Source of the DNA: Nocardia huaxiensis
Lineage (GTDB): Bacteria > Actinomycetota > Actinomycetes > Mycobacteriales > Mycobacteriaceae
Length of the DNA: 64,000 nucleotides
NCBI RefSeq assembly: GCF_013744875.1
Contig: NZ_CP059399.1
Span: forward strand, 6,324,001 to 6,388,000
Direction: 5' to 3'
Shown piece by piece: positions 1 through 64,000 of this stretch (the first letter of the stretch is position 1; each line of letters begins with the position of its first letter). A model generated the notes under the pieces. That model did no database searches. It saw only the letters and a list, made by a program, of their open reading frames with translations, and was not told the DNA's origin. The position numbers and the translations under genes were made by a program.

Positions 1-1110
1 CGGCGGATCGAGGGCCTCCACCACCTGTTCGAACGGGATTTCCGCGTGGGCGAACGCATCCAGATCGGCCTCGCGGACTGCGCCGAGCAGATCGGCGAAC
101 GAGCGCGATTCGTCGATCCGCGTCCGCAGCACGACCGTATTGACGAACATGCCGACCACATCGTCGAGCAGAGCGGAGCCGCGACCCGACACCGGTGTCC
201 CCACCGCGATGTCGGTGCTCCCGGACAACCGGGACAGGACCAGCGCCAGCGCCGCGTGGAACACCATGAACATCGTCGCCCCGCGCTCCTGTGCGAGCCG
301 CTGGAGCCCGGTGACCACCTCGGGCTCGATCGGGAAGCGGTAGCGCTCGCCGCGATGCGACGCCACGGCGGGCCGGGGCCGATCCGCCGGCAGTTCGAGC
401 ACCTCGGGCAGTTCCCGCAACCGGTCCTGCCAGTACCGCACCTGGTGCGACAGCAGCGATTCCGGTGCGGTGGCCGAGCCCAGCGACTCTCGTTGCCAGA
501 GTGCGTAATCCGCGTACTGCACCGGCAGCGGGGTCCAGTCCGGTTGCCGCCCGGCGCACCTGGCGGCGTAGGCGGTGGCCAGGTCGCGCGCCAGTGGGGC
601 CATCGAGAAGCCGTCGGCGGCGATGTGATGGACCACCAGCACCAGGATGTGCTCGGCCGACGCGACCGACAGCAGGCGAGCGCGCAGCGGAATCCGTTCG
701 GCGACATCGAAACCCGCCGACACCACAGCGGCGACCGCACCGAGCGCGGTCTTGGCGTCCGTGGGCTCCGGGGTCAGGTCGATATCCACCGCACCGGACA
801 GTTCGGGTACCGGGACCACCGACTGATAGGGCACGCCATCCACGTCCGGGTACCGGGTCCGCAAGACCTCGTGCCGGCCCAGCACATCCCCCATCGCCGC
901 CGACAGCGCCTCGGTGTCGAGCGTGCCGGTCAGGCGCAGGACGAGGGGAATGCTGTAGGCCACCGAGCCGGGTTCGAACCGGTTCACGAACCACATCCGT
1001 TGCTGTGCGAAGGACAACGGGATCCGATCCGGGCGGATGCGCGGCTCGAGGCGTGGTCCCGGCGTCGTGGCGCCGGGCACCCGTACGGTGAGCGTCCGGG
1101 CCAGCGCCTC
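1..1110 (-). other. NRPS module 7: C domain, truncated by window edge
   Basis: An L-type C domain with onset [15 protein letters not shown] and HHIAADGFS near residue 8294 follows the module 6 carrier. The window ends in the C-terminal half of this domain, at the sequence VVEALDPP. Confidence 0.85.
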
Positions 1111-4100
1111 CACCGTCGGGGCCTCGAACACGTCTCGCACCGCGACGGGCAGCTGGAGTTCGTCGGCCAGTCGCGCGGACACCCGGGTGGCGGACAGCGA
1201 GTTTCCGCCGAGGGCGAAGAATTCGTCGTCCACACCGGCTCGGTCGAGGCCGAGGATATCGGCGAACACTCGCGCGACGACCGTTTCGACCGGAGTCGTC
1301 GGCGCTCGGAATGCCCTCGCGGCGAACACCGGTTCGGGCAGCGCCTTCCGATCCACTTTGCCGCTGCTGTTCAACGGCAGCGCCGCGAGCACCGTCACCA
1401 CATCCGGGACCATGTATTTGGGCAGTCGCTCCCCCACCGCACGCCGCAGGTCGTCGGGCTCGAGCACGTGACCCGTGGCCGCCACGACGTAGGCGACGAG
1501 CCGGACATCCGCGGAACCCGCGAGGTGATGCACGACGGCGACCGCCTGCTCGACCCCGGCCGACTCGCACAGGGCCGCTTCGATTTCGCCCAATTCCAGG
1601 CGCTGGCCACGGATCTTCACCTGGAAGTCGGATCGGCCCTCGTACACCAGAACCGCTGTCCCGGAGCCGGTTTCGCCGACCCAGCGCACCAGGTCGCCGG
1701 TGCGGTACAGGCGCTGTCCCGGCGCGCCGAACGGGTCGGCGAGGAACCGGGCAGCGGTCAGCCCGGGGCGAGCCCGATATCCGCGCGCCACAGCGGGACC
1801 GGACACATACAGCTCACCCGTCACACCGACCGGCACGGGCCGCAGCCACGCGTCGAGCACCAGCAGCCGCCGGTCCGCGATGCCCGCACCCATGGTGATC
1901 GGATCCCCGGCCCGCAGTTCCGCACTCACCGTCGTGATGATGCTGGTCTCGGTGGGGCCGTAGGAGTTGTAGAACCTGCGCTCGCCCGCGCTGTCGGTGC
2001 GCGACCAGCGCGCGGCCAGCGCGGGAGCGAAATGTTCGCCGCCGACCCACACCACGCGCAGGTCGTCGAGGCCGCCGGGATCGAGCGAGGCCATGACCGA
2101 CGGCGTCACCCACGCGTGGGTGACGCGTTGCGCGCGCAGCAGTTCCGCCAGCGGCGGTCCGCTGTACACGTCCTCGGGCGCCAGCACCAGGACCGCGCCG
2201 ACGGAGACGGCCAGCAGCAATTCGAGGATCGATACGTCGAAAGTGCGTGCGCCGACGCCCAATACGCGCGAGGTGGCATCGAGGCCGTACCGGTCGCGAT
2301 GGTCGGCGGCGAGGGCGGCCAGCCCGGTGTGGGTGACCTCGACGCCCTTGGGACGGCCGGTCGATCCCGAGGTGTAGATGACATAGGCCGTGTTGTCGAG
2401 CCGCAGGGGTGCGCGGCGATCAGCTGCGGTGATCGGGGACGGCGGATAATGCCGAATCCTGTGCGCCGCTGCGGGATCGTCGAGGACCAGCCAGGTGAGG
2501 CCGTCCTGCGGCAACCGCGTGCGGTGGCGCTCCGTGGTGATCCCCAGGCGCACCGCGGAATCGGCGCAGACGAAGGCATTGCGGTCACTCGGATGCGATG
2601 GATCCACGGTCAGGAAGGCCGCACCGGTCTTGGCGATCGCCCAGACCGCCAGCACCCATTCCAGCGAGCGCGGCGCACCCACGGCCACGACGGTCTCGGG
2701 CCCGGCGCCATGTTCGATGAGCAGGCGGGCCAGGCGATTCGAGTGTTCGTCCAGCTCCCGGTAGGTCAGGCGGCGGTCGGCCGCCACCACCGCCTCGCCC
2801 TGCGGAGCGGCCGCGACCGCCGATTCCAGCAGCATCGGCAGTGGCACCGCCTCGGCGGGAGACCCGGCTGCGCGGAGCAGGCGTTCGCGTTCGCCGCCGG
2901 GCAGCAGGTCGATGGATCGCACCGGCATCGCGGGATGCCGGGACACCGTCCGCAGCACCGACAGCAGCCGTTCGCCCAGTGCCGCCACCGTGTCCGCGTC
3001 GAGCACGGCCGGCTGATATTGCAGTCGAATGCGCAGGGCGTCCTGCAGGATCACCGTGCAGGACAGCGGATAGTGCGTGGAGTCGGCGCCGATCACCCCG
3101 GTGAGTTCGAGGCTGCCGTCGTCGGTGAACTGCCGGATCTGCTGCACGTCAACGGGATACGACTCGAACACCAGGGTGGTGTCGAACAGCGTGTCGGCGT
3201 CGGCCAGGGCCTGGATCTCGGCCAGCCCGAGGTGGTTGTGTTCCAGCAGCGCCGCCTGTTCGTCCTGTAGCCGCGTCCACAGGTCGGCACCGGTCTCGGT
3301 GGGATGCAGTCGCACTCGGGTCGGGACCGTATTGATGAACAATCCGATCGTCCGCTCGGCGGCGGGCAGCTCGGGCGGGCGTCCGGAGACGGTGGTGCCG
3401 AAGACGACATCGGTGCGCCCGGTCAATTGCGCCACCACCATGGCCCACGCCGATTGCAGGACGGTGTTCACGGTCACGCCGGTGGCGGCCGCTGCAGCCA
3501 GCAGTTCCCGGGTGGCGGGGGCGTCGAGCGTGATCGTGTGATCTTCCACCGCGCCCAGCACGGCGGTGTCGGCGATGCGGGTGGGTTCCGCGCCCGCGAG
3601 CGCGGCGGTCCACGCGGCGGTGGCGGCAGCGCGGTCCCGGGAAGCCAGCCACGCCAGGAAGTCTCGGTAGGAGCCGGGCGATGCGGCAGGCCGACCGGCG
3701 TAGTGGGCGAGCAGGTCGGTGACCAGCAGCGGCCAGGACCAGCCGTCGAGTATGACGTGATGGTTGGTGAGGATGACCGCCCACTGGTCGGTGGCCGCCC
3801 GCACCACGGTGCAGCGCAGCAGCGGCGCGCGGGCCGGATCGAAGCGACGCCTCTGCTCGGCGGCCAGCTCCGCGATCCCGGACTCGGGATCGGTCGTCTC
3901 CGTCAGATCGACCAGCTGCCAGGGCATTTCGAGGTCGTCGCAGACCACGGCGACGCTGGCGCCGCTGCCCGTGGTGGTGTAGGCGGTCCGCAGGCCGGGA
4001 TGCCTGCGCAGTACCGTTCTCGCGGCCTCGTGCAGCCGCTGTGTGTCCAGGGCACCGGACAGGCGCAGAATCACCTGTGCCGCATAGACATCCGTTTCGG

Positions 4101-7100
4101 CGGCGGCCTCGGCCAGCTGGGCGTGGAACAGCAGGCCCGCCTGTAGCGGGGTCACCGGCCACACATCCGTCAGCGACGGGTACGCGCGCTCGAGCGCCGC
4201 CACGTCGGCGCGGGTGAGTGCGGTCAGGTCGAAGTCGGAGGGGGAATGCCCACCGGCTCCGGGCTTTTCGGCGTGCTCGGCGATGGCGGTGAGGACCTGG
4301 GACCACAGTGCCGCGAGTTCCTCGATCTCGGCGGTGTCGAGGAGGGCGCCCGGGAAGCGGAAGGTGGCTTCGAGCCGGTCACCGACCACGATGGCGCTCA
4401 CATCCAGGGCGAGGGTGACCGGCGTGGCATCGTCCGCGGCGACGGGGAGATCGCCCAGTCCGCCGTCCAGGCCCTCGACGCCCGTATCGGCGGCCGAGAT
4501 CCGGCCGAGGTAGTTGAATCCGATGCGGCCGGGCATCCGATCCGGCAGGCGGCCGGCGGTGACGGGGTTCAGGTATCGGAGCAGGCCGTATCCGATGCCC
4601 TTGTCGGGGATCGAATGCAGCGTCTCCTTGACCGAAAGCACTGCGGCGGCCACGGATTCGCCGCCCGCGAGCACGTTCTCGGGGTCCACCTCCGCGAGCT
4701 CGAATCGCACCGGGAACATGGAGGTGAACCAGCCGACCGTGCGGGTCAGGTCCGCGCCGGGCACCACCTGTTCCTCGCGGCCGTGGCCTTCGAGCCGCAG
4801 CAGCACCGACGGCTCGTCGACACCCCGGCGCGCCCGCCACAGCCGCACGGCGACGAGCAGACCCGCCAGCAGACCGGCGTCGGCGCTGCCGTGGAATACG
4901 GCGGGCACCCGGGACAGCAGGGCTCGGGTCACCGCTTCCGGCAGTTCGGCCCGGACCTGGCGCAGGGTCGCGGCGGTGTCGATGGCGGGGTCGAGTTCCC
5001 TTCCGCCCCACACCGGATCGTCGCCGGACACCATCGACTGCCAGAGTTCCAGCTCGTCCGCGCGGGTGGCGGCGGCCTCGGTCAAGCCGTGCGACCAGCG
5101 GCGCATGGAGGTCCCGACGGGGGCCAGGATCGGCGGCACGGTCCCGATTCGCACCTGCTCGAGCGCCGAGAGCAGATCCGGCACCAGCACCCGCCACGAC
5201 ACGCCATCGACCACCAGGTGATGCGCGACCACCAGCAGCCAGCCCGGCGTGCCCGCCGCGGCCGGATCGAGCAGCACGCACTGCACCATGACACCGGCGG
5301 CGGGGTCCAGCCGATCCAGCGCCGAATCCAGTTCGGCGGCAGCCGCATTCGAGATCAGCTCGCGCCCGGCGGCGGAGTCGACGTCGACGGTCGCGTCGAT
5401 GGCGACCCGCCGCAGCACCGACGCCGCGTCCGCGTCGCTCGCCGGAGCCACGCGCAGCGACCAGGCACCGGACTCCGTGCGCGCCAAGCGGGAGCGCAGC
5501 ATGTCGTGGTGCTGCAGCACCGCTGCCAGAGCCGTGCTCACCGCCGCCGCGTCCGCGCCGTGCGGCAGCCGCAGGACCACATGCTGATCGAAGCGGTCGA
5601 AACCCCTGCCCCACTCCACCATCCACTGCGCGACCGGCAGCAGCGGCAGGTCGCCGATGCCGCCGCCGGGCAGTTCGGCCGGCCCGGCCACCGGGTCGCC
5701 GCCGCCCGCGCAGGCGGCCAGCCGGGCGGGTGTGCGCTGTTCGAAGACATCGCGCGGGCCGAACACCACACCGCTCGCGCGCGCCCGGGAAACCACCTGG
5801 ATGGACAGGATCGAATCGCCGCCCAGCATGAAGAAGTCGTCCTGCGCGCCGACCCGCTCCACGCCGAGCACCTCGGCGAAGGCGGCGGCCACGATCTCCT
5901 CGGCCGGTGTGGTCGGCGCACGGAACTCGAGTGCATGGAATACCGGTTCCGGCAGGGCATTTCGATCCACCTTGCCGCTGCCGGTCAAGGGCAGGGCGTC
6001 GAGGATCGTCACCACATCCGGGACCATGTAGCCGGGCAGCCGTTCGGCGACCGCCTGCCGGAGGCAGTCCGGGTCCGCGCTGCCGCCGGGTTCGGGCACG
6101 ACGTATCCGACCAAACGTGCTGTCGCACCGGTGTTCTCGTCCACTCGACGGACAATCGCCACGGCCTGGGCGATTCCGGTTACCGCGCTCAGTGCCGCTT
6201 CGACCTCGCCCAGTTCCAGCCGCTGCCCGCGCACCTTCACCTGGTGATCGGAGCGGCCCACGAATTCCAGCATCGCCGAACCTGATTCGCCGACGACCCA
6301 GCGCACCACGTCACCGGTCCGATACAACCGTGCGCCGGGGAGGCCGAACGGATCGGCGACGAACCGCGCCGCCGTCAGCGCGGTCCGGTGCCGATATCCC
6401 CGCGCCACACCGGGTCCCGCGACGTAGAGCTCACCCGCGACGCCCTCGGGCACCGGGCGCAGCCACGGGTCCAGCACCAGGGCGCTCGTGCCCGGGATGG
6501 GCGCACCGATGGTCACGCGACGATCGGGCAGCAGCTGGGTCGCGGTGGTCCAGATGGTGGTTTCGGCCGGACCGTACAGGTTGTGCACGCGGCGGCGGCC
6601 CGCACCGTCGGTGCCCGACCAGCGGGCGGCCAGCTGCGGGCCACTGCGATCGCCGCCGGTGAGAACGACGCGCAGGGTGTCGAGTCCAGCGGGATCGATC
6701 GACAGGGCCACGGCCGGGGTCAGGAACGCGTGCGTGACGCGCCGCTCGTGCAGCAGCTCCCACAGCGGTTGGCCGCCATAGACATCCGGCGCGGCCATCA
6801 CCAGGGCCGCGCCGCCGGAGGCCGCGAGCAGCAGTTCGAGGATGGCCGCGTCGAAAGTGCGGGCAGCCACCGCCAGCACCCGGGAATCCGGGCCCACTTC
6901 GCAGCGGCGCACATGGTCGGCCACCAGCGCGGCCAGACCCGTATGGGTCACCTCGACACCCTTCGGGCGGCCTGTCGACCCCGAGGTGTAGACGACGTAG
7001 GCCGGATTGCCGGGCCGCAGGGCACGGTTGCGGTCGGCGTCGGTGAGGGCTGCGGCCGACAGCGGTGACAGGTCGAGGTCGCCCAGCCGCACGAGTTCCG

Positions 7101-10100
7101 CGCCCGCGGTATCGAATCCGGGCTCGCCCTGGGCCAGCACCCAACCGGCCCCCGCGTCGGTGCAGACGAAGCGGTTCCGGTCCGCCGGGTGCGCGGGGTC
7201 CAGCGACAGGAACGCGGCACCGGTCTTGGCGATCGCCCAGACGGCCGAGACCCATTCCAGCGCGCGCGGCACCGCGACGGCCACCACCGACTCCGGGCCT
7301 GCGCCGTGCCGGATCAGGAAGCGCGCCAATCGATTCGAGTACTCGTCGAGCTCGCGATAGGTCATCCGCCGATCGCCGTCGACCACCGCCACACCGGCCG
7401 GATTCGCCGCCGCTGCCGCGAGCAGTTCCGGCAGCGTCAGGGTCGCTTCATCTTCTTCCAGGCCGGAAAGCCCTTCCGCGGCAAACAGATCCAGCTCAGC
7501 GGCACCGTAGCGTCCCCAGGCCCGCACGACCCGGTCCCGGTCGGCTGCGGCCAGCGCCTCGACGGCCCGCACCGGCCGGTCCGGATCGGCGGCGAGGGCG
7601 TGCAGTGTCCGTCGCAGCCGTTCGCCGAGTTCGGCGATGGCGGCCTCGTCGAATACCTCGGGCCGGTACTGCAATCGCAGGCGCAGATCCGCGCGCAGCA
7701 TGGCCGTGCACGACAGCGGATAGTGCGTGGCGTCGGCGGCGTCGACGCCGGTGATGCGCAGGTCGCCGTGCCCGGCGGCGTGCTCGAGGTCGTCCATGTC
7801 GACCGGATAGGACTCGAGCACCATCAGGGTGTCGAAGAGACTGTCATTGCCCGTGCGCACGTGGATGTCGCGCAGGCCCGCATGGTGGTGCCCGAGCAGC
7901 GCCGCCTGTTCACCGTGCAGTCGAATCCACAGTTCGGCAATGGTTTCGGCGGGCCGCAACCGCACCCTGGTGGGAATCGTATTGATGAACAGTCCGATGG
8001 TGCGTGCGGCGGCGGGCAGCTCGCCGGGGCGTCCGGACACGGTCGCGCCGAACACCACATCGGTGCGGCCGGTCAGCTGCGCCACGACCATGGCCCATGC
8101 CGATTGCAGGACGGTGTTCATGGTCACGCCCGCGGTCGCCGCGGCGGCACTCAGCGCTCGGGTGGCGTCGGCGTCGATGGTGAGGGTCCGGTCCGCGACG
8201 GTGACGACCGGGTCCGTGCTCTCGGAGCCGCCCGCGACGAGGGTGGGTTCCGCGCCGTCGAGGGCCTCGGCCCAGGCGTCGAGCGCCGCCTGCTGATCGC
8301 GAGAGGTCAACCACGCCAGGTAATCCCGATACGATCCGGGGACCTCGCCGGGTTCGACGCCCGCGTAGCTGCGGAACAGTTCGGTGACCAGCAGGGGGTA
8401 GGACCAGCCGTCGAGGATGACGTGATGGTTGGTGATGATGACCGCCGACCGGTCGTGGTCCAGGACCGCGAGGGTGAATCGCAGCAGCGGCGGCGCGGCG
8501 AGGTCGAAGGGCCGCGACTTCTCCGCTGCGGCCTGCTCGGCGAGACCGGCTTCGCTGTCGCGGCTGCCGGTGAGATCGACTACCCGCCACTGTGGTTCGG
8601 CGTCGCCGGCGAGCACGGCCACGCTCGTGCCGTCGTCGAGGGCGGTGAAGCCGGTGCGCAGACCGTCGTGGCGGCGCAGCAGGGTGGTCGTGGCCGCACG
8701 CAGTCGATCCGCGTCGAGGTCGCCCGACAGGCGCAGAATCAGTTGCGCGACATAGGCATCCGTTCCGGCGGCGGTGTCGGTCAGCTGGGCGTGGAACAGC
8801 AGGCCCGCCTGGAGCGGGGTCACCGGCCAGATATCGGTCAGCGACGGGTAGGCCCGCTCGAGCGCGCGCACGTCCGGAGCGGACAGCGCCACCAGATCGA
8901 AGTCCGACGGGGAATGCGCACCCGCGCCGGGCTTTTCGGCGTGGTCGGCGATGGCGGTGAGCGCGCTGACCCACAGTCCGGCCAGTTCCTCGACCGCGGC
9001 GGGTTCGAGCAGGGTGCGCGGGAAGCGGAAGGTGGCGTGCAGCCGGTCTTCGATCACCATGGCCGACACGTCGATCGCGACCGTCACCGGCATCTCCGGA
9101 TCCGGTGCCGCGTGCAGCTCCCCCAGGCCGCCGTGCACGCCGCCGCCGATGTCGGTTCCCGCGATGCGGCCCAGATAGTTGAATCCGATGCGTCCGGGCA
9201 TCCGGTCCGGCAGCTGGACGGCGGTGTCCTGGTGGAGGTGGCGCAGCAGGCCGTAGCCGATGCCCTTGTCCGGGATCGCGCGCAGCGTCTCCTTCACCGA
9301 GAGCACCGCCGCGGTGACGGCGGCACCGCCCGCGGTCACCGATTCGGCGTCGATGCCGGTGAGGTCGAACCGCACCGGGAACATCGACGTGAACCAGCCC
9401 ACCGTGCGCGACAGATCCGCGCCCGGGACGACCTGTTGCTCACGGCCGTGCCCCTCCAGCCGCATCAGGACCGTCGAGTCGTCGATGCCCCGGCGGGCAC
9501 GCCAGATGCGCACTGCCACAGCCAGACCGGCGAGCAGTCCGTCGTCGATCGCGCCGTGGAACACGCTCGGCACACGGGTCGACAGGGACGCGGTCACCGA
9601 CTCCGGCACGGTGACGTCGATGCGGTCGAGGGTCGCGGCGGTGTCGAGGGCCGGATCCAGTTCGCGCCCACCGAGAACCGGATCGCCGCCGGCGACCATG
9701 GACTGCCACAGTTCGAGTTCCCGGGCGCGACCGGCCGCGGCGTCGGTGAGGGCGTGGGCCCAGCGCCGCATGGATGTTCCCACCGGAGCCAGTGCGGGCG
9801 GCACGGTTCCGGCCCGCGCCTGTTCGAGGGCGGAGAGCAGATCCGGCACCAGCACTCGCCACGACACACCGTCCACCACGAGGTGATGGGCGATCACGAG
9901 CAGCCAGCCCGGGGCCTCGCCCGCCGGGTCGAGCCACACGCAGCGGACCATGACGCCATCGCGCGGATCCAGCTCATCGAGGGCCGAATCCAGTTCGGCG
10001 GCAGCCAGATTCGTCACGAGTGCGCGTCCGGCCTCGGTCTCGGGATCGATCCGCGCGTCCAGCGCCCGGCGGTGCACCGTCGCCGCGGCGTCGACGCTGC

Positions 10101-13100
10101 CGGGCGGTGTCACCAGCAGCGACCATTCGCCGGTGTCGGTGCGCCGCAGGCGAGAACGCAGCATGTCGTGGCGGTCCAGCAGCGCGGCGATCGCCGTGTG
10201 CAGGCTCCGCTCGTCGACGCCGGTGGGCAGACGCAGCACCACGTGCTGGTCGAAGCGGTCGAAACCCCTGTCCCACTCCACCATCCAGCGCGCGACCGGC
10301 AGCAGCGGCATGTCGCCGAGGCCGCCGCCCGGCAGCTCGGCCAGGCCGTCGGCTTCGGTCGTGCGGGCGCAGCGCGCCAATCGTGCGGCGGTGCGCTGTT
10401 CGAAGACATCGCGCGGACCGAAGACCACGCCCGCGGCCCGCGCCCGGGACACCACCTGGATCGACACGATCGAATCGCCGCCGAGGGCGAAGAAGTCGTC
10501 GTCCACGCCGACGCGTTCGAGGCCGAGCACCTCGGCGAACACTCCGGCCACGATCGCTTCGACCTGGGTCGACGGGGCCCGGAAGTCGCGGGTGTCGAAA
10601 ACCGGTTCCGGCAGGGCTTTCCGGTCGATCTTGCCGCTGCTGGTCAAGGGCAGGGCGTCGAGGACCGTCACCGCGTCCGGCACCATGTAGCCCGGCAGCC
10701 GGTCCCCGAGCGAGCTGATGATCTCCTTCGGGTCATGCGCGGCGGCCCGGCTCTCGGGAACGACGTAGGCCACCAATCGCACGCCGGCCGCCGGGTGTTC
10801 GCCCGCCGGGTGGGTGATCACGACCGCCTGTTCGATGCCGTCCAGCGCGCACAGTGCGGCCTCGACCTCGCCGGGTTCCAGCCGCTGGCCACGCACCTTC
10901 ACCTGGAAGTCGGAGCGGCCCACGAATTCGAGAACCGGATCGCCCGATCCGGATTCGTCGCGCACCCAGCGCACCAGGTCTCCGGTCCGATACAGCCGCT
11001 CCCCCGCCGCGCCGAACGGATTCGCCACGAACCGGGCCGCCGTCGTGCCCGCGCGGCCCCGATAGCCCCGTGCCACACCGGAACCCGCGACATACAGCTC
11101 GCCGACCGCGCCCAGCGGCACCGGCCGCAGCGACGCGTCCAGCACCACGAACCCCATACCGGGTATGCCCGAACCCATGTCGATGCGCTCGCCGCCGTGC
11201 TGCTCGTCGCTGATCGTCGTGATGATCGTGGTCTCGGACGGGCCGTAGGTATTGAAGAACTGCCGCATGCCCGCGGCGTCGGTCCGCGACCAGCGGGCCA
11301 CCAGGTGCGTCGAATACCGTTCGCCGCCGACGGTCAGCATCCGGAGTGCGTCCAGCCCTTCCGGGTCCAGGGACGACAGCACCGACGGGGTCAGGAAGGC
11401 ATGGGTGATCCGCTGCGCGCGCAGGAACCCGGCCAGTGGTGGCCCGCCGTAGGCGTCCTGCGGTGCCAGCACGAGTGCCGCGCCGGTGGGGACGGCCATG
11501 AGGAGTTCGAGCATCGAGGCATCGAAAGTGCGTGCGGCGACGCCCAATACCCGCGCCGAGGCGTCGATCGAGTACCGCGCGCGCTGGGCGGCGGCGACGG
11601 CGGCCAGACCGGCGTGGGTGACCTCGACGCCCTTGGGCTGTCCGGTCGAACCCGAGGTGTAGACGATGTAGGCCGCATTGCCTGGACGCAGTGGGCCGCG
11701 CCGGTTCTCGTCGGTGACCGCGTCGACCGGCTGCCGTTCGATCTCCGCGACCGCTGCCGGGTCGTCGAGGATCAGCCACTGGATGCCCTGCTGCGGCAGC
11801 GTCGTCGCGTACCCGCCCAATGTGATGCCCAGCCGCACACCGGAATCCGCGCACACGAACGTATTCCGCTCCAGCGGATGCGCCGGATCCAGCGACAGGA
11901 AGGCCGCGCCGGCCTTGGTGACGGCCCAGATCGCGACCATCCAGTCCAGCGAACGCGGCAGGGCGACGGCGACCACCGATTCGGGTCCGGCTCCGCGTCG
12001 GATCAGTGCGCGGGCCAGTCGATTCGAGCGATCGTCGAGGTCGCGGTAGGAGATGCGGGCCGTGCCGTCCACGACCGCGTCGGCGTCCGGATCGATGGCC
12101 ACCGCCGCCGCCAGCAGCGCCGGCAGGGTGAGGGGGACCACGGCGGCCGCGCGCGTCAGGTTGGCGAGCAGCGCCTGTCGTTCCGACGCCGCCAGAATCT
12201 CGATATCCCGCACCGGGGATGTGGGATCGGCGGTGGCGGCCCGCAGTGCCCGGAGCAGCCGATCGGCGAAGGCGACAATGGTATCCGGGTCGAAAAGATC
12301 TGTGGCATAGCTGATGTCGACCGGAAGCTCACCCCGGGCGTCGGGGGCGTCGGCCAGGGTCAGCGTGAGATCGAAGCGTTCGACGCCGGTGTCGAAGCCG
12401 GAGGGCCGCACCTCGACGCCGGGGAGCACGACACCGGCCGGGTCGACATTGTGGAAGGCCAGCATCACCTGGAACAGCGGATGATGCGCTTGGCTGCGCA
12501 CCGGATCCAGGGCCTCCACGACCTGTTCGAATGGGATCTCCGCATGGGCGAACGCATCCAGGTCGACCTCGCGGACGGCGGCCAGCAGTTCGGCGAACGA
12601 GGCCGATTCCTCGAGGCGGGTGCGCAGCACCACGGTATTGACGAACATGCCGACCATATCGTCCAGCGCCGCCGTACCACGGCCCGAAACCGGTGTTCCC
12701 ACTGCGATATCGGTGCTACCGGACAGGCGGGACAGCACCAGCGCCAGCGCCGCGTGGACGACCATGAAGACGGTGACGCCGGTCGAACGCGCCAGCGCGT
12801 GAATTGCGTCGACCATTCCCGCGTCGAGCACCACACGGTGGGTGGCGCCGCGATGGGAGGCGATCGCCGGGCGCGGGCGGTCGGCCGGCAGTTCCAGCAC
12901 CTCCGGCAGCTCCAGCAACCGGTCGGACCAGTATCGAATCTGGTGTGCGAGCAGCGAATCCGGATCGTCCGCGGCGCCCAGCGAATCACGCTGCCACAGT
13001 GCGTAATCCGCGTACTGCACCGGCAGCGGCGTCCACTTCGGCTGCCGCCCAGCGCACCTGGCGGCATAGGCCAGGCCCAGATCACGGGCGAGCGGGGCCA

Positions 13101-16100
13101 TGGAGAAGCCGTCCGCGCCGATGTGATGCACGACCAGCACCAGCACGAACTCGTCCGCGCCGGGCATCAGCAGCCGGGCCCGCAGCGGAACCTGCTCGGC
13201 CACCTCGAAACCCGTCGACACCACGGTCGACACCGCCTCGGCGAGTTCCTCCTCGGTGACCGATCGCGGCGTCAGGTCCACATCGGCCACGCCCGCCAGT
13301 TCCGCTGCCGGAACCACCGACTGGTAGGGCACGCCGTCGATATCGGGGTACCGGGTGCGCAGCACCTCGTGCCGCTCCAGCACATCCCCCAGCGCCGCCG
13401 ACAACGCGGGCACGTCCAGCGCGCCGGTCATCCGCAGCAACAGCGGAATACTGTAGGCCGCCGAGTCGGGGGCGAACCGGTTGACGAACCACATGCGTTG
13501 CTGCGCATAGGACAACGGCACCCGCTCCGGCCGCTCGCGCCGTCGCGGACCGTCGGTTCCCGGCTCCGGTTCGCGGTCCGAGAGCAGGGCGGCCAGCTCC
13601 CACACGACCGAGGCCGCGAAGACGTCGCGCACACCCGTTCGGACACCGAGACTTTCGGCCAGACGCGCGGCCAAACGGGTGGCCGACAGCGAGTTTCCGC
13701 CCAGGGCGAAGAAGTCGTCGTCCGCGCCGACCCGCTCCACGTCGAGGATCTCGGCGACGACCGCCGCGACGGTCTCCTCGGCGGAGGTCGCCGGTGCGCG
13801 GTAGGCGGCCTGCGCCGACACCGGTTCCGGGAGCGCGGATTTGTCGATTTTCCCGTTCACGGTCACCGGCAGGGTGTCGAGCACCAGCACCGTGTCCGGC
13901 ACCAGGAATCCCGGCAGGCGCTGCGCCGCCGCGCGGCGGACCTCGGCCGGCTCCAGAACGCGGCCCGGCTCGGCTGTCACGTAGGCCGTCACGCGCGCGG
14001 CACCCGGTTCCGGCGTGTGAACCACGACCACGGCCTGCGCGAGGCCGTCCAGTGCGCACAGCGCCGCCTCGATTTCGCCGGGTTCGACGCGCTGGCCGCG
14101 CACCTTCACCTGGAAGTCGCTGCGGCCCACGAACTCCAGTACGCCGTGCGCCGGATCGGATTCCGCCGTCCAACGCACGAGATCGCCGGTGCGGTACCAC
14201 CGTTCCCCGGGGGCGCCGAACGGATTCGCGACGAACCGGGAGGCGGTCAAGCCCGCGCGGCCCCGATATCCGCGCGCCACACCGGGACCCGACACATAGA
14301 GCTCACCTGTCGTTCCCACCGGGACGGGCCGCAGCCAGGGGTCCAGGACCGCCACGGCCAGGCCGCCGATGACCGTGCCCATGGTCACCGTGTCGCCCGC
14401 CCGCAGTTCGGGACTTCCGGTCACCCAGATCGTCGCTTCGGCCGGGCCGTACAGGTTGAACACCCGGCGGCGGTGTGCGGTGTCGGTGCGCGACCAGCGC
14501 GCCACCAGTGCGGGCGGGCACGCCTCACCCGCCGCGATGAGCGCTCGCAGGTCGTCGAGTCCGGTGGGGTCGAGTGTGGCGGCCACGGTCGGGGTGAGTA
14601 CGGCGTGGGTGATGCACCCGGCCTGCAGGAGGTCGGTCAGCGCCGGGCCGCCGAACACCTCCGGCGGCGCCATCACCAGCGTCGCCGAACTCGACACCGC
14701 CAGCAGCAGTTCGAAGACGGCCGCGTCGAAGGTGCGGGCGGCCACGCTCAGGACCCGCGAATCCGGGCCTGCCGCGAAACGCCGCAGTTGTCCGCCGCAG
14801 ACCCCCGCGAGACCGGTGTGGGTGACCTCGACGCCCTTCGGCCGTCCGGTCGAACCCGAGGTGTAGATCAGGTAGGCGGTGCCGTCCGGGCGCGGGGTGG
14901 CGTGCCGTTCGGCGTCGAGAATCCGTGCGGGCGAGCGCTGTTCGATCGACGCCGCCCGGTCGGGTGTGTCGAGTACCAGCCAGGTCGTGCCGTCCTGCGG
15001 CAGCGACCCGGCATGTTCGGTGCGCGTGATGCCCAGTCGCACTGCGGCATCGGCGCACATGAATCGATTGCGTTCGACGGGATGTCCGGGATCCAGCGAC
15101 AGGAAGGCCGCGCCGGTCTCGGCGACCGCCCAGACCGCCAGCACCCATTCAAGTGAGCGCGGCAGACCCACCGCGACCACCGATTCCGGCCCCGCACCGT
15201 GGTCGATCAGCAAGCGCGCCAGTCGATTCGATCGCTCGGCGAGCTCCCGGTACGAGAGTTGTCGCGCGCCGTCCTCCACCGCGCATCCATCCGGGTTGGC
15301 GACGACCGCTGCCGCCAGCAGCGCGGGCAGCGTCACAGGATGCGAGGCTTCGAAGGTGGCGAGATCGCGGGAATCGCCGCGCCCCAGGCGCAGCAGGCGT
15401 GCCCGCTCGGCCGGGGGCAGCGTCGCGATATCGCGCACCCGCAGGCCCGGATCGGCGATGACGGCCCGCACCACCTGTTCCCACTGTGCGGCCAGCCCGG
15501 TCGCGGCGGCAGCGTCGAAAACGTCTGGGCGATACTGCAGTCGGATGCGCAGGCCGTCCTGCACGGTGACGCTGCAGGTCAGCGGATAGTGCGTGGCGTC
15601 GGTGGCCGTGATCCCGGCGATGTCCAGAGCGGCGCGGGCGGTGAGCCGGCGAATGCGGCCGGTGTCCATGGGATAGGACTCGAGCACCATCACCGTGTCG
15701 AACAGGCGGTCGTGGCCGGTGATCGCGTGGATATCGGTCAGGCCGAGGTGCTGATGGTCGAGCAGAGCCGCCTGCTCGTCGTGGATTCGCGCCCACAGGT
15801 GCGCCATGGTTTCGGCGGGATCCACACGGACCCGGGTCGGGATCGTATTGACGAAGAGTCCGACAGCGCTTGCGGCGCTGGGCAATTCGGCGGGACGACC
15901 GGACACCGTGGTGCCGAAGACGACATCGGTCCGCCCGGTCAGGCGGGTCGTCATGAGCGCCCAGACAGCTTGCAGGACGGTATTCAGGGTCACACCGGCC
16001 GTGGCCGCCACGGCGGCGAGCGCCTCCGCCTCGGCCGCACCGAGCGTGATCCACTCCTCGGCCACCGTGGTCTCGTCACCGCTCGCGGCGGCCAGCACGG

Positions 16101-19100
16101 TCGGTTCGGCACCGTCGAGCGCTCGGGACCAGGCCGCCCGAGCCGCCTCCCGGTCGCGGGTTGCCAACCAGGCCAGGAACTCTCGATACGAACCGGCCGG
16201 GCCCGGGACCTCGCCGTCGGCGTAGTGGGTGAACAGGTCGCCGACCAGCTGCGGGTAGGACCAGCCGTCGAGGATGACGTGATGGTTGGTGAGGATCAGC
16301 GCCCAGGAGTCGATTCCGAGCCGGGCCAGCGTGATGCGCAGCAGTGGCGGCGCGGCCGGATCGAAGCGCGTCCCCTTCTCGGTGGCGGCGAGCTTCGTCA
16401 GCGCATCGCCGGGCTCCGCATCGGCCGTGAGATCCACCACCTGCCAGGGCAATTCGACGCCGTCGCCGACCACGGCCACGTGTGCGCCGCTCGTCGTCCG
16501 GTCGAAGGCCGTCCGTAGCGCCGGGTGCCGGTCCAGCAGGGCGGTGGCCGCCGCATGGAGCCGGTTCACGTCCAGGCTGCCGGACAGCCGCAGAATCACC
16601 TGCGCGACATAGGGATCCGGGGCGTCCGTTGCCACCATGTCGGCGTGGAACAGCAGACCCGCCTGCAATGGGGTCACCGGCCAGACATCGGTGAGCGACG
16701 GGTATGCCCGTTCGAGGGCGCGCACCTCGGCGCGGTCCAGCGCCACCAGCGGGAAATCCGAGGGGGAATACCCTCCCGCACCGGGCTTTTCAACGTGGAC
16801 GGTGAGCGCGGTGAGCGCCGTCGACCACAGGTCGGCCAGTTCCTCGACCTCGGCGGTGTCGAGCAGCGTGCGCGGAAACCGGAAGGTCGCGCGCAGCCGG
16901 TCGTCGACCACGATCGCGGTGATATCGACCGCCAGCGTCACCCGCATGTCCGAAACTGGCTCTCCCGCAAGCTCTCCCACGCCGCCGTCGAGCCCGCCGT
17001 GCACGGCGGCATCGGCGCTGTTGATCCGGCCGAGATAGTTGAAGCCGATGCGCCCCGGCATCCGGTCCGGCAGCGCGCCCGCGGTCTCCGCATTGAGGTA
17101 CCGGAGCAGGCCGTAGCCGAGGCCCTTGTCCGGGATGGACCGCAGCGTCTCCTTCACCGCGAGCACCGCCGCCGCCACGGCCTCCCCGGCGGCAGGCACC
17201 TCGGCCGCCTCCACGTCCGCCAGTTCGAACCGCACGGGGAACATCGAGGTGAACCAGCCCACCGTGCGCGACAGGTCCGCCCCCGGAACCACCTGCTCCG
17301 CACGGCCGTGGCCTTCGAGGCGCACCAGCACCGAGGAGTCCTCGACACCGCGGCGCGCGCGCCACAGTCGCACGGCCACAGCCAGACCCGCGAGCAGGCC
17401 GTCGTCGACTCCGCCGTGGAAGGCGGCCGGAACGCGCGAGAGCAGCGACCGGGTCACCGGCTCGGGCAACTCCACGTCGATCCGCTCCAGCGTCGCGCCG
17501 GTGTCGATCGCCGGATCCAGTTCGCGGCCACCCCATACCGGGTCGCCGCCGGACACCATCGACTGCCACAGCCCCAGTTCACCGACCCGGCCGGGATCCT
17601 GCGCCGCGGCGACCAGGCCGTGCGCCCACGTCCGCATCGAGGTGCCCACCGCGGCCAGCACCGGTGCGGCCGCACCCGCGTGCGCCTGTTCGAGGGCCGA
17701 CATCAGGTCCGGCACCAGCACGCGCCAGGAGACGCCGTCGATCACCAGATGGTGTGCCACCAGCAGCAGCCGGCCTGGGGCGTCGGCGGCGGACTGGAGC
17801 CACACGAATCGAATCATGCTGCCGCCGAAGGGGTCCAGCCGCTGCAAGGCCGAACTCAGCTCGGCGGCAGCGACCTTCGCGACCTCGGCGCGACCCGCGG
17901 CACTGTCCACGTCGAATTCGAGCACGCGGCGGTCCAGCACCGAGGCGGCGTCCACCGCGCCCGGCGGCGCCACGGTCAGCGACCATTCGCCGGTGTCGTC
18001 GCGACGCAGGCGCGAACGCAGCATGTCGTGGCAGTCCAGCAGCGCGGCCACCGCCGCGCGGACTTCCGATGCGCGCAGTCCCGCCGGCACTGTCAGCAGG
18101 ACATGCTGATCGAAGCGGTCGAATCCCGGGCCCTGCTCCACCATCCAGCGCGCCACCGGCAGCAGCGGCAGGTCTCCCACCCCACCGCCGGGGAGTTCCG
18201 CCGCGGCGCGGACGGTTCCGGGCTCGATGCGCTGGGCCAGTGCCGCCAGGCGAGCGGCGGTGCGCTGCTCGAACACATCGCGCGGACCGAAGACCACGCC
18301 CGCCGCCCGCGCCCGCGACACCACCTGGATCGACACGATCGAGTCACCGCCGAGCGCGAAGAAGTCATCGTCCACGCCGACCCGATCCACACCGAGAACC
18401 TCGGCGAACACGCTCGCCACGAGCTCTTCCGCCGGGGTGGACGGCGCACGGTAGGCCCGCTGCTCGAACACCGGTTCCGGCAGGGCCTGCCGATCCACCT
18501 TGCCGCTGGCGTTCAGCGGCAGGCTGTCGAGCACCATGACCGTGTCCGGCACCATGAATCCGGGCAGCCGCTCCCCCACCGACGCGCGGATGGCCGCCGG
18601 ATCCGCCGATCCGCCCGGGGCCACCACGTAGGCGACCAACCGCACTGCGGCGGTGGCATTCTCGTCCTCGCCATGCGCGGTGACGACCGCCTGCTCGACA
18701 CCGTCCACCGCGCACAGCGCGGCTTCGATCTCGCCGAGCTCGATGCGTTGCCCGCGCACCTTCACCTGGAAGTCCGAGCGACCCACGAAGACCAGAGAGC
18801 CTGTGCGTGAACCGGATTCACCGATCGTCCACCGCACCAGATCCCCGGTCCGATACAACCGGTCGCCGGGGGCACCGTACGGGTTCGCCACGAATCGAGC
18901 GGCGGTCAATCCTTGCCGCCCCCGATATCCGCGCGCCACACCGGAACCCGACACGTACAGCTCACCCACCGCGCCCATCGGCACCGGACGCAGCCACGCA
19001 TCGAGCACGAGCGCACCGGTGCCGGGTATCGGCGCACCGATCCCCACGGGCTCGCCGGGCATCAGCTCCCGGCCCGTCACCCAGATGGACGCCTCCGCCG

Positions 19101-22100
19101 GGCCGTACAGATTGTGTACGCGGCGCAGGCGTTTCGCGTCGGTGCCCGACCAGCGGGAGACCAGCGGTGCGCCCGCCCGGTCACCACCGGTCAGCACCGC
19201 GCGCAAGGTATCCAGGCCGGTGGGCTCCACCGAGAGCGCGACCGCCGGAGTCAGGAAGGCATGCGTGATCCGCTGCGCGCGCACCAGTTCCCACAGGGGC
19301 TGCCCGCCGTAGACCTCCGGGTCCGCCACCACGAGCGGCGCGCTGCCCGAGATCGCCAGCAGCAGTTCGAGGATGGCGGCATCGAAGGTCCGCGCCGCCA
19401 CCGCCAGGATCCGTGAATCCGAGCCGACCCCGCATCGGCGTACGTGGTCGGCCACCAGCGCGGCCAATCCGGTGTGGGTGACCTCGACGCCCTTCGGTCG
19501 ACCGGTCGAGCCCGAGGTGTACACCACATACGCCGGATGTTCCGGGCGCAGCGCCGCGCGACGGTGCCGGTCGGTCACCGCGCCGGCCGACTGTCGCTCC
19601 ATGTCGGCGACCACGGCAGGCTCGTCCAGCACCAGCCACGACATGCCCTCGCCCGGCAGCTGCTGCGTGCACCGAGTCGTCGTAATGCCCACCCGCACAG
19701 CGGAATCCGCACACACGAAGCGGTTGCGATCCACCGGATGCGCGGGATCCACCGACAGGAAGGCCGCGCCCGTCTTGGCAACCGCCCACACCGCGGCGAC
19801 CCAGTCCAGCGAGCGCGGCAGGCCCACCGCCACCACCGACTCCGGACCCGCCCCCTGTGCGATCAGCAACCGCGCCAGTCGATTCGAGCGCTCATCCAGC
19901 TCTCGATAGGAGAGGGAACGCGCCCCCTCCACCACCGCCGCCGCTTCCGGATCCGCGGCCACCGCGGCGGCCAGCAAGTCGGCCAGCGTCGCACGCGGAG
20001 TCGATTCGGGTGTCGGGCGACCCCAATCCCGCAGCAGCACAGCGTCTTCGGCCGCGGAGAGGATTCCGATATCCCGCACCAGCACGTCCGGGTCCGCCGT
20101 GACCGTCCGGAGCACCTGCCGCAGCCGTTCGACCAGCGCGATCACCGTGTCCGGCTCGAAGAGATCGGTGGCATAACCGATATCGACCGGCATCGCGCCG
20201 TCCGCATCGAGTGCCTCGGTCAAGGTGAAGGTGAGATCGAAACGCTCGATGCCGGTGTCCGCACCCGAGGCACGCACCGCCACATCCGGCAGTTCCAGCC
20301 GCGCCTGCTCGAGATTGTGGAAGGCCAGCATGACCTGGAACAGCGGATGATGCGCCTGACTGCGCGGCGGATCGAGCGCCTCGACCACCTGCTCGAACGG
20401 CACCTCCGCGTGGGCGAACGCATCCAGATCGACACCGCGCACCCGGGACAGGAATTCGGTGAACGACACCGACTCGTCCACCGGCGTCCGCAACACCACC
20501 GTATTGACGAACATGCCGATCAGATCGTCGAGTTCGGCCACACCCCGACCGGCCACCGGGGAGCCCACGGCCACATCGGCAGTGCCCGACAGACGCGACA
20601 GCACGACTGCCAGGGCCGCGTGGAACACCATGAACACCGTCACCCCGCGGGCGTGCGCCAGCTGGTGCAGCCCGGCGGCCAGCTGCGCGTCCAGCACGAC
20701 GCGGTGGGTCGCGCCACGATGGGAGGCGACCGCCGGTCGCGGACGGTCGGTGGGCAGCTCCACCACCTCGGGCAGGTCACGCAGCCGGTCGAGCCAGTAC
20801 CGGAGCTGGCGCGAGAGCAGGGAATCCGGGTCCTCGCCGGAACCGAGCAGTTCCCGCTGCCACAGGGCGTAATCGGTGTACTGCACCGGCAGCGGGCTCC
20901 ACTGCGGCGGCCGCCCGGCGCTCCTGGCCGCGTATGCCGTCGCGAGATCGCGCGCCAGCGGGGCCATCGAGAAGCCGTCCGCGGCGATGTGATGCACCAC
21001 GAGCAGCAGCGCGAACTCGTCGGGACCGGTCGAGAGCAGCCGGGCCCGCAGCGGAACCCGCTCCGCCACATCGAAACCCACCGACACCACCGCGGCCATC
21101 GCGTCCTCGGCCTCGTCCGCGGCTACTGTCCGCAGCGCCAGGTCGATATCGGCCGCGCTCGCGAGTTCCTCGACCGGCACCACCAGCTGATAGGGCACAC
21201 CGTCCACATCCGGATACCGGGTTCGCAGCACCTCGTGCCGCTCGAGCAGGTCCCGGACCGCCCCCGCGAGCGCGTCCACGTCCAGGCCGCCGGTGAGCCG
21301 GATGACCATGGGAATGCTGTACGCCGCCGACTCGGGCGCGAACCGGTTGACGAACCACATCCGTTGCTGCGCATAGGACAGCGGCACCCGATCCGGATGT
21401 TCGCGCCGCGCCAGCTTCGGCCCCTCGGGCACGTCCCGCGCTTGGTCGAGGCGGCCGGTGAGCTGCCGCGCCAGCGCCTGCACCGCCGAAGCCTCGAAGA
21501 CGTCACGCACCGTGACCGGCACACCCAGCCCGTCGGCCAGCCGGGCCGAGAGCCGCGTCGCCGACAGCGAATTGCCGCCCAGCGCGAAGAAGTCGTCGTC
21601 CGCCCCGGCTTCCTCGACACCGAGGACCTCGGCGAACACCTCGGCCACGATCTCCTCGACCGGTGTGGACGGCGCCCGGTAGCAGGCGCGCGCCACCACC
21701 GGCTCGGGCAGGGCCGCCTTGTCCACCTTGCCGTTCACCGTCAGGGGCAGGGCGTCGAGCACCATCACCACATCGGGGACCATGTAGCCGGGCAGCCGCG
21801 CACCGAGCCGCTCGCGCATGAGCTTGCCGAGAGCGGTCGGCGCGCAATGCTTTTCGTGCGGGACGAGCAGGCCGTCGCGGGCGCCCGCGTCGGAGTGGGC
21901 GCCGGATCGGACCTCGTCGCGCAGTGCGTACACGATGTGCAGGTCGGTGCCGACCACATTGGGCGACACCTGGGCCTGCGCGGTGAATCCGTGTGCGCGC
22001 AGCAGCTTTTCGACACACGCCAGGCGATCCTGCACATCGTGGACCTCGATCACCATGCGGTCGATGAGCGGCCAGTGCCGGGCCTCGATGCCGCGCAGGG

Positions 22101-25100
22101 CGTCGAGTTCACTGCCCTCGACATCGATCTTGAGCAGGTCGATGCGGTCGATGCCGTACTCGTCGATGATGTCGGACAGGGTCCGCACCGGCACTTCCAC
22201 CTGGACGAATTCCAGCCGGTCGGCGATCAGCTGATCGACATAGGTGTCCCCGAGATCGCGGCTCTCCGTTTCGAATTCGTGGTGGATGAACGATTCCAGA
22301 ATGTCGTGCTGCACCCGGCTGTCGGTGCCGCGTCCGGACAGCACCGACATTTCCGGATAGTAGGTGAACACGTCGGTGGTGGTCTCCGCGCCGATCGCGC
22401 AGGGCACCAGGGTGGCGTCCAGATCGTGCAGCGCCGAATTGGCGGCATACATGCGGCGCAGCTCCGGCATCGCCTCCACCGCATAGATTTTCAGCGCGGG
22501 CGAGGTGCGCTTGGCGAAGATCGAGAACATGCCCACATGCGAGCCGACATCGACGACGCAGCCGGTCTCGGGGATGGTGAGGCCGGCGCGGCAGTATTCG
22601 GCGTTCTCGAAGATCTCCTCGTAGAGGAACTCGATATTCGATCGGTTGCGGCCGACGATCGGCATGCCGTTCGGGAGTTCGTGCAGCTCACCGGCTTTGA
22701 TCTCACCCGCGCGCTGCAGGTCCAGGCAGGCGGCGGCGACGGGCGCGCGACCCGGATCGGGCACCAGGTAGGCGACCAACTGAGTGTCGGGGGCGGAATC
22801 GGCTGCGGCGGGAGCGGTTTCGTGGGTGGTCACCACCGCGTGCGCGACGGCGGGCTGGGCGGCCAGGACGGCCTCGACCTCGCCCAGTTCGATGCGGTAG
22901 CCGCGAATCTTCACCTGCTCGTCCACCCGGCCGAGGTATTCCAGGACGCCGGATTCGTTCCAGCGCACCAGATCACCGCTGCGGTAGAGCCGTCCCCCGC
23001 GCTGTGCCGTCTCGAAGGGGTCGGCGACGAAGCGGGCCGCGGTCAGTCCCGCGCGCTCGTAATAGCCGCGCGCCAGCTGATTGCCCGCCACGTACAGCTC
23101 ACCGGCGACGCCGGGCGGGACCGGCCGCAACCACGAGTCCAGCACGTACACGCGCAGATTCGCCAGGGGCACACCGACCGGGCTCACACCCGGACCGGCA
23201 TCCCAATGCTCCTGCGCCAGTAGCTGTTTCGTCACGTGCACGGTGGTCTCGGTAATGCCGTACATGTTCACCAGCGCCGGGCCGCCGGGGCGGCGCAGCA
23301 GCGGCCACTGTCGCAAACGCCGCGGGTCCAGGGCTTCACCGCCGAAGACCACCAGGCGCAGCGCGGTGTCGTCGGATGCGACGGCTCGCCGGGACTCGAT
23401 GAGCGCGTAGAACGCCGAGGGCGTCTGACTGAGGATCGTCACGCCCTGCTCGACGACCAGATCCCACAGGTCGGCAGGCGAATACGCCACCTCACGCGGG
23501 ACCACGACCACTCGGCCGCCGTGCAGCAGCGCACCCCAGATCTCCCAGACGGAGAAGTCGAACGCCTGGGAGTGACACCAGGACCACACATCGTCCGGAC
23601 CGAACCCGCACCACGGCTGGGTGCCCGCGAACAGCGACACCGCGTTGGCGTGAGTTACCGCTACGCCCTTGGGTTTTCCGGTCGTCCCGGAGGTGTAGAT
23701 GATGTAGGCGATATTGTCCGGGCGCGGGCGGGCACACGCACGCGGCGGCGCATCCGCGTGGTGGGCCTCGTCGATGTGCAGTCGCGGCACCTCGACGGTG
23801 CCGCCGAGCCCGGCGGTGCTGTCGTCGACCAGCACCACCCGGGGTGCGGCGTCGGCGAGGATGTAGGCGATCCGCTCCGATGGCGCGGCCGGATCCAGCG
23901 GCAGATAGGCCGCGCCCGTCTCGGCCACGGCCAGCATGGCGGTGAGGAACGGGATGCCCTTCGGAAGAGCCAGGGCCACAATGCCTTCCGGTCCGGCGCC
24001 GCGGGCGGCGAGCGCCGCGGCCAGCTCGGCGGCCCGGGTCGCGAGCTCCCGATAGGTCACCTGTCGCGCACCCTCGACCACGGCGACGGCGTCGGGGGTC
24101 GCCGCCGCCTGCCGGTGGAACAGGTCGGCGAGCGTGCCGGTCGCATCGATCGGCATCGCGCTGTCGTTCCACGCCCGCAGCACGCGCTCCCGCTCCCCGG
24201 ACTCGAGCAGGTCGACATCGCGCACGGGGGTGTCCGCGTCGACGGTGATCGCTCGCAGGAAGGCGCCGAACCAGCGCAGGAACCGATCATGGTGGCGCGC
24301 AAGCTCTTGCGGCGAGTACAGCTCGTGATTGCCGACGAAGTCCACCCGCGTGGTCCCCGACCCCGCGCCGGAATAGACGCTCACCGACAGATCCGAGACC
24401 AGTCCGGGGGTCAGCACCCGCATCTCCCCGACGATCGAGCCCAGCACGATCCGGGTGTCGAACATCATGAGGTCCACGTACGGACCGAAGACCTGGGTCT
24501 GCGGGGTCAACCGGCCGATATCGCGGAACATGTCCTCCTGCCGGTACCGCTGCCGGCGCATCACCTCGATCAGCTGCCGGTGCGTGGCCCGCACCGATTC
24601 GCCCACGGTGACGCGGGGTCCGGCCGTCACCCGGAACGGCACGGTATTGGCCAGCATCCCGCCGGAACGCAGCGCCGCCGTGGTCACGCGCGCGGACACG
24701 GGCAGGCTCAGGACCACATCGCCGGTATCGCACATGCGGCCCAGGAACAGGCCGAACGCCGCCAGGATCAGCGCCGCCGGATTCGCCTCGGTCGCCTTGA
24801 CCGCGGCGTCGAGCAGGGCGGCAGCGTCGGCGGACAGTTCGCCGCTGACCGAGATCGGGTGCGCGTCGGCCTGCGCGGTCTTGCCGGCGAGGCCGACCGG
24901 GGCGGGCAGATCCGCCAGCTGCCGCCCCCAGAATTCCCGGTCGGCGTCGAAACGTTCGGAGCCACGGTAGTTTTCGTCCTCGGCCACGAGCTCGGCCAGG
25001 CCCCGGATGCGGGCCGCCGCCGGTGGCCTGCCCTCGATCGCGGCGGTGTAGCGTTCGCCGACCCGGCGCAGCAAGGTCATAGCGGCCAGACCGTCCATGG

Positions 25101-25521
25101 CGATGTGATGGGCGCGCACATACCAGAACCAGCGGTCCTCCCCCACCCGCAGCACCGCGGTGGTGAGCAGCCGATCGGCGAGCAGTTCGACCGGCCGGCT
25201 GTACTCCTCGCGCATCCAATCCTCGGCCACCGCAACCGGATCCGCGTCCGCGCGCAAGTCCAGATACCGCACCGGCTCGTCCAGCTCACGGTCCACCGCC
25301 TGCACCACGAGGCCGTCGGATTCGATCAGGCGCAGCCGGGCGGCCTCGAATTCGTCGGCCGCCTGCCAGAACGATGCCGTCAGCACCTCGACATCGACCG
25401 CGCCGCGCAATTCGATGCACAGGGCGTTGGTGATGGGTGTCGCACCGGTCAACTGCTGGGCGAACCAGATGCCCTGCTGCGCGGCGGACAGCGGAAAAGC
25501 ACGCGTTTGTTCCCCGGTCAA
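1..25521 (-). CDS. Multimodular nonribosomal peptide synthetase, 3' end beyond window
   Basis: This is the 5' part of a giant NRPS: 8507 codons from the start to base 1 with no stop. The start is TTG at 25521, with AGGAG five bases upstream and the expected C-domain onset ([14 protein letters not shown]) soon after. Modules in order are C-A(MT)-T, C-A-T-E, C-A-T, C-A-T-E, C-A-T-E, C-A-T and a partial C. Every visible C and E domain keeps HHxxxDG, every carrier keeps GG(N/D)S, and every A domain keeps the YTSG(S/T)TGxPKG loop. Carriers before E domains read LGGDSI and the others LGGNSL, which agrees with the E assignments. It lies 34 bp after the carrier/monooxygenase gene in an apparent operon with a fatty-acyl-AMP ligase, so the product is inferred to be an acylated peptide of at least seven residues. 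Any thioesterase or reductase is outside the window. Confidence 0.97.
1111..4210 (-). other. NRPS module 6: D-type C, A, T
   Basis: The C domain has HHVILDGWS near residue 7252, consistent with the epimerase in module 5. The A domain loop is near 7714. Its code D-V-L-W-W-G-S-I-I is unusual in having tryptophan at positions 278 and 299, and I cannot assign a substrate. The carrier LGGNSL is near 8101. Confidence 0.85.
4211..8870 (-). other. NRPS module 5: D-type C, A, T, E (D-residue 5)
   Basis: The C domain has HHVILDGWS near residue 5697. The A domain loop is near 6177, and its nine code residues D-A-L-F-L-G-L-I-W are identical to module 2, so both probably load the same amino acid. The carrier is [10 protein letters not shown] near 6564. 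The E domain has [10 protein letters not shown] near 6765. Confidence 0.85.
8871..13569 (-). other. NRPS module 4: C-A-T-E (D-residue 4)
   Basis: The C domain has HHIGADGFS near residue 4130 and an L-type onset ([15 protein letters not shown]), matching the lack of an epimerase in module 3. The A domain loop is near 4619, with code D-A-L-F-T-G-T-I-I (substrate unassigned). The carrier [10 protein letters not shown] near 5010 is followed by an E domain with [10 protein letters not shown] near 5211. Confidence 0.85.
13570..16730 (-). other. NRPS module 3: D-type C, A, T
   Basis: The C domain begins [15 protein letters not shown] and has HHVILDGWS near residue 3079, the form used after an epimerase. 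The A domain has [11 protein letters not shown] near 3552 and code D-A-F-V-I-A-L-I-W, which I cannot assign. The carrier is LGGNSL near 3938. No epimerase follows, so residue 3 is inferred to be L. Confidence 0.85.
16731..21489 (-). other. NRPS module 2: C-A-T-E (D-residue 2)
   Basis: The C domain has HHIAADG near residue 1509. The A domain has [11 protein letters not shown] near 2002 and hand-aligned code D-A-L-F-L-G-L-I-W, the same as module 5. It does not match a code I know with confidence; a hydrophobic residue is plausible. The carrier reads [12 protein letters not shown] near 2389, the form that precedes epimerases. The E domain has [10 protein letters not shown] near 2590 and the conserved RIGFNYLGR segment near its end. 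The next C domain begins [14 protein letters not shown]. Confidence 0.85.
21490..25521 (-). other. NRPS module 1: starter-type C, A with embedded FkbM-type MT, T
   Basis: The C domain (residues about 5-440, HHIAMDG near 138) begins like EntF/DhbF first C domains, which accept an acyl group from a separate carrier. The A domain has [11 protein letters not shown] near residue 608. Hand alignment to GrsA gives specificity residues D-F-W-S-V-G-M-V-H, close to known Thr codes (DFWNIGMVHK). Between motifs A8 and A9 (about residues 940-1200) sits a methyltransferase with [14 protein letters not shown] and [14 protein letters not shown], typical of the FkbM family. FkbM enzymes are usually O-methyltransferases, so an O-methylated Thr-like residue is inferred. 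The carrier LGGNSL is near residue 1317. Confidence 0.85.
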
Positions 25522-25555
25522 GGCTGCTCCTGCGTCTCGGCCCCCCCGGGACGAA

Positions 25556-26872
25556 CTAGACGGACTGCGACACGGTTCTGAGTTTCGCGAGCGCGCCCAG
25601 CCCGGCCAGCACCTCGGCGTCCGGGATACCGAAATCGATCAGGCAGGCGATCTCGTCGACGCCGATATCGCGCAGGCGGCCGACCATCGCGCGCGCCGAA
25701 TCCGGCGTGCCGAACAGGCCATTGGTGCGGAAGTAGCGCTCGAACGCGAAGTCCAGCACCTTGGCCCGCGACTTCTCGTCCAGGCTCTCCAGGGCCTCGG
25801 AGCCGCGCCGCCACAGGTCGACCGAATCCTCCAGATAGCGCTTGAAGGGGCCCTCGACGGTCCGGCGCACCTGGGCGTCGCTGTCCCCGACGAAGGTGTG
25901 CAGCATGACCGTGACGGTGCCCTCGCCCGCGTGCCCGTGCCGGGCCCGCGCCGCGCGATAGGCCGCCAGCTTCCCGGCCAGCTCGTCGACTTCCTGAAAC
26001 AGCAAGGCGGTCAGCACATTCACGCCCGCCGCACCGGCCATCTCGAAGCGTTCGATGCCGCCGCTACAGGTGAGCCAGACCGGCAGCGCGGGCTGCACCG
26101 GAGCCGGGAAGATCCGCACCGCGCGCTCCTCGCCGACGCCGGTGCGCAGGGTGAGGGACTCCCCGCGCCACAGGCGCTGCACGGTGTCCATGCCCGAGCG
26201 CGTGACCTCCACCCGCTCGGCATAGTTGCCGGGCGCGAGGACGAAGTCGTCGGCATTCCATCCGGTCGCGAAGGCCAGGTCCACCCGGCCGCCGGACAGA
26301 TTGTCGACCACCGCCCAGTCCTCGGCCACCCGCACCGGATTGTGCAGGGGCAGAACGACACTGCCCGCCCGGATGCGCACCCGCGCGGTGCTCGCGGCCA
26401 GCGCCGCACCCAGCACCGCCGGGTTCGGGTACAGGCCGCCGAAGGAGTGGAAGTGCCGCTCCGGCATCCACACGGCCTGGAAGCCGTGCGCGTCGGCGAA
26501 GCGGGCACTCTCGAGGAACAGGTGGTAGCGGCTGCTCTCGTCGCGCTGCGCGTCACTGGAGAAGAACAGCAGGCTGAATTCCATACTGCGCGTGCGGGTT
26601 TCCGGGCTCTGCCCGGCCGCCGGCGACCCGTCGCGCTGTTCGCCGACCAGTTCGGCGACGTCGGCCAGGCTCAGCCCGTCGAAGATCTGCTCGGCGGTGA
26701 TCTCGGTGTCGTACCGGTCCTCGAGAATGGTCATCAGCTCGGCGGCCTGCACGGAATCCAGGCCCAGCGAGGTGAGCGGGGAATGCGGGTCCACCGACTC
26801 CCGATCCAAGCGCCGGGATGCCCACTCGTTGAAGAACTCCACGACATTCGTGTCACTCACGGACCGGGTCAT
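25556..26872 (-). CDS. Acyl carrier protein fused to luciferase-like flavin monooxygenase
   Basis: A 438-residue fusion. Residues about 8-80 form a carrier domain with phosphopantetheine site LGLDSVQ (Ser40). Residues about 95-438 are an LLM-class FMN-dependent monooxygenase of the secondary-metabolism (MupA-like) type, with [33 protein letters not shown] and [13 protein letters not shown]. The start overlaps the acyl-AMP ligase stop (ATGA) and the NRPS begins 34 bp downstream. The likely role, inferred from order, is to receive the fatty acyl chain from the ligase, hydroxylate it (position not predictable; alpha and beta are both possible) and pass it to the first C domain. A hydroxyl made here could close a macrolactone. 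Hydroxylation of a peptidyl intermediate instead cannot be excluded. Confidence 0.9.
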
Positions 26873-28563
26873 CGCACACTCTCCTGCAACTGTGCCGGGG
26901 AGGAGTATTCGGCGCGCAGCCGCTGGCGCTGAATCTTCCCGCTGGTGGTCTTGGGTACCTGGCCCTTGCCGACGAAAACGATGCGGTGCAGGTTGATCGC
27001 GTGCACGCGGCTGACGATCTCGCGGATCGAGAGCGCCAGATCCTGCTCCTGGGCGTGCTCGAGCGTCTCGTTCACTTCCTGGACCACCATCACCCGGTCC
27101 TCGTCGTCGACGGCGGCGGCGAAGACCGCGCAGCCGCCGGGACGCAATGCCGGATGGTGGGCGAGGATGGTGCGCTCGATATCCTGCGGAAAGATATTGC
27201 GGCCGTGGACGATCATCAATTCCTTGATGCGCCCGGAAATGTAGAGCTCACCGGCGCAGACGAAGCCGAGATCGCCGGTGCGCAGATACCGCGGGCCGTC
27301 CTCGCCCGCGATGGTCGCGTGAAATGCCCGTTCGGTCTCGGTTTCCTTGTTCCAGTATCCGGCGGCGATGCTCTCCCCGCGCAACCAGACCTCACCGATT
27401 TTGTTCTCGCCGCAGCGGATTCGGGTGCCGGGGTCGACCACGGCGAGGCCGTCGGCGACGGGGCCGACACTCAGCAGTTCGCGGCCGTGGCTGTGCGGGA
27501 TCGCGACGCCGCGCTCGAGCTCGTCGGTCGAGAAGCATCGGGAACGGGGGCCGGCGCCGGGCGGTCCGCCATTGACGTACAGCGTGGATTCGGCCAGCCC
27601 GTACATGGGCGTGAAGCTCTCCTGCCGAAAACCGCTGGGCGCGAAGGCATCCGAGAACCTCCGCAGCACCGCGGGATCGACCGGCTCCGCGCCGACGAAA
27701 GCGAGCCTCCAGCCGCTGAGATCCAGCGCCGCCGCATCAGGGGCGGACACCCGCTTCAGGGGCAGGCTGTAGGCGAGATTGGGGCCGCCCGCGATGACGT
27801 CGGCGGCGCCCGATATCGCCCGCAGCCACGTGAGCGGGTCGCGCAGGAACGTCATGGGCGACATGAGCGTGGCGCGGCAGCCCAGGAAGACCGGCATCAG
27901 TACGCCCTGAATCAAACCCATATCGTGGTAGGGCGGCAGCCACGAGACGATCGAATTGTGCGATCCGAATTCGTTTTTCGCCTGGATCAGGCCGAGATTG
28001 TGAATCAGATTGCGGTGCAGCACCGTGACGCCCTTGGGGGTTCCGGTCGAGCCGGAGGTGTACTGCAGGAATGCGATATCGTCCGGCCCGGGAAACTGCT
28101 CGGAAGCCAATTCCGCACCGGAAGCGGCAGCGGCGGAATCGATATCGACAATGCGAATATCGACACCCAGCAATTCTTTGGTCACCGGCAGGGCAGTCAG
28201 GGGCGCGAGGGCGGCCACCGCACCGCTGTCCTGGATGATCGCGGTGAGCGTCGCCAGCTGGCGCACCGACATCGGCAGATGCGCGGCGACCGGAATCCGG
28301 CGGGTGATCATGCAGGCGAAGAACGCGTAGACGAAGTCCGGGCCGGGCGGGCACAGCAGCATCACCCGGTCGCCCGGCGCGGTGTGCGCCCGGACCAGTT
28401 CGGCCAGCTCGGCCGCGCGGTCCCACAGCCGCCGATACCCTATCTCCTCGCTCTCGCGCAGCTCAGCGAATACGAATGCGGTCTGCTGTGGGGTCTCCCG
28501 CACCCGCTGCGACAGGATGTCGACCAGGGTTCGCGGGCGTTGCACTGCAGGCTCGAGACTCAC
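26869..28563 (-). CDS. Fatty-acyl-AMP ligase (FAAL)
   Basis: About 564 residues. It activates a fatty acid as acyl-AMP for transfer to a carrier protein, here presumably the carrier domain encoded next. YTSGSTGTPKG lies near residues 168-178, with LPPYHDMGLIQG, PMYGLAESTLYV and, near the C-terminus, SGRIKELMIVHGRNIFPQDIE, all typical of FAALs. I chose GTG at 28563 because GGAGG lies five bases upstream and the protein then starts close to the usual FAAL N-terminus (TLVDILSQRV). The frame stays open to 28752, and an upstream GTG near 28605 is possible. It is the first gene of the lipopeptide operon, and the promoter should lie in 28564-28896. Confidence 0.93.
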   Translation of the reverse strand: MSLEPAVQRPRTLVDILSQRVRETPQQTAFVFAELRESEEIGYRRLWDRAAELAELVRAHTAPGDRVMLLCPPGPDFVYAFFACMITRRIPVAAHLPMSVRQLATLTAIIQDSGAVAALAPLTALPVTKELLGVDIRIVDIDSAAAASGAELASEQFPGPDDIAFLQYTSGSTGTPKGVTVLHRNLIHNLGLIQAKNEFGSHNSIVSWLPPYHDMGLIQGVLMPVFLGCRATLMSPMTFLRDPLTWLRAISGAADVIAGGPNLAYSLPLKRVSAPDAAALDLSGWRLAFVGAEPVDPAVLRRFSDAFAPSGFRQESFTPMYGLAESTLYVNGGPPGAGPRSRCFSTDELERGVAIPHSHGRELLSVGPVADGLAVVDPGTRIRCGENKIGEVWLRGESIAAGYWNKETETERAFHATIAGEDGPRYLRTGDLGFVCAGELYISGRIKELMIVHGRNIFPQDIERTILAHHPALRPGGCAVFAAAVDDEDRVMVVQEVNETLEHAQEQDLALSIREIVSRVHAINLHRIVFVGKGQVPKTTSGKIQRQRLRAEYSSPAQLQESVR

Positions 28564-28896
28564 CGACACCTCCGCAGGGAGAAGAGCGGGCACAGTTGTG
28601 AACACAGAGCGGCGAAACGGCGGAAAAAGGATGTAGCAGCTGACAGAACAGTCCGTTGCACATGATCGCAGAATGCCACCGCCGCCCAAGCTAAAACCGG
28701 GCAAATACCGCGTGTCGCCCACTGCGTGTCGAACCCGCGGACGCGGGTACACCGGTCACAACCACATACCTCGGCGATTACAAAATTCCCGAAACGACAT
28801 GCGTGGCGGTGCTGGTTTGGTACGCATATTCATGCTATACGGCTGCCGAAATCAAGGGCGACAGCCGCTCCGACGATCCACACGGAAGAAGGAGCG
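28564..28896. other. Divergent intergenic region
   Basis: A 333-bp gap between the divergent FAAL operon and a small secreted-protein gene. I see no convincing gene. It must hold both promoters. The only clear structure is the inverted repeat at 28733-28748. Confidence 0.6.
28733..28748. promoter_or_regulatory. Inverted repeat, possible operator
   Basis: ACCCGCG-GA-CGCGGGT, two perfect 7-bp arms, lies about 170 bp upstream of the FAAL start and 150 bp upstream of the secreted-protein start. Its position in a shared promoter region suggests a regulator site, but no cognate regulator is identifiable. A chance GC-rich palindrome remains possible. Confidence 0.3.
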
Positions 28897-29232
28897 ATGA
28901 GAATCCAGCGATTTGCAGCAACGGCACTACTGTCAATTGGCGCCATGGCGGTAACGGCGGGCATCGCGGGCGCGCAACCCCTCGAAAGCCCACCCCAGGC
29001 CGATCCGGGCATCAGCGTCGTCGCCGATCCGCAGCCCGTGGAGGACCCGGACACGACCATGCATCAGTGCAACGCCCTGATCGGCGCGCTCGTCGGCGCG
29101 GCCATCGGCGGCACCGGCAGCGCCCTGCCCGGCGCGCTGATCGGCGCCGCGATCGGCGCGGCGATCGGCTGGTCCCTGCTCTACCCGCCGGGACCGCCGC
29201 TGGCCTGCTGGCAGCCGACGCCGGCCAACTGA
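28897..29232 (+). CDS. Small secreted or surface glycine/alanine-rich protein
   Basis: 111 residues. GAAGGAG precedes the ATG. An N-terminal signal peptide (MRIQRFAATALLSIGAMAV, cleavage probably after AGAQP or nearby) leads to a short Pro/Asp-rich stretch. A Gly/Ala/Ile repeat segment follows (ALIGALVGAAIGG... ALIGAAIGAAIGW) that resembles glycine-zipper membrane segments, and the protein ends in a short Pro-rich tail. Two cysteines flank the zipper. Function is unknown. Similar small secreted glycine-zipper proteins are common in Nocardia, and another, larger one lies at 45841-46812. Confidence 0.8.
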   Translation: MRIQRFAATALLSIGAMAVTAGIAGAQPLESPPQADPGISVVADPQPVEDPDTTMHQCNALIGALVGAAIGGTGSALPGALIGAAIGAAIGWSLLYPPGPPLACWQPTPAN

Positions 29233-29251
29233 CGAGGTTCGCGCAGCCGAG

Positions 29252-29282
29252 ACAGCCGGCGTCTCGGGCGCCGGCTGTTTCC
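29252..29282. terminator. Terminator hairpin between convergent genes
   Basis: Perfect 10-bp arms acagccggcg / cgccggctgt with a 7-base loop are followed by TTTCC. The site lies between the convergent secreted-protein and VWA-protein genes. Confidence 0.7.
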
Positions 29283-29319
29283 GCGGCCTTGTTCCGAATG
29301 CCCTGAGTTACACCGACAC

Positions 29320-30552
29320 TCATCCGATATCGACGACGCGCGCCCACGCGGGTGGTGTGTCCGGAACATAGTCGGGATCGTTCTCGCTGTAGTTGCCTGA
29401 CCGGCGGAACAGCCCGACTACGGTGCCGCACTGCGGTTTTGCCTCCGGCCACGGAGTCTGTCCATCCGTCAGGGCCACGATCGCGTCCGGGCGGGACCGG
29501 GCGCGAAGGGCTTTGGCGAATCCGGTGCGCAGGTCGGTGCCCCCGCCACCCAGCAGCGGTATCCCCTCGGCCGCGCAGAGCGGGTGCGCGATGCGGGCGG
29601 CCGCGTCGCAGGACATGACGGTGAGCAGATCCCGGCGGCCGCCGATGGCGCGGGAGATGGCTGCCACCTCCAGTAGTGCGCTGCCCAGTTCGGTGTCGCT
29701 GACCGAGGCCGAGGTATCGATGATCACGGTCACGCGCGGCGGGGTGCGGCGCAGACTGGGCAGCACCACCCCCGCGACGGCGGCCGACCGGCGCGACGGC
29801 CGGCCGTAGGTGTAGTCCTCACCGACGCCGGGGGCCGAAATGGCCGAGCGCAGGGCCGCGCCCAGCAGGGTGCGCCAGGGCTGCGGTGGATGAAAAACCC
29901 TCTCGGCCCACCGTTTCCAGCCCGCGGGCGCGTCACCCGGACGGCCCACAATGCCCTGGGCGACGCGGAATCGCACGGCATCGCGTTGCTGTTCGCTGAG
30001 GCCGTCGGCGCCGTCCGGACCCCACTCCCAGTCCCGGTCCCGGCCGTCGGCGCCGCTGCCGCAGTCGAGCCAGGCCATTTCCGGCGGGAGCGCGCCGAGC
30101 CGGATTTCACGCAGGTACTCCTCCATGAGCCGCCCCGAGCGCAGGCCGGCATCGGCGGGCATGATCGCACCGGCCGGGCGGGGCAGGCCGTGGCCGAAGA
30201 TGTCGTCGTTGATCTCGAAATCGGCGGCGATATTGCGGCGCAGCGCTTCGCCCGCGCCGGTCAGGTCGTGCTCCCGGGCGAAGCGTTCGCCGCGGCCGTG
30301 GTGATCGCGCAGCAGGTGCGAAACCTCGTGCACGAGCACGCCGGCCAATTCGTCGACCGGCAGCCGATCCACGAAAGCCGGTGAGACATAACAGCGCCAG
30401 TATTTGTCCACGCTCATGGTGGGGACCTGTCGCGACTCGACGATGTGCAGCGCGAACAGCGCGGTCGACAGGTAGGGGCGCACCCGGACCGCGTACAGGC
30501 GGGCGGCGTAGAGCTTCTCGAGATCCAGGGGTGCCGGGGTGTGTGCGGTCAT
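29320..30552 (-). CDS. VWA-like domain protein with HExxH motif (COG3864-like)
   Basis: 410 residues starting at an ATG that overlaps the MoxR stop (ATGA). The N-terminal part has a metallopeptidase-like HEVSH (residues 75-79) followed by a histidine-rich RDHHGRGE. The C-terminal third is VWA-like, with a MIDAS pattern: VIIDTSASVS, then GGGGTDLRTGF and IVALTDGQTPWP. This arrangement matches actinobacterial VWA/DUF2201-type proteins encoded with MoxR ATPases. The pair is inferred to act as a chaperone-like remodelling module, substrate unknown. Confidence 0.88.
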   Translation of the reverse strand: MTAHTPAPLDLEKLYAARLYAVRVRPYLSTALFALHIVESRQVPTMSVDKYWRCYVSPAFVDRLPVDELAGVLVHEVSHLLRDHHGRGERFAREHDLTGAGEALRRNIAADFEINDDIFGHGLPRPAGAIMPADAGLRSGRLMEEYLREIRLGALPPEMAWLDCGSGADGRDRDWEWGPDGADGLSEQQRDAVRFRVAQGIVGRPGDAPAGWKRWAERVFHPPQPWRTLLGAALRSAISAPGVGEDYTYGRPSRRSAAVAGVVLPSLRRTPPRVTVIIDTSASVSDTELGSALLEVAAISRAIGGRRDLLTVMSCDAAARIAHPLCAAEGIPLLGGGGTDLRTGFAKALRARSRPDAIVALTDGQTPWPEAKPQCGTVVGLFRRSGNYSENDPDYVPDTPPAWARVVDIG

Positions 30553-31799
30553 CGGCTCACCTGCGCGACTGCGACGACGCGCTCGTCCCGATCGACGCGT
30601 TCGGCCCGCTGCGACACCGACACCACGCCGGCGAGCTGGTCGATCGCATCCGGAACCGTCCAATCCTGTTGGCGCAGTGTCGCAAGAGTGGTCGCCGGGA
30701 CCACCACCAGGTCCGGGGCGCCGGTCTCCGCCGCGCGCACGAGCAGCTCCCACGCCGCGTCCCAGCGCGCCCGGTCCGGGCGTTTGCGCACGGCCGCCAC
30801 CACGCCGTCGAGCACGGCCTGACGCAGATCCCCGCGCCGGGGCAGCTCCGCACTGGCCGGATCGGCAAGCAGCACTTCGGGATCCGGGAGGTCCATGCGA
30901 TCCATGCTGGTCAGCAGTTCGAAGCCGGGGCCGTCGCCGACCGTGCCGCGAATCAACAGGGACAGCACATCCTTGGCGGAACCGGCCGCGGTGGCGAAGG
31001 CGATGAGCCGCACCGCCATCTCCCAGCTGCGCGGTGAGGCCCACGCGCCGCCACGGCGGGTTTCGGACGTGGGCATCTGGTGGACGAGCTTGGGACGCCC
31101 GGCGAGCAGACCGCACACCGCCCTGCGAGCGAAAGCCACCGCGTCCGTGAGCTTTTCCGGATCCAACCGGGGCAGTGTCGCGCGCGGCCAGACGCCGCCC
31201 AGGCCGCGTACGACGACATCGTGATCATGGGCCCACTGCAGGTGCACGAAGCGGTTGGCCAGCGGCGGGCTCAGCTCCCAGCCGTCGGCGGCCGAGGAGC
31301 GCGGGTTGGCGGCGGCCACGATGCGCACGCCGGGCGGGAGTCGCAGTGTGCCGATGCGGCGTTCGAGCACCAGGCGCAGCAGCGCGGCCTGCACGGCCGG
31401 GGGCGCGGTGGAGAGCTCGTCCAGGAACAGCAGGCCGCGACCGGCGCGCACGAGCCGGACCGCCCACTCCGGCGGGGCCATCGGGACGCCCTGCTCGGCC
31501 GGATCGTCGCCGAGAATGGGCAGGCCCGAAAAGTCCGACGGCTCATGGACACTGGCGATGACCGTGGTCAGCGGAAGGTCCAGGGTCTCGGCGAGGTGGG
31601 TGAGGGCGGCCGTCTTGCCGATCCCCGGTTCGCCCCACAGCAGCACCGGCAGGTCGGCGGCCACGGCCAGGGTGAGGGCCTCGAGCTGCGTGTCGGGGCG
31701 CGGTTCGGTGGTCGTCGCACCGAGCAGGGTCAGCAGATCGTTCGCGAGGTCGAGTTGCGACCGCGCCGGGCGGGTGGCGGGCAGGACATGCAGAGTCAT
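30549..31799 (-). CDS. MoxR-type AAA+ ATPase
   Basis: 416 residues from the ATG at 31799, which has AAGGTG eight bases upstream. A GTG nine bases further up is an alternative. Walker A is GEPGIGKT, Walker B is GLLFLDEL, and a sensor-like IVAAANPR follows, as in MoxR ATPases. It is the middle gene of a three-gene operon and its stop overlaps the VWA gene start. MoxR proteins typically work with VWA-domain partners, which fits the neighbour. Confidence 0.92.
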   Translation of the reverse strand: MTLHVLPATRPARSQLDLANDLLTLLGATTTEPRPDTQLEALTLAVAADLPVLLWGEPGIGKTAALTHLAETLDLPLTTVIASVHEPSDFSGLPILGDDPAEQGVPMAPPEWAVRLVRAGRGLLFLDELSTAPPAVQAALLRLVLERRIGTLRLPPGVRIVAAANPRSSAADGWELSPPLANRFVHLQWAHDHDVVVRGLGGVWPRATLPRLDPEKLTDAVAFARRAVCGLLAGRPKLVHQMPTSETRRGGAWASPRSWEMAVRLIAFATAAGSAKDVLSLLIRGTVGDGPGFELLTSMDRMDLPDPEVLLADPASAELPRRGDLRQAVLDGVVAAVRKRPDRARWDAAWELLVRAAETGAPDLVVVPATTLATLRQQDWTVPDAIDQLAGVVSVSQRAERVDRDERVVAVAQVSR

Positions 31800-31876
31800 A
31801 TGAATCACCTTGTGGATCAGAAGAATTGGCGGAGCACACCGATTTCCGGGTGCAGCGGGGCGCGCAGGGGCGCGGG

Positions 31877-33271
31877 TCAGTGGCTGTTCGCGTGGCGGGG
31901 ATGTCCCCGCCGATCACGAGGACGACCCCGGTGCGGGTGAATGTTCCGATCGGGCCGGGCCAGTCCGGCCCGATACAACCCGTAAGTGATCCGCCGCAGC
32001 GCGGACGCCTCCAGCGCATCCAGCAGCGGGCCCTCACGCAGGACGGCATCCGGCCCGAGCAGCCCCTCGACCACCGCGAGCGCACCGGCGGTGTCGCCGT
32101 GCCGGAGGCGTTCTCGAATCGAGTCCAGCCCGAGGGGATTTCGGTGCAACCAATCGATGAACTGCAGACAGGGCACCGGCTTCCCGGTCAGCGCCACCAG
32201 CAGTTCTTCGCGGCGAATCTCGGCCGGGTCATGATCGAGTGCGGTCAGCACGCCGTCCACCACCCCGATCCGATGCTCTCGCCCCTGGCAGGGAACCAGG
32301 TGTCGCCGATACGCCTCGGTTCGCGCCGACGTGGCTTCGCCCGGCACATGATCCGGCACCAGGGCCGAGGCGACCAGCGGATGCAGCCGATCCGGCGAGA
32401 TCGCCCCGCTACGAAGCAATTCCAGGTCGGGCAGCACCCAGGTAGCCGCATCGGGCAGCAGGGGCAGCGCGGACAGGCCGCCGACCGGATGCCCCCGTGC
32501 GGGGCGCACCTCGGGCGGACCGCACCCGTCCTCGATCAGTTGGGCGGCCACCCGCTGCCGCCCGCCCAACCGCAGCAGGAACGAATCACCCGGCTGCCCT
32601 TCGGCGTCGAGCAGTATTCGCGCCTCGGCGGCCCAGCGGTCCACGGCCCCGGCGCGTTCCCGCGGCGCCATCGATGCGAGTTCCGGATCCACCAGCGTCT
32701 CGCCGCCGGAATCCGCAGCGCCACACCGTATCCGAAGCTCGTCGGCCCGCCGCGCATCCCACAGGTGCCGATGCAGATCCAGGCGATAGCGCCGATCGGG
32801 CCGAGGATGCGGGTGCATTCCGCTCGCGAACCGCGCGCCATCCCACAGTGTCAGCCCGATCCGCTGCCCCGCATCCGCCCACGCGGGCGCGGTCCGCACC
32901 ACCAGATGCACGGAAGATTCTCTCCCACAGGGATTTCCGGATTCCCCGACATCGTAGCGAGCCAGCGTGATGGTCAGCCCGGGCCGTAGCAGCCCATCGG
33001 GCGCAACCCTGGGCATATGCCATCGAAGCAGATCCGGAGCCAAGTGCCGGAGATCCGCCCGCACGCGGGCAGCCAACTCCGGCCCGTACTCGCGCGCAGC
33101 GGCCCGCAAATCGATATCGACATCGAACCCGGCGGCAGCACAGGCCCCCGCCCAATCCCCGACATCCCGCCGGGCTGTAGCGATCTCGATCATGGAAGCC
33201 GGCACGGCGAACTCACGCACGCGCGGCCAGAAGGAAAGTCGGGAAGCGTCCCCATTCGTGTCGGTGAGCAT
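31877..33271 (-). CDS. Hypothetical protein upstream of MoxR/VWA pair
   Basis: 464 residues from the ATG at 33271, chosen because AGGTGA sits six bases upstream. An in-frame GTG at 33277 is too close to it. The sequence is rich in Arg and Asp with no motif I recognise. The C-terminus (PRDRRGHPRHANSH) is low-complexity. It lies 77 bp before the MoxR ATG on the same strand and is probably co-transcribed. A role linked to the MoxR/VWA module is inferred from position only. Confidence 0.75.
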   Translation of the reverse strand: MLTDTNGDASRLSFWPRVREFAVPASMIEIATARRDVGDWAGACAAAGFDVDIDLRAAAREYGPELAARVRADLRHLAPDLLRWHMPRVAPDGLLRPGLTITLARYDVGESGNPCGRESSVHLVVRTAPAWADAGQRIGLTLWDGARFASGMHPHPRPDRRYRLDLHRHLWDARRADELRIRCGAADSGGETLVDPELASMAPRERAGAVDRWAAEARILLDAEGQPGDSFLLRLGGRQRVAAQLIEDGCGPPEVRPARGHPVGGLSALPLLPDAATWVLPDLELLRSGAISPDRLHPLVASALVPDHVPGEATSARTEAYRRHLVPCQGREHRIGVVDGVLTALDHDPAEIRREELLVALTGKPVPCLQFIDWLHRNPLGLDSIRERLRHGDTAGALAVVEGLLGPDAVLREGPLLDALEASALRRITYGLYRAGLARPDRNIHPHRGRPRDRRGHPRHANSH

Positions 33272-33425
33272 CAGCACTCACCTGTTACGAGCGGGACCCC
33301 CATTCTGCGAACAGAAGAAGTAGTCATCGTCTCGATCATAGAGCCCCTGCCCGGCCCGCGGCCAGCCGAGGCCAGCACTTCACCGAAACCGGCTGCAGCC
33401 CAGCCGGTTTCGCAATGAGCCCGGG

Positions 33426-33725
33426 TCAGCGCGAACTGTAGGTCAGACAGCGCGCGGCGTGCTCGCCCCGGCCCGGTCCGACCCGGATCTCACCGGCGGA
33501 ACACTCGAGCCCCTGATTGTGCGTGCAATCCGCACGCTGACAGGCCCCGACCATACTGGTGACGGTATCGAGCCCGCCCTTCGTGGACAGGGCGATGAAC
33601 GTCCCGCAGTCCGCCCCGCCATCATGATCGGCAACATTGATCGCGTACGCATGACACCCGTCATGGTTGTACGAGCAGTTGCTGACCGTGCACTCACTGA
33701 CGTGCGGCATTTCCATCGTGGTCAT
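33426..33725 (-). CDS. DUF1540-like cysteine-rich protein
   Basis: 99 residues, ATG preceded by GGAGG at good spacing. Eight cysteines fall in two similar halves, CTVSNCSYNHDGCHAYAI and CQRADCTHNQGLECSAGEI. This resembles tandem DUF1540 metal-binding repeats, so metal binding is inferred; its function is unknown. It is divergent from the TetR gene and shares its upstream region, which carries the palindromic box. Confidence 0.8.
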   Translation of the reverse strand: MTTMEMPHVSECTVSNCSYNHDGCHAYAINVADHDGGADCGTFIALSTKGGLDTVTSMVGACQRADCTHNQGLECSAGEIRVGPGRGEHAARCLTYSSR

Positions 33726-33899
33726 CTACGCCTCCGAGGATTGGCAGTCATCTGCATGCGCACCCCAGCCTAGACCCGCCACCTGCACCGATAGTGTCGA
33801 CACAATCCGTGTGGGCCCATGCCCGCGACGCCCCCGGCTCCTCGGCGAGACGACGCACGACGACCGGGCCGCTGGGCCGTGACCGCTTTCTCGAATAGC

Positions 33900-33925
33900 G
33901 TGTCAACAACGTAGATCTACGTGAC
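33900..33925. promoter_or_regulatory. Putative TetR operator (site 1)
   Basis: GTGTCAACAA followed by the perfect palindrome CGTAGATCTACG (33910-33921; 14 bp including flanking A/T). It lies 41 bp upstream of the TetR start. The same GTGTCAACAA plus an nGTAGnnCTACn palindrome recurs at 35263-35284, which makes an autoregulated TetR box likely. Confidence 0.6.
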
Positions 33926-33965
33926 GAAGCACGGCGGGCATCTTCCGCAGAAGGAGGCACCCGAA

Positions 33966-34694
33966 ATGACCGGCAAGCCGACCAGCCGCATCCGATCCAA
34001 CTCCACCGGCGTCGGCTCCGCCGCAGACGCCCGGCGCGCGGGCCCGATCACCCGGGCGGCGGTGCTGGCGGCGGCGCTGCAGATCGTCGATCGGGACGGG
34101 GTGGACGGGCTGTCGATGCGGCGGCTGGCCGAGGCGGTGCGACGGGATCCGATGATCATCTACCGGCATCTGCCCAATAAGGCCGCGGTGCTGGACGGCG
34201 TCGCCGAGGTCGTGTTCGCGCAGCTGACGGTCGATGCCGAGGATCCGGACTGGATGGCGCAATTGCGCTCGGCCGCAAGGAGTTTCCGGCAGCTCGCGCT
34301 GGATCACCCCCGGGTGGTGCCGCTGCTGGTGACCCGGCCGCTGGCGACGCCGCTGGGCTTGCGCCCGCGAGCGGTACTGCGGCCGCTCGAGGACATCCTG
34401 ACCCTGCTGACGCGTGCCGGGTTCTCCGGACCCGATGCGCTGCACATCTATCGAGCCCTGTTCGGATTCCTGTACGGGCACGTGCTCAACGAGCTGCAGG
34501 AAATCGTGGAGAACCCCGAGGAGACCGACGATCTGCTGCGGCTGGGCCTCTACCGGCTACCTCCCGGGGAATTCCCGCTGCTGCGCGAACTCGCGCCGGT
34601 GCTGGCGGCCTACGACGGCGCGGCCGAGCTCGAACGCGGCCTGGACATCCTGCTGACCAGCCTCGCGGCGAGCTTCCCCCGCAGTAATGGCTGA
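33966..34694 (+). CDS. TetR family transcriptional regulator (TetR_C-type)
   Basis: 242 residues. I chose the ATG at 33966 because AAGGAGG lies just upstream. The N-terminal HTH spans about residues 24-70 (ITRAAVLAAALQIVDRDG...MRRLAEAVRRDPMIIYRHLPNKAAVLDGV). The C-terminal ligand domain resembles the TetR_C class of tetracycline-type repressors. A palindromic box lies upstream, and the same box lies in the next divergent promoter. It is therefore inferred to repress itself and the DUF5994-like genes. Confidence 0.9.
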   Translation: MTGKPTSRIRSNSTGVGSAADARRAGPITRAAVLAAALQIVDRDGVDGLSMRRLAEAVRRDPMIIYRHLPNKAAVLDGVAEVVFAQLTVDAEDPDWMAQLRSAARSFRQLALDHPRVVPLLVTRPLATPLGLRPRAVLRPLEDILTLLTRAGFSGPDALHIYRALFGFLYGHVLNELQEIVENPEETDDLLRLGLYRLPPGEFPLLRELAPVLAAYDGAAELERGLDILLTSLAASFPRSNG

Positions 34695-34727
34695 TCGGGC
34701 AGGTGACCGGCGCAGGACAGCGGCGGC

Positions 34728-35171
34728 TCACGCCCCATCGCCGGCGTGCGCGGCCGGGTCCGGTCGCCGGGACCCGGCAGCCGTCAGGGTGGCGTGCGCG
34801 CTGTCGCGATCGGTGGCCGACGAAATCACCTGCAATACGAGCATGGCTTCGCCGGGACCGATGAGATACATGGTGTTGCCCAGTTCGAAGGCGTGGGCGT
34901 CGAGCAGGACCGAGCGGTCGTCGACGATGATCCGGCGCGGCGCTCGGGACCAGCTCTGCCGGTCGTAGACGACCCGCCACACCGGCCCCAGCCGGGAGGT
35001 GAGCACCGGCAACAGATCCGGCAGTTCGTCGGCCAGGTCCGCGGAGTAGGGCCACCACGCGCCGTCGAGATATCCAGCCGGGCGGCCGCTGGGCTTCAAC
35101 GCCAATCGCGGTGGATACGACGGCCTTTCGCGACTCCGGGTGAGATAGGTGCGAATCCGCATTGCCGCCAT
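34728..35171 (-). CDS. DUF5994-like protein A
   Basis: 147 residues from the ATG at 35171, which has GGGAG upstream; the frame extends to 35237. The core GYLDGAWWPYSADLADELPDLL is shared with the two plus-strand genes to its right. The family is actinobacterial and of unknown function. The gene is divergent from 35417, with the second palindromic box in between, and convergent with the TetR gene. Confidence 0.8.
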   Translation of the reverse strand: MAAMRIRTYLTRSRERPSYPPRLALKPSGRPAGYLDGAWWPYSADLADELPDLLPVLTSRLGPVWRVVYDRQSWSRAPRRIIVDDRSVLLDAHAFELGNTMYLIGPGEAMLVLQVISSATDRDSAHATLTAAGSRRPDPAAHAGDGA

Positions 35172-35262
35172 GGCGGTACTCCCGTCTCGGCCGTCTCGAC
35201 CGGGTTGTCCGACCCCCGGCGACGCCGTGGCGTCCACTTCAGTAGACGCCTCCCCGTGCGGG

Positions 35263-35290
35263 GTGTCAACAATGTAGACCTACAGTCAAT
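35263..35290. promoter_or_regulatory. Putative TetR operator (site 2)
   Basis: GTGTCAACAA followed by TGTAGACCTACA (35273-35284) matches site 1 in its first ten bases and in the GTAG/CTAC half-sites. It sits between the divergent DUF5994-like genes, so one site could control both. Confidence 0.6.
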
Positions 35291-35416
35291 AATCGCGCGG
35301 ACCGGGGCGTATCCTCGGGGTGTCGATGGCACATCGCATCCGGTCGCCGCCAGACCGTTTCGCCATACGATTCTCGGCAAACCCGGCCGTTCGCGGCTGA
35401 GACAGGAGCGTCTTCC

Positions 35417-35956
35417 ATGACGCCGCAGCCAACCCGCACCCGTCGCCCGGACCGGGCCGACCTCGATCGTCCGCGCCGGCACGGCGAACCCACGCCACGA
35501 GTGCTGATGAAACCCGTAGCGCCGAAATCCGGCTACGTCGACGGAGCATGGTGGCCCTACACCGACAATCTCGTCGCCGAACTGCCAGGGTTGCTCACTG
35601 TCCTGGCGGCGCGCCTGCGGCCGGTTATCCAGGTCGCCTACCACCTGGTCGAATGGACAACTCCGGCAGGCGAACTCGTCGTCGACGACCGCTCGGTGCG
35701 ACTGGACTGGCATGGTCACGCCGCCGCGCACACCGTCGCGCTGCTCGGCCCGCTCAACCGCCGGCTCGTGCTGCTGGTGGTACCGCCCGACACCGATCCC
35801 GGCGACGCCTACACCGCGATGACCGCCGCTGCCTCCGCGAACAACTCCTCGACCGCCGACGATCTCCTGCAGATCGGCATCCGGCAACGCCGAGCACGCA
35901 AGCAGCGAGCCGCCGCGGTGCGCCGCTGGGCCGCGCGCACGACATCCCCCAACTGA
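35417..35956 (+). CDS. DUF5994-like protein B
   Basis: 179 residues, with AGGAG eight bases upstream of the ATG. It contains GYVDGAWWPYTDNLVAELPGLL, a VDDRSVRLDW segment parallel to VDDRSVLLDA in protein A, and an Arg-rich C-terminal tail. It begins a plus-strand run of three genes and is likely controlled by site 2. Confidence 0.85.
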   Translation: MTPQPTRTRRPDRADLDRPRRHGEPTPRVLMKPVAPKSGYVDGAWWPYTDNLVAELPGLLTVLAARLRPVIQVAYHLVEWTTPAGELVVDDRSVRLDWHGHAAAHTVALLGPLNRRLVLLVVPPDTDPGDAYTAMTAAASANNSSTADDLLQIGIRQRRARKQRAAAVRRWAARTTSPN

Positions 35957-36031
35957 CCACCGGACACGCCACACCCGTACCCGCCCGCCACGAACCCGAC
36001 TCCGGCTGCCGCGCGCCAGAAGGACCACCCC

Positions 36032-36430
36032 ATGCCCACCCTGCAACCGATCGCCTACGGCCCCCGGCACACCGGCCCGCCGACGCCCCGCCTCACCATG
36101 CGCGAGCCGGGCAGCGCCCCGGGACCGGTCGACGGAGCCTGGTGGCCCCGCACCGGCAACCCGGCCACCGAACTCCGGCAACTCGTCACCGCCCTCGCCG
36201 CACGCCTGGGCCCCATGGCCCGAGTCGGATTCGACTGGATAGCCGCCGATCCCACCCTGCTCGACAGCCACGCCCCCACCGACGCGACCCGCGCCGGCAT
36301 CATGTACCTGTACGGACGCGCCGGCACCCGCCTCGATGTCCTGGTCATCCCCGCGCACACCCGCCCGGCACTGGCCGCGCGGCAAATGCGCTGGGCCTCA
36401 GGCAAACCCTGGAGAACGGGGCGATCATGA
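36032..36430 (+). CDS. DUF5994-like protein C
   Basis: 132 residues, with AAGGA before the ATG. It keeps the VDGAWWPRTGNPATELRQL core but is shorter and more diverged after it. Its stop overlaps the next start (ATGA). It is the third paralogue in the cluster and its function is unknown. Confidence 0.8.
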   Translation: MPTLQPIAYGPRHTGPPTPRLTMREPGSAPGPVDGAWWPRTGNPATELRQLVTALAARLGPMARVGFDWIAADPTLLDSHAPTDATRAGIMYLYGRAGTRLDVLVIPAHTRPALAARQMRWASGKPWRTGRS

Positions 36431-36756
36431 CCACCACCCACGAACGCCCGGCCACTCCCCTGCCGTTCGCCGACGACCCCGCCATCACGCGATTCCTCGC
36501 ACTCGGGGACAGCACCGTCCGCTGCCTGCTCGACGCGCTGCTGCGCCTGAACGAACTACGCGCCGCCCTCGACGGCCCAGCGACCACCGACGCGGACACC
36601 CGAGCCGCGCACAGCGACCTCGCCGGACTCCTCAGCCGACTCGAAACACAGCTCCGCACAACCAATCTGGCAATGCTCGACATCACCAGCGACTGGCCGA
36701 TGACGCTCCCCGACACCAAACCGAAGAGAGTCTCCCCCGTTGATCCGCACCCATAG
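36427..36756 (+). CDS. Hypothetical protein, coupled to DUF5994-like gene
   Basis: 109 residues, ATG overlapping the previous stop by four bases, so translational coupling is likely. A helical middle (LLDALLRLNELRAALDG... LAGLLSRLETQLRTTNLAML) suggests a small coiled or helical protein. No family was recognised. Confidence 0.75.
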   Translation: MTTTHERPATPLPFADDPAITRFLALGDSTVRCLLDALLRLNELRAALDGPATTDADTRAAHSDLAGLLSRLETQLRTTNLAMLDITSDWPMTLPDTKPKRVSPVDPHP

Positions 36757-36765
36757 AAAGCCGAA

Positions 36766-36813
36766 AGGGGCTTACCCGATCCAGCGAACGAACGCTGATT
36801 CGAATAAGCCCCT
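36766..36813. terminator. Hairpin between convergent gene and tRNA
   Basis: Arms aggggctta (36766-36774) and taagcccct (36805-36813), with a smaller nested stem between them, lie between the end of the plus-strand gene and the 3' end of minus-strand tRNA-Val. It probably terminates from both sides. Confidence 0.5.
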
Positions 36814-36815
36814 CA

Positions 36816-36890
36816 TGGTGGTTCTAGCTGGGTTCGAACCAGCGACCCCTCGCGTGTGAGGCGAGTGCTCTCCCGCTGAGCTATAGAACC
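36816..36890 (-). tRNA. tRNA-Val(CAC)
   Basis: The acceptor stem GGTTCTA pairs with TAGAACC. The anticodon stem-loop is CTCGC-CTCACAC-GCGAG with anticodon CAC. A GGTTCGAACC T-arm is present, and CCA is encoded (36816-36818). Confidence 0.96.
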
Positions 36891-37234
36891 GTACGGGGTG
36901 TCCGTCCTGGCGTTTTCTGCCGCTCCGAACGAGAAAGAACATTACACATCGGATCGGCGTCGCACCAAATCGCGTGGACAGCGGCGTAAAAGCGGGGTTT
37001 GACGGGCGTATGTGCGGTGGCGGGCGTGTCTTCACCTGGGAGCCATCCGGCATTGGCCGGAGAGGGGTGGGATGGGCAGGAGTGGCGCGTGGCGGGCAGG
37101 TCGGCACGCAGCGGAACTACACCCCTGTAGTTCACATTTACCCCCATCTACCTGGCGATTTGGTTTGCGCGTCGATAGTCGGCTAATGTTCTCTCTCGTC
37201 ACCGGGACAGCGAAAACGCCCCGGCCGACGAAAT
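36891..37234. other. Promoter region between divergent tRNA genes
   Basis: A 344-bp gap with no convincing gene. It must hold promoters for tRNA-Val(CAC) leftwards and the Gly-Cys-Val cluster rightwards. It contains a perfect inverted repeat GAACTACA-CCCC-TGTAGTTC at 37114-37133 of unknown role. Confidence 0.6.
37160..37189 (+). promoter_or_regulatory. Possible promoter of the tRNA Gly-Cys-Val cluster
   Basis: TTGGTT (37160-37165), an 18-bp spacer and TAATGT (37184-37189) lie 45 bp upstream of tRNA-Gly. This is a sigma-70-like arrangement read by eye. Confidence 0.35.
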
Positions 37235-37307
37235 GCGGATGTAGCGCAGCTGGTAGCGCATCACCTTGCCAAGGTGAGGGTCGCGGGTTCGAATCCCGTC
37301 ATCCGCT
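37235..37307 (+). tRNA. tRNA-Gly(GCC)
   Basis: 73 bases. GCGGATG pairs with the 3' ATCCGC region, the anticodon loop is TTGCCAA (GCC), and the T-arm is GGGTTCGAATCCC. CCA is not encoded. Confidence 0.96.
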
Positions 37308-37330
37308 CGAGAGGCCAACACGGCCTGCTT

Positions 37331-37401
37331 GGCGGTGTGGCCGAGTGGTGAGGCAACGGCCTGCAAAGCCGTGCACACGGGTTCGATTCCCGTCGCCGCC
37401 T
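37331..37401 (+). tRNA. tRNA-Cys(GCA)
   Basis: 71 bases. GGCGGTG pairs with CGCCGCC, the anticodon loop is CTGCAAA (GCA), and the T-arm is GGGTTCGATTCCC. Confidence 0.96.
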
Positions 37402-37430
37402 CTTCTCTTTGAAGAGACAAAGTTAGACTC

Positions 37431-37505
37431 GCGCGATTAGCTCAGCGGGAGAGCGCTTCCCTGACACGGAAGAGGTCACTGGTTCAATCCCAGTATCGCG
37501 CACCA
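37431..37505 (+). tRNA. tRNA-Val(GAC), integration target
   Basis: Acceptor GCGCGAT/ATCGCGC, anticodon loop CTGACAC (GAC), T-arm CTGGTTCAATCCCAG, with CCA encoded at 37503-37505. Its 3' 28 bases plus one further base recur at 59689-59717 as attR. The element therefore integrated at this gene and left a complete tRNA. Confidence 0.97.
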
Positions 37506-37506
37506 T
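37478..37506 (+). repeat. attL, 29-bp direct repeat
   Basis: From ACTGGTTCAATCC through GCGCACCAT, this is identical to 59689-59717. It covers the T-arm, acceptor 3' strand and CCA of tRNA-Val(GAC). Confidence 0.93.
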
Positions 37507-37520
37507 AGAAAGACCAGATC

Positions 37521-37547
37521 AGGCCCGGTTTTCGCCGGGCCTTTCTG
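37521..37547 (+). terminator. Terminator of tRNA cluster
   Basis: The stem aggcccgg/ccgggcct is followed by TTTCT. An almost identical hairpin lies just beyond attR (59732-59764), so each att copy has its own terminator. Confidence 0.7.
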
Positions 37548-37552
37548 CTGTC

Positions 37553-37599
37553 GTGAACTCAATGTGAACTGACGTCGGTGAACTCAACCTGAACTGAGG
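37553..37599. repeat. Arm-type repeats near attL
   Basis: Four copies of TGAACT fall in 47 bp. The last two form gtgaactcaacctgaactga (37578-37597), which recurs inverted, with two differences, at 59509-59528. Probable integrase arm-binding sites. Confidence 0.6.
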
Positions 37600-37648
37600 T
37601 GCACATGCCAGGTACGCCACCTCGCTGACGTTCAGGCCCACGCCGCAC

Positions 37649-38287
37649 TCAGACCCGGATCAGTGACCGATCCGGGTCGTACAGTGCCCGATGCCACTTC
37701 ACTACAGAGCATTCCGCGACCCCGATTGGCGTGAGCGCAGCGAGGTGATGCTCCACCACCGCTTTACGTACCGCAGGATCGTCGGTGACGCTATAGCCTT
37801 CTCCGCAATGAGCGCATCCCCCACTCAGCGGGGCATGACCGTGCTCAGCCTCGCCGGACCGCGTTCTGATCGTGACTACCAACTCTGCGGCGACCCGAGA
37901 CTCGTCGAGAAGGTGCTTCGCCAGTCTCCATGCACTTTCAGTGGTTACCAAGACCACGAAGTGAAAGGCGTCGGAACCGCTGGCGGTCGGACTGATACCG
38001 GCAACGAAGGCCGACTCCTCACCGCACGAAGTACACGATCGGCGAACACCGAAGGCACGCAGCCAGATCCGACCAACGACGTTCCCCGGCGGCTTGTCTA
38101 TTCGAACAGGCGGAGGTGGCTGCTCGGTGTGATAGTGAAAGCCCGTTCTCCGGGCCATGTCTTCACACCGCCCGCATGTCACCGTCCATCCACCAGGTCC
38201 GCCACCGAGCAGACCCCGCCCGTCGGTAACCATCGCGAAGCACATGACGCACCTCTTGCCCCAGCGCGCCCGCCCCGTCCCCGACAT
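37649..38287 (-). CDS. Multi-zinc-ribbon hypothetical protein
   Basis: 212 residues from the ATG at 38287, chosen because GGGGGAG lies eight bases upstream; the open frame runs to 38452. Four CxxC pairs occur at about C13/C16, C38/C41, C85/C88 and C158/C161, suggesting two or more structural zinc sites. No enzymatic motif is seen. It is the first gene inside attL. Its function is unknown. Confidence 0.7.
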   Translation of the reverse strand: MSGTGRARWGKRCVMCFAMVTDGRGLLGGGPGGWTVTCGRCEDMARRTGFHYHTEQPPPPVRIDKPPGNVVGRIWLRAFGVRRSCTSCGEESAFVAGISPTASGSDAFHFVVLVTTESAWRLAKHLLDESRVAAELVVTIRTRSGEAEHGHAPLSGGCAHCGEGYSVTDDPAVRKAVVEHHLAALTPIGVAECSVVKWHRALYDPDRSLIRV

Positions 38288-38670
38288 AGAACCAACTCCC
38301 CCTAGGTAGAAGGACTCCAGTACCTCCAGCATCCAACAAGAGGCCGACAATCTAGCCGAAAGAAGCGGCGGCACGGCCGGCGGCTCAGGCCGTTCCGCGG
38401 CCGCTGGCGTGTAAAACCAGTTCCACGATGAACCTACCGATCTCTCTGTCATCTGCCTGTTCCGAACGAAGGATCACTACAGGTCAGTAGCATTCGGCGG
38501 GTTGCTCTCGGGACGCAACAAGGCACGCCGCGACTCCCCTGGACACATGCCTGCCCTACATTTGCCCCACGACAGCGAATCCGGTGCCCCACATCTCCAT
38601 GAGTAGGCGGCCTGATGAGTGGACCACGACAACACTCCTTCTACCGTCTCGCTGTAGCATGCGAGTCTAA
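38288..38670. other. Intergenic region without recognised gene
   Basis: 383 bp between the zinc-ribbon gene and the RT operon, both minus strand. Composition shifts from GC-rich on the left to AT-rich near 38640, at the edge of the RT module. It should contain the promoter of the zinc-ribbon gene and the 3' end of the RT operon transcript. I see no strong hairpin. Confidence 0.5.
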
Positions 38671-39267
38671 CTACTGGCGCGGCAAATGATCATCCACTGA
38701 TCTAATAAATACCCTACAAGCATTGATACAGAGGCTCAGAGATTCCGCTGTTACAATAATTCGCCCATCTGAGATCTTCACCTTAGATTGCAGAATCTTC
38801 GCGTCCTTTCCACTGGAGAGTTGTTTCTTAGTAATCACGCCAAGGCCATGCGCAATTGAATTTCGGACTTCTATCGCACGATCAAAATCAGCCCACCCTG
38901 AACACTTATTCAGAGCGAATCCATGATGATTCTCAAAGCATTTCTTTCTATCATTCCAGCTTGATGATGCTTTCTCCTGAACCTCTGCCGTCAGGTTTCG
39001 AAAGAACGTTTCGAGAGTTTCAACACGTTTGTCAAACAGAGTTTCGGAAACTGTATCAACGTAAGCCTCGGCAATACTGACGATACGCAGGTATTGCCCC
39101 TGCGATCGCACCTGCCTTGCGTCAAACCTCGCCCACTTAGCCGCAGACGTTCCACACCACCGCCCCCCTCTGACAACTGGAAGCGATGCAAAGTCTGCGA
39201 CCGTCAGATTTAAGAGACTAAGGGCTTCTTCGGTAATATCCCACGGGACTCTGCGCAATAATGTCAT
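38671..39267 (-). CDS. HEPN-like protein, partner of reverse transcriptase
   Basis: 198 residues. Its ATG overlaps the RT stop (ATGA), so the two are translationally coupled. Residues 135-140 read RNSIAH, an exact Rx4H motif as in HEPN ribonucleases, within a helical context (WADFDRAIEVRNSIAHGLGVI). The N-terminal half has a WDITEEALSLLN segment of unknown role. Composition is AT-rich relative to the host, as in the RT gene. The inferred role is effector, RNase or other, of an RT-based antiphage or abortive-infection pair. The HEPN assignment rests on one motif plus predicted helices. Confidence 0.65.
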   Translation of the reverse strand: MTLLRRVPWDITEEALSLLNLTVADFASLPVVRGGRWCGTSAAKWARFDARQVRSQGQYLRIVSIAEAYVDTVSETLFDKRVETLETFFRNLTAEVQEKASSSWNDRKKCFENHHGFALNKCSGWADFDRAIEVRNSIAHGLGVITKKQLSSGKDAKILQSKVKISDGRIIVTAESLSLCINACRVFIRSVDDHLPRQ

Positions 39268-40823
39268 CGGACCAGAATGGCTTTCGTGATTTCGTTCGTT
39301 TCCCGCAATGCAGCTACCGCCTTCTCTTCTTGCTGCGTAGCGCCAGATGAGAGGTGGTCACTAACGCTTGCCAAATAAATAGCCTTCACAGCACCAGGGG
39401 AGCTTGCCGCTTCCTCCACGGCCTCATAAACCGCTACTCGCGACGCAGCCGCAAGTGCACGGAAAGCAAAAGCCCTTAGTGGCTCCTTTCCGGAGTAGAA
39501 GCACTGTTGAATCCATTCTGACCGCGCCTCATTATTGGTTGACGTTGCACTAGAGAAAAGTTCGAGAGAGCGGTAACATTCGATCAGCCATACTTTTTGC
39601 CAGGTGTTCAGCGACACTGATTCAACAATCAAGTCAATAACTTCTCCTGCTCGTTCGGCATTTCCACTCGCGCCAACTGCGATGAGATACTTTGCCAGAT
39701 CCGGAGTTAAAGATGGAACAAATCCCATAAGAAGAGGCGCAGACTCGAGCGCTGCCGTATTTCCTTCGTTTGCCAAAGCGCTCAAAGCACGTCGTATTCG
39801 ACGCACCCCGTCACGATCTATCTCTCGAAGATCTATACCCCGCGCTTGTCCGGAAATATTGGCCGACCTAATTACAGCGGCGGCAGAGTCCGAATCCTCA
39901 CTGAAGTCATCCTGATAGTCGCCAGCAATAGCCTCGACGTCGTCCATCGAGATAGTTCCGCCCTCAGGTAGGCTATCTATGCCGTATGTATTCAGTACAT
40001 ATGTTGAGAAATGAAACGTGAAGGTCTTCAATTCGTTGATCGCCAAACCCACGGATCTAGCAGCGCTATCTAACGCCTCAATCGCAGCAATTGATTCAGA
40101 GAAGCTTCGGCACGCTATTCTAAAGTCGTCATTGAATCGCCAAACTGCAAATCCTTGCCGAAGAAGATTGCGCTCAACCTGGTCAACGTACACTTCAGAC
40201 AGCCGATCGGATGCGTCGTACAACTGCGGAAGCCCCGACGGTCGACCCGTAACCTCAGAAAGTAGATCAACCAAATGCGACACGATATCGTAGTTGGCAC
40301 CCTGCGCGATTAGTTCGTCAGCAAGTACCGCATGATCGATATATTGATAGAATGAAGTCAAGTCCGAGGATACTACATACTTAATCTCCGAGTTTATAAT
40401 CGAAAATAGAATCTGATCAAACTCCGAAAGCTGCCTATCTTTTTCAATCTGTCGAGCATACACAACTGGCGCTTCAACAAATTCAATATACTTCGAGACA
40501 CTACGATCCAAACTGGGGAGGCCGTGAACAGCAGCCTCAACGAGAGCATCGTATAGCACCTGCTCTTCAATTCCCCAAAAGGCTACTGGCCGAACTCCAT
40601 GGCCTGGCTTTCGGGCGGTTAGTTCACGTTCCGTTGATACTTCAATCCCCCTGCGGAAACGGTTCTCAAGATAGGATACGACACGCTTGATAGTCGCATT
40701 GTTCTTTACAAGTTGATCCCAGCCGGGCTGGGAAGGAACGAGGTTGCGTTCTGTCTGCGAAACGCGAACAAGCGCATCCGCCAACTTCAGCTGCCTAAGA
40801 ACATCGTTTGTGATTGGACGCAC
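39264..40823 (-). CDS. Abi/UG-type reverse transcriptase
   Basis: 519 residues, GTG start. RT motifs are visible: GVRPVAFWGIEEQVLYDAL (residues 76-94), motif A SSDLTSFYQYIDH with D154, GLPQ (197-200), motif C RFNDDF with catalytic D232/D233, and GLAINELKTF (259-268). After about residue 330 the protein is alpha-helical and repetitive, HEAT-like (RRIRRALSALANEG... LRAFAFRALAAASR). There is no maturase, retron-type or DGR context. An RT with a helical C-terminus and a HEPN-like neighbour recalls the AbiA/UG class of defence RTs. The low GC content and the position just inside attL mark it as transferred cargo. The exact UG class cannot be set without a phylogeny. Confidence 0.85.
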   Translation of the reverse strand: MRPITNDVLRQLKLADALVRVSQTERNLVPSQPGWDQLVKNNATIKRVVSYLENRFRRGIEVSTERELTARKPGHGVRPVAFWGIEEQVLYDALVEAAVHGLPSLDRSVSKYIEFVEAPVVYARQIEKDRQLSEFDQILFSIINSEIKYVVSSDLTSFYQYIDHAVLADELIAQGANYDIVSHLVDLLSEVTGRPSGLPQLYDASDRLSEVYVDQVERNLLRQGFAVWRFNDDFRIACRSFSESIAAIEALDSAARSVGLAINELKTFTFHFSTYVLNTYGIDSLPEGGTISMDDVEAIAGDYQDDFSEDSDSAAAVIRSANISGQARGIDLREIDRDGVRRIRRALSALANEGNTAALESAPLLMGFVPSLTPDLAKYLIAVGASGNAERAGEVIDLIVESVSLNTWQKVWLIECYRSLELFSSATSTNNEARSEWIQQCFYSGKEPLRAFAFRALAAASRVAVYEAVEEAASSPGAVKAIYLASVSDHLSSGATQQEEKAVAALRETNEITKAILVR

Positions 40824-41125
40824 ACCCGGAATCTACCTGTTCAACTGAGTTCTGCAAAACCCTGCGGGCTCATCCGTTCGTGGTCACGGCAGAGGCAAGT
40901 CCAGCTGCGGAGACTCATGTGCCTCATTGTGCGCCAACACCGATAATCAGGACAAAGATCCCATAGCAGATTGCAGCTCGAATCCTGCTGAAGACACACA
41001 CCGACCTGCATGTAGTGTTCTGCATACCCTCCAGATACGTACCAGTCCGGTAGACGCCGTCAACGCCATGCGAAGCGTTTGTAGCATCGCGGCAACCTTC
41101 GAGCACCTGTCAATCTCTTGGGCAT
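40824..41125. other. Intergenic region upstream of RT gene
   Basis: 302 bp between the RT start and the end of the SprT-like gene. No protein-coding gene is seen. It should contain the RT operon promoter. Several defence RTs use an adjacent noncoding RNA, so a minus-strand ncRNA is possible here, but I find no strong stem-loop to support it. Confidence 0.5.
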
Positions 41126-41758
41126 CTATAACCCCTCGAAGGACATCTGGCACAGCCCGCAGATGATCGGACCGGCTGAAAAGGTGCTTTCCGAAACACG
41201 GATCTTGCGGCCACAGTCGCATTCTGCCGTCATGCCGTTGTTGTTGGACTTGCGGCCGCCGCGGCGGTTGGGTTCGTGCCGGCGGTAGGCGACCAGGGCG
41301 AACGCCAGTTCCTCCATCTCGTCCCGGTAGGTTTGGCGAGTCTGGTCCGGCACGGTGGTGACCGACCATCCGAGTTTGGGGTCTTGGGTGAGGGTGAGTC
41401 CGAGTTCGGTTCCGAGGGCGCGGAATCGTTCATTGTGCCAGCGGCCTTGGCGGCTGGTGTCCTTGATCCCGCGCACCGCGGCGACACCGTGGGCGGCCTC
41501 GTGCAGCAGGGTGCCGAGCACGTCGGCGGCACCGCGTTGCAGCCCTTCGCCGCCGATGAACAGTTCGTGGAGTTCATATTCCCCGCGGACCCATCGGTTG
41601 GCGGCGAAGTGCCCGAGGGTGAGTTCACTACCTCCGGTCGACCCCGCGCCGACGGTCAGCACAACGTCGGGAACGTCGAGATGGTGGGATCGGATTGCGG
41701 CCCAGGTGTTTTCCAGGGCGGCGACGAGTAGTCCGGTGATGGTGTCGGAGTCGGTCAT
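41126..41758 (-). CDS. SprT-like metalloprotease domain protein
   Basis: 210 residues, GGAG five bases before the ATG. It has HEAAH at residues 86-90 with a likely third ligand in GRWHNERF (H108). A C-terminal zinc ribbon reads CDCGRKIRV...IICGLC. The layout fits SprT/Spartan-like proteins often carried by actinobacterial mobile elements. A DNA-protein crosslink or anti-restriction role is conceivable but unproven. Two identical palindromes lie 27 and 62 bp upstream, so it is probably tightly regulated. Confidence 0.85.
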   Translation of the reverse strand: MTDSDTITGLLVAALENTWAAIRSHHLDVPDVVLTVGAGSTGGSELTLGHFAANRWVRGEYELHELFIGGEGLQRGAADVLGTLLHEAAHGVAAVRGIKDTSRQGRWHNERFRALGTELGLTLTQDPKLGWSVTTVPDQTRQTYRDEMEELAFALVAYRRHEPNRRGGRKSNNNGMTAECDCGRKIRVSESTFSAGPIICGLCQMSFEGL

Positions 41759-41784
41759 GATCTCCGGTTCCTTCCGTGAGACCT

Positions 41785-41835
41785 TGACACGTACGTGTCA
41801 ACCTGCGCCCCAGGGGTTTTGACACGTACGTGTCA
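41785..41835. promoter_or_regulatory. Paired perfect palindromes upstream of SprT-like gene
   Basis: TGACACGTACGTGTCA occurs twice, at 41785-41800 and 41820-41835, with centres 35 bp apart. Each is a perfect 16-bp palindrome and the flanking T/A pairs extend the symmetry. A dimeric repressor binding both sites is the simplest reading. No cognate regulator is identified in the window. Confidence 0.75.
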
Positions 41836-41862
41836 ATGAAGGTGAGGTCCCAGAAAGAGCGT

Positions 41863-41974
41863 GGAATCCCTGGGCGCGCGCCGCGCTCTGTCCGGGGCAG
41901 GCCCTGCGCCTGCCCTCACCGCCTGGCCGCCGCGCCGCAGAGGCTCCCGGACAAGCACGAATTTCCGAACACGC
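41863..41974. repeat. Left half of long imperfect palindrome split by IS copy A
   Basis: The outer arm 41863-41885 and the inner arm 41950-41968 match the reverse complement of 43392-43414 (21/23) and 43348-43366 (18/19) on the other side of the IS. Before insertion they would form one long hairpin. The inner arm shares AAGCACGAATTTCC with the repeat at 44061-44130. Confidence 0.7.
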
Positions 41975-42000
41975 TGAATCGTCCCGGTGTGTCCGGAGAC

Positions 42001-42774
42001 TTATTGGTGTGACAGCTCAGCGAGTTGCTGGGCTGGTTGTTGAGCGTAGTAGGCGGCTTCCAGTTCGGCAGGTGGCATGTCACCGCAATTGCGGTAGAGG
42101 CGACGGTGATTGAACCAGTCGACCCATTCGGCGGTGGCCAACTCGACGTGATCGACCGTGCGCCACGGGCCTCGAGGTTTGATCAGTTCGGTCTTGTAGA
42201 GACCGTTGATCGTCTCGGCGAGTGCGTTGTCATAAGAGGAGCCGACCGCCCCTACAGAGGGTTGGATCCCGGCCTCGGCGAGGCGTTCGGTGAACGCGAT
42301 CGAGGTATATTGAGATCCCCTATCATTGTGGTGGACAACATCTTTCACATCCCATCCATCGCGGTTCCGAGTCCAGATGGCATGCTCGATCGCGTCGAGC
42401 ACCAACCCGGTCGTCATCGACGTGGAGGTGCGCCAGCCGATGATCCGACGGGCGTAGGCGTCCACGACGAACGCGACATATACCCATCCCGACCACGTCG
42501 AGACGTAGGTGAAATCGGCTACCCACAACCGATTCGGTGCCGCAGGAGAGAACTTGCGTCGCACCAGATCCGCCGACCGCGGCGCGGCCGGGTCCGCGAT
42601 CGTGGTCCGTTTGACCTTGCCGCGCACCGCACCTCGTAATCCGAGACCACGCATCAGCCGTTCCACCCGGCAACGGGCGACGCCGATGCCCTCGCGGTTG
42701 AGCTGCAGCCACACTTTCCGGGCCCCGTAGACCCGGTAGTTCTCGTTGTGCACGCGCGTGATCTGCACATTCAA
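42001..42774 (-). CDS. IS3-family transposase OrfB (copy A)
   Basis: 257 residues from the first ATG, but the -1 frame stays open upstream into OrfA, as expected for OrfAB made by frameshifting. The rve/DDE core has VADFTYVS, HHNDRGSQYTS and DNALAETINGLYKTE, giving the D, D and E. The C-terminus WFNHRRLYRNCGDMPPAE is typical of IS3 transposases. Confidence 0.95.
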   Translation of the reverse strand: MNVQITRVHNENYRVYGARKVWLQLNREGIGVARCRVERLMRGLGLRGAVRGKVKRTTIADPAAPRSADLVRRKFSPAAPNRLWVADFTYVSTWSGWVYVAFVVDAYARRIIGWRTSTSMTTGLVLDAIEHAIWTRNRDGWDVKDVVHHNDRGSQYTSIAFTERLAEAGIQPSVGAVGSSYDNALAETINGLYKTELIKPRGPWRTVDHVELATAEWVDWFNHRRLYRNCGDMPPAELEAAYYAQQPAQQLAELSHQ

Positions 42775-42944
42775 TTCCTGGTCACGCTGTTCGCGCTGGG
42801 TCGGGGTCCGGTTGCGATGTTCGTAGTAGGTCGATGGGGCGATCTTGACGCCGAGCTCGGTGAGCGCGGCGCAGATCGACTCGACACCCCATCGCAGGCC
42901 GCCGTGTTCGCGACGGCCTTGATGTTCGCTGATGAACCTGACGG

Positions 42945-43274
42945 TCAGCGTTGGGGCCGGTCCAGTTCGGCCGCGAAGAAAACCGACGCGGCTTTCAGAA
43001 TTCCGTTGGCGCGCTTGAGTTCTGCGTTCTCACGCCGCAACCGCTTCAACTCCGCGGACTCATCGGTGCTCACCCCGGGACGGGTTCCACCGTCGATCTG
43101 GCCCTGACGCACCCACTTGCGGACCGTTTCCGGGGTCCCCACGCCGAGCAGATCGGCGACCGCTTTCATCGCGGCCCACTCCGACTCGTGTTGATCCTGG
43201 ATCTCCACGAACATCCGGATCGCTCGCTCACGCAGCTCGACCGGGTACTTCTTCCTCGACGACACGACTTCCAT
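42945..43274 (-). CDS. IS3-family transposase OrfA (copy A)
   Basis: 109 residues. The N-terminal HTH_Tnp_1-type domain (YPVELRERAIRMFVEIQ... TVRKWVRQGQ) is followed by a leucine-zipper-like ELKRLRRENAELKRAN. OrfB is in the -1 frame. Confidence 0.95.
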   Translation of the reverse strand: MEVVSSRKKYPVELRERAIRMFVEIQDQHESEWAAMKAVADLLGVGTPETVRKWVRQGQIDGGTRPGVSTDESAELKRLRRENAELKRANGILKAASVFFAAELDRPQR

Positions 43275-43317
43275 CCTTCACAGATGACGAAGTCCCTGGA
43301 CTCACCGGGGCGATTCA

Positions 43318-43414
43318 CGCTGCCGCACACCCACTCCGGGCCGACACTCGGAAAATCGTGCTTGTCTCGCGGAGGGGCGGCACGGCTATCCTGCGGCGCG
43401 CGCCCAGGGAATCC
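43318..43414. repeat. Right half of long imperfect palindrome
   Basis: It contains the inner arm 43348-43366 and outer arm 43392-43414, which pair with 41950-41968 and 41863-41885 across IS copy A. No gene is seen here. Confidence 0.65.
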
Positions 43415-43679
43415 CCACCCACGCAACCACGCACTCACCCCGGCACCCGCCACCCGTCACACCGGACTCAGCCACCTACACGCAACCCGGACCACCGGAC
43501 GCCACCACCGCGCCAGCGCACCGGACCCCACCATCTACCCGACCGCCACGAACGCACTCCCCGTCACCCGACGTGACCACTCACCCCACCGCAACGTTCA
43601 TTACCCAATGTAACCACTTCCCCCTAACCAACTTCTCCACCTACTTCCGCCCCGCCTCCCTTCCCTCCTTACTGCTCCT
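43415..43679. other. G-poor, C/A-rich strand-skewed segment
   Basis: The plus strand is almost entirely C, A and T with few G, starting with CAC/ACC-like triplets and becoming C/T-rich near 43620-43680. It has no credible gene. Such skew directly before a strong hairpin could mark a replication or transfer origin or a long structured transcript. This is speculative. Confidence 0.4.
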
Positions 43680-43757
43680 CCCGAACAGATCACCAAATAC
43701 ACACACTCACTACTGAAAAATCTTCCATTGATGTGTGTATTTGGTGATCTGTTCGGG
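43680..43757. repeat. Perfect 26-bp inverted repeat
   Basis: Arms 43680-43705 and 43732-43757 are exact reverse complements (cccgaacagatcaccaaat... / ...atttggtgatctgttcggg), with a 26-base AT-rich loop. The outer bases extend the stem with one mismatch. There is no T-run, so it is not an ordinary terminator. Candidate origin or regulatory hairpin of the element. Confidence 0.75.
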
Positions 43758-44656
43758 GGGAGCCCATCACCGCAGCTCAGGAGGCGGGGCGGCGTGCGAC
43801 ACGCGTGCACAATGAGGTCATCGACCTGCCCAGCAGAACACACCCGAATCCGCGAAGTTCCACGCAGAACACAGGTCTCGCACTCGACGGTGCCACGTTT
43901 GACCCGCCCGGAACACGGGTTCTACCTCTGGTTCATTACGACACGCCGGGCCGAAAATGCCTGCGGTTCAACGGCCATCCCCGGTAGATGGTCGACTTCG
44001 GAACGCCTGTCGCGTCCGGTCGGGGTGGGGGCGCGTGATTGTGTCAGCGCCGCCCCTCACGCCAAGCACGAATTTCCCCCCACCGGTCCGGCACTCCCCC
44101 GACTGTCCGGCATCGGGAAATTCGTCCTCGGCGCGAGCCTCTCGGGCGGCGCTGCGCGGACAGCGATACCGGGCAGGACGAGCCTGCCCGCGGAGTCCAC
44201 GCACCCCCACCCCAACCTCGCGCAAACCGCTGGCGTCAACCGCATCCGCAGCCCGGCTACGGCTTTCAGCCCGGACCATCCCGATCGTGAGCCAGGCCGC
44301 CGAACACACGCCGTTGGCCCCGAAGCGCTCGGGCCGATCACCGGAGCGATCAACCTGCGGATTGACCGTCGCGCCGGAACATGAGCGAACTGGGGAATAG
44401 ATCGCGCAGATGTGGCCAGTACCCCAAACCGCGGTGCCGACCGATGAATGAACACACGCACGACGATTCCACCACATCGGGTCCAATAATATGAAGAATG
44501 CAATTCTACGGCAGCATATTAAATGACCCTAGAGATTTTATAGCACTGGTGATCGTAAATAACTTTTCGACGATGCCGATCAGATCGCCGAACCTATCGG
44601 TATATCGTGAGATCGGGCAATATGCCCCACTCAGGACCATTGAAATAGGGAAATCC
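43758..44656. other. Gene-poor region with second palindromic repeat
   Basis: About 900 bp with no gene I can support; open frames here have no credible start or composition. It holds the palindrome at 44061-44130. From about 44480 it becomes AT-rich ahead of the secreted-protein gene, where a promoter is expected. Confidence 0.5.
44061..44130. repeat. Second copy of palindromic repeat family
   Basis: Arms ccaagcacgaatttccc (44061-44077) and gggaaattcgtcctcgg (44114-44130) match 14/17 as inverted repeats. The stem motif and the flanking GCGCCGC...GAGGCT sequence resemble the palindrome split by IS copy A. Confidence 0.6.
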
Positions 44657-45109
44657 ATGATCATCAACTTCATACGTCGCACCATCGTTCCAATCGGAAC
44701 GTCTCTGATCGCAATTGCGGCGGCAACAACCATTGCCGCGCCAGCTAACGCCAGCGAACGACGTGAAATCGTCTGCAATGGCAATGCGTTGATGCCGAAA
44801 TCCATCGACACCGTTCATATCCAATACGGCTTCACCGTCGACTGCACCGGTAGGCCGGAAATATTGGCCGCCAACACCACGCTGAAGAAACTACAGGATG
44901 GAAAAGTCACCAACCATTCCTCGCGGCCAAACGAGGTCATCACCCTGGACGCCAGCAATCGGGCCGAGGTATGGTACACCGCGTCCTGTTCGTTGACAAG
45001 CCAGCAACTCGGATTCTTCTACACCGAGGTCACTCTCGGTGCCATCGGCGGAGGCGGCGCGGACATACGCGAGATAACCCCGAGCAACTCTATGCCGTTG
45101 TATTGCTGA
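44657..45109 (+). CDS. Small secreted protein
   Basis: 150 residues from the ATG at 44657; the frame extends upstream to 44498. A signal peptide (MIINFIRRTIVPIGTSLIAI... ending near ANAS) leads to a mature domain with four cysteines (IVCNGN, VDCTG, ASCSL, final C), probably two disulfides. The coding and upstream sequence is more AT-rich than the host average. No family was recognised. Confidence 0.7.
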   Translation: MIINFIRRTIVPIGTSLIAIAAATTIAAPANASERREIVCNGNALMPKSIDTVHIQYGFTVDCTGRPEILAANTTLKKLQDGKVTNHSSRPNEVITLDASNRAEVWYTASCSLTSQQLGFFYTEVTLGAIGGGGADIREITPSNSMPLYC

Positions 45110-45196
45110 TCGGCGACGATTGCGCTAGACAGGCAATGCCCCGGCAGATCTCGGCGTAGTCCTTCCGATGGGACTGCGGTTTGCGATGCTATCCCC

Positions 45197-45703
45197 ATGG
45201 ATGGAAGTGGCCGTGAGATGCATCCGGCCGTCGCAGCCGCGCTCTCCGTCATGCCGGAGAACGACGGGAGAGCCCGGCTGGTTGGTTCTGTCATCCGGGA
45301 GGAAGACGGTGCGGTCGCGGTGGTCGTACACACCGCCCGGTGGCGCTACGTCGTGGTCGTTCTGCGGGACGGTGACCGATGGATCACACCGACTCTGATC
45401 ATCGGCGAAGGGATTCCGACCCAGCCCCGACTAGCAACCAACTTTCCCACCATGCCGTTGGCGAAACAGTCGGCAGATATCCGTAACAGCCTCCACAACG
45501 ATTTCGTGTGGCACGCGGTCGTCGGGACCGCGGCATTGGATGCGGACTCGGTGCGCGTAGTGACGACACTCGAATCTCGCAAACCCGAAATCGGTGACGA
45601 CGGTCTGGTACTGGCGTTGGTCCGTGCGCAGCACGGTGAACGACCGCTCGTCACCGTCACGACCCGGGACGGACGCGAAGAGAGTAACTACCAGGAGGAT
45701 TAG
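45197..45703 (+). CDS. Hypothetical protein
   Basis: 168 residues. The first half is beta-rich (GSVIREEDGAVAVVVHTARWRYVVVVLRDGDRW). The second half has DADSVRVVTTLES and LVTVTTRDGREE. There is no signal peptide or catalytic motif. The start is uncertain: no clear ribosome site is seen, and an internal ATG 21 bases in is possible. Function is unknown. Confidence 0.6.
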   Translation: MDGSGREMHPAVAAALSVMPENDGRARLVGSVIREEDGAVAVVVHTARWRYVVVVLRDGDRWITPTLIIGEGIPTQPRLATNFPTMPLAKQSADIRNSLHNDFVWHAVVGTAALDADSVRVVTTLESRKPEIGDDGLVLALVRAQHGERPLVTVTTRDGREESNYQED

Positions 45704-45840
45704 GCCGACAGCGACACACCCCTCCTTCACCGTCTACGAGACTATGACCGACCGTGCCAGGTTCACCGAACCGGTTGCCGCGCAAGCGGTCCTGAGTAGG
45801 CTCCCGATCAGCGTGATCATCTGCTCAAGGGGATGAAGCC

Positions 45841-46812
45841 ATGACCATGACGCGCACCCTCACCACCCTCGCCGTCCTGCCGGTCCTGGCCGCGGCCGGA
45901 CAAGGCATCGCGGTCGCCGCACCGGGACAACCCGGCCTGGCGGTCCCCGGCGACGGACAACCCGGACTCAGCCAAGAACCGGCACCGCCCGCGGCACCGA
46001 GCCTGGCCGACTACATCCCGGACCCACCGACACCACCGGCCCGGCCACGACCGAACCAGCAGAACTCCCCGAACACCGACACCCTCGTACAGCCACCGCA
46101 GACCACCGAGCCCGAGCCCGGCGAAGAACCACAGCCGGTGCCGGAAGCCGCGCCGGCCGATCCGAACACGCTGCGCGCAGGCAACACCACGGTGGCGGTC
46201 CCGGACTGGATCGATACGAAGACCCGCGACAAGGCACAGGCGTATCTGAACTATGCGGAATGGCAAATCGCCGCGGGCTATGACGCGCTGGGATTCCCCC
46301 GCGAGGAATCGGATCGCCGGGCGGCCTCTACTCTCGCCGGTGGCATCGTGGGCGCACTCACCGGCGTGGAACTGGTAGGGATACCGGCCGTGGCCATCGG
46401 CTGTCTCGGCGGGTCCGTGGTCGGCGGGCTCGCCGGTGCGGCCATCGGCGCCACGGCGGCCGGAGTCGAAATGCCCTTCGGCGCCGCCCTCGGGATACCC
46501 CTGGGCTGCCTGGCAGGAGGCGCGGTGGGCATGGTGCCGGGCATCGCCCTGGGCGGCATGGCCGGAACCCTCATCGGCGGGGCCGTCGCCGGAGCGCTCG
46601 GGAGCGGGGTGGATGTGACGCAGCCCGATACACCCCCGCCGTTGCTGGAAGTCTCCACCGCGCACGAGCTCACGCCTGCGGACTCGAATCCGGTCGGGCA
46701 GCCGATTGCCGACGCGCTAGCCGTGGTCGGAGCGCAGGTGGACACGGCCGTGACCTCCTTGCGCGAGGCGCTGGCGACGATGCCGCCGCTGATCCCGAGA
46801 GTTCCCTCTTGA
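45841..46812 (+). CDS. Secreted Pro-rich/glycine-zipper protein
   Basis: 323 residues. A signal peptide (MTMTRTLTTLAVLPVLAAAG) precedes a Pro-rich linker (residues about 25-115). A middle segment follows (RDKAQAYLNYAEWQIAAGYD), then a long Gly/Ala/Val stretch of glycine-zipper type (GGIVGALTGVELVGIP... GGMAGTLIGGAVAGALG) and a short soluble tail. It is probably cell-envelope associated. It resembles the smaller protein at 28897 in design. Function is unknown. Confidence 0.75.
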   Translation: MTMTRTLTTLAVLPVLAAAGQGIAVAAPGQPGLAVPGDGQPGLSQEPAPPAAPSLADYIPDPPTPPARPRPNQQNSPNTDTLVQPPQTTEPEPGEEPQPVPEAAPADPNTLRAGNTTVAVPDWIDTKTRDKAQAYLNYAEWQIAAGYDALGFPREESDRRAASTLAGGIVGALTGVELVGIPAVAIGCLGGSVVGGLAGAAIGATAAGVEMPFGAALGIPLGCLAGGAVGMVPGIALGGMAGTLIGGAVAGALGSGVDVTQPDTPPPLLEVSTAHELTPADSNPVGQPIADALAVVGAQVDTAVTSLREALATMPPLIPRVPS

Positions 46813-46908
46813 CCGGCCTTGCTACGGCGTGCTGCGGGAGTATCCGAATCTCGGCATGCCACCGCACCCAGTGAGACAATCGGGTGAAACCCTTTGGGGG
46901 ACAAGGCC

Positions 46909-47433
46909 ATGCACCAGGCTGACGACGTGCCCGACGCAGCGGACAGCAGTAACACCGATCCGTCCGCGGAGCACCTGTGGCCGCGTCCTGCCCATCCGGT
47001 CCTGCGAAAAATGAATCCACGGCGCATCTTTCGGCGGTACCGGACGCGCCAGGCGGTTCGTCTGGTGTACTACGGGCCACCGGTCGGCGAGGGATCGGCG
47101 GACGCCTTTCGTTCGATCACATTCTGGCACCGTGATTACCAGGGCGGACCGGTCGGCAAGCTCAATTTCCTGATCTGCCACGAATGTCGGCGGGGATTCA
47201 TCGGTGATCTCAACGTGCAGACGAGCCTGCAAGGCCACGGCATCGCTACGCGCGCGCTGGCCGAGCTCCGTAAGCAGGTGCCGGGCTACACATGGCGGAC
47301 CAGCTTGCACTTGCTCAGCGGGAAGAGTTTCTGGACGCTGCTGGCCGAGCGCACCGGCGAGGACTACGGCGACGTCGACCGGACCTGTGAGCACATGGAT
47401 CTTTTCTGGGGCGGTCGCGGCCCCAAGCAATAA
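46909..47433 (+). CDS. GNAT-like acetyltransferase
   Basis: 174 residues from the ATG at 46909, with GGGGGA ten bases upstream; an in-frame TTG at 46894 is an alternative. The acetyl-CoA-binding motif appears in IGDLNVQTSLQGHGIATRAL (Q-x-x-G-x-G/A). The N-terminal 35 residues are disordered. The substrate is unknown. It is convergent with the element's minus-strand operon. Confidence 0.7.
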   Translation: MHQADDVPDAADSSNTDPSAEHLWPRPAHPVLRKMNPRRIFRRYRTRQAVRLVYYGPPVGEGSADAFRSITFWHRDYQGGPVGKLNFLICHECRRGFIGDLNVQTSLQGHGIATRALAELRKQVPGYTWRTSLHLLSGKSFWTLLAERTGEDYGDVDRTCEHMDLFWGGRGPKQ

Positions 47434-47480
47434 GGACCGGGTGCGTACTCCCCGACAGACGGCCTGCTGGTATGAAAAGG

Positions 47481-47525
47481 GCGGAGCCCGTGCCAGGTAG
47501 TGACTGGCACGGACTCCGCTTTCTG
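47481..47525. terminator. Bidirectional terminator
   Basis: Arms gcggagcccgtgcca (47481-47495) and tggcacggactccgc (47505-47519), nearly perfect, are followed by TTTCT. It separates the convergent GNAT gene and the conjugation/maintenance operon. Confidence 0.75.
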
Positions 47526-47557
47526 TATTCAGTTTGCTATTCAGTTGTCCAGAATGA

Positions 47558-47764
47558 TCAGTTGAACAAGGTCATCTGATTCTGATGGGCTCTCCGATCA
47601 CAGTCGTCCCGGTAGGTTCTGGCCAGCCGTTGCACCATCGACTTCGACAGGTCGTAGTCGGTGGCGATAGCGGCCCAGCTGTCTCCGTGGTCGAACCGTT
47701 CCTGGAACTCCCGCCCGAGCCGTAGTTGCGTCCGGGCACTCATCGGCTTCTTACGCGTGGTCAT
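47558..47764 (-). CDS. Small HTH protein
   Basis: 68 residues with a helix-turn-helix-like segment WAAIATDYDLSKSMVQRLARTYR. The ATG at 47764 overlaps the end of the preceding gene. It is the last gene of the minus-strand operon and may be a small DNA-binding regulator of the element. Confidence 0.65.
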   Translation of the reverse strand: MTTRKKPMSARTQLRLGREFQERFDHGDSWAAIATDYDLSKSMVQRLARTYRDDCDRRAHQNQMTLFN

Positions 47765-48083
47765 CATCGACACCCGCGCAGCCATACGCGTCATTGCGTT
47801 GGCACTCGCCGTCCCCGATCACACACCCTGCCTCGTCGCAGAGCCCGCATAGGGTTCGCACCTGGTCTGTTCCGACTACGGTGTCGAAGCAGTCCCGGCA
47901 CCCGCACCACCGATAGCCCGAGCCATCCGTCGCCGCGGGTTCGTCGTCGCTGACGTCCCACGGTTCGTAGTGGCCGCACTCGCGGCAGTGGATGAGGTAC
48001 TCGAATCCGAGCGCCCGATCACTGGGGCGGGCGGGGATTCGGGCCATCGGCATCCCGCAGCATTCGATGTCGACGGACTTCAT
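47751..48083 (-). CDS. Cysteine-rich zinc-binding-like protein
   Basis: 110 residues. The ATG at 48083 overlaps the upstream stop (ATGA). There are 14 cysteines, with patterns HCREC, WCGCRDC and LCGLCDEAGC, suggesting several zinc sites. Function is unknown. Confidence 0.7.
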   Translation of the reverse strand: MKSVDIECCGMPMARIPARPSDRALGFEYLIHCRECGHYEPWDVSDDEPAATDGSGYRWCGCRDCFDTVVGTDQVRTLCGLCDEAGCVIGDGECQRNDAYGCAGVDDDHA

Positions 48084-48268
48084 GCCGACACCTCCCGACT
48101 GTCGGTGTAGACGGTCCAACGGGTTTGGATCGCGGTCACGATCTGCTCGTCGGCGACATCGATGTCACCCACGATCACCCCGACCTCACGCAGGTACTCC
48201 AGCGCGGTCCCGATCACCGCATACAGCTGCGATCGGTCGATGACGTGAACATCGGCCAGCATGACCAT
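48080..48268 (-). CDS. Hypothetical small protein
   Basis: 62 residues from the ATG at 48268 (MVMLADVHVIDRS), which shares one base with the upstream stop (TGATG). The second Met is also possible. The acidic middle is VGDIDVADEQIVTAIQTRW. No family was recognised. Confidence 0.6.
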   Translation of the reverse strand: MVMLADVHVIDRSQLYAVIGTALEYLREVGVIVGDIDVADEQIVTAIQTRWTVYTDSREVSA

Positions 48269-48474
48269 CACGCCCTCCCCGGAGTACGTGCCCACTCCCA
48301 GTCCTTGGGCAGCATCCCGCCCTCGGACAGCGAGTCATCCAGCACCGCCACCTGATCGGTGAGTTCGATCAAGATGCGCGCCACCTTGCGCAGGTCGTGC
48401 ACATCCCACACCCCGATCCCGGTGTACTGGCCGATCAGCTCCCGGATCTCGGCCAGAGCCTTATTCGGGTCCAT
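48268..48474 (-). CDS. Hypothetical small protein, MDPN paralogue 2
   Basis: 68 residues beginning MDPNKALAEIRELIGQY. It is a paralogue of the gene immediately upstream (MDPNAALDQIRGLTDEA). Both end in a Trp-containing tail. It is coupled by TGATG at both ends. Function is unknown. Confidence 0.65.
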   Translation of the reverse strand: MDPNKALAEIRELIGQYTGIGVWDVHDLRKVARILIELTDQVAVLDDSLSEGGMLPKDWEWARTPGRA

Positions 48475-48674
48475 CACGCCCTCCCAACGCCGTGCGCCCA
48501 CCACTCGGGCAGAACCTCACCGCGCGAGAGCCACGAGTCCAGTCCCACAACGGCTTCGACGAGGGCATACAGCAAACGCGCCTCTTCGTTCTGGTCGTGG
48601 TCGATATACGGACTCAGGGCATACGCTTCGTCGGTCAGTCCCCGGATTTGGTCCAAGGCCGCGTTCGGGTCCAT
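48474..48674 (-). CDS. Hypothetical small protein, MDPN paralogue 1
   Basis: 66 residues, MDPNAALDQIRGLTDEAYAL at the N-terminus and WLSRGEVLPEWWAHG near the end. It shares one base with both neighbours (TGATG). It is similar to the next gene, so a tandem duplication is likely. Confidence 0.65.
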   Translation of the reverse strand: MDPNAALDQIRGLTDEAYALSPYIDHDQNEEARLLYALVEAVVGLDSWLSRGEVLPEWWAHGVGRA

Positions 48675-49069
48675 CACCGCCTCCTGGATGCCGGCGGTTC
48701 CGGGCACAGCGCGTGTTGCTGCTCCAGCGCACCGAAATCCCATGTCAGGCACTGCACCTGATCCAGGAGTTCCTTGCACTGGTCTTTCAGGTCGTCGCGT
48801 TCCTTGATCAGCTCGGCCACCCAGATCGAATGGGCCTTCGCGTCGGCAACAGCCGGTTCGCTGTCTTCGACGGGAGTACCGTCCTGGAGGGCGTCGGTGA
48901 TCGCTTGCAGCAGATCCGTGGTTCCTTGCCGCGACATCTCGGCCGTCACCGACCGATACTGTCCGCCCAGGGAATACAGGACAGTGAACCGGAACTTCGC
49001 ACCCGGCTCCATGGCGACCAACAACCGGCCTAGCCGTTCGGCCCGCGACACCATCTGATCGGTGTTCAT
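48674..49069 (-). CDS. Hypothetical protein with coiled-coil C-terminus
   Basis: 131 residues. The start at 49069 is fixed by the TGATG overlap with the upstream gene. The C-terminal heptad-like segment IKERDDLKDQCKELLDQVQCL suggests a coiled coil. No family was recognised. Confidence 0.65.
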   Translation of the reverse strand: MNTDQMVSRAERLGRLLVAMEPGAKFRFTVLYSLGGQYRSVTAEMSRQGTTDLLQAITDALQDGTPVEDSEPAVADAKAHSIWVAELIKERDDLKDQCKELLDQVQCLTWDFGALEQQHALCPEPPASRRR

Positions 49070-49644
49070 CACGCGACCTCCGCCCCGGGTTCGGCCGGAA
49101 CGGCATCGTGATCGTCGGCGGGATGCTCGAAATGAGCCCACCAGCGATCGTGCGGGCTGTCGATCAGTTCGATCCGCCCACCGCACTGTCCGCAACGCAC
49201 CGGCTCCGGCGCGGGCACCGCGTCGTGACCGAAGTCCGGCTCGTCCGCGTGTGTCCACCAGGTGCCGAATGTGCTGTGTACCTCCCAGATTCGACCACGG
49301 CACACATCGCAGAACACGAACTTCTCCGGCTCGAACACCGTGGCGTCGCCGTTGACGGTGGCGATGTCCTCGACTGCGTTGTCGATGCCGAAGAACCGGC
49401 TGATCGCTCGATTGAGGTTGTCCCGAAGGATGCGCGCCTCATCGACGGTCAGATCGGCGAACATGCCTTCGAAGCGCGGGTGCAGACGCCAGCGGATCTC
49501 GATGTCCCCGCGGATGTCTCCGGCGGCCAGCAGCTCGACCGTGGCATCGGGCATGTTGTGCCAATGCAATTCGATCTCCCCGCTGCCGCCGCGCCCGTAA
49601 TCGCCGAGCGATGCCGCCGCCGCAGTGGTCCCCAAGTACGCCAT
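49069..49644 (-). CDS. Hypothetical protein with HWH-type N-domain and zinc-ribbon-like C-terminus
   Basis: 191 residues from the ATG at 49644 (GAAAGGA upstream; the frame extends to 49689). The N-terminal half (GEIELHWHNMPDATVELL... RILRDNLNRAIS) is similar to the gene at 49703-50047. The C-terminal half has two CxxC pairs (FCDVCRGRI, RCGQCGGRI), each followed by a W-rich block (WWTHADEPD, WWAHFEHPAD). It looks like a duplicated zinc-binding unit. Function is unknown. Confidence 0.7.
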   Translation of the reverse strand: MAYLGTTAAAASLGDYGRGGSGEIELHWHNMPDATVELLAAGDIRGDIEIRWRLHPRFEGMFADLTVDEARILRDNLNRAISRFFGIDNAVEDIATVNGDATVFEPEKFVFCDVCRGRIWEVHSTFGTWWTHADEPDFGHDAVPAPEPVRCGQCGGRIELIDSPHDRWWAHFEHPADDHDAVPAEPGAEVA

Positions 49645-49702
49645 GATCAGATTCCTTTCTGGATGATGTGGTGAATGGCGTTGTGGCACAGCAGGTTGGT
49701 CA

Positions 49703-50047
49703 TCAGAACTCCCCTGCCTGCGGCCACGGACTGGCGCTGAAGGTCGGCGGCAGATCCTCCGGCGACGGACTGAGCGTCCAGTCCGACCCCGAATCGTCCA
49801 ACCCGTCCCCGGCGATGAACCGGTCGTAGGCCGACAACGCGAACCTCAGCGCCTCCGCCAGCTCGGTCACCTCGTCCATCTCCATGAACACCCGCACCCC
49901 GGATTCGGGCGTGGGCGTCCAGGCGATCTCGACCCGCGGCCCCTCGGTGGTGAACCCCAGAAACACTTCGGCCTTGACCTCGTGCCAGTGGAAGGTGATA
50001 TCCCCGTGGCCGTCGCTGCTCGCGGACCGGCTTTCCATGCACGCCAT
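49703..50047 (-). CDS. Hypothetical protein, HWH-type paralogue
   Basis: 114 residues, start sharing one base with the SSB stop (TGATG). GDITFHWHEVKAEVFLGF and VTELAEALRFALSAYDRF parallel the N-terminal half of the downstream gene. No family was recognised. Confidence 0.65.
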   Translation of the reverse strand: MACMESRSASSDGHGDITFHWHEVKAEVFLGFTTEGPRVEIAWTPTPESGVRVFMEMDEVTELAEALRFALSAYDRFIAGDGLDDSGSDWTLSPSPEDLPPTFSASPWPQAGEF

Positions 50048-50523
50048 CAGAACGGCACCTCATCCGACTCGGGCGCGGCAGCGGCGTACGGGTCATCGCT
50101 GGCCCCGTTCCCCGCGGCCCCGGACGGACGGCCGTTGCCATTGCTGTTGGCGCGGTTCTTGGACTTCACCGGTTTGGCGACCGCGTATTTCAGCGACACC
50201 CCCACCTCCTCGGCGACCAGTTCCACGATGGTGCGTTTGACCCCTTCGCGGTCGTCATAGGTGCGCTGCTGGAGCTTGCCGACCACCACGACCCGCGCGC
50301 CCTTGGTGAGGGAGTCGTTGACGTTCTCGGCCGGTTCGCGCCACTGGGTGCAGCGCATGAACAGCGCCGGACCGTCCTTCCACTTCTTCGACTGGGCGTC
50401 GAAGATCCGCGGGGTGGAGGCCACGGTGAAATTGACCACCGCGGCACCGGTATCGCGCATGAAGCGGATCTCCGGATCGGCGGTGAGGTTGCCGATAATG
50501 GTGAGAGTTGTCTCTCCGGACAT
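50047..50523 (-). CDS. ssb: Single-stranded DNA-binding protein
   Basis: 158 residues. The OB-fold is recognisable: [58 protein letters not shown]. The C-terminal tail is disordered and acidic, ending PESDEVPF, matching the SSB protein-interaction tip. It probably protects transferred or replicating element DNA. This is an element-encoded paralogue of the host SSB. Confidence 0.93.
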
Positions 50524-50693
50524 GTCAGTCTCCTGAAATTCGGTGTGTTAGTTAGGTTTCCGAGAACAGGTCTCGGGTGAGGTTGTCCAAGCCTCGGATG
50601 TGATGCCATGGCATCACGGGTGTGTAGCTGTCGTAGCGGGTACCTCCTTTCGATGTTGTTGTTGAAAAACCTTTGGGGCACAGTCGGTTTCGG

Positions 50694-51641
50694 CTACGCC
50701 TCGGCCTGCATCTGCGCCGTCTGTTCGGCCTGCGCGGTGGCCTGCTGCCGCGGTTCGGCGTGCTCGGCCTGTTCGGCATACTGCGGTTCGGGCTGCCCGT
50801 AGTCGGCATCGACAGTGGCCTCCGCGTACGCCTTGGCCCCGTTGTCCTGCTGTACTGCGGGGTGCTGGCGGGGCCGCTGCCGAGCTTCGTGCTTCGCGCG
50901 CGGCGCGTGCCCGTTGGCGGTGGCGGTTTCGCGGGGCCGCAGTTCGGTCAGTCGTTCTTCGAGCTTGTCCAGGCGTCCGGCGAGATCATCGAAGCGGCGC
51001 GCGTGTTCGCGGCGCAGCTGCGCGATTTCGCCGCTCGCCGGTTGCGCGTCGCCGGTGGCGGTGGCGGCGAGTTCTTCGCGATGCTGGACCACGCGCTGTT
51101 CACTGGCCGCCGCCGCGTACCGAGCCCGTACGGCTTCGCGACCGGAGACGGGTTCGAACAGGTTGCGCGCCAACGGTTTCGACGGATCACTGTCGACGGC
51201 ACCGAGGGCCTGCACGACCTGGCCGCGCTGCTCGGGGGTCAGCACGGTGTCGTGGACGGTGTGCTCGATGCTGGCCCGCAGCCCCGACAGGTACGCGGTC
51301 GCCTTTGCCTGTTCCTGCGCGGAGGCTCCGGCGCGGGCGCGGGTGTGGGCGGCGTGGGATTCCTGCTGGTATTCGTGGCTGCGGTGCTGGTACCAGGCTT
51401 GGGTGTTGGTGGTCTCGTAGGCGAACTGCCGTTGCGCCTCCATCGCCTGGGCCAGCAGTTCCTTGCGCTGGCCGCGGGTCAGGCGCACCGACCCGTCCGC
51501 GGTCGCGCGTTCGATCTGGCGCATCACTTGGAAGAACAGCTGCCACAACTGCGCCCAGTTCCGTTCGACTTCGGCGGATTCGCGGCCGGATGCCTGATGG
51601 GGTGTGTCGCTGGACCAGAATCGGGTGTGCTTGTCGGACAT
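50694..51641 (-). CDS. Hypothetical Gln/Ala-rich coiled-coil protein
   Basis: 315 residues. It is helical and rich in Gln, Ala, Glu and Arg. A likely coiled coil spans about 200-240 (EIAQLRREHARRFDDLAGRL). The C-terminus is a low-complexity Ala/Glu/Gln tail. It sits between the SSB gene and the Spd-like genes. Function is unknown. Confidence 0.75.
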   Translation of the reverse strand: MSDKHTRFWSSDTPHQASGRESAEVERNWAQLWQLFFQVMRQIERATADGSVRLTRGQRKELLAQAMEAQRQFAYETTNTQAWYQHRSHEYQQESHAAHTRARAGASAQEQAKATAYLSGLRASIEHTVHDTVLTPEQRGQVVQALGAVDSDPSKPLARNLFEPVSGREAVRARYAAAASEQRVVQHREELAATATGDAQPASGEIAQLRREHARRFDDLAGRLDKLEERLTELRPRETATANGHAPRAKHEARQRPRQHPAVQQDNGAKAYAEATVDADYGQPEPQYAEQAEHAEPRQQATAQAEQTAQMQAEA

Positions 51642-51671
51642 GAGAATTCGTTCCTTTCGGGGGTCGGAGGG

Positions 51672-52115
51672 TCAGGCCGTGGCTTTCGCCGGGGCTGTGC
51701 GGTCGCGGTCATGGGCGGTGCGCCAGGCCCGCCAGCGCGCACGCGCCGGTCGGGTGTGGGCGAACCAGAAGCGGGATGTGGCATGGAATCCGGTGAGGGC
51801 GAGATCGCGGGCGAGAGTGCCGGCGGTGGTCCAGTCGGGGTAGCCCGCGCTGATCCAGATGCCGTAGCCGATCCAGCCCGCCAGCCACACCAGCAGCGGC
51901 ACGACCGCGGCGGCGGGGGCACCGGAGAACAGCGTCAGCCACATCAGCGGCGCGGTGATCCCGGCCGCGACCAGGAAAGCGCGGGCACCGAAGATCTTGC
52001 GGCGGGCTCGGGTAAGCCATTTGGTGCGCACCATCTCCGCGGGCTTGATGCCCGAGCGCTCCATCAGCGCTTGCAGCTCACCGTCCCAATCGATGCCCTT
52101 GCCGTTGGTGGTCAT
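51672..52115 (-). CDS. Membrane protein, SpdB-like position
   Basis: 147 residues with two hydrophobic segments, about 45-63 (AFLVAAGITAPLMWLTLF) and 68-90 (AAAVVPLLVWLAGWIGYGIWI), and basic flanks. The start overlaps the upstream stop (ATGA). Position and size fit the spread (Spd) proteins of actinobacterial conjugative plasmids; no sequence signature is claimed. Confidence 0.75.
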   Translation of the reverse strand: MTTNGKGIDWDGELQALMERSGIKPAEMVRTKWLTRARRKIFGARAFLVAAGITAPLMWLTLFSGAPAAAVVPLLVWLAGWIGYGIWISAGYPDWTTAGTLARDLALTGFHATSRFWFAHTRPARARWRAWRTAHDRDRTAPAKATA

Positions 52116-52981
52116 GCCGGAACTCCTTCGTGATCGTCGTGATGGTTGGTGTGGGCTTCGGGCCGCCAGTCCGCGGCCAGTCCGGTGTCCGGGGTGCTGT
52201 CCTCGCGGTCACCGTCGCCGGGGTCGGTGTCCGCACTGGTGGCCACGTAGCGGCGTACGGTGCGCTTGCTGACCTCCAGTTCCGCGGCGATGCGGCCATG
52301 GCTCCAGCCCGCGGCGTGCAACTCCCGTGCCCGCTGGCGGCGACTGTCCACCTCGGTGTCCTCCTCCGTGGCCATGTCTCCGGCGGAGGTGTCCGCCTGT
52401 CCGGACACGGCGGTCGCGGTGTCCACCCGGCGGCCAGGGATCGGGGTCAGGGGTTCGACCTGTAGCGCCAGCGGAACTTCGTAGGGCACGGCCGGTGCCG
52501 GTTCCCCGAACCGCATCGGCTTCCGGCGTACGGGTGTAGGCACGGGCGACTCTGTGGTCTCGGGGCGGGTCATCGACACCAGCGCGAACCCGCACACCAC
52601 CATCAGCCCGTCGAGAGTGAGCGGCCCGAATTCGGCGGCGGGATGCCCGTATCCCCAGGCCAGCAACACATCTCGCACGTGGCTGTAGGAGATGACCGCC
52701 GACCCGAGCGCGACCGTCCCGGCCCCGCCGTAGCGGGCCAGTGTCCACCAGGGGCCAGGCCGCCAGGTGGCCCGCGAGATCACCTCGACCGACAGCAGCA
52801 GGCCGATCGGCCACACCGCCGCCCCGATCTGGGGTGCGATTCCGGGTGTCCACCCCGCCGGCATGGTGGCCGCGGGCAGCCAGGTGTGCAGGACGTTGGC
52901 CGCGATGGAGGTCAGCGACCCGAATACGAATCCCGCCCATGCCACTAGCCGACCGCGTGCGGAGATGGCTGTGGTGTTCAT
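52112..52981 (-). CDS. DUF2637-like membrane protein with C-terminal HTH (SpdA-like)
   Basis: 289 residues from the ATG at 52981, which overlaps the stop of a 54-residue ORF (ATGA). Several membrane segments occupy the first 140 residues (LVAWAGFVFGSLTSIAANVL; AAVWPIGLLLSVEVIS; a third near TLDGLMVVCGFALVS), in the DUF2637 pattern. After a Pro-rich linker an HTH follows (RARELHAAGWSHGRIAAELEVSKRTVRRYV). Such proteins accompany TraB in conjugative elements and are inferred to help intramycelial spread. Confidence 0.82.
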   Translation of the reverse strand: MNTTAISARGRLVAWAGFVFGSLTSIAANVLHTWLPAATMPAGWTPGIAPQIGAAVWPIGLLLSVEVISRATWRPGPWWTLARYGGAGTVALGSAVISYSHVRDVLLAWGYGHPAAEFGPLTLDGLMVVCGFALVSMTRPETTESPVPTPVRRKPMRFGEPAPAVPYEVPLALQVEPLTPIPGRRVDTATAVSGQADTSAGDMATEEDTEVDSRRQRARELHAAGWSHGRIAAELEVSKRTVRRYVATSADTDPGDGDREDSTPDTGLAADWRPEAHTNHHDDHEGVPA

Positions 52982-53142
52982 CGTGTCCACCCCCTGTCCA
53001 CCTCGGTGTCCTCGGTGTCCGCCGGGGTGTCCGGGGTGGCCGTCTGCTCGGGGTGGGTCTGTCCGGGGTGGTCATCGCGGTCACGACGGTGGCCGCTCTG
53101 GGTGGCCACGTAGGCGGCCATGGGGCGTAGGTAGTCGGTCAT
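52978..53142 (-). CDS. Small overlapping ORF between tra and spd genes
   Basis: 54 residues: MTDYLRPMAAYVATQSGHRRD at the start (first residues shown), then an acidic, Thr/Pro/Asp-rich tail. Its ATG overlaps the TraB stop (ATGA) and its TGA overlaps the next ATG (ATGA), the same coupling used along this operon. That supports real translation despite its size. No family was recognised. Confidence 0.6.
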   Translation of the reverse strand: MTDYLRPMAAYVATQSGHRRDRDDHPGQTHPEQTATPDTPADTEDTEVDRGWTR

Positions 53143-55217
53143 GCGACCTCACCGCCCTCGGTGTCCTTGCCGTCGAATCCGAGATCGGCGCGCGGGGCAC
53201 GTCCGGATTCCAGATCCCGCACCACCTTCAACGGCACCCGCGGATGACCACCGGGCCAGCGCTGCGGGTACGGGTCGGCGGGCAGCGCGGTCACCTCATC
53301 GAGGTCGACCGGGATCACATGTCCCCATTGGGCTTTCAGGGCGTGGACCCAGACCACGTCGCCGCGGTCGAACTCCGCGAGCCGGTTCGGGTCGATGAAG
53401 AACGTTTCCCGGTTACCCAGCGTGCCGTCCTCACCGACCTTGCCCGCCTTGGAATGCCGGGTGTTCTCGGTGACCGGACGCGTGCCGAACACCTCCGAGA
53501 CCTTGCCGCCGCCCTCCTGCACCATCAGCAGGCCACCGGAGGGGCAGCCCTCCATCAGGCGGCGGCGCTCATCGGGAGTTTGCCCGAGCCCGTATTGGTT
53601 CTGGGCGGCGAAGATCGCCACCACACCCATCCCCAAAAGCCGTTCGGCGATGGTGAATTGGCCGATACCGCCGGTCTTGTCCGCGACCGCCGACATCTCA
53701 TCAATGATCAAAATGATCTGCCGGTCATGCTCCCCGCACGCGAACTGCGAGATCAACGTGGTGAGCGCGGCGACCTGGGCGCGGGCATACTCCCCGCGGA
53801 TGGTGCCGGGCACGGTCGCATAAATGACATCGAAGGAATCCAGCGGCCGTCCGCCTTCGAAACCTTCGCCGATCGCGTTGAAGATGTTGCGGAACTTGCC
53901 CGCCACGTCCCCGATCGCGGGCGGCTTGTTCTGCTGGAGATCCTCGATCTCGGCCAGGATCGCGTCGTGGCCGACCCAGCCGACCTTGGTCAGCCAGTCG
54001 TGGGAAAGCCGTTGCAGGAAATCGTCTTTGGACTTCGGCTTACCGACCGGGGCGTTCACCGCGAGCTGTACGACCCGGATACGGTTCTGCTTGAAATGCT
54101 CCGATCCGGCGTCGACGGCCTGGACCGGGTTGATCATCGACTCCAGGGTGGCGCATTGATCCTCGGCGTTCATCGCCCACAGATCGAACCGGCTTGTGAT
54201 GGGCCACAACGCAATCCGCTGCGCAGGCGTCCCGTGCCGGGCCGCGATCTTGACTACCTGACGGCCCGTCGCCAACCCCGGCTTGCCGCCCTTGCAGTCC
54301 ACGAAGATCAGCAGTGGGCGCTTCTCCCCGGTCCGCACGTACCGGTGCCAGTACGCCTCGTACAGCCCGGTCCCGAGTCGCACCAGCAGGGTGGTCTTGC
54401 CGGCCTTCTGCGACTTGCCCAGCACGAACATGTGTCCGAGCCCCTCGATGGGGATCTCCAGCTTCGCGCCGCGCGTATCCACCAGCTGCGTGACCGTGGT
54501 GTCCTGCGTCGCGTCCGTGCGCTCGGACAGCGTGCCCAGCACGGCCCGGGATTTGAGCCAGCCGGTCACCAGTGGCGCACCGTACTTCGCGGCCCGCCGC
54601 GCCGCCCGCGCCTGGCCTTGTTGCTGGCGGCGCAGCAACCGCCGTGTCTTCCACGGGGAGTCGATGCCCTCGGTGCCGAGCCGCGCCAGGAACCGTGCCC
54701 GCCACAGGGCAGCGAGCCCCCAGGCGATCGGCAGGCACCCGGCGGTCATCGCCACGAGTGCTCCTGAGCCCGGGCCCGACCGGATCAACACTTGCGAGCC
54801 CTGCCACCACAGCGCCGGGGACGCGAACCAGGAGTTCGCGATCCATACCGCGCTGATCGGCAGCACCAGCGACCCGAGCGCGAAGTTACGGACCCGGCGC
54901 GCATCCCAGCGCCGCCAGTGCGCCATGTAGTTCATGCCGACCCCGAGCGCGACCGCCCACGCCAGTCCCAGCAGCGCGGTCCCGAGCGCGACGAACGTCT
55001 CCGCGACGCTGGGCAGATGCAGATCCCAGTTCGGGGCCTGCCACCCGTTCGGCAGCGCCGGGTTCTCGAACAGCTCCGGCGAATCCGGTTGCGCCGGTAA
55101 GGGACTCACCTCGGTGGCCGCCGGAGGTGGTGCGGGCGGTGGGACCTCCACGGTCGGCACCGCAGGGGCCGTGGTGCCGCAGTCGTCCGGGGTGATCATC
55201 GGCTTGCATCCGGTCAT
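53139..55217 (-). CDS. TraB/FtsK-SpoIIIE-like DNA translocase
   Basis: 692 residues. A Pro-rich N-terminus (residues 15-50) precedes membrane segments near 73-96, 112-130 and 150-172. The ATPase domain has Walker A GKSQKAGKTT (267-276), DCKGGKPG near 308, Walker B IILIIDE (501-507) and FAAQNQYGLGQ. In actinobacterial elements such proteins move double-stranded DNA between cells without a relaxase. The start overlaps the small upstream gene. It is the central conjugation gene of the element. Confidence 0.92.
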   Translation of the reverse strand: MTGCKPMITPDDCGTTAPAVPTVEVPPPAPPPAATEVSPLPAQPDSPELFENPALPNGWQAPNWDLHLPSVAETFVALGTALLGLAWAVALGVGMNYMAHWRRWDARRVRNFALGSLVLPISAVWIANSWFASPALWWQGSQVLIRSGPGSGALVAMTAGCLPIAWGLAALWRARFLARLGTEGIDSPWKTRRLLRRQQQGQARAARRAAKYGAPLVTGWLKSRAVLGTLSERTDATQDTTVTQLVDTRGAKLEIPIEGLGHMFVLGKSQKAGKTTLLVRLGTGLYEAYWHRYVRTGEKRPLLIFVDCKGGKPGLATGRQVVKIAARHGTPAQRIALWPITSRFDLWAMNAEDQCATLESMINPVQAVDAGSEHFKQNRIRVVQLAVNAPVGKPKSKDDFLQRLSHDWLTKVGWVGHDAILAEIEDLQQNKPPAIGDVAGKFRNIFNAIGEGFEGGRPLDSFDVIYATVPGTIRGEYARAQVAALTTLISQFACGEHDRQIILIIDEMSAVADKTGGIGQFTIAERLLGMGVVAIFAAQNQYGLGQTPDERRRLMEGCPSGGLLMVQEGGGKVSEVFGTRPVTENTRHSKAGKVGEDGTLGNRETFFIDPNRLAEFDRGDVVWVHALKAQWGHVIPVDLDEVTALPADPYPQRWPGGHPRVPLKVVRDLESGRAPRADLGFDGKDTEGGEVA

Positions 55218-55396
55218 GACGACACCTCCCCCGCGTCCGCCTTGCCCTGATCGATCAGGCGCTCAAGCGTCAGGCGGATCTCCTCGGGGCTTGCCGACCT
55301 CAGATCCAGTCCCGTGGTCTCGCCCCACTGTGCGGACCCGGCGGTGGATTCCAGTCCTCCCGCGGGGTCGATAATGATGATCAGCGGCTCGCTCAC
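55214..55396 (-). CDS. Small hypothetical protein upstream of traB
   Basis: 60 residues (MSEPLIIIIDPAGGLEST at the start, ending DAGEVSS). Both ends overlap their neighbours by ATGA. The EEIRLTLERLIDQGKAD segment is helical. Function is unknown. Confidence 0.7.
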   Translation of the reverse strand: MSEPLIIIIDPAGGLESTAGSAQWGETTGLDLRSASPEEIRLTLERLIDQGKADAGEVSS

Positions 55397-56148
55397 AGCA
55401 GCCCCTTTCGCGCCAAAGTGGCGTCTAAGTTGTGGATTTCGAGATTGGGAAGAGATTCCTGGCCACGCTTGTGCGCGAGCCGGGTCGCGACACCTTCGAG
55501 GGCGCGCTTGAGACCGTCGCCGCGGGCGAAGTACAGAACGCCGGCCAGATCATTCCGTTCGGCTGCTTCCAGGGCCGCGGTCATGGCGCGCATCAGGCGG
55601 CCGTCGCCGAACTTGCGCGACAACTCGACCTCGACCGCCCACACCTTGTCGGGATCGGCGAAGTCCTGGAACCACGCGTCATGGATATGGCCCTCGGGCC
55701 GCCCGGTGTCGGTCTTGAGCCGCCGCCGCAACAACCGCTCACTGGTCCAAACGGTCGGGTCGGTGTCCAGCCCGGTCAGCGCCAACCGCAACTCCGTGAT
55801 CGCGGTCAAGTGCGCCGCGGTCGACGCTTTCGGCTGCCATGGCCCTGGATCGAATTCCAGGTACCCCCAGTTGATTTCGCGAGTCATGGAGATCCACAAC
55901 GGGCCGGTGGGCCGCTCCCCGGGCGCGTCGAAGGTCTTCGAGTTCCGCCACGGCCCCGACGATCCGTAGTCGACTCGGACCACCTCGGCACGACCGAGCT
56001 TGGCTACGCGTCCCGCGAACTTGTGCGCCTTGCGCGCCTTGCCGTCTACGGCCTTGGTCAAGGTGTCGAACGACAGGGCGTACTGCTGGCTGGTGAACTC
56101 CTCCAGCCGGGTTTCCCACCCCTGCAACAGAATCCGGGGCTCACTCAT
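55393..56148 (-). CDS. Replication-relaxation-like protein
   Basis: 251 residues from the ATG at 56148 (MSEPRILLQGWETRL); the frame extends upstream to 56244. An N-terminal helical part leads to a nuclease-like core segment DKVWAVEVELSRKFGDGRL followed by GVLYFARGDGLKRALE. This resembles the replication-relaxation (PF13814) family found beside TraB in actinobacterial elements. A role in element replication or transfer is inferred. The family call is from pattern, not a search. Confidence 0.65.
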   Translation of the reverse strand: MSEPRILLQGWETRLEEFTSQQYALSFDTLTKAVDGKARKAHKFAGRVAKLGRAEVVRVDYGSSGPWRNSKTFDAPGERPTGPLWISMTREINWGYLEFDPGPWQPKASTAAHLTAITELRLALTGLDTDPTVWTSERLLRRRLKTDTGRPEGHIHDAWFQDFADPDKVWAVEVELSRKFGDGRLMRAMTAALEAAERNDLAGVLYFARGDGLKRALEGVATRLAHKRGQESLPNLEIHNLDATLARKGLL

Positions 56149-56380
56149 GACCGACCGCTTCCCGCGGGCATTCCTTCGGCCACGCCGCGACCTGCTGAGT
56201 CCCCGGCGCGGGACACACAACCACCGTGGAGGGCAGAGCATCACGAGTGCCGAACAGCAGTACCCCCAAGTACAGGCCCACCGCGAATACGACAGTCAGC
56301 AGTACCACTACCGCTACGGCAGATGACGACATCGGCATGGCCACCCGGCTGTCCGGTCCGATCAGCAAGTGCTCATTCAT
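56141..56380 (-). CDS. Small membrane protein
   Basis: 79 residues with one membrane segment (AVAVVVLLTVVFAVGLYLGVLL, about 21-42; 20 or so residues) and a two-cysteine C-terminal domain (VVCPAPGTQ, PKECPREA). It overlaps the downstream start by eight bases. Function is unknown. Confidence 0.65.
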   Translation of the reverse strand: MNEHLLIGPDSRVAMPMSSSAVAVVVLLTVVFAVGLYLGVLLFGTRDALPSTVVVCPAPGTQQVAAWPKECPREAVGHE

Positions 56381-56425
56381 TGCCGATCACCTCGCCACTC
56401 GTGGCCGACAAGTCTTGGGCCAGGG

Positions 56426-56656
56426 TCATGCCGCACCGCCTGCTGTAGGGATCGGAACCAGCAAGGCCATGGCCTCATCACGGCGCACTCGGATGGTGTT
56501 CGGTCCAACCATGTAGCCGGTCAGGCGGCCCTGGGAGATCCAACGTCGGACTGTGTCCTTGTGGACGCCGAAGAGTTCGGCTACCTCCTCCATCCGCATG
56601 TAAGTGCTGCCGGATCTGCTCTTTTCGCCTCCTCGGCGCTTCCTCGTACTTGTCAA
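56426..56656 (-). CDS. Excisionase-like HTH protein
   Basis: 76 residues from a TTG at 56656, chosen because AAGGAG lies eight bases upstream; the frame runs to 56743. The winged-helix/MerR-like domain reads YMRMEEVAELFGVHKDTVRRWISQG, then GYMVGPNTIRVRRDEAMALL, as in excisionase-family proteins of integrative elements. It heads the minus-strand operon. Xis normally sits next to Int, but here IS-mediated rearrangement and the creatininase-like gene lie between them. Confidence 0.75.
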   Translation of the reverse strand: MTSTRKRRGGEKSRSGSTYMRMEEVAELFGVHKDTVRRWISQGRLTGYMVGPNTIRVRRDEAMALLVPIPTAGGAA

Positions 56657-56812
56657 GGCAATCGCTCCTTCCTGTGAACTCTCGGGACGAAACCCGTTGA
56701 GATACATGGAATCTCGCGACAGCCTGGGGGTAGTAGGATGCAAAACGGCACGTGGGCGTACGCCACAGAGCCTCGTTACACCCCCTCGTACGCCCCCGTG
56801 CTATCCGTCCCA

Positions 56813-56826
56813 CGTCCCATGGGACG
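56813..56826. promoter_or_regulatory. Perfect 14-bp palindrome in divergent promoter
   Basis: CGTCCCATGGGACG lies just upstream of the creatininase-like start and about 160 bp from the Xis-like start. Possible operator; no regulator is identified. Confidence 0.35.
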
Positions 56827-56832
56827 CGAGGT

Positions 56833-57366
56833 ATGTTGGGCGGTGTGGAACATCTGCTACCAGGCACTACCTCCGCAGACGTACGCGGACAGAACCCAAC
56901 TGTCGCCGTCTTGCCGATTGGCAGTTTCGAACAGCACGGTGAGTTTCATCCATTGATCACCGACACGACGATCGCGTGCGCTATCGCGAAGCGGATCGCG
57001 ATCGACTACGACCTGATGCAGCTACCACCCGTCACCTTCTCGTGCTCTCACGAGCACGCTGATTTCCCTGGCTCCGTTAGCATCCGAGCGACAACGCTGG
57101 TATCGATCATCAACGATGTTGCTGATTCACTCCGCGCATCAGGCATAGATCGCCTGGTGATCGTCAACGGTCACGGGGGGAATTACGTACTTCAGAACGT
57201 CGTACAGGAATCGAACACATCCAAACGACGAATGACGTTGTTCCCCATGCCATCCGATTGGCAGCAGGCTCGAACCATGTCGAGCATGAAGACGACGGCA
57301 CATGAAGACATGCACGCCGGTGAGCTGGAAACTTCCATCTTGCTTCACGTAGCGCCAGAATTGCTC
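56833..57366 (+). pseudogene. Creatininase-family gene, 3'-truncated by IS fragment
   Basis: 178 codons from the ATG at 56833 to the IS junction, where the TGA of the IS end (CTC-TGA) closes the frame. The creatininase-family start LPIGSFEQHGEFHPLITD, the CSHEHADFPGSVSI segment and VIVNGHGGNYVLQN are present. Members are usually about 240 residues or more, so the C-terminal quarter, and probably function, is lost. It is convergent with the truncated integrase on the other side of the IS. Confidence 0.8.
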
Positions 57367-57427
57367 TGAATCGTCCCGGTGAGTCCGGAGACTTATTGGT
57401 GTGACAGCTCAGCGAGTTGCTGGGCTG
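57367..57427 (-). repeat. 61-bp right-end fragment of the same IS, inverted
   Basis: It matches bases 41975-42035 (the right end of copy A) except for about one base (GTGAGTCC instead of GTGTGTCC). It directly abuts the left end of full copy B. It marks an earlier IS copy lost by deletion. Confidence 0.9.
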
Positions 57428-57470
57428 TGAATCGCCCCGGTGAGTCCAGGGACTTCGTCATCTGTGAAGG

Positions 57471-57800
57471 ATGGAAGTCGTGTCGTCGAGGAAGAAGTAC
57501 CCGGTCGAGCTGCGTGAGCGAGCGATCCGGATGTTCGTGGAGATCCAGGATCAACACGAGTCGGAGTGGGCCGCGATGAAAGCGGTCGCCGATCTGCTCG
57601 GCGTGGGGACCCCGGAAACGGTCCGCAAGTGGGTGCGTCAGGGCCAGATCGACGGTGGAACCCGTCCCGGGGTGAGCACCGATGAGTCCGCGGAGTTGAA
57701 GCGGTTGCGGCGTGAGAACGCAGAACTCAAGCGCGCCAACGGAATTCTGAAAGCCGCGTCGGTTTTCTTCGCGGCCGAACTGGACCGGCCCCAACGCTGA
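57471..57800 (+). CDS. IS3-family transposase OrfA (copy B)
   Basis: 109 residues identical to OrfA of copy A: an HTH followed by a leucine-rich heptad segment. A run GGTTTTCTTC at 57761-57770 near the end is a possible frameshift site into the -1 frame. Confidence 0.95.
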   Translation: MEVVSSRKKYPVELRERAIRMFVEIQDQHESEWAAMKAVADLLGVGTPETVRKWVRQGQIDGGTRPGVSTDESAELKRLRRENAELKRANGILKAASVFFAAELDRPQR

Positions 57801-57970
57801 CCGTCAGGTTCATCAGCGAACATCAAGGCCGTCGCGAACACGGCGGCCTGCGATGGGGTGTCGAGTCGATCTGCGCCGCGCTCACCGAGCTCGGCGTCAA
57901 GATCGCCCCATCGACCTACTACGAACATCGCAACCGGACCCCGACCCAGCGCGAACAGCGTGACCAGGAA

Positions 57971-58744
57971 TTGAATGTGCAGATCACGCGCGTGCACAAC
58001 GAGAACTACCGGGTCTACGGGGCCCGGAAAGTGTGGCTGCAGCTCAACCGCGAGGGCATCGGCGTCGCCCGTTGCCGGGTGGAACGGCTGATGCGTGGTC
58101 TCGGATTACGAGGTGCGGTGCGCGGCAAGGTCAAACGGACCACGATCGCGGACCCGGCCGCGCCGCGGTCGGCGGATCTGGTGCGACGCAAGTTCTCTCC
58201 TGCGGCACCGAATCGGTTGTGGGTAGCCGATTTCACCTACGTCTCGACGTGGTCGGGATGGGTATATGTCGCGTTCGTCGTGGACGCCTACGCCCGTCGG
58301 ATCATCGGCTGGCGCACCTCCACGTCGATGACGACCGGGTTGGTGCTCGACGCGATCGAGCATGCCATCTGGACTCGGAACCGCGATGGATGGGATGTGA
58401 AAGATGTTGTCCACCACAATGATAGGGGATCTCAATATACCTCGATCGCGTTCACCGAACGCCTCGCCGAGGCCGGGATCCAACCCTCTGTAGGGGCGGT
58501 CGGCTCCTCTTATGACAACGCACTCGCCGAGACGATCAACGGTCTCTACAAGACCGAACTGATCAAACCTCGAGGCCCGTGGCGCACGGTCGATCACGTC
58601 GAGTTGGCCACCGCCGAATGGGTCGACTGGTTCAATCACCGTCGCCTCTACCGCAATTGCGGTGACATGCCACCTGCCGAACTGGAAGCCGCCTACTACG
58701 CTCAACAACCAGCCCAGCAACTCGCTGAGCTGTCACACCAATAA
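57971..58744 (+). CDS. IS3-family transposase OrfB (copy B)
   Basis: 257 residues from the first ATG, identical to OrfB of copy A. The -1 frame is open upstream at least to 57782, giving the usual LTVRFISEHQGRR start of IS3 OrfB within an OrfAB fusion. The DDE residues are present. Confidence 0.95.
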   Translation: MNVQITRVHNENYRVYGARKVWLQLNREGIGVARCRVERLMRGLGLRGAVRGKVKRTTIADPAAPRSADLVRRKFSPAAPNRLWVADFTYVSTWSGWVYVAFVVDAYARRIIGWRTSTSMTTGLVLDAIEHAIWTRNRDGWDVKDVVHHNDRGSQYTSIAFTERLAEAGIQPSVGAVGSSYDNALAETINGLYKTELIKPRGPWRTVDHVELATAEWVDWFNHRRLYRNCGDMPPAELEAAYYAQQPAQQLAELSHQ

Positions 58745-58770
58745 GTCTCCGGACACACCGGGACGATTCA

Positions 58771-59474
58771 TAGATTCTCTTCCGCGCGAGGTCGATATCC
58801 TTCCGGCGCAACTCTGCGAGTTCACCGAATCGCAGGTGGCACCAAGTGGCTAGCAACGCCATCAGCTGGAACCTCGGCGGCAAGGTCGTCACGATCACTT
58901 CAAGCTCCTCCAGCGTGGCCGGCCGAATGACCTTCGCCCGTTGCACGCTGCCAGCGCCCTTGATGCGGCAAGGATTTCGGTGGACAGGCACCGCCTTGTC
59001 CGCTAGGGCGCTGTTGAAGATTGTCGAGCAAAGACCGTAGACACGAGCCCGGAGCGTGGGCGTCTGTGGGTTCAGCTTCCCGTACCACTGCCTAATGTCT
59101 GATTCGTCGATAGAACCGATCGGGTAGTCCCCCAAGACCGGCAAGATGTGGCCGTCGAGCCAGTCTTGGTAATCCTCCCCCGTCCGGTCCGCGAGATCGC
59201 GCTCTTTCATGAACCTTTCGGCATACTCCCCGAATGTCAGCTTGACGTCCTCGGGCAACTCTGTGCCCGGCGGCTGCCACGCCTTCCGAATGATGTCCGC
59301 CTGCACTACGGAGAGATATGCTCGCGCGTCCTGCTGCGTGAGGAAGGTTGTCGGAGCCTTGTAGCGACGGCCGTCCGGCCCGTAGTACTGCGCACGAACG
59401 CGTCCGCTGGGAAGTACGTCGACCGAACCGAACGTACCCGGCGTCCTGTCCTTGCGCCCCTTGCCGCGAACCAT
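58771..59474 (-). pseudogene. int: Tyrosine integrase, C-terminus lost at IS copy B
   Basis: 234 native codons are left. The N-terminal arm-binding domain (about 12-70), the SAM-like core-binding domain (about 78-160, FGEYAERFMKERDLADRT) and the start of the catalytic domain remain. The first catalytic arginine is in LRFGELAELRRKDID (Arg215). The frame then enters the IS and runs on for 46 unrelated residues. The HxxR and nucleophilic Tyr are missing and I do not find them elsewhere in the window. A normal member would be about 380-400 residues. It lies next to attR, as expected for the element's integrase. Confidence 0.92.
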
Positions 59475-59508
59475 GTACCACCGCCTCAGTCCGCGCGGCT
59501 ATTGGAAG

Positions 59509-59575
59509 TCAGTTCAACCTGAGTTCACATGAACTCCGTGGGGAGACATCTGTGGTGAACTCGACATGAACTGAG
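59509..59575. repeat. Arm-type repeats near attR
   Basis: tcagttcaacctgagttcac (59509-59528) is an inverted near-copy of 37578-37597. Further TGAACT copies lie at 59529-59536 and within 59552-59575. They match the set inside attL and are probable integrase or Xis arm sites. Confidence 0.6.
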
Positions 59576-59688
59576 AAAAGTGTATCGATGCGGACCGGTG
59601 CCTACCAGTGCAACGAGCATCCTAAGGGAAAGATACTGTCAGGCAATCATTTTCGCTGGCTAGGCACCAGAGGGACGGGACGCGCGAT

Positions 59689-59717
59689 ACTGGTTCAATC
59701 CCAGTATCGCGCACCAT
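59689..59717 (+). repeat. attR, 29-bp direct repeat
   Basis: Identical to 37478-37506. Only the 3' end of tRNA-Val is present here, so this copy is not a tRNA gene. Confidence 0.93.
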
Positions 59718-59731
59718 GTTTCATACAGATC

Positions 59732-59764
59732 AGGCCCGGCTCACGCCGGGCCTTTCTGCTTTTC
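59732..59764 (+). terminator. Terminator hairpin beyond attR
   Basis: Arms aggcccggc and gccgggcct are followed by TTTCTGCTTTT. It is nearly the same as the hairpin after tRNA-Val at 37521. Before integration one of the two would have served the tRNA. Confidence 0.7.
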
Positions 59765-59779
59765 CGGTCTGGTCCCCAC

Positions 59780-60223
59780 TCAGGTGAACAGCGATCCGGT
59801 GCGGGGGTCGATGGGGAGGGGCAGGCCGTTCACCAGGCAGGAGCTGCCGGCGTTGATTCCGGTGCGGCGGACGTCGATGTCGAGGCGGCCGGTGTGGGTG
59901 GTGCCGTCGGGGGTGTGCTGGTGGACTTCGATGGTGTGCCAGCCGAGGCGGGTCGGGGTCCACAGGGTGTGGGCGCCGTCGGCGGGGTTGTAGGAGACGC
60001 CGGGTAAGGGGGTGCCGTCCACGGTGATGGAGAAGTCGCCGTCTACCGGGTTGGAGACTCCGGCTTTGATGGTTTGGGGGCAGCCCATGACGGGGCCTTC
60101 GCTGCCGGTGTTGTAGACGATGACGCCTACGATGCCGGCGGTGGCGGACGGCGCGAACTGCATGATCGCCGCCAGGGCGCAGGCTGCGCCGAGGAATCCG
60201 CGCCGGAGGACAGTGCTTGCCAT
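59780..60223 (-). CDS. Secreted hypothetical protein
   Basis: 147 residues. A signal peptide (MASTVLRRGFLGAACALAAI... SATA) leads to a beta-rich mature domain with DGDFSITVDGTPLPGVSY and LGWHTIEVHQHTPDG and two cysteines (GCPQT, SSCLV), resembling a small Ig-like fold. It ends close to the terminator beyond attR and is chromosomal. Function is unknown. Confidence 0.75.
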   Translation of the reverse strand: MASTVLRRGFLGAACALAAIMQFAPSATAGIVGVIVYNTGSEGPVMGCPQTIKAGVSNPVDGDFSITVDGTPLPGVSYNPADGAHTLWTPTRLGWHTIEVHQHTPDGTTHTGRLDIDVRRTGINAGSSCLVNGLPLPIDPRTGSLFT

Positions 60224-60301
60224 AGTGCTCCTTTCGAGCAGGTCGATTGCCTCACCGTAGAAGACGGCGGCGCGGATGGTCGGCAGGCGCCGCGACCTGT
60301 T

Positions 60302-61870
60302 TCACACGGGCACGCCGGCTTTGTGCGACACCTCGGTTTGCAGCGGGACGGGGCTGGTGTAGCGGTAGTCGTCGCGGTCGAAGCGGGTGGCTTTGCGGTA
60401 GGTCTTCAGCAGCGACCAGGGGCGGATGTAGGGGGATTTGCCTTGGGAGTTGATGAAGTAGCTGTTGGAGCCTTCGCAGCGGGTTTCCAGGTAGTAGGCC
60501 AGGTTTCGGCCGCTGCGCAGCATCTCCCGGTGGAAGCGTTCCTGCGCTTCGGGGCGGACCTCGACGGTGGTGTGGCCGCGGCGACGGGTTTCGGCGATGA
60601 CGGTGGCGATGTGGCGCATGGCGTTCTCGACGAAGTAGTGGAAGGCGGTGCCGGTCCAGGAGTAGGGGCCGATCATGAGGAAGCGGTTGGGGATGCCGGC
60701 TACCGAGGTGCTGTAGTAGGCCTTGAGTTCCTCGGTGTTGTAGAAGTGGCCGAGGTCGAATCCATTGCGGCCCAGGACGGTTCCGGGTGGATAGCTTTCC
60801 GGGTCGGAGAAGACCTGGTAGCCGGTGGCCAGGACCAGGGCGTCGATTTCGCGGTCCACGCCGTGGGCGTCGCGAATGCCGTGCGGGGTGATTTCGGCGA
60901 TGCCGGAGGTGATGAGCTCGACATTGGCGCGGTTGAGGGTGGGCAGGTAGTCGCCGCCCGCGCCGCCGCGAATGCAGACGATGCCGAAGCCTGGGCGCAG
61001 TTGGTCGCGAATTCCTTTGTCCTGCACCTTGTATCGGACCCAGCCGCGATAGGCCCGCTTTCCGGCGAGGTCGACGAGGCGCGCACCGGACTTCCACATC
61101 GGGTGCGGTGTGTAGATGGCGACTCGCAGGGCGGTATCGATCAGGGCCTGCGCGGCACCGTTGACCAGCGCCGAGCCGCCGGGCAGGGCGAGGAAGCGCT
61201 GCATCCACGGGCGCAGTTCGAAATCCGGTTTGGGCAGGTAGACCTGCGGGGTGCGCTGGTAGATGTCCAGACGCGCGGCCTGCGCCGCGAGTTTCGGGGC
61301 GATCTGCATGGTGCTGGCGCCGACTCCGATGACGGCGACGCGTTTCCCGGCGAAGTCGTAGTCGTGGTTCCAGTCGGCCGGGTACATGCGGACGCCCTGA
61401 AAGGTGTCCAGCCCAGGGATGTTCGGGCTGGTCTTGGGGTTGATGTACGCGCCGACGGCGCTGATGACGAAGCGGGCGGTGAGGGGTTCGCCCGATTCCA
61501 GGTGCAGCCGCCAGAGGTGGTGCGCGTCGTCCCACTCTTCGCGAACGACGTTGACGCCGAATCGCATTCGGCGCGGCAGGTCGTGGTCGGCGGCGACCTG
61601 CTCCAGGTATTCCAGGATCTGGTCGCGTTTGGCGAAGAGCCGGTCCCAGTCGGGTTTGCGCGCGAAGGAGAACTGGTAGGTGGTGCTGGGGATGTCGCAG
61701 CCGGCGTCGGGGTAGCTGTGGGTGTACCAGGTGCCGCCGAGTCCGCCGACGCGGTCGACGATCAGGAAGTCGTCGATGCCGATCTCCTGGAGTTTCACGC
61801 CGGCGCAGATGCCGCCGATGCCCGCGCCGATGACCACGACTTCGTATTGGGGGACTTCGTGTTCGGTCAC
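60302..61870 (-). CDS. Flavin-containing (BVMO-like) monooxygenase
   Basis: 522 residues. The GTG start overlaps the upstream stop (GTGA). FAD site VVIGAGIGGICAG is at the N-terminus, NADPH site VAVIGVGAST near residue 190, and ALVLATGYQ near 385. The Baeyer-Villiger fingerprint FxGxxxHxxxW appears as FQGVRMYPADW, with Tyr in place of His, so true BVMO activity is uncertain. It forms an operon with an SRPBCC gene, divergent from a TetR gene, which suggests inducible oxidation of a hydrophobic ketone or steroid-like compound. Confidence 0.9.
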   Translation of the reverse strand: MTEHEVPQYEVVVIGAGIGGICAGVKLQEIGIDDFLIVDRVGGLGGTWYTHSYPDAGCDIPSTTYQFSFARKPDWDRLFAKRDQILEYLEQVAADHDLPRRMRFGVNVVREEWDDAHHLWRLHLESGEPLTARFVISAVGAYINPKTSPNIPGLDTFQGVRMYPADWNHDYDFAGKRVAVIGVGASTMQIAPKLAAQAARLDIYQRTPQVYLPKPDFELRPWMQRFLALPGGSALVNGAAQALIDTALRVAIYTPHPMWKSGARLVDLAGKRAYRGWVRYKVQDKGIRDQLRPGFGIVCIRGGAGGDYLPTLNRANVELITSGIAEITPHGIRDAHGVDREIDALVLATGYQVFSDPESYPPGTVLGRNGFDLGHFYNTEELKAYYSTSVAGIPNRFLMIGPYSWTGTAFHYFVENAMRHIATVIAETRRRGHTTVEVRPEAQERFHREMLRSGRNLAYYLETRCEGSNSYFINSQGKSPYIRPWSLLKTYRKATRFDRDDYRYTSPVPLQTEVSHKAGVPV

Positions 61871-62493
61871 TTGATGCCGTCCTTGGCACGCCGGGCGCTC
61901 AGGCGGGCCGAGGCGTGCCCGTTGGTGGTGATCGCTTCCGGGGTGGCGGTTTTCGCGATCCGGGCGACGCGGCGGCGCATGAGCGGTCCGGTGCCGCCGA
62001 TGTGGTAGGCCAGCCGCCAGGCGGGCGGGAACCAGGTGGCCAGGCGCAGCGGCCCGCGCGGGGTGACCGCGACCGTCCAGGCGACTTTCGTTCGCCCACC
62101 GCCGATATCGGTGAATTTCATGTCCTCGGCGTATTGCCGGACCATCAGGTATTGCATCCAATTCCCGCTCACCACACCGAAGGTGATGCGCTGCAACGGT
62201 TCGTACCGCCAGAACCGCTCGCGTTCGACCCACAGGAAGCGCAGCGGATCAAAGACCGATCCCATATCGCGGACGACGCCGACCCCGCGGGCGGGCGAGT
62301 CGTAGAGCACGCCGAGACGTGGGAACGGCAGCCAGCTCCAGGCGCGGTCGTCGTCGATGGCGGTCCAGACCGCGTGCAGTGGCGCGTTGAAGGTGGGTTC
62401 GATGGTGAAGACCAGTGCGGCGGTGTCGAAGACGGAGTCGTCGACCGGTTGTGCGGCTGGATGCTGGGTGTGCAGGAACGAGGTGGCGCTCAT
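61867..62493 (-). CDS. SRPBCC-like (polyketide cyclase/START-type) protein
   Basis: 208 residues. FTIEPTFNAPLHAVWTAIDDD is a typical SRPBCC onset, and FTDIGGGRTKVAWTVAVTPRGPLR a typical late strand. It probably binds a hydrophobic ligand. Coupled by overlap to the monooxygenase gene and divergent from the TetR gene, it is probably under its control. Confidence 0.8.
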   Translation of the reverse strand: MSATSFLHTQHPAAQPVDDSVFDTAALVFTIEPTFNAPLHAVWTAIDDDRAWSWLPFPRLGVLYDSPARGVGVVRDMGSVFDPLRFLWVERERFWRYEPLQRITFGVVSGNWMQYLMVRQYAEDMKFTDIGGGRTKVAWTVAVTPRGPLRLATWFPPAWRLAYHIGGTGPLMRRRVARIAKTATPEAITTNGHASARLSARRAKDGIK

Positions 62494-62642
62494 GGCTGCC
62501 TCCGGAAGTTCGTTGTGACCTGGTGATAATTACCCGACGTCGGTGTCATCAAACTAAATTGTCTGGGACGGAAACACAAGAGCGTGTTCCCGACGCCCCG
62601 CTACCAGCGGGATCACCGGCCCGGCCGCATACGATGGGCTGG

Positions 62643-63305
62643 ATGACCGAACCAGCCAGGCGCGGACCCGGCCGCCCCCGCGACGAACGCAATGCCGAGC
62701 GGCGGCGCGCCGAACTCATTGCCGCCGCGTACAAGGTGTTCACCACGAAGGGGTATGCGGCCGCCTCGACCGCCGACATCACCGCCGAGGTCGGCGTCGG
62801 CTACGGCACCTTCTACCGCTACTTCGACAGCAAGCGGGCGATTCTCGACGATGTGGTGGATTACGGGCTGGATCGGCTACTGCAGGACATCGCGGGCGAT
62901 GTCTTCGAATCCACCACGGACACAAAAGAAATCACCATCGAGGGGTTGATCACGACCTGGACGAGCGCCGTCGATCGCATGTGCCGGATCGCCGAATCCG
63001 ATCCGGCGCTCATGCAGGCGCTGCTGTTCGATCTGCCCGGCATCGACGAGGAGCTCGACAGCCGGATCCTCGGTCTCGGCGGCATTCTGGCGGCGACGGT
63101 CGGCCGCTTTCTGTCCCGCGCGGTCGACGCCGGCGTGGTGCGCTCGGACATCGACACCACCGAGACCGCGTGGATGCTGCTGGCCCTGACGATTCCGCCG
63201 GTCATGCGTACCCTGCGCGGTGACGGCGAACTGGATCGGCAGGCGTATGTGACGACCGCGCTGGCCGTGCTCGAGCCGGGATTACGGCCCACGACACCCA
63301 ATTAA
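62643..63305 (+). CDS. TetR family transcriptional regulator
   Basis: 220 residues from the ATG at 62643 (MTEPARRGPGRPRDER). The HTH reads ELIAAAYKVFTTKGYAAAS... VGVGYGTFYRYFDSKRAIL. The 149-bp gap to the divergent SRPBCC/monooxygenase operon contains a CCGACGTCGG sequence (near 62533) that could be its operator. It probably represses that operon. Confidence 0.92.
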   Translation: MTEPARRGPGRPRDERNAERRRAELIAAAYKVFTTKGYAAASTADITAEVGVGYGTFYRYFDSKRAILDDVVDYGLDRLLQDIAGDVFESTTDTKEITIEGLITTWTSAVDRMCRIAESDPALMQALLFDLPGIDEELDSRILGLGGILAATVGRFLSRAVDAGVVRSDIDTTETAWMLLALTIPPVMRTLRGDGELDRQAYVTTALAVLEPGLRPTTPN

Positions 63306-63356
63306 TCGACGCGCCTGTCTGCTAATCTCGGCCCTGTCCGCCGAGGAGGTCGATCA

Positions 63357-64000
63357 ATGGCACAGGACATCCCCACCTCCCGCGTGCGCCGCGGGACCGC
63401 CATGGGCAAACTCGTTGCGGTGCAGGCTGCTCGGGGCGCGGGCGTGGCGCTGTCCACGGTGCGCGACAGTGACGAGGAGCGTGCCCTCCGGATCGAGCAG
63501 GCGCTCGCCGACGCGGCCGAGGATCTGGTCACCGTGCTCGGCAGCATGAAGGGCCTGGCCATGAAGGCCGGTCAGCTGCTGTCGACCTTCGATGTGCTGT
63601 CGGTGTTCGGCACGAAATCCCTGACGCCGCAGCAGCGGGATCGGTTCCAGCGCAAGCTTTCCGCGCTCTACGACAGTGCACCGCAGGTGCCGTACGCGCG
63701 AATGCGGGCCGTGGTCGAGGCCGAATACGGGCAGCCGCTCGATCAGGTCTTCGCCGAATTCGATGAGCGGCCGATCGGCGCGGCCTCGATCGGGCAGGTG
63801 TATCGGGCCCGGCTGGCCGACGGGCGGGCGGTCGCGGTCAAGGTGCAGTATCCCGGCGTCGATGTGGCCGTCCGAGCGGATCTGAAGAATCTCGCGCTGG
63901 TGGTCCGCCTGCTGCGCACCGTCATGCCCGCGCTGTCCGACCACGCGCTGTTGCGGGAGCTCACCACGCATTTGGCGGCAGAGACCGACTACCGCGTCGA
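63357..64000 (+). CDS. ABC1/UbiB (AarF)-like kinase, 3' end beyond window
   Basis: 214 codons visible. The ATG at 63357 is preceded by GAGGAGG. The ABC1 signature MKAGQLLSTF (KxGQ), the Ala-rich loop PIGAASIGQVYRARL and the lysine strand AVAVKVQYPGV are present. These atypical kinases act with quinone or lipid metabolism. The catalytic and DFG-like parts lie past the window edge. Confidence 0.9.
   Translation, partial: MAQDIPTSRVRRGTAMGKLVAVQAARGAGVALSTVRDSDEERALRIEQALADAAEDLVTVLGSMKGLAMKAGQLLSTFDVLSVFGTKSLTPQQRDRFQRKLSALYDSAPQVPYARMRAVVEAEYGQPLDQVFAEFDERPIGAASIGQVYRARLADGRAVAVKVQYPGVDVAVRADLKNLALVVRLLRTVMPALSDHALLRELTTHLAAETDYRV

Follow-up and report, generated by a model that had tools for sequence, protein, structure and literature searches.

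The window, the whole 64,000-nt stretch of Nocardia huaxiensis DNA that was analysed, contains a pair of reverse-strand genes encoding a reverse transcriptase (RT) and a smaller HEPN-type partner, whose open reading frames overlap by the bases ATGA. The pair lies within an element bounded by two copies of a 29-nt repeat, and the features are given below with positions counted within the window.

37431-37505: tRNA-Val, the 3' end of which overlaps the left repeat
37478..37506, no strand: attL-like repeat at the tRNA-Val 3' end, an exact 29-nt direct repeat
38671..39267, reverse strand: RT-associated HEPN protein (RTasHEPN), 198 aa, ATG start, 148.5 bits to the RTasHEPN model (E 3.5e-44)
38848..38865, reverse strand: R135-N-S-I-A-H140, the HEPN Rx4H motif, with R, N, A and H invariant in 42/42 homologues
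39264..40823, reverse strand: UG22-class RT, 519 aa, GTG start, 428.6 bits to the RT_UG22 model (E 8.7e-129)
39264..39893, reverse strand: helical C-terminal domain of the RT, residues about 311-519, probably an αRep solenoid, almost wholly helical in the model
39915..39917, reverse strand: Y303, a putative priming tyrosine for DNA synthesis in the linker that joins the RT and helical domains, invariant in 47/47 homologues
39978..40805, reverse strand: RT domain, residues about 7-282, the range aligned by VIA-align to group II intron, DGR and DRT9 RTs
40125..40136, reverse strand: FNDD catalytic motif, residues 230-233, with N231, D232 and D233 invariant in 47/47 homologues
41126-41758, reverse strand: SprT-like metallopeptidase ORF a short way upstream of the RT, 16.6 bits, below the cut-off of 25.6
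57971-58744: IS3-family transposase ORF, inside which the integrase frame ends
58632..59474, reverse strand: integrase N-terminal piece adjoining the right repeat, Phage_int_SAM_3 32.7 bits, cut-off 22.6
59689..59717, no strand: attR-like repeat, an exact 29-nt copy of the left repeat

Comparison with PADLOC-DB 2.0 gave RT_UG22 as the best model for the RT, with UG21 next at 106.3 bits and a generic "RT" model, the class of which is not visible, at 47.6 bits, and it is on these profile margins that the UG22 class rests. The match is nearly full length, extending over residues 5-517 of the protein and positions 2-473 of the 476 in the profile. The only PADLOC-DB 2.0 match of the partner is RTasHEPN, and for both proteins the margin over every other PADLOC model is large. 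The pair thus belongs to a candidate class of defence RTs that is already catalogued (DRT candidate RT_UG22 + RTasHEPN), and no feature was found that sets it apart from this class. The initial annotation had proposed a candidate RT-based defence pair with a HEPN-like partner and had not recognised it as a described system; the candidate pair and its conserved HEPN-type partner stand, whereas an undescribed system is excluded by the existence of models for both genes. The class probably goes back to Mestre et al. 2022. In Pfam the RT matched RVT_1 at 32.2 bits (cut-off 29.6) and the partner reached 19.2 bits for HEPN_RiboL-PSP, below the cut-off of 28.4, and in NCBIfam neither protein scored above any curated cut-off. 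A group II intron RT was considered and rejected, as the group_II_RT_mat equivalog score is 44.3 bits where the cut-off is 300, despite strong similarity of the RT core to group II enzymes. The best class model is that of a UG class and not one for group II introns, retrons or DGRs, and no Rfam retron match was obtained at E <= 1 in 33000-46000. The nearest named database relatives of both proteins are from Nocardia, with 67% identity for the RT and 70% for the partner.

The catalytic motifs of the RT, the motif A aspartate (D154), GLPQ (197-200) and FNDD (230-233), are intact as initially annotated, and D154, G197, P199, Q200, D232 and D233 are identical in all 47 aligned homologues. The AlphaFold2 model of the RT (mean pLDDT 89.5) agrees with the long helical C-terminal region that had been read from the protein. 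By sequence alone, the solved structures closest to the RT are those of group II, Cas and DRT9 RTs. In contrast, VIA-align matched the model over nearly its whole length to the αRep enzymes DRT6, DRT4, AbiA, AbiK, UG15 and Abi-P2, and for the first five of these the alignment extends to residues 516-519, suggesting that the C-terminal domain of the RT is probably an αRep solenoid. The alignments to DRT6, DRT4, UG15, AbiK and Abi-P2 comprise 392-434 residues at 9-13% identity; none of these five is known to have a HEPN partner. The model thus contains the HEAT-like helical repeat following the RT domain that is a trait of Class 1, although the sequence neighbours point elsewhere. Class 1 enzymes are described as template-independent RTs that carry a HEAT-like domain, and AbiK is reported to prime DNA on its own tyrosine. 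Y303, which has the same alignment in 22 of 25 locus RTs and lies in a flexible linker with pLDDT below 50, is only a candidate for such a priming residue. By eye, a tyrosine is found near this position in loci L019 and L031, with none clear in L023.

The partner is, as initially read, a 198-residue protein with an exact Rx4H motif (RNSIAH, residues 135-140). R135, N136, A139, H140 and G143 are identical in all 42 aligned homologues, and because the motif residues are conserved in this way the match is not a chance one. A model was obtained with a pLDDT of 90.3, and its best matches among solved structures are mainly of HEPN type, including HEPN-MNT toxins, with moderate scores, so that a HEPN fold for the partner is moderately supported by the model. 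AbiA was absent among the 50 matches listed for this model by VIA, which has no bearing either way. The Rx4-6H motif and the helical HEPN fold by which HEPN ribonucleases are recognised are both found in the partner, and it is probably an RNA-cutting protein (a putative ribonuclease).

The two 29-nt repeats bound an element of ~22.2 kb (37478-59717), and the RT/HEPN pair begins ~1.2 kb inside the left repeat. With the tRNA-Val at one end and the integrase piece at the other, this agrees with the earlier placement of the pair in an integrated element near attL, and the pair is carried as cargo close to the left end of an integrative element. Its AT-richness, also pointed out at the outset, is seen in a GC content of 0.49-0.56 in the three 1-kb bins covering 38,001-41,000, compared with 0.69-0.73 in the first 22 bins. 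The element is possibly immobilised, since the integrase frame ends within the transposase ORF at 57971-58744, the translation of which reads the same as that of an IS3-family ORF at 42001-42774. A 692-aa ORF (53139-55217) resembles an FtsK-type ATPase by reading and gave no Pfam match, and a creatininase-family ORF (56752-57369, forward strand, 165.2 bits) is located at the right end of the element. The SprT-like ORF is separated from the RT by 302 nt. Plasmid locus L014 carries an annotated M48 metalloprotease upstream of its RT, and tblastn detected no homology between this region and the SprT-like ORF. A third partner was rejected, as neither the SprT-like ORF nor the downstream ORF at 37649-38452 had a tblastn match at E <= 1e-3 in L001-L014.

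The conservation of the pair was followed in 26 distinct RT loci, comprising the window, six loci from a species-wide scan (L001-L006), two Rhodococcus plasmids (L013 and L014) and 17 loci from genome searches (L015-L023, L026 and L027-L033), with the duplicates L007-L012, L024 and L025 omitted. RT_UG22 is the best model for all 26 RTs, that of L033 being represented by a 326-aa piece. A HEPN gene is located 3' of the RT on the same strand in 24 of the 26, the gene order and strand of the PADLOC candidate, which bears out the co-occurrence that had been proposed as a check on the pair. In these 24 loci the stop-to-stop HEPN frame overlaps the RT frame or starts within a few bases of its end, and the R and H of the Rx4H motif are kept in every one. 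All 13 of the 24 HEPN proteins that were scanned with PADLOC matched RTasHEPN. The HEPN search profile includes L001-L006, and these six were also recovered by tblastn with the HEPN protein of the window. Distances between RTs and between HEPN proteins are strongly correlated (r = 0.927 over 23 pairs, a value reached by 0 of 2000 label permutations; L033, with its RT in two frames, and the HEPN-less L016 and L023 are omitted). The two exceptions are L016 and L023. In L016 (1471-2733, reverse strand) a shortened UG22 RT lies beside an ORF that reads as transposase-like; the RT frame of L017 is longer, and the upstream DNA of the two loci is near-identical (97% over 430 nt), so they are not independent. 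L023 (745-2490, reverse strand) encodes an outlying UG22-like RT (335.7 bits) whose long linker contains no clear priming tyrosine, no HEPN was found in the locus, and the flanking ORFs read as folC-like and ndk-like; this RT possibly belongs to a different or repurposed lineage.

The unit is rare. Around a Rhodococcus centre it was found in at least 10 of 397 genomes at the order level, 2 of 396 at the phylum level and 9 of 401 at the family level, and around a Micromonospora centre in at least 7 of 298 genomes at the order level; these are lower bounds from overlapping sets that count the centre each time, with up to 3 candidates scored per genome in the Rhodococcus-centred searches and up to 5 in the Micromonospora order. 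All six loci of the species-wide scan carry actinobacterial names, and one protein match (P0026) is named Gemmatimonadaceae. The actinobacterial range is partly by design, because 17 of the 26 loci come from searches among relatives of one Rhodococcus genome at the order, phylum or family level. Eight plasmid records had an RT match, two of them being the Rhodococcus plasmids above. Phage records gave no match, and of 23 stretches of viral contigs that matched a pattern, none encoded a relative. Four of eight neighbour proteins from four loci matched defence models, namely the R, S and M proteins of a type I restriction system by L005 and an AAA ATPase by L003. No defence model was matched by the remaining four, of which L002 contributed two and L005 and L001 one each. 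Integrase genes adjoin the pair in L005 and L003.

The best explanation, to which we give a probability of about 0.5, is that the pair is a two-gene anti-phage unit resembling a split AbiA, in which protein-primed, untemplated DNA made by the UG22 RT would control a HEPN ribonuclease. The analysis shows the profile class, the conserved pairing, the correlated divergence, the conserved catalytic residues in both proteins and the match of the RT-plus-helical model to αRep Class 1 enzymes; the mechanism described next is inferred. The UG22 RT would make DNA without a nucleic-acid template, attached to the RT itself and perhaps to Y303, and the resulting RT-DNA particle would hold the separate HEPN protein. 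Interference by a phage with the particle or its DNA would then free or activate a HEPN dimer, which would cut host RNA and thereby stop the infection. AbiA, a Class 1 UG/Abi RT, shares the combination of RT, helical solenoid and HEPN, which in its case make up a single functional enzyme, and its structural alignment to the UG22 RT (383 residues) covers AbiA 0-477, stopping where its fused HEPN domain starts. The HEPN domain is fused to the RT C-terminus in AbiA, whereas it is encoded by a separate gene here, and AbiA is reported to have an R-x6-H motif in place of R-x4-H. The pair may therefore work like a split AbiA, although it is not filed as AbiA, which was not among the 25 of 50 PADLOC matches listed for the RT. 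By analogy, the wiring would be that of a split AbiA in which the HEPN protein acts as a free-standing ribonuclease effector, an arrangement known from the HEPN retron. That system, the type IX retron Kva2 (RT, msDNA, winged-helix protein and HEPN), is reported to encode its RT and its HEPN RNase as separate proteins of a single operon, with DNA made by the RT. It differs in its retron-type RT, its ncRNA/msDNA and its winged-helix protein, and none of these was found at the present pair. HEPN-MNT toxins and Csm6 are also among the closest known systems.

The same likeness to AbiA gives rise to another explanation, in which the HEPN protein is a structural subunit that dimerises the RT and enables polymerisation without cutting RNA, the DNA made by the RT being the effector. 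In AbiA, the HEPN domain is reported to be required for dimerisation and polymerase activity and to show no RNase activity; the alignment of the UG22 RT to exactly the portion of AbiA ahead of its HEPN, as well as the close linkage and correlated divergence of the two genes, would fit a fixed complex of this kind. However, a scaffold would not need the R and H of the motif, which are kept in all 42 homologues and all 24 loci, the spacing reported for AbiA is x6 rather than x4, and a sequence search of the PDB with the HEPN profile gave no match to the AbiA chains, making a purely structural role unlikely. A toxin-antitoxin style stabiliser of the element, with the HEPN protein as toxin, the RT as its neutraliser and no direct sensing of phage, would be compatible with the position of the pair in an integrative element, the translational overlap of the two genes and the presence of HEPN-MNT toxins among the best solved matches. 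HEPN-MNT toxins use a tyrosine two residues after the histidine. This position is a leucine in the HEPN protein of the window, with tyrosine in only 3 of 42 homologues, and the RT catalytic aspartates are kept in 47/47 homologues, indicating that polymerisation is under selection, so that we regard a stabiliser of this kind as quite improbable.

It is also conceivable that a dedicated noncoding RNA serves the RT as template, as in the Class 2 enzymes DRT2, DRT9 and DRT10, given that DRT9 is among the closest solved sequences of the RT and that a 302-nt gap lies upstream of its gene. Against this, only tRNA reached the Rfam gathering score in 33000-46000, and an all-against-all comparison of 400-nt flanks (19 upstream, 16 downstream) revealed no stretch common to several divergent loci, which is weak evidence because a positive control was not run. 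The upstream matches consisted of the close kin L016/L017, a 37-nt match across the start codon in L013/L014, and weak out-of-register matches between L003 and L015 (two) and between L015 and L021 (E 0.003-0.009); downstream, only L013/L014 matched. When compared with 50 mononucleotide shuffles each, the flanks in the window fold no better than the shuffles (z +1.8 and +1.1). The downstream flanks of L004 (z -4.1), L015 (-3.5) and L014 (-3.2) fold well below theirs and may be terminators, and a mild shift in the same direction was seen downstream in L002 (z -2.1) and upstream in L001 (z -2.65); loci L027-L033 were excluded from the flank analysis. The RT gene of L005 has the end of an integrase gene only 28 nt ahead of it. 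A noncoding RNA template is accordingly considered quite improbable.

Returning to the two-gene anti-phage unit, a more specific and so far tentative proposal, which we hold to be possible though on balance somewhat improbable, is that it is an RNA-free counterpart of the HEPN retron. According to a preprint on retron Kva2, the RT product keeps a HEPN tRNase in check, and binding of a phage protein to the DNA lifts this restraint. Here, untemplated DNA covalently attached to the UG22 RT would be both sensor and leash for the HEPN ribonuclease, and phage proteins or nucleases touching this DNA would release RNA cleavage. If true, the untemplated DNA of Class 1 enzymes, for which an explanation has so far been lacking, would itself serve as a trigger; published accounts treat the question of what Class 1 defence RTs make their DNA for as unsettled. 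As UG22 has its RT and its likely RNase in two genes, each can be removed, mutated or swapped to ask if the DNA controls the ribonuclease, a clean separation that is not possible with the fused AbiA. No experiment on UG22 was found in the literature searched, coverage of which excluded most subscription papers; "UG22" is absent from the main text of the myRT paper, the papers retrieved for it together with "reverse transcriptase" were two plant transcriptome studies, "RTasHEPN" was absent from the papers listed, and "PADLOC" with "UG22" gave no paper. The pair is real, conserved and already catalogued, and represents a little-studied candidate class.

In locus L033 the RT is split over two frames, and the HEPN gene has kept an open frame. 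If the HEPN protein were freely toxic without the RT, an open HEPN frame at this locus would be unexpected, unless the split is a sequencing error.
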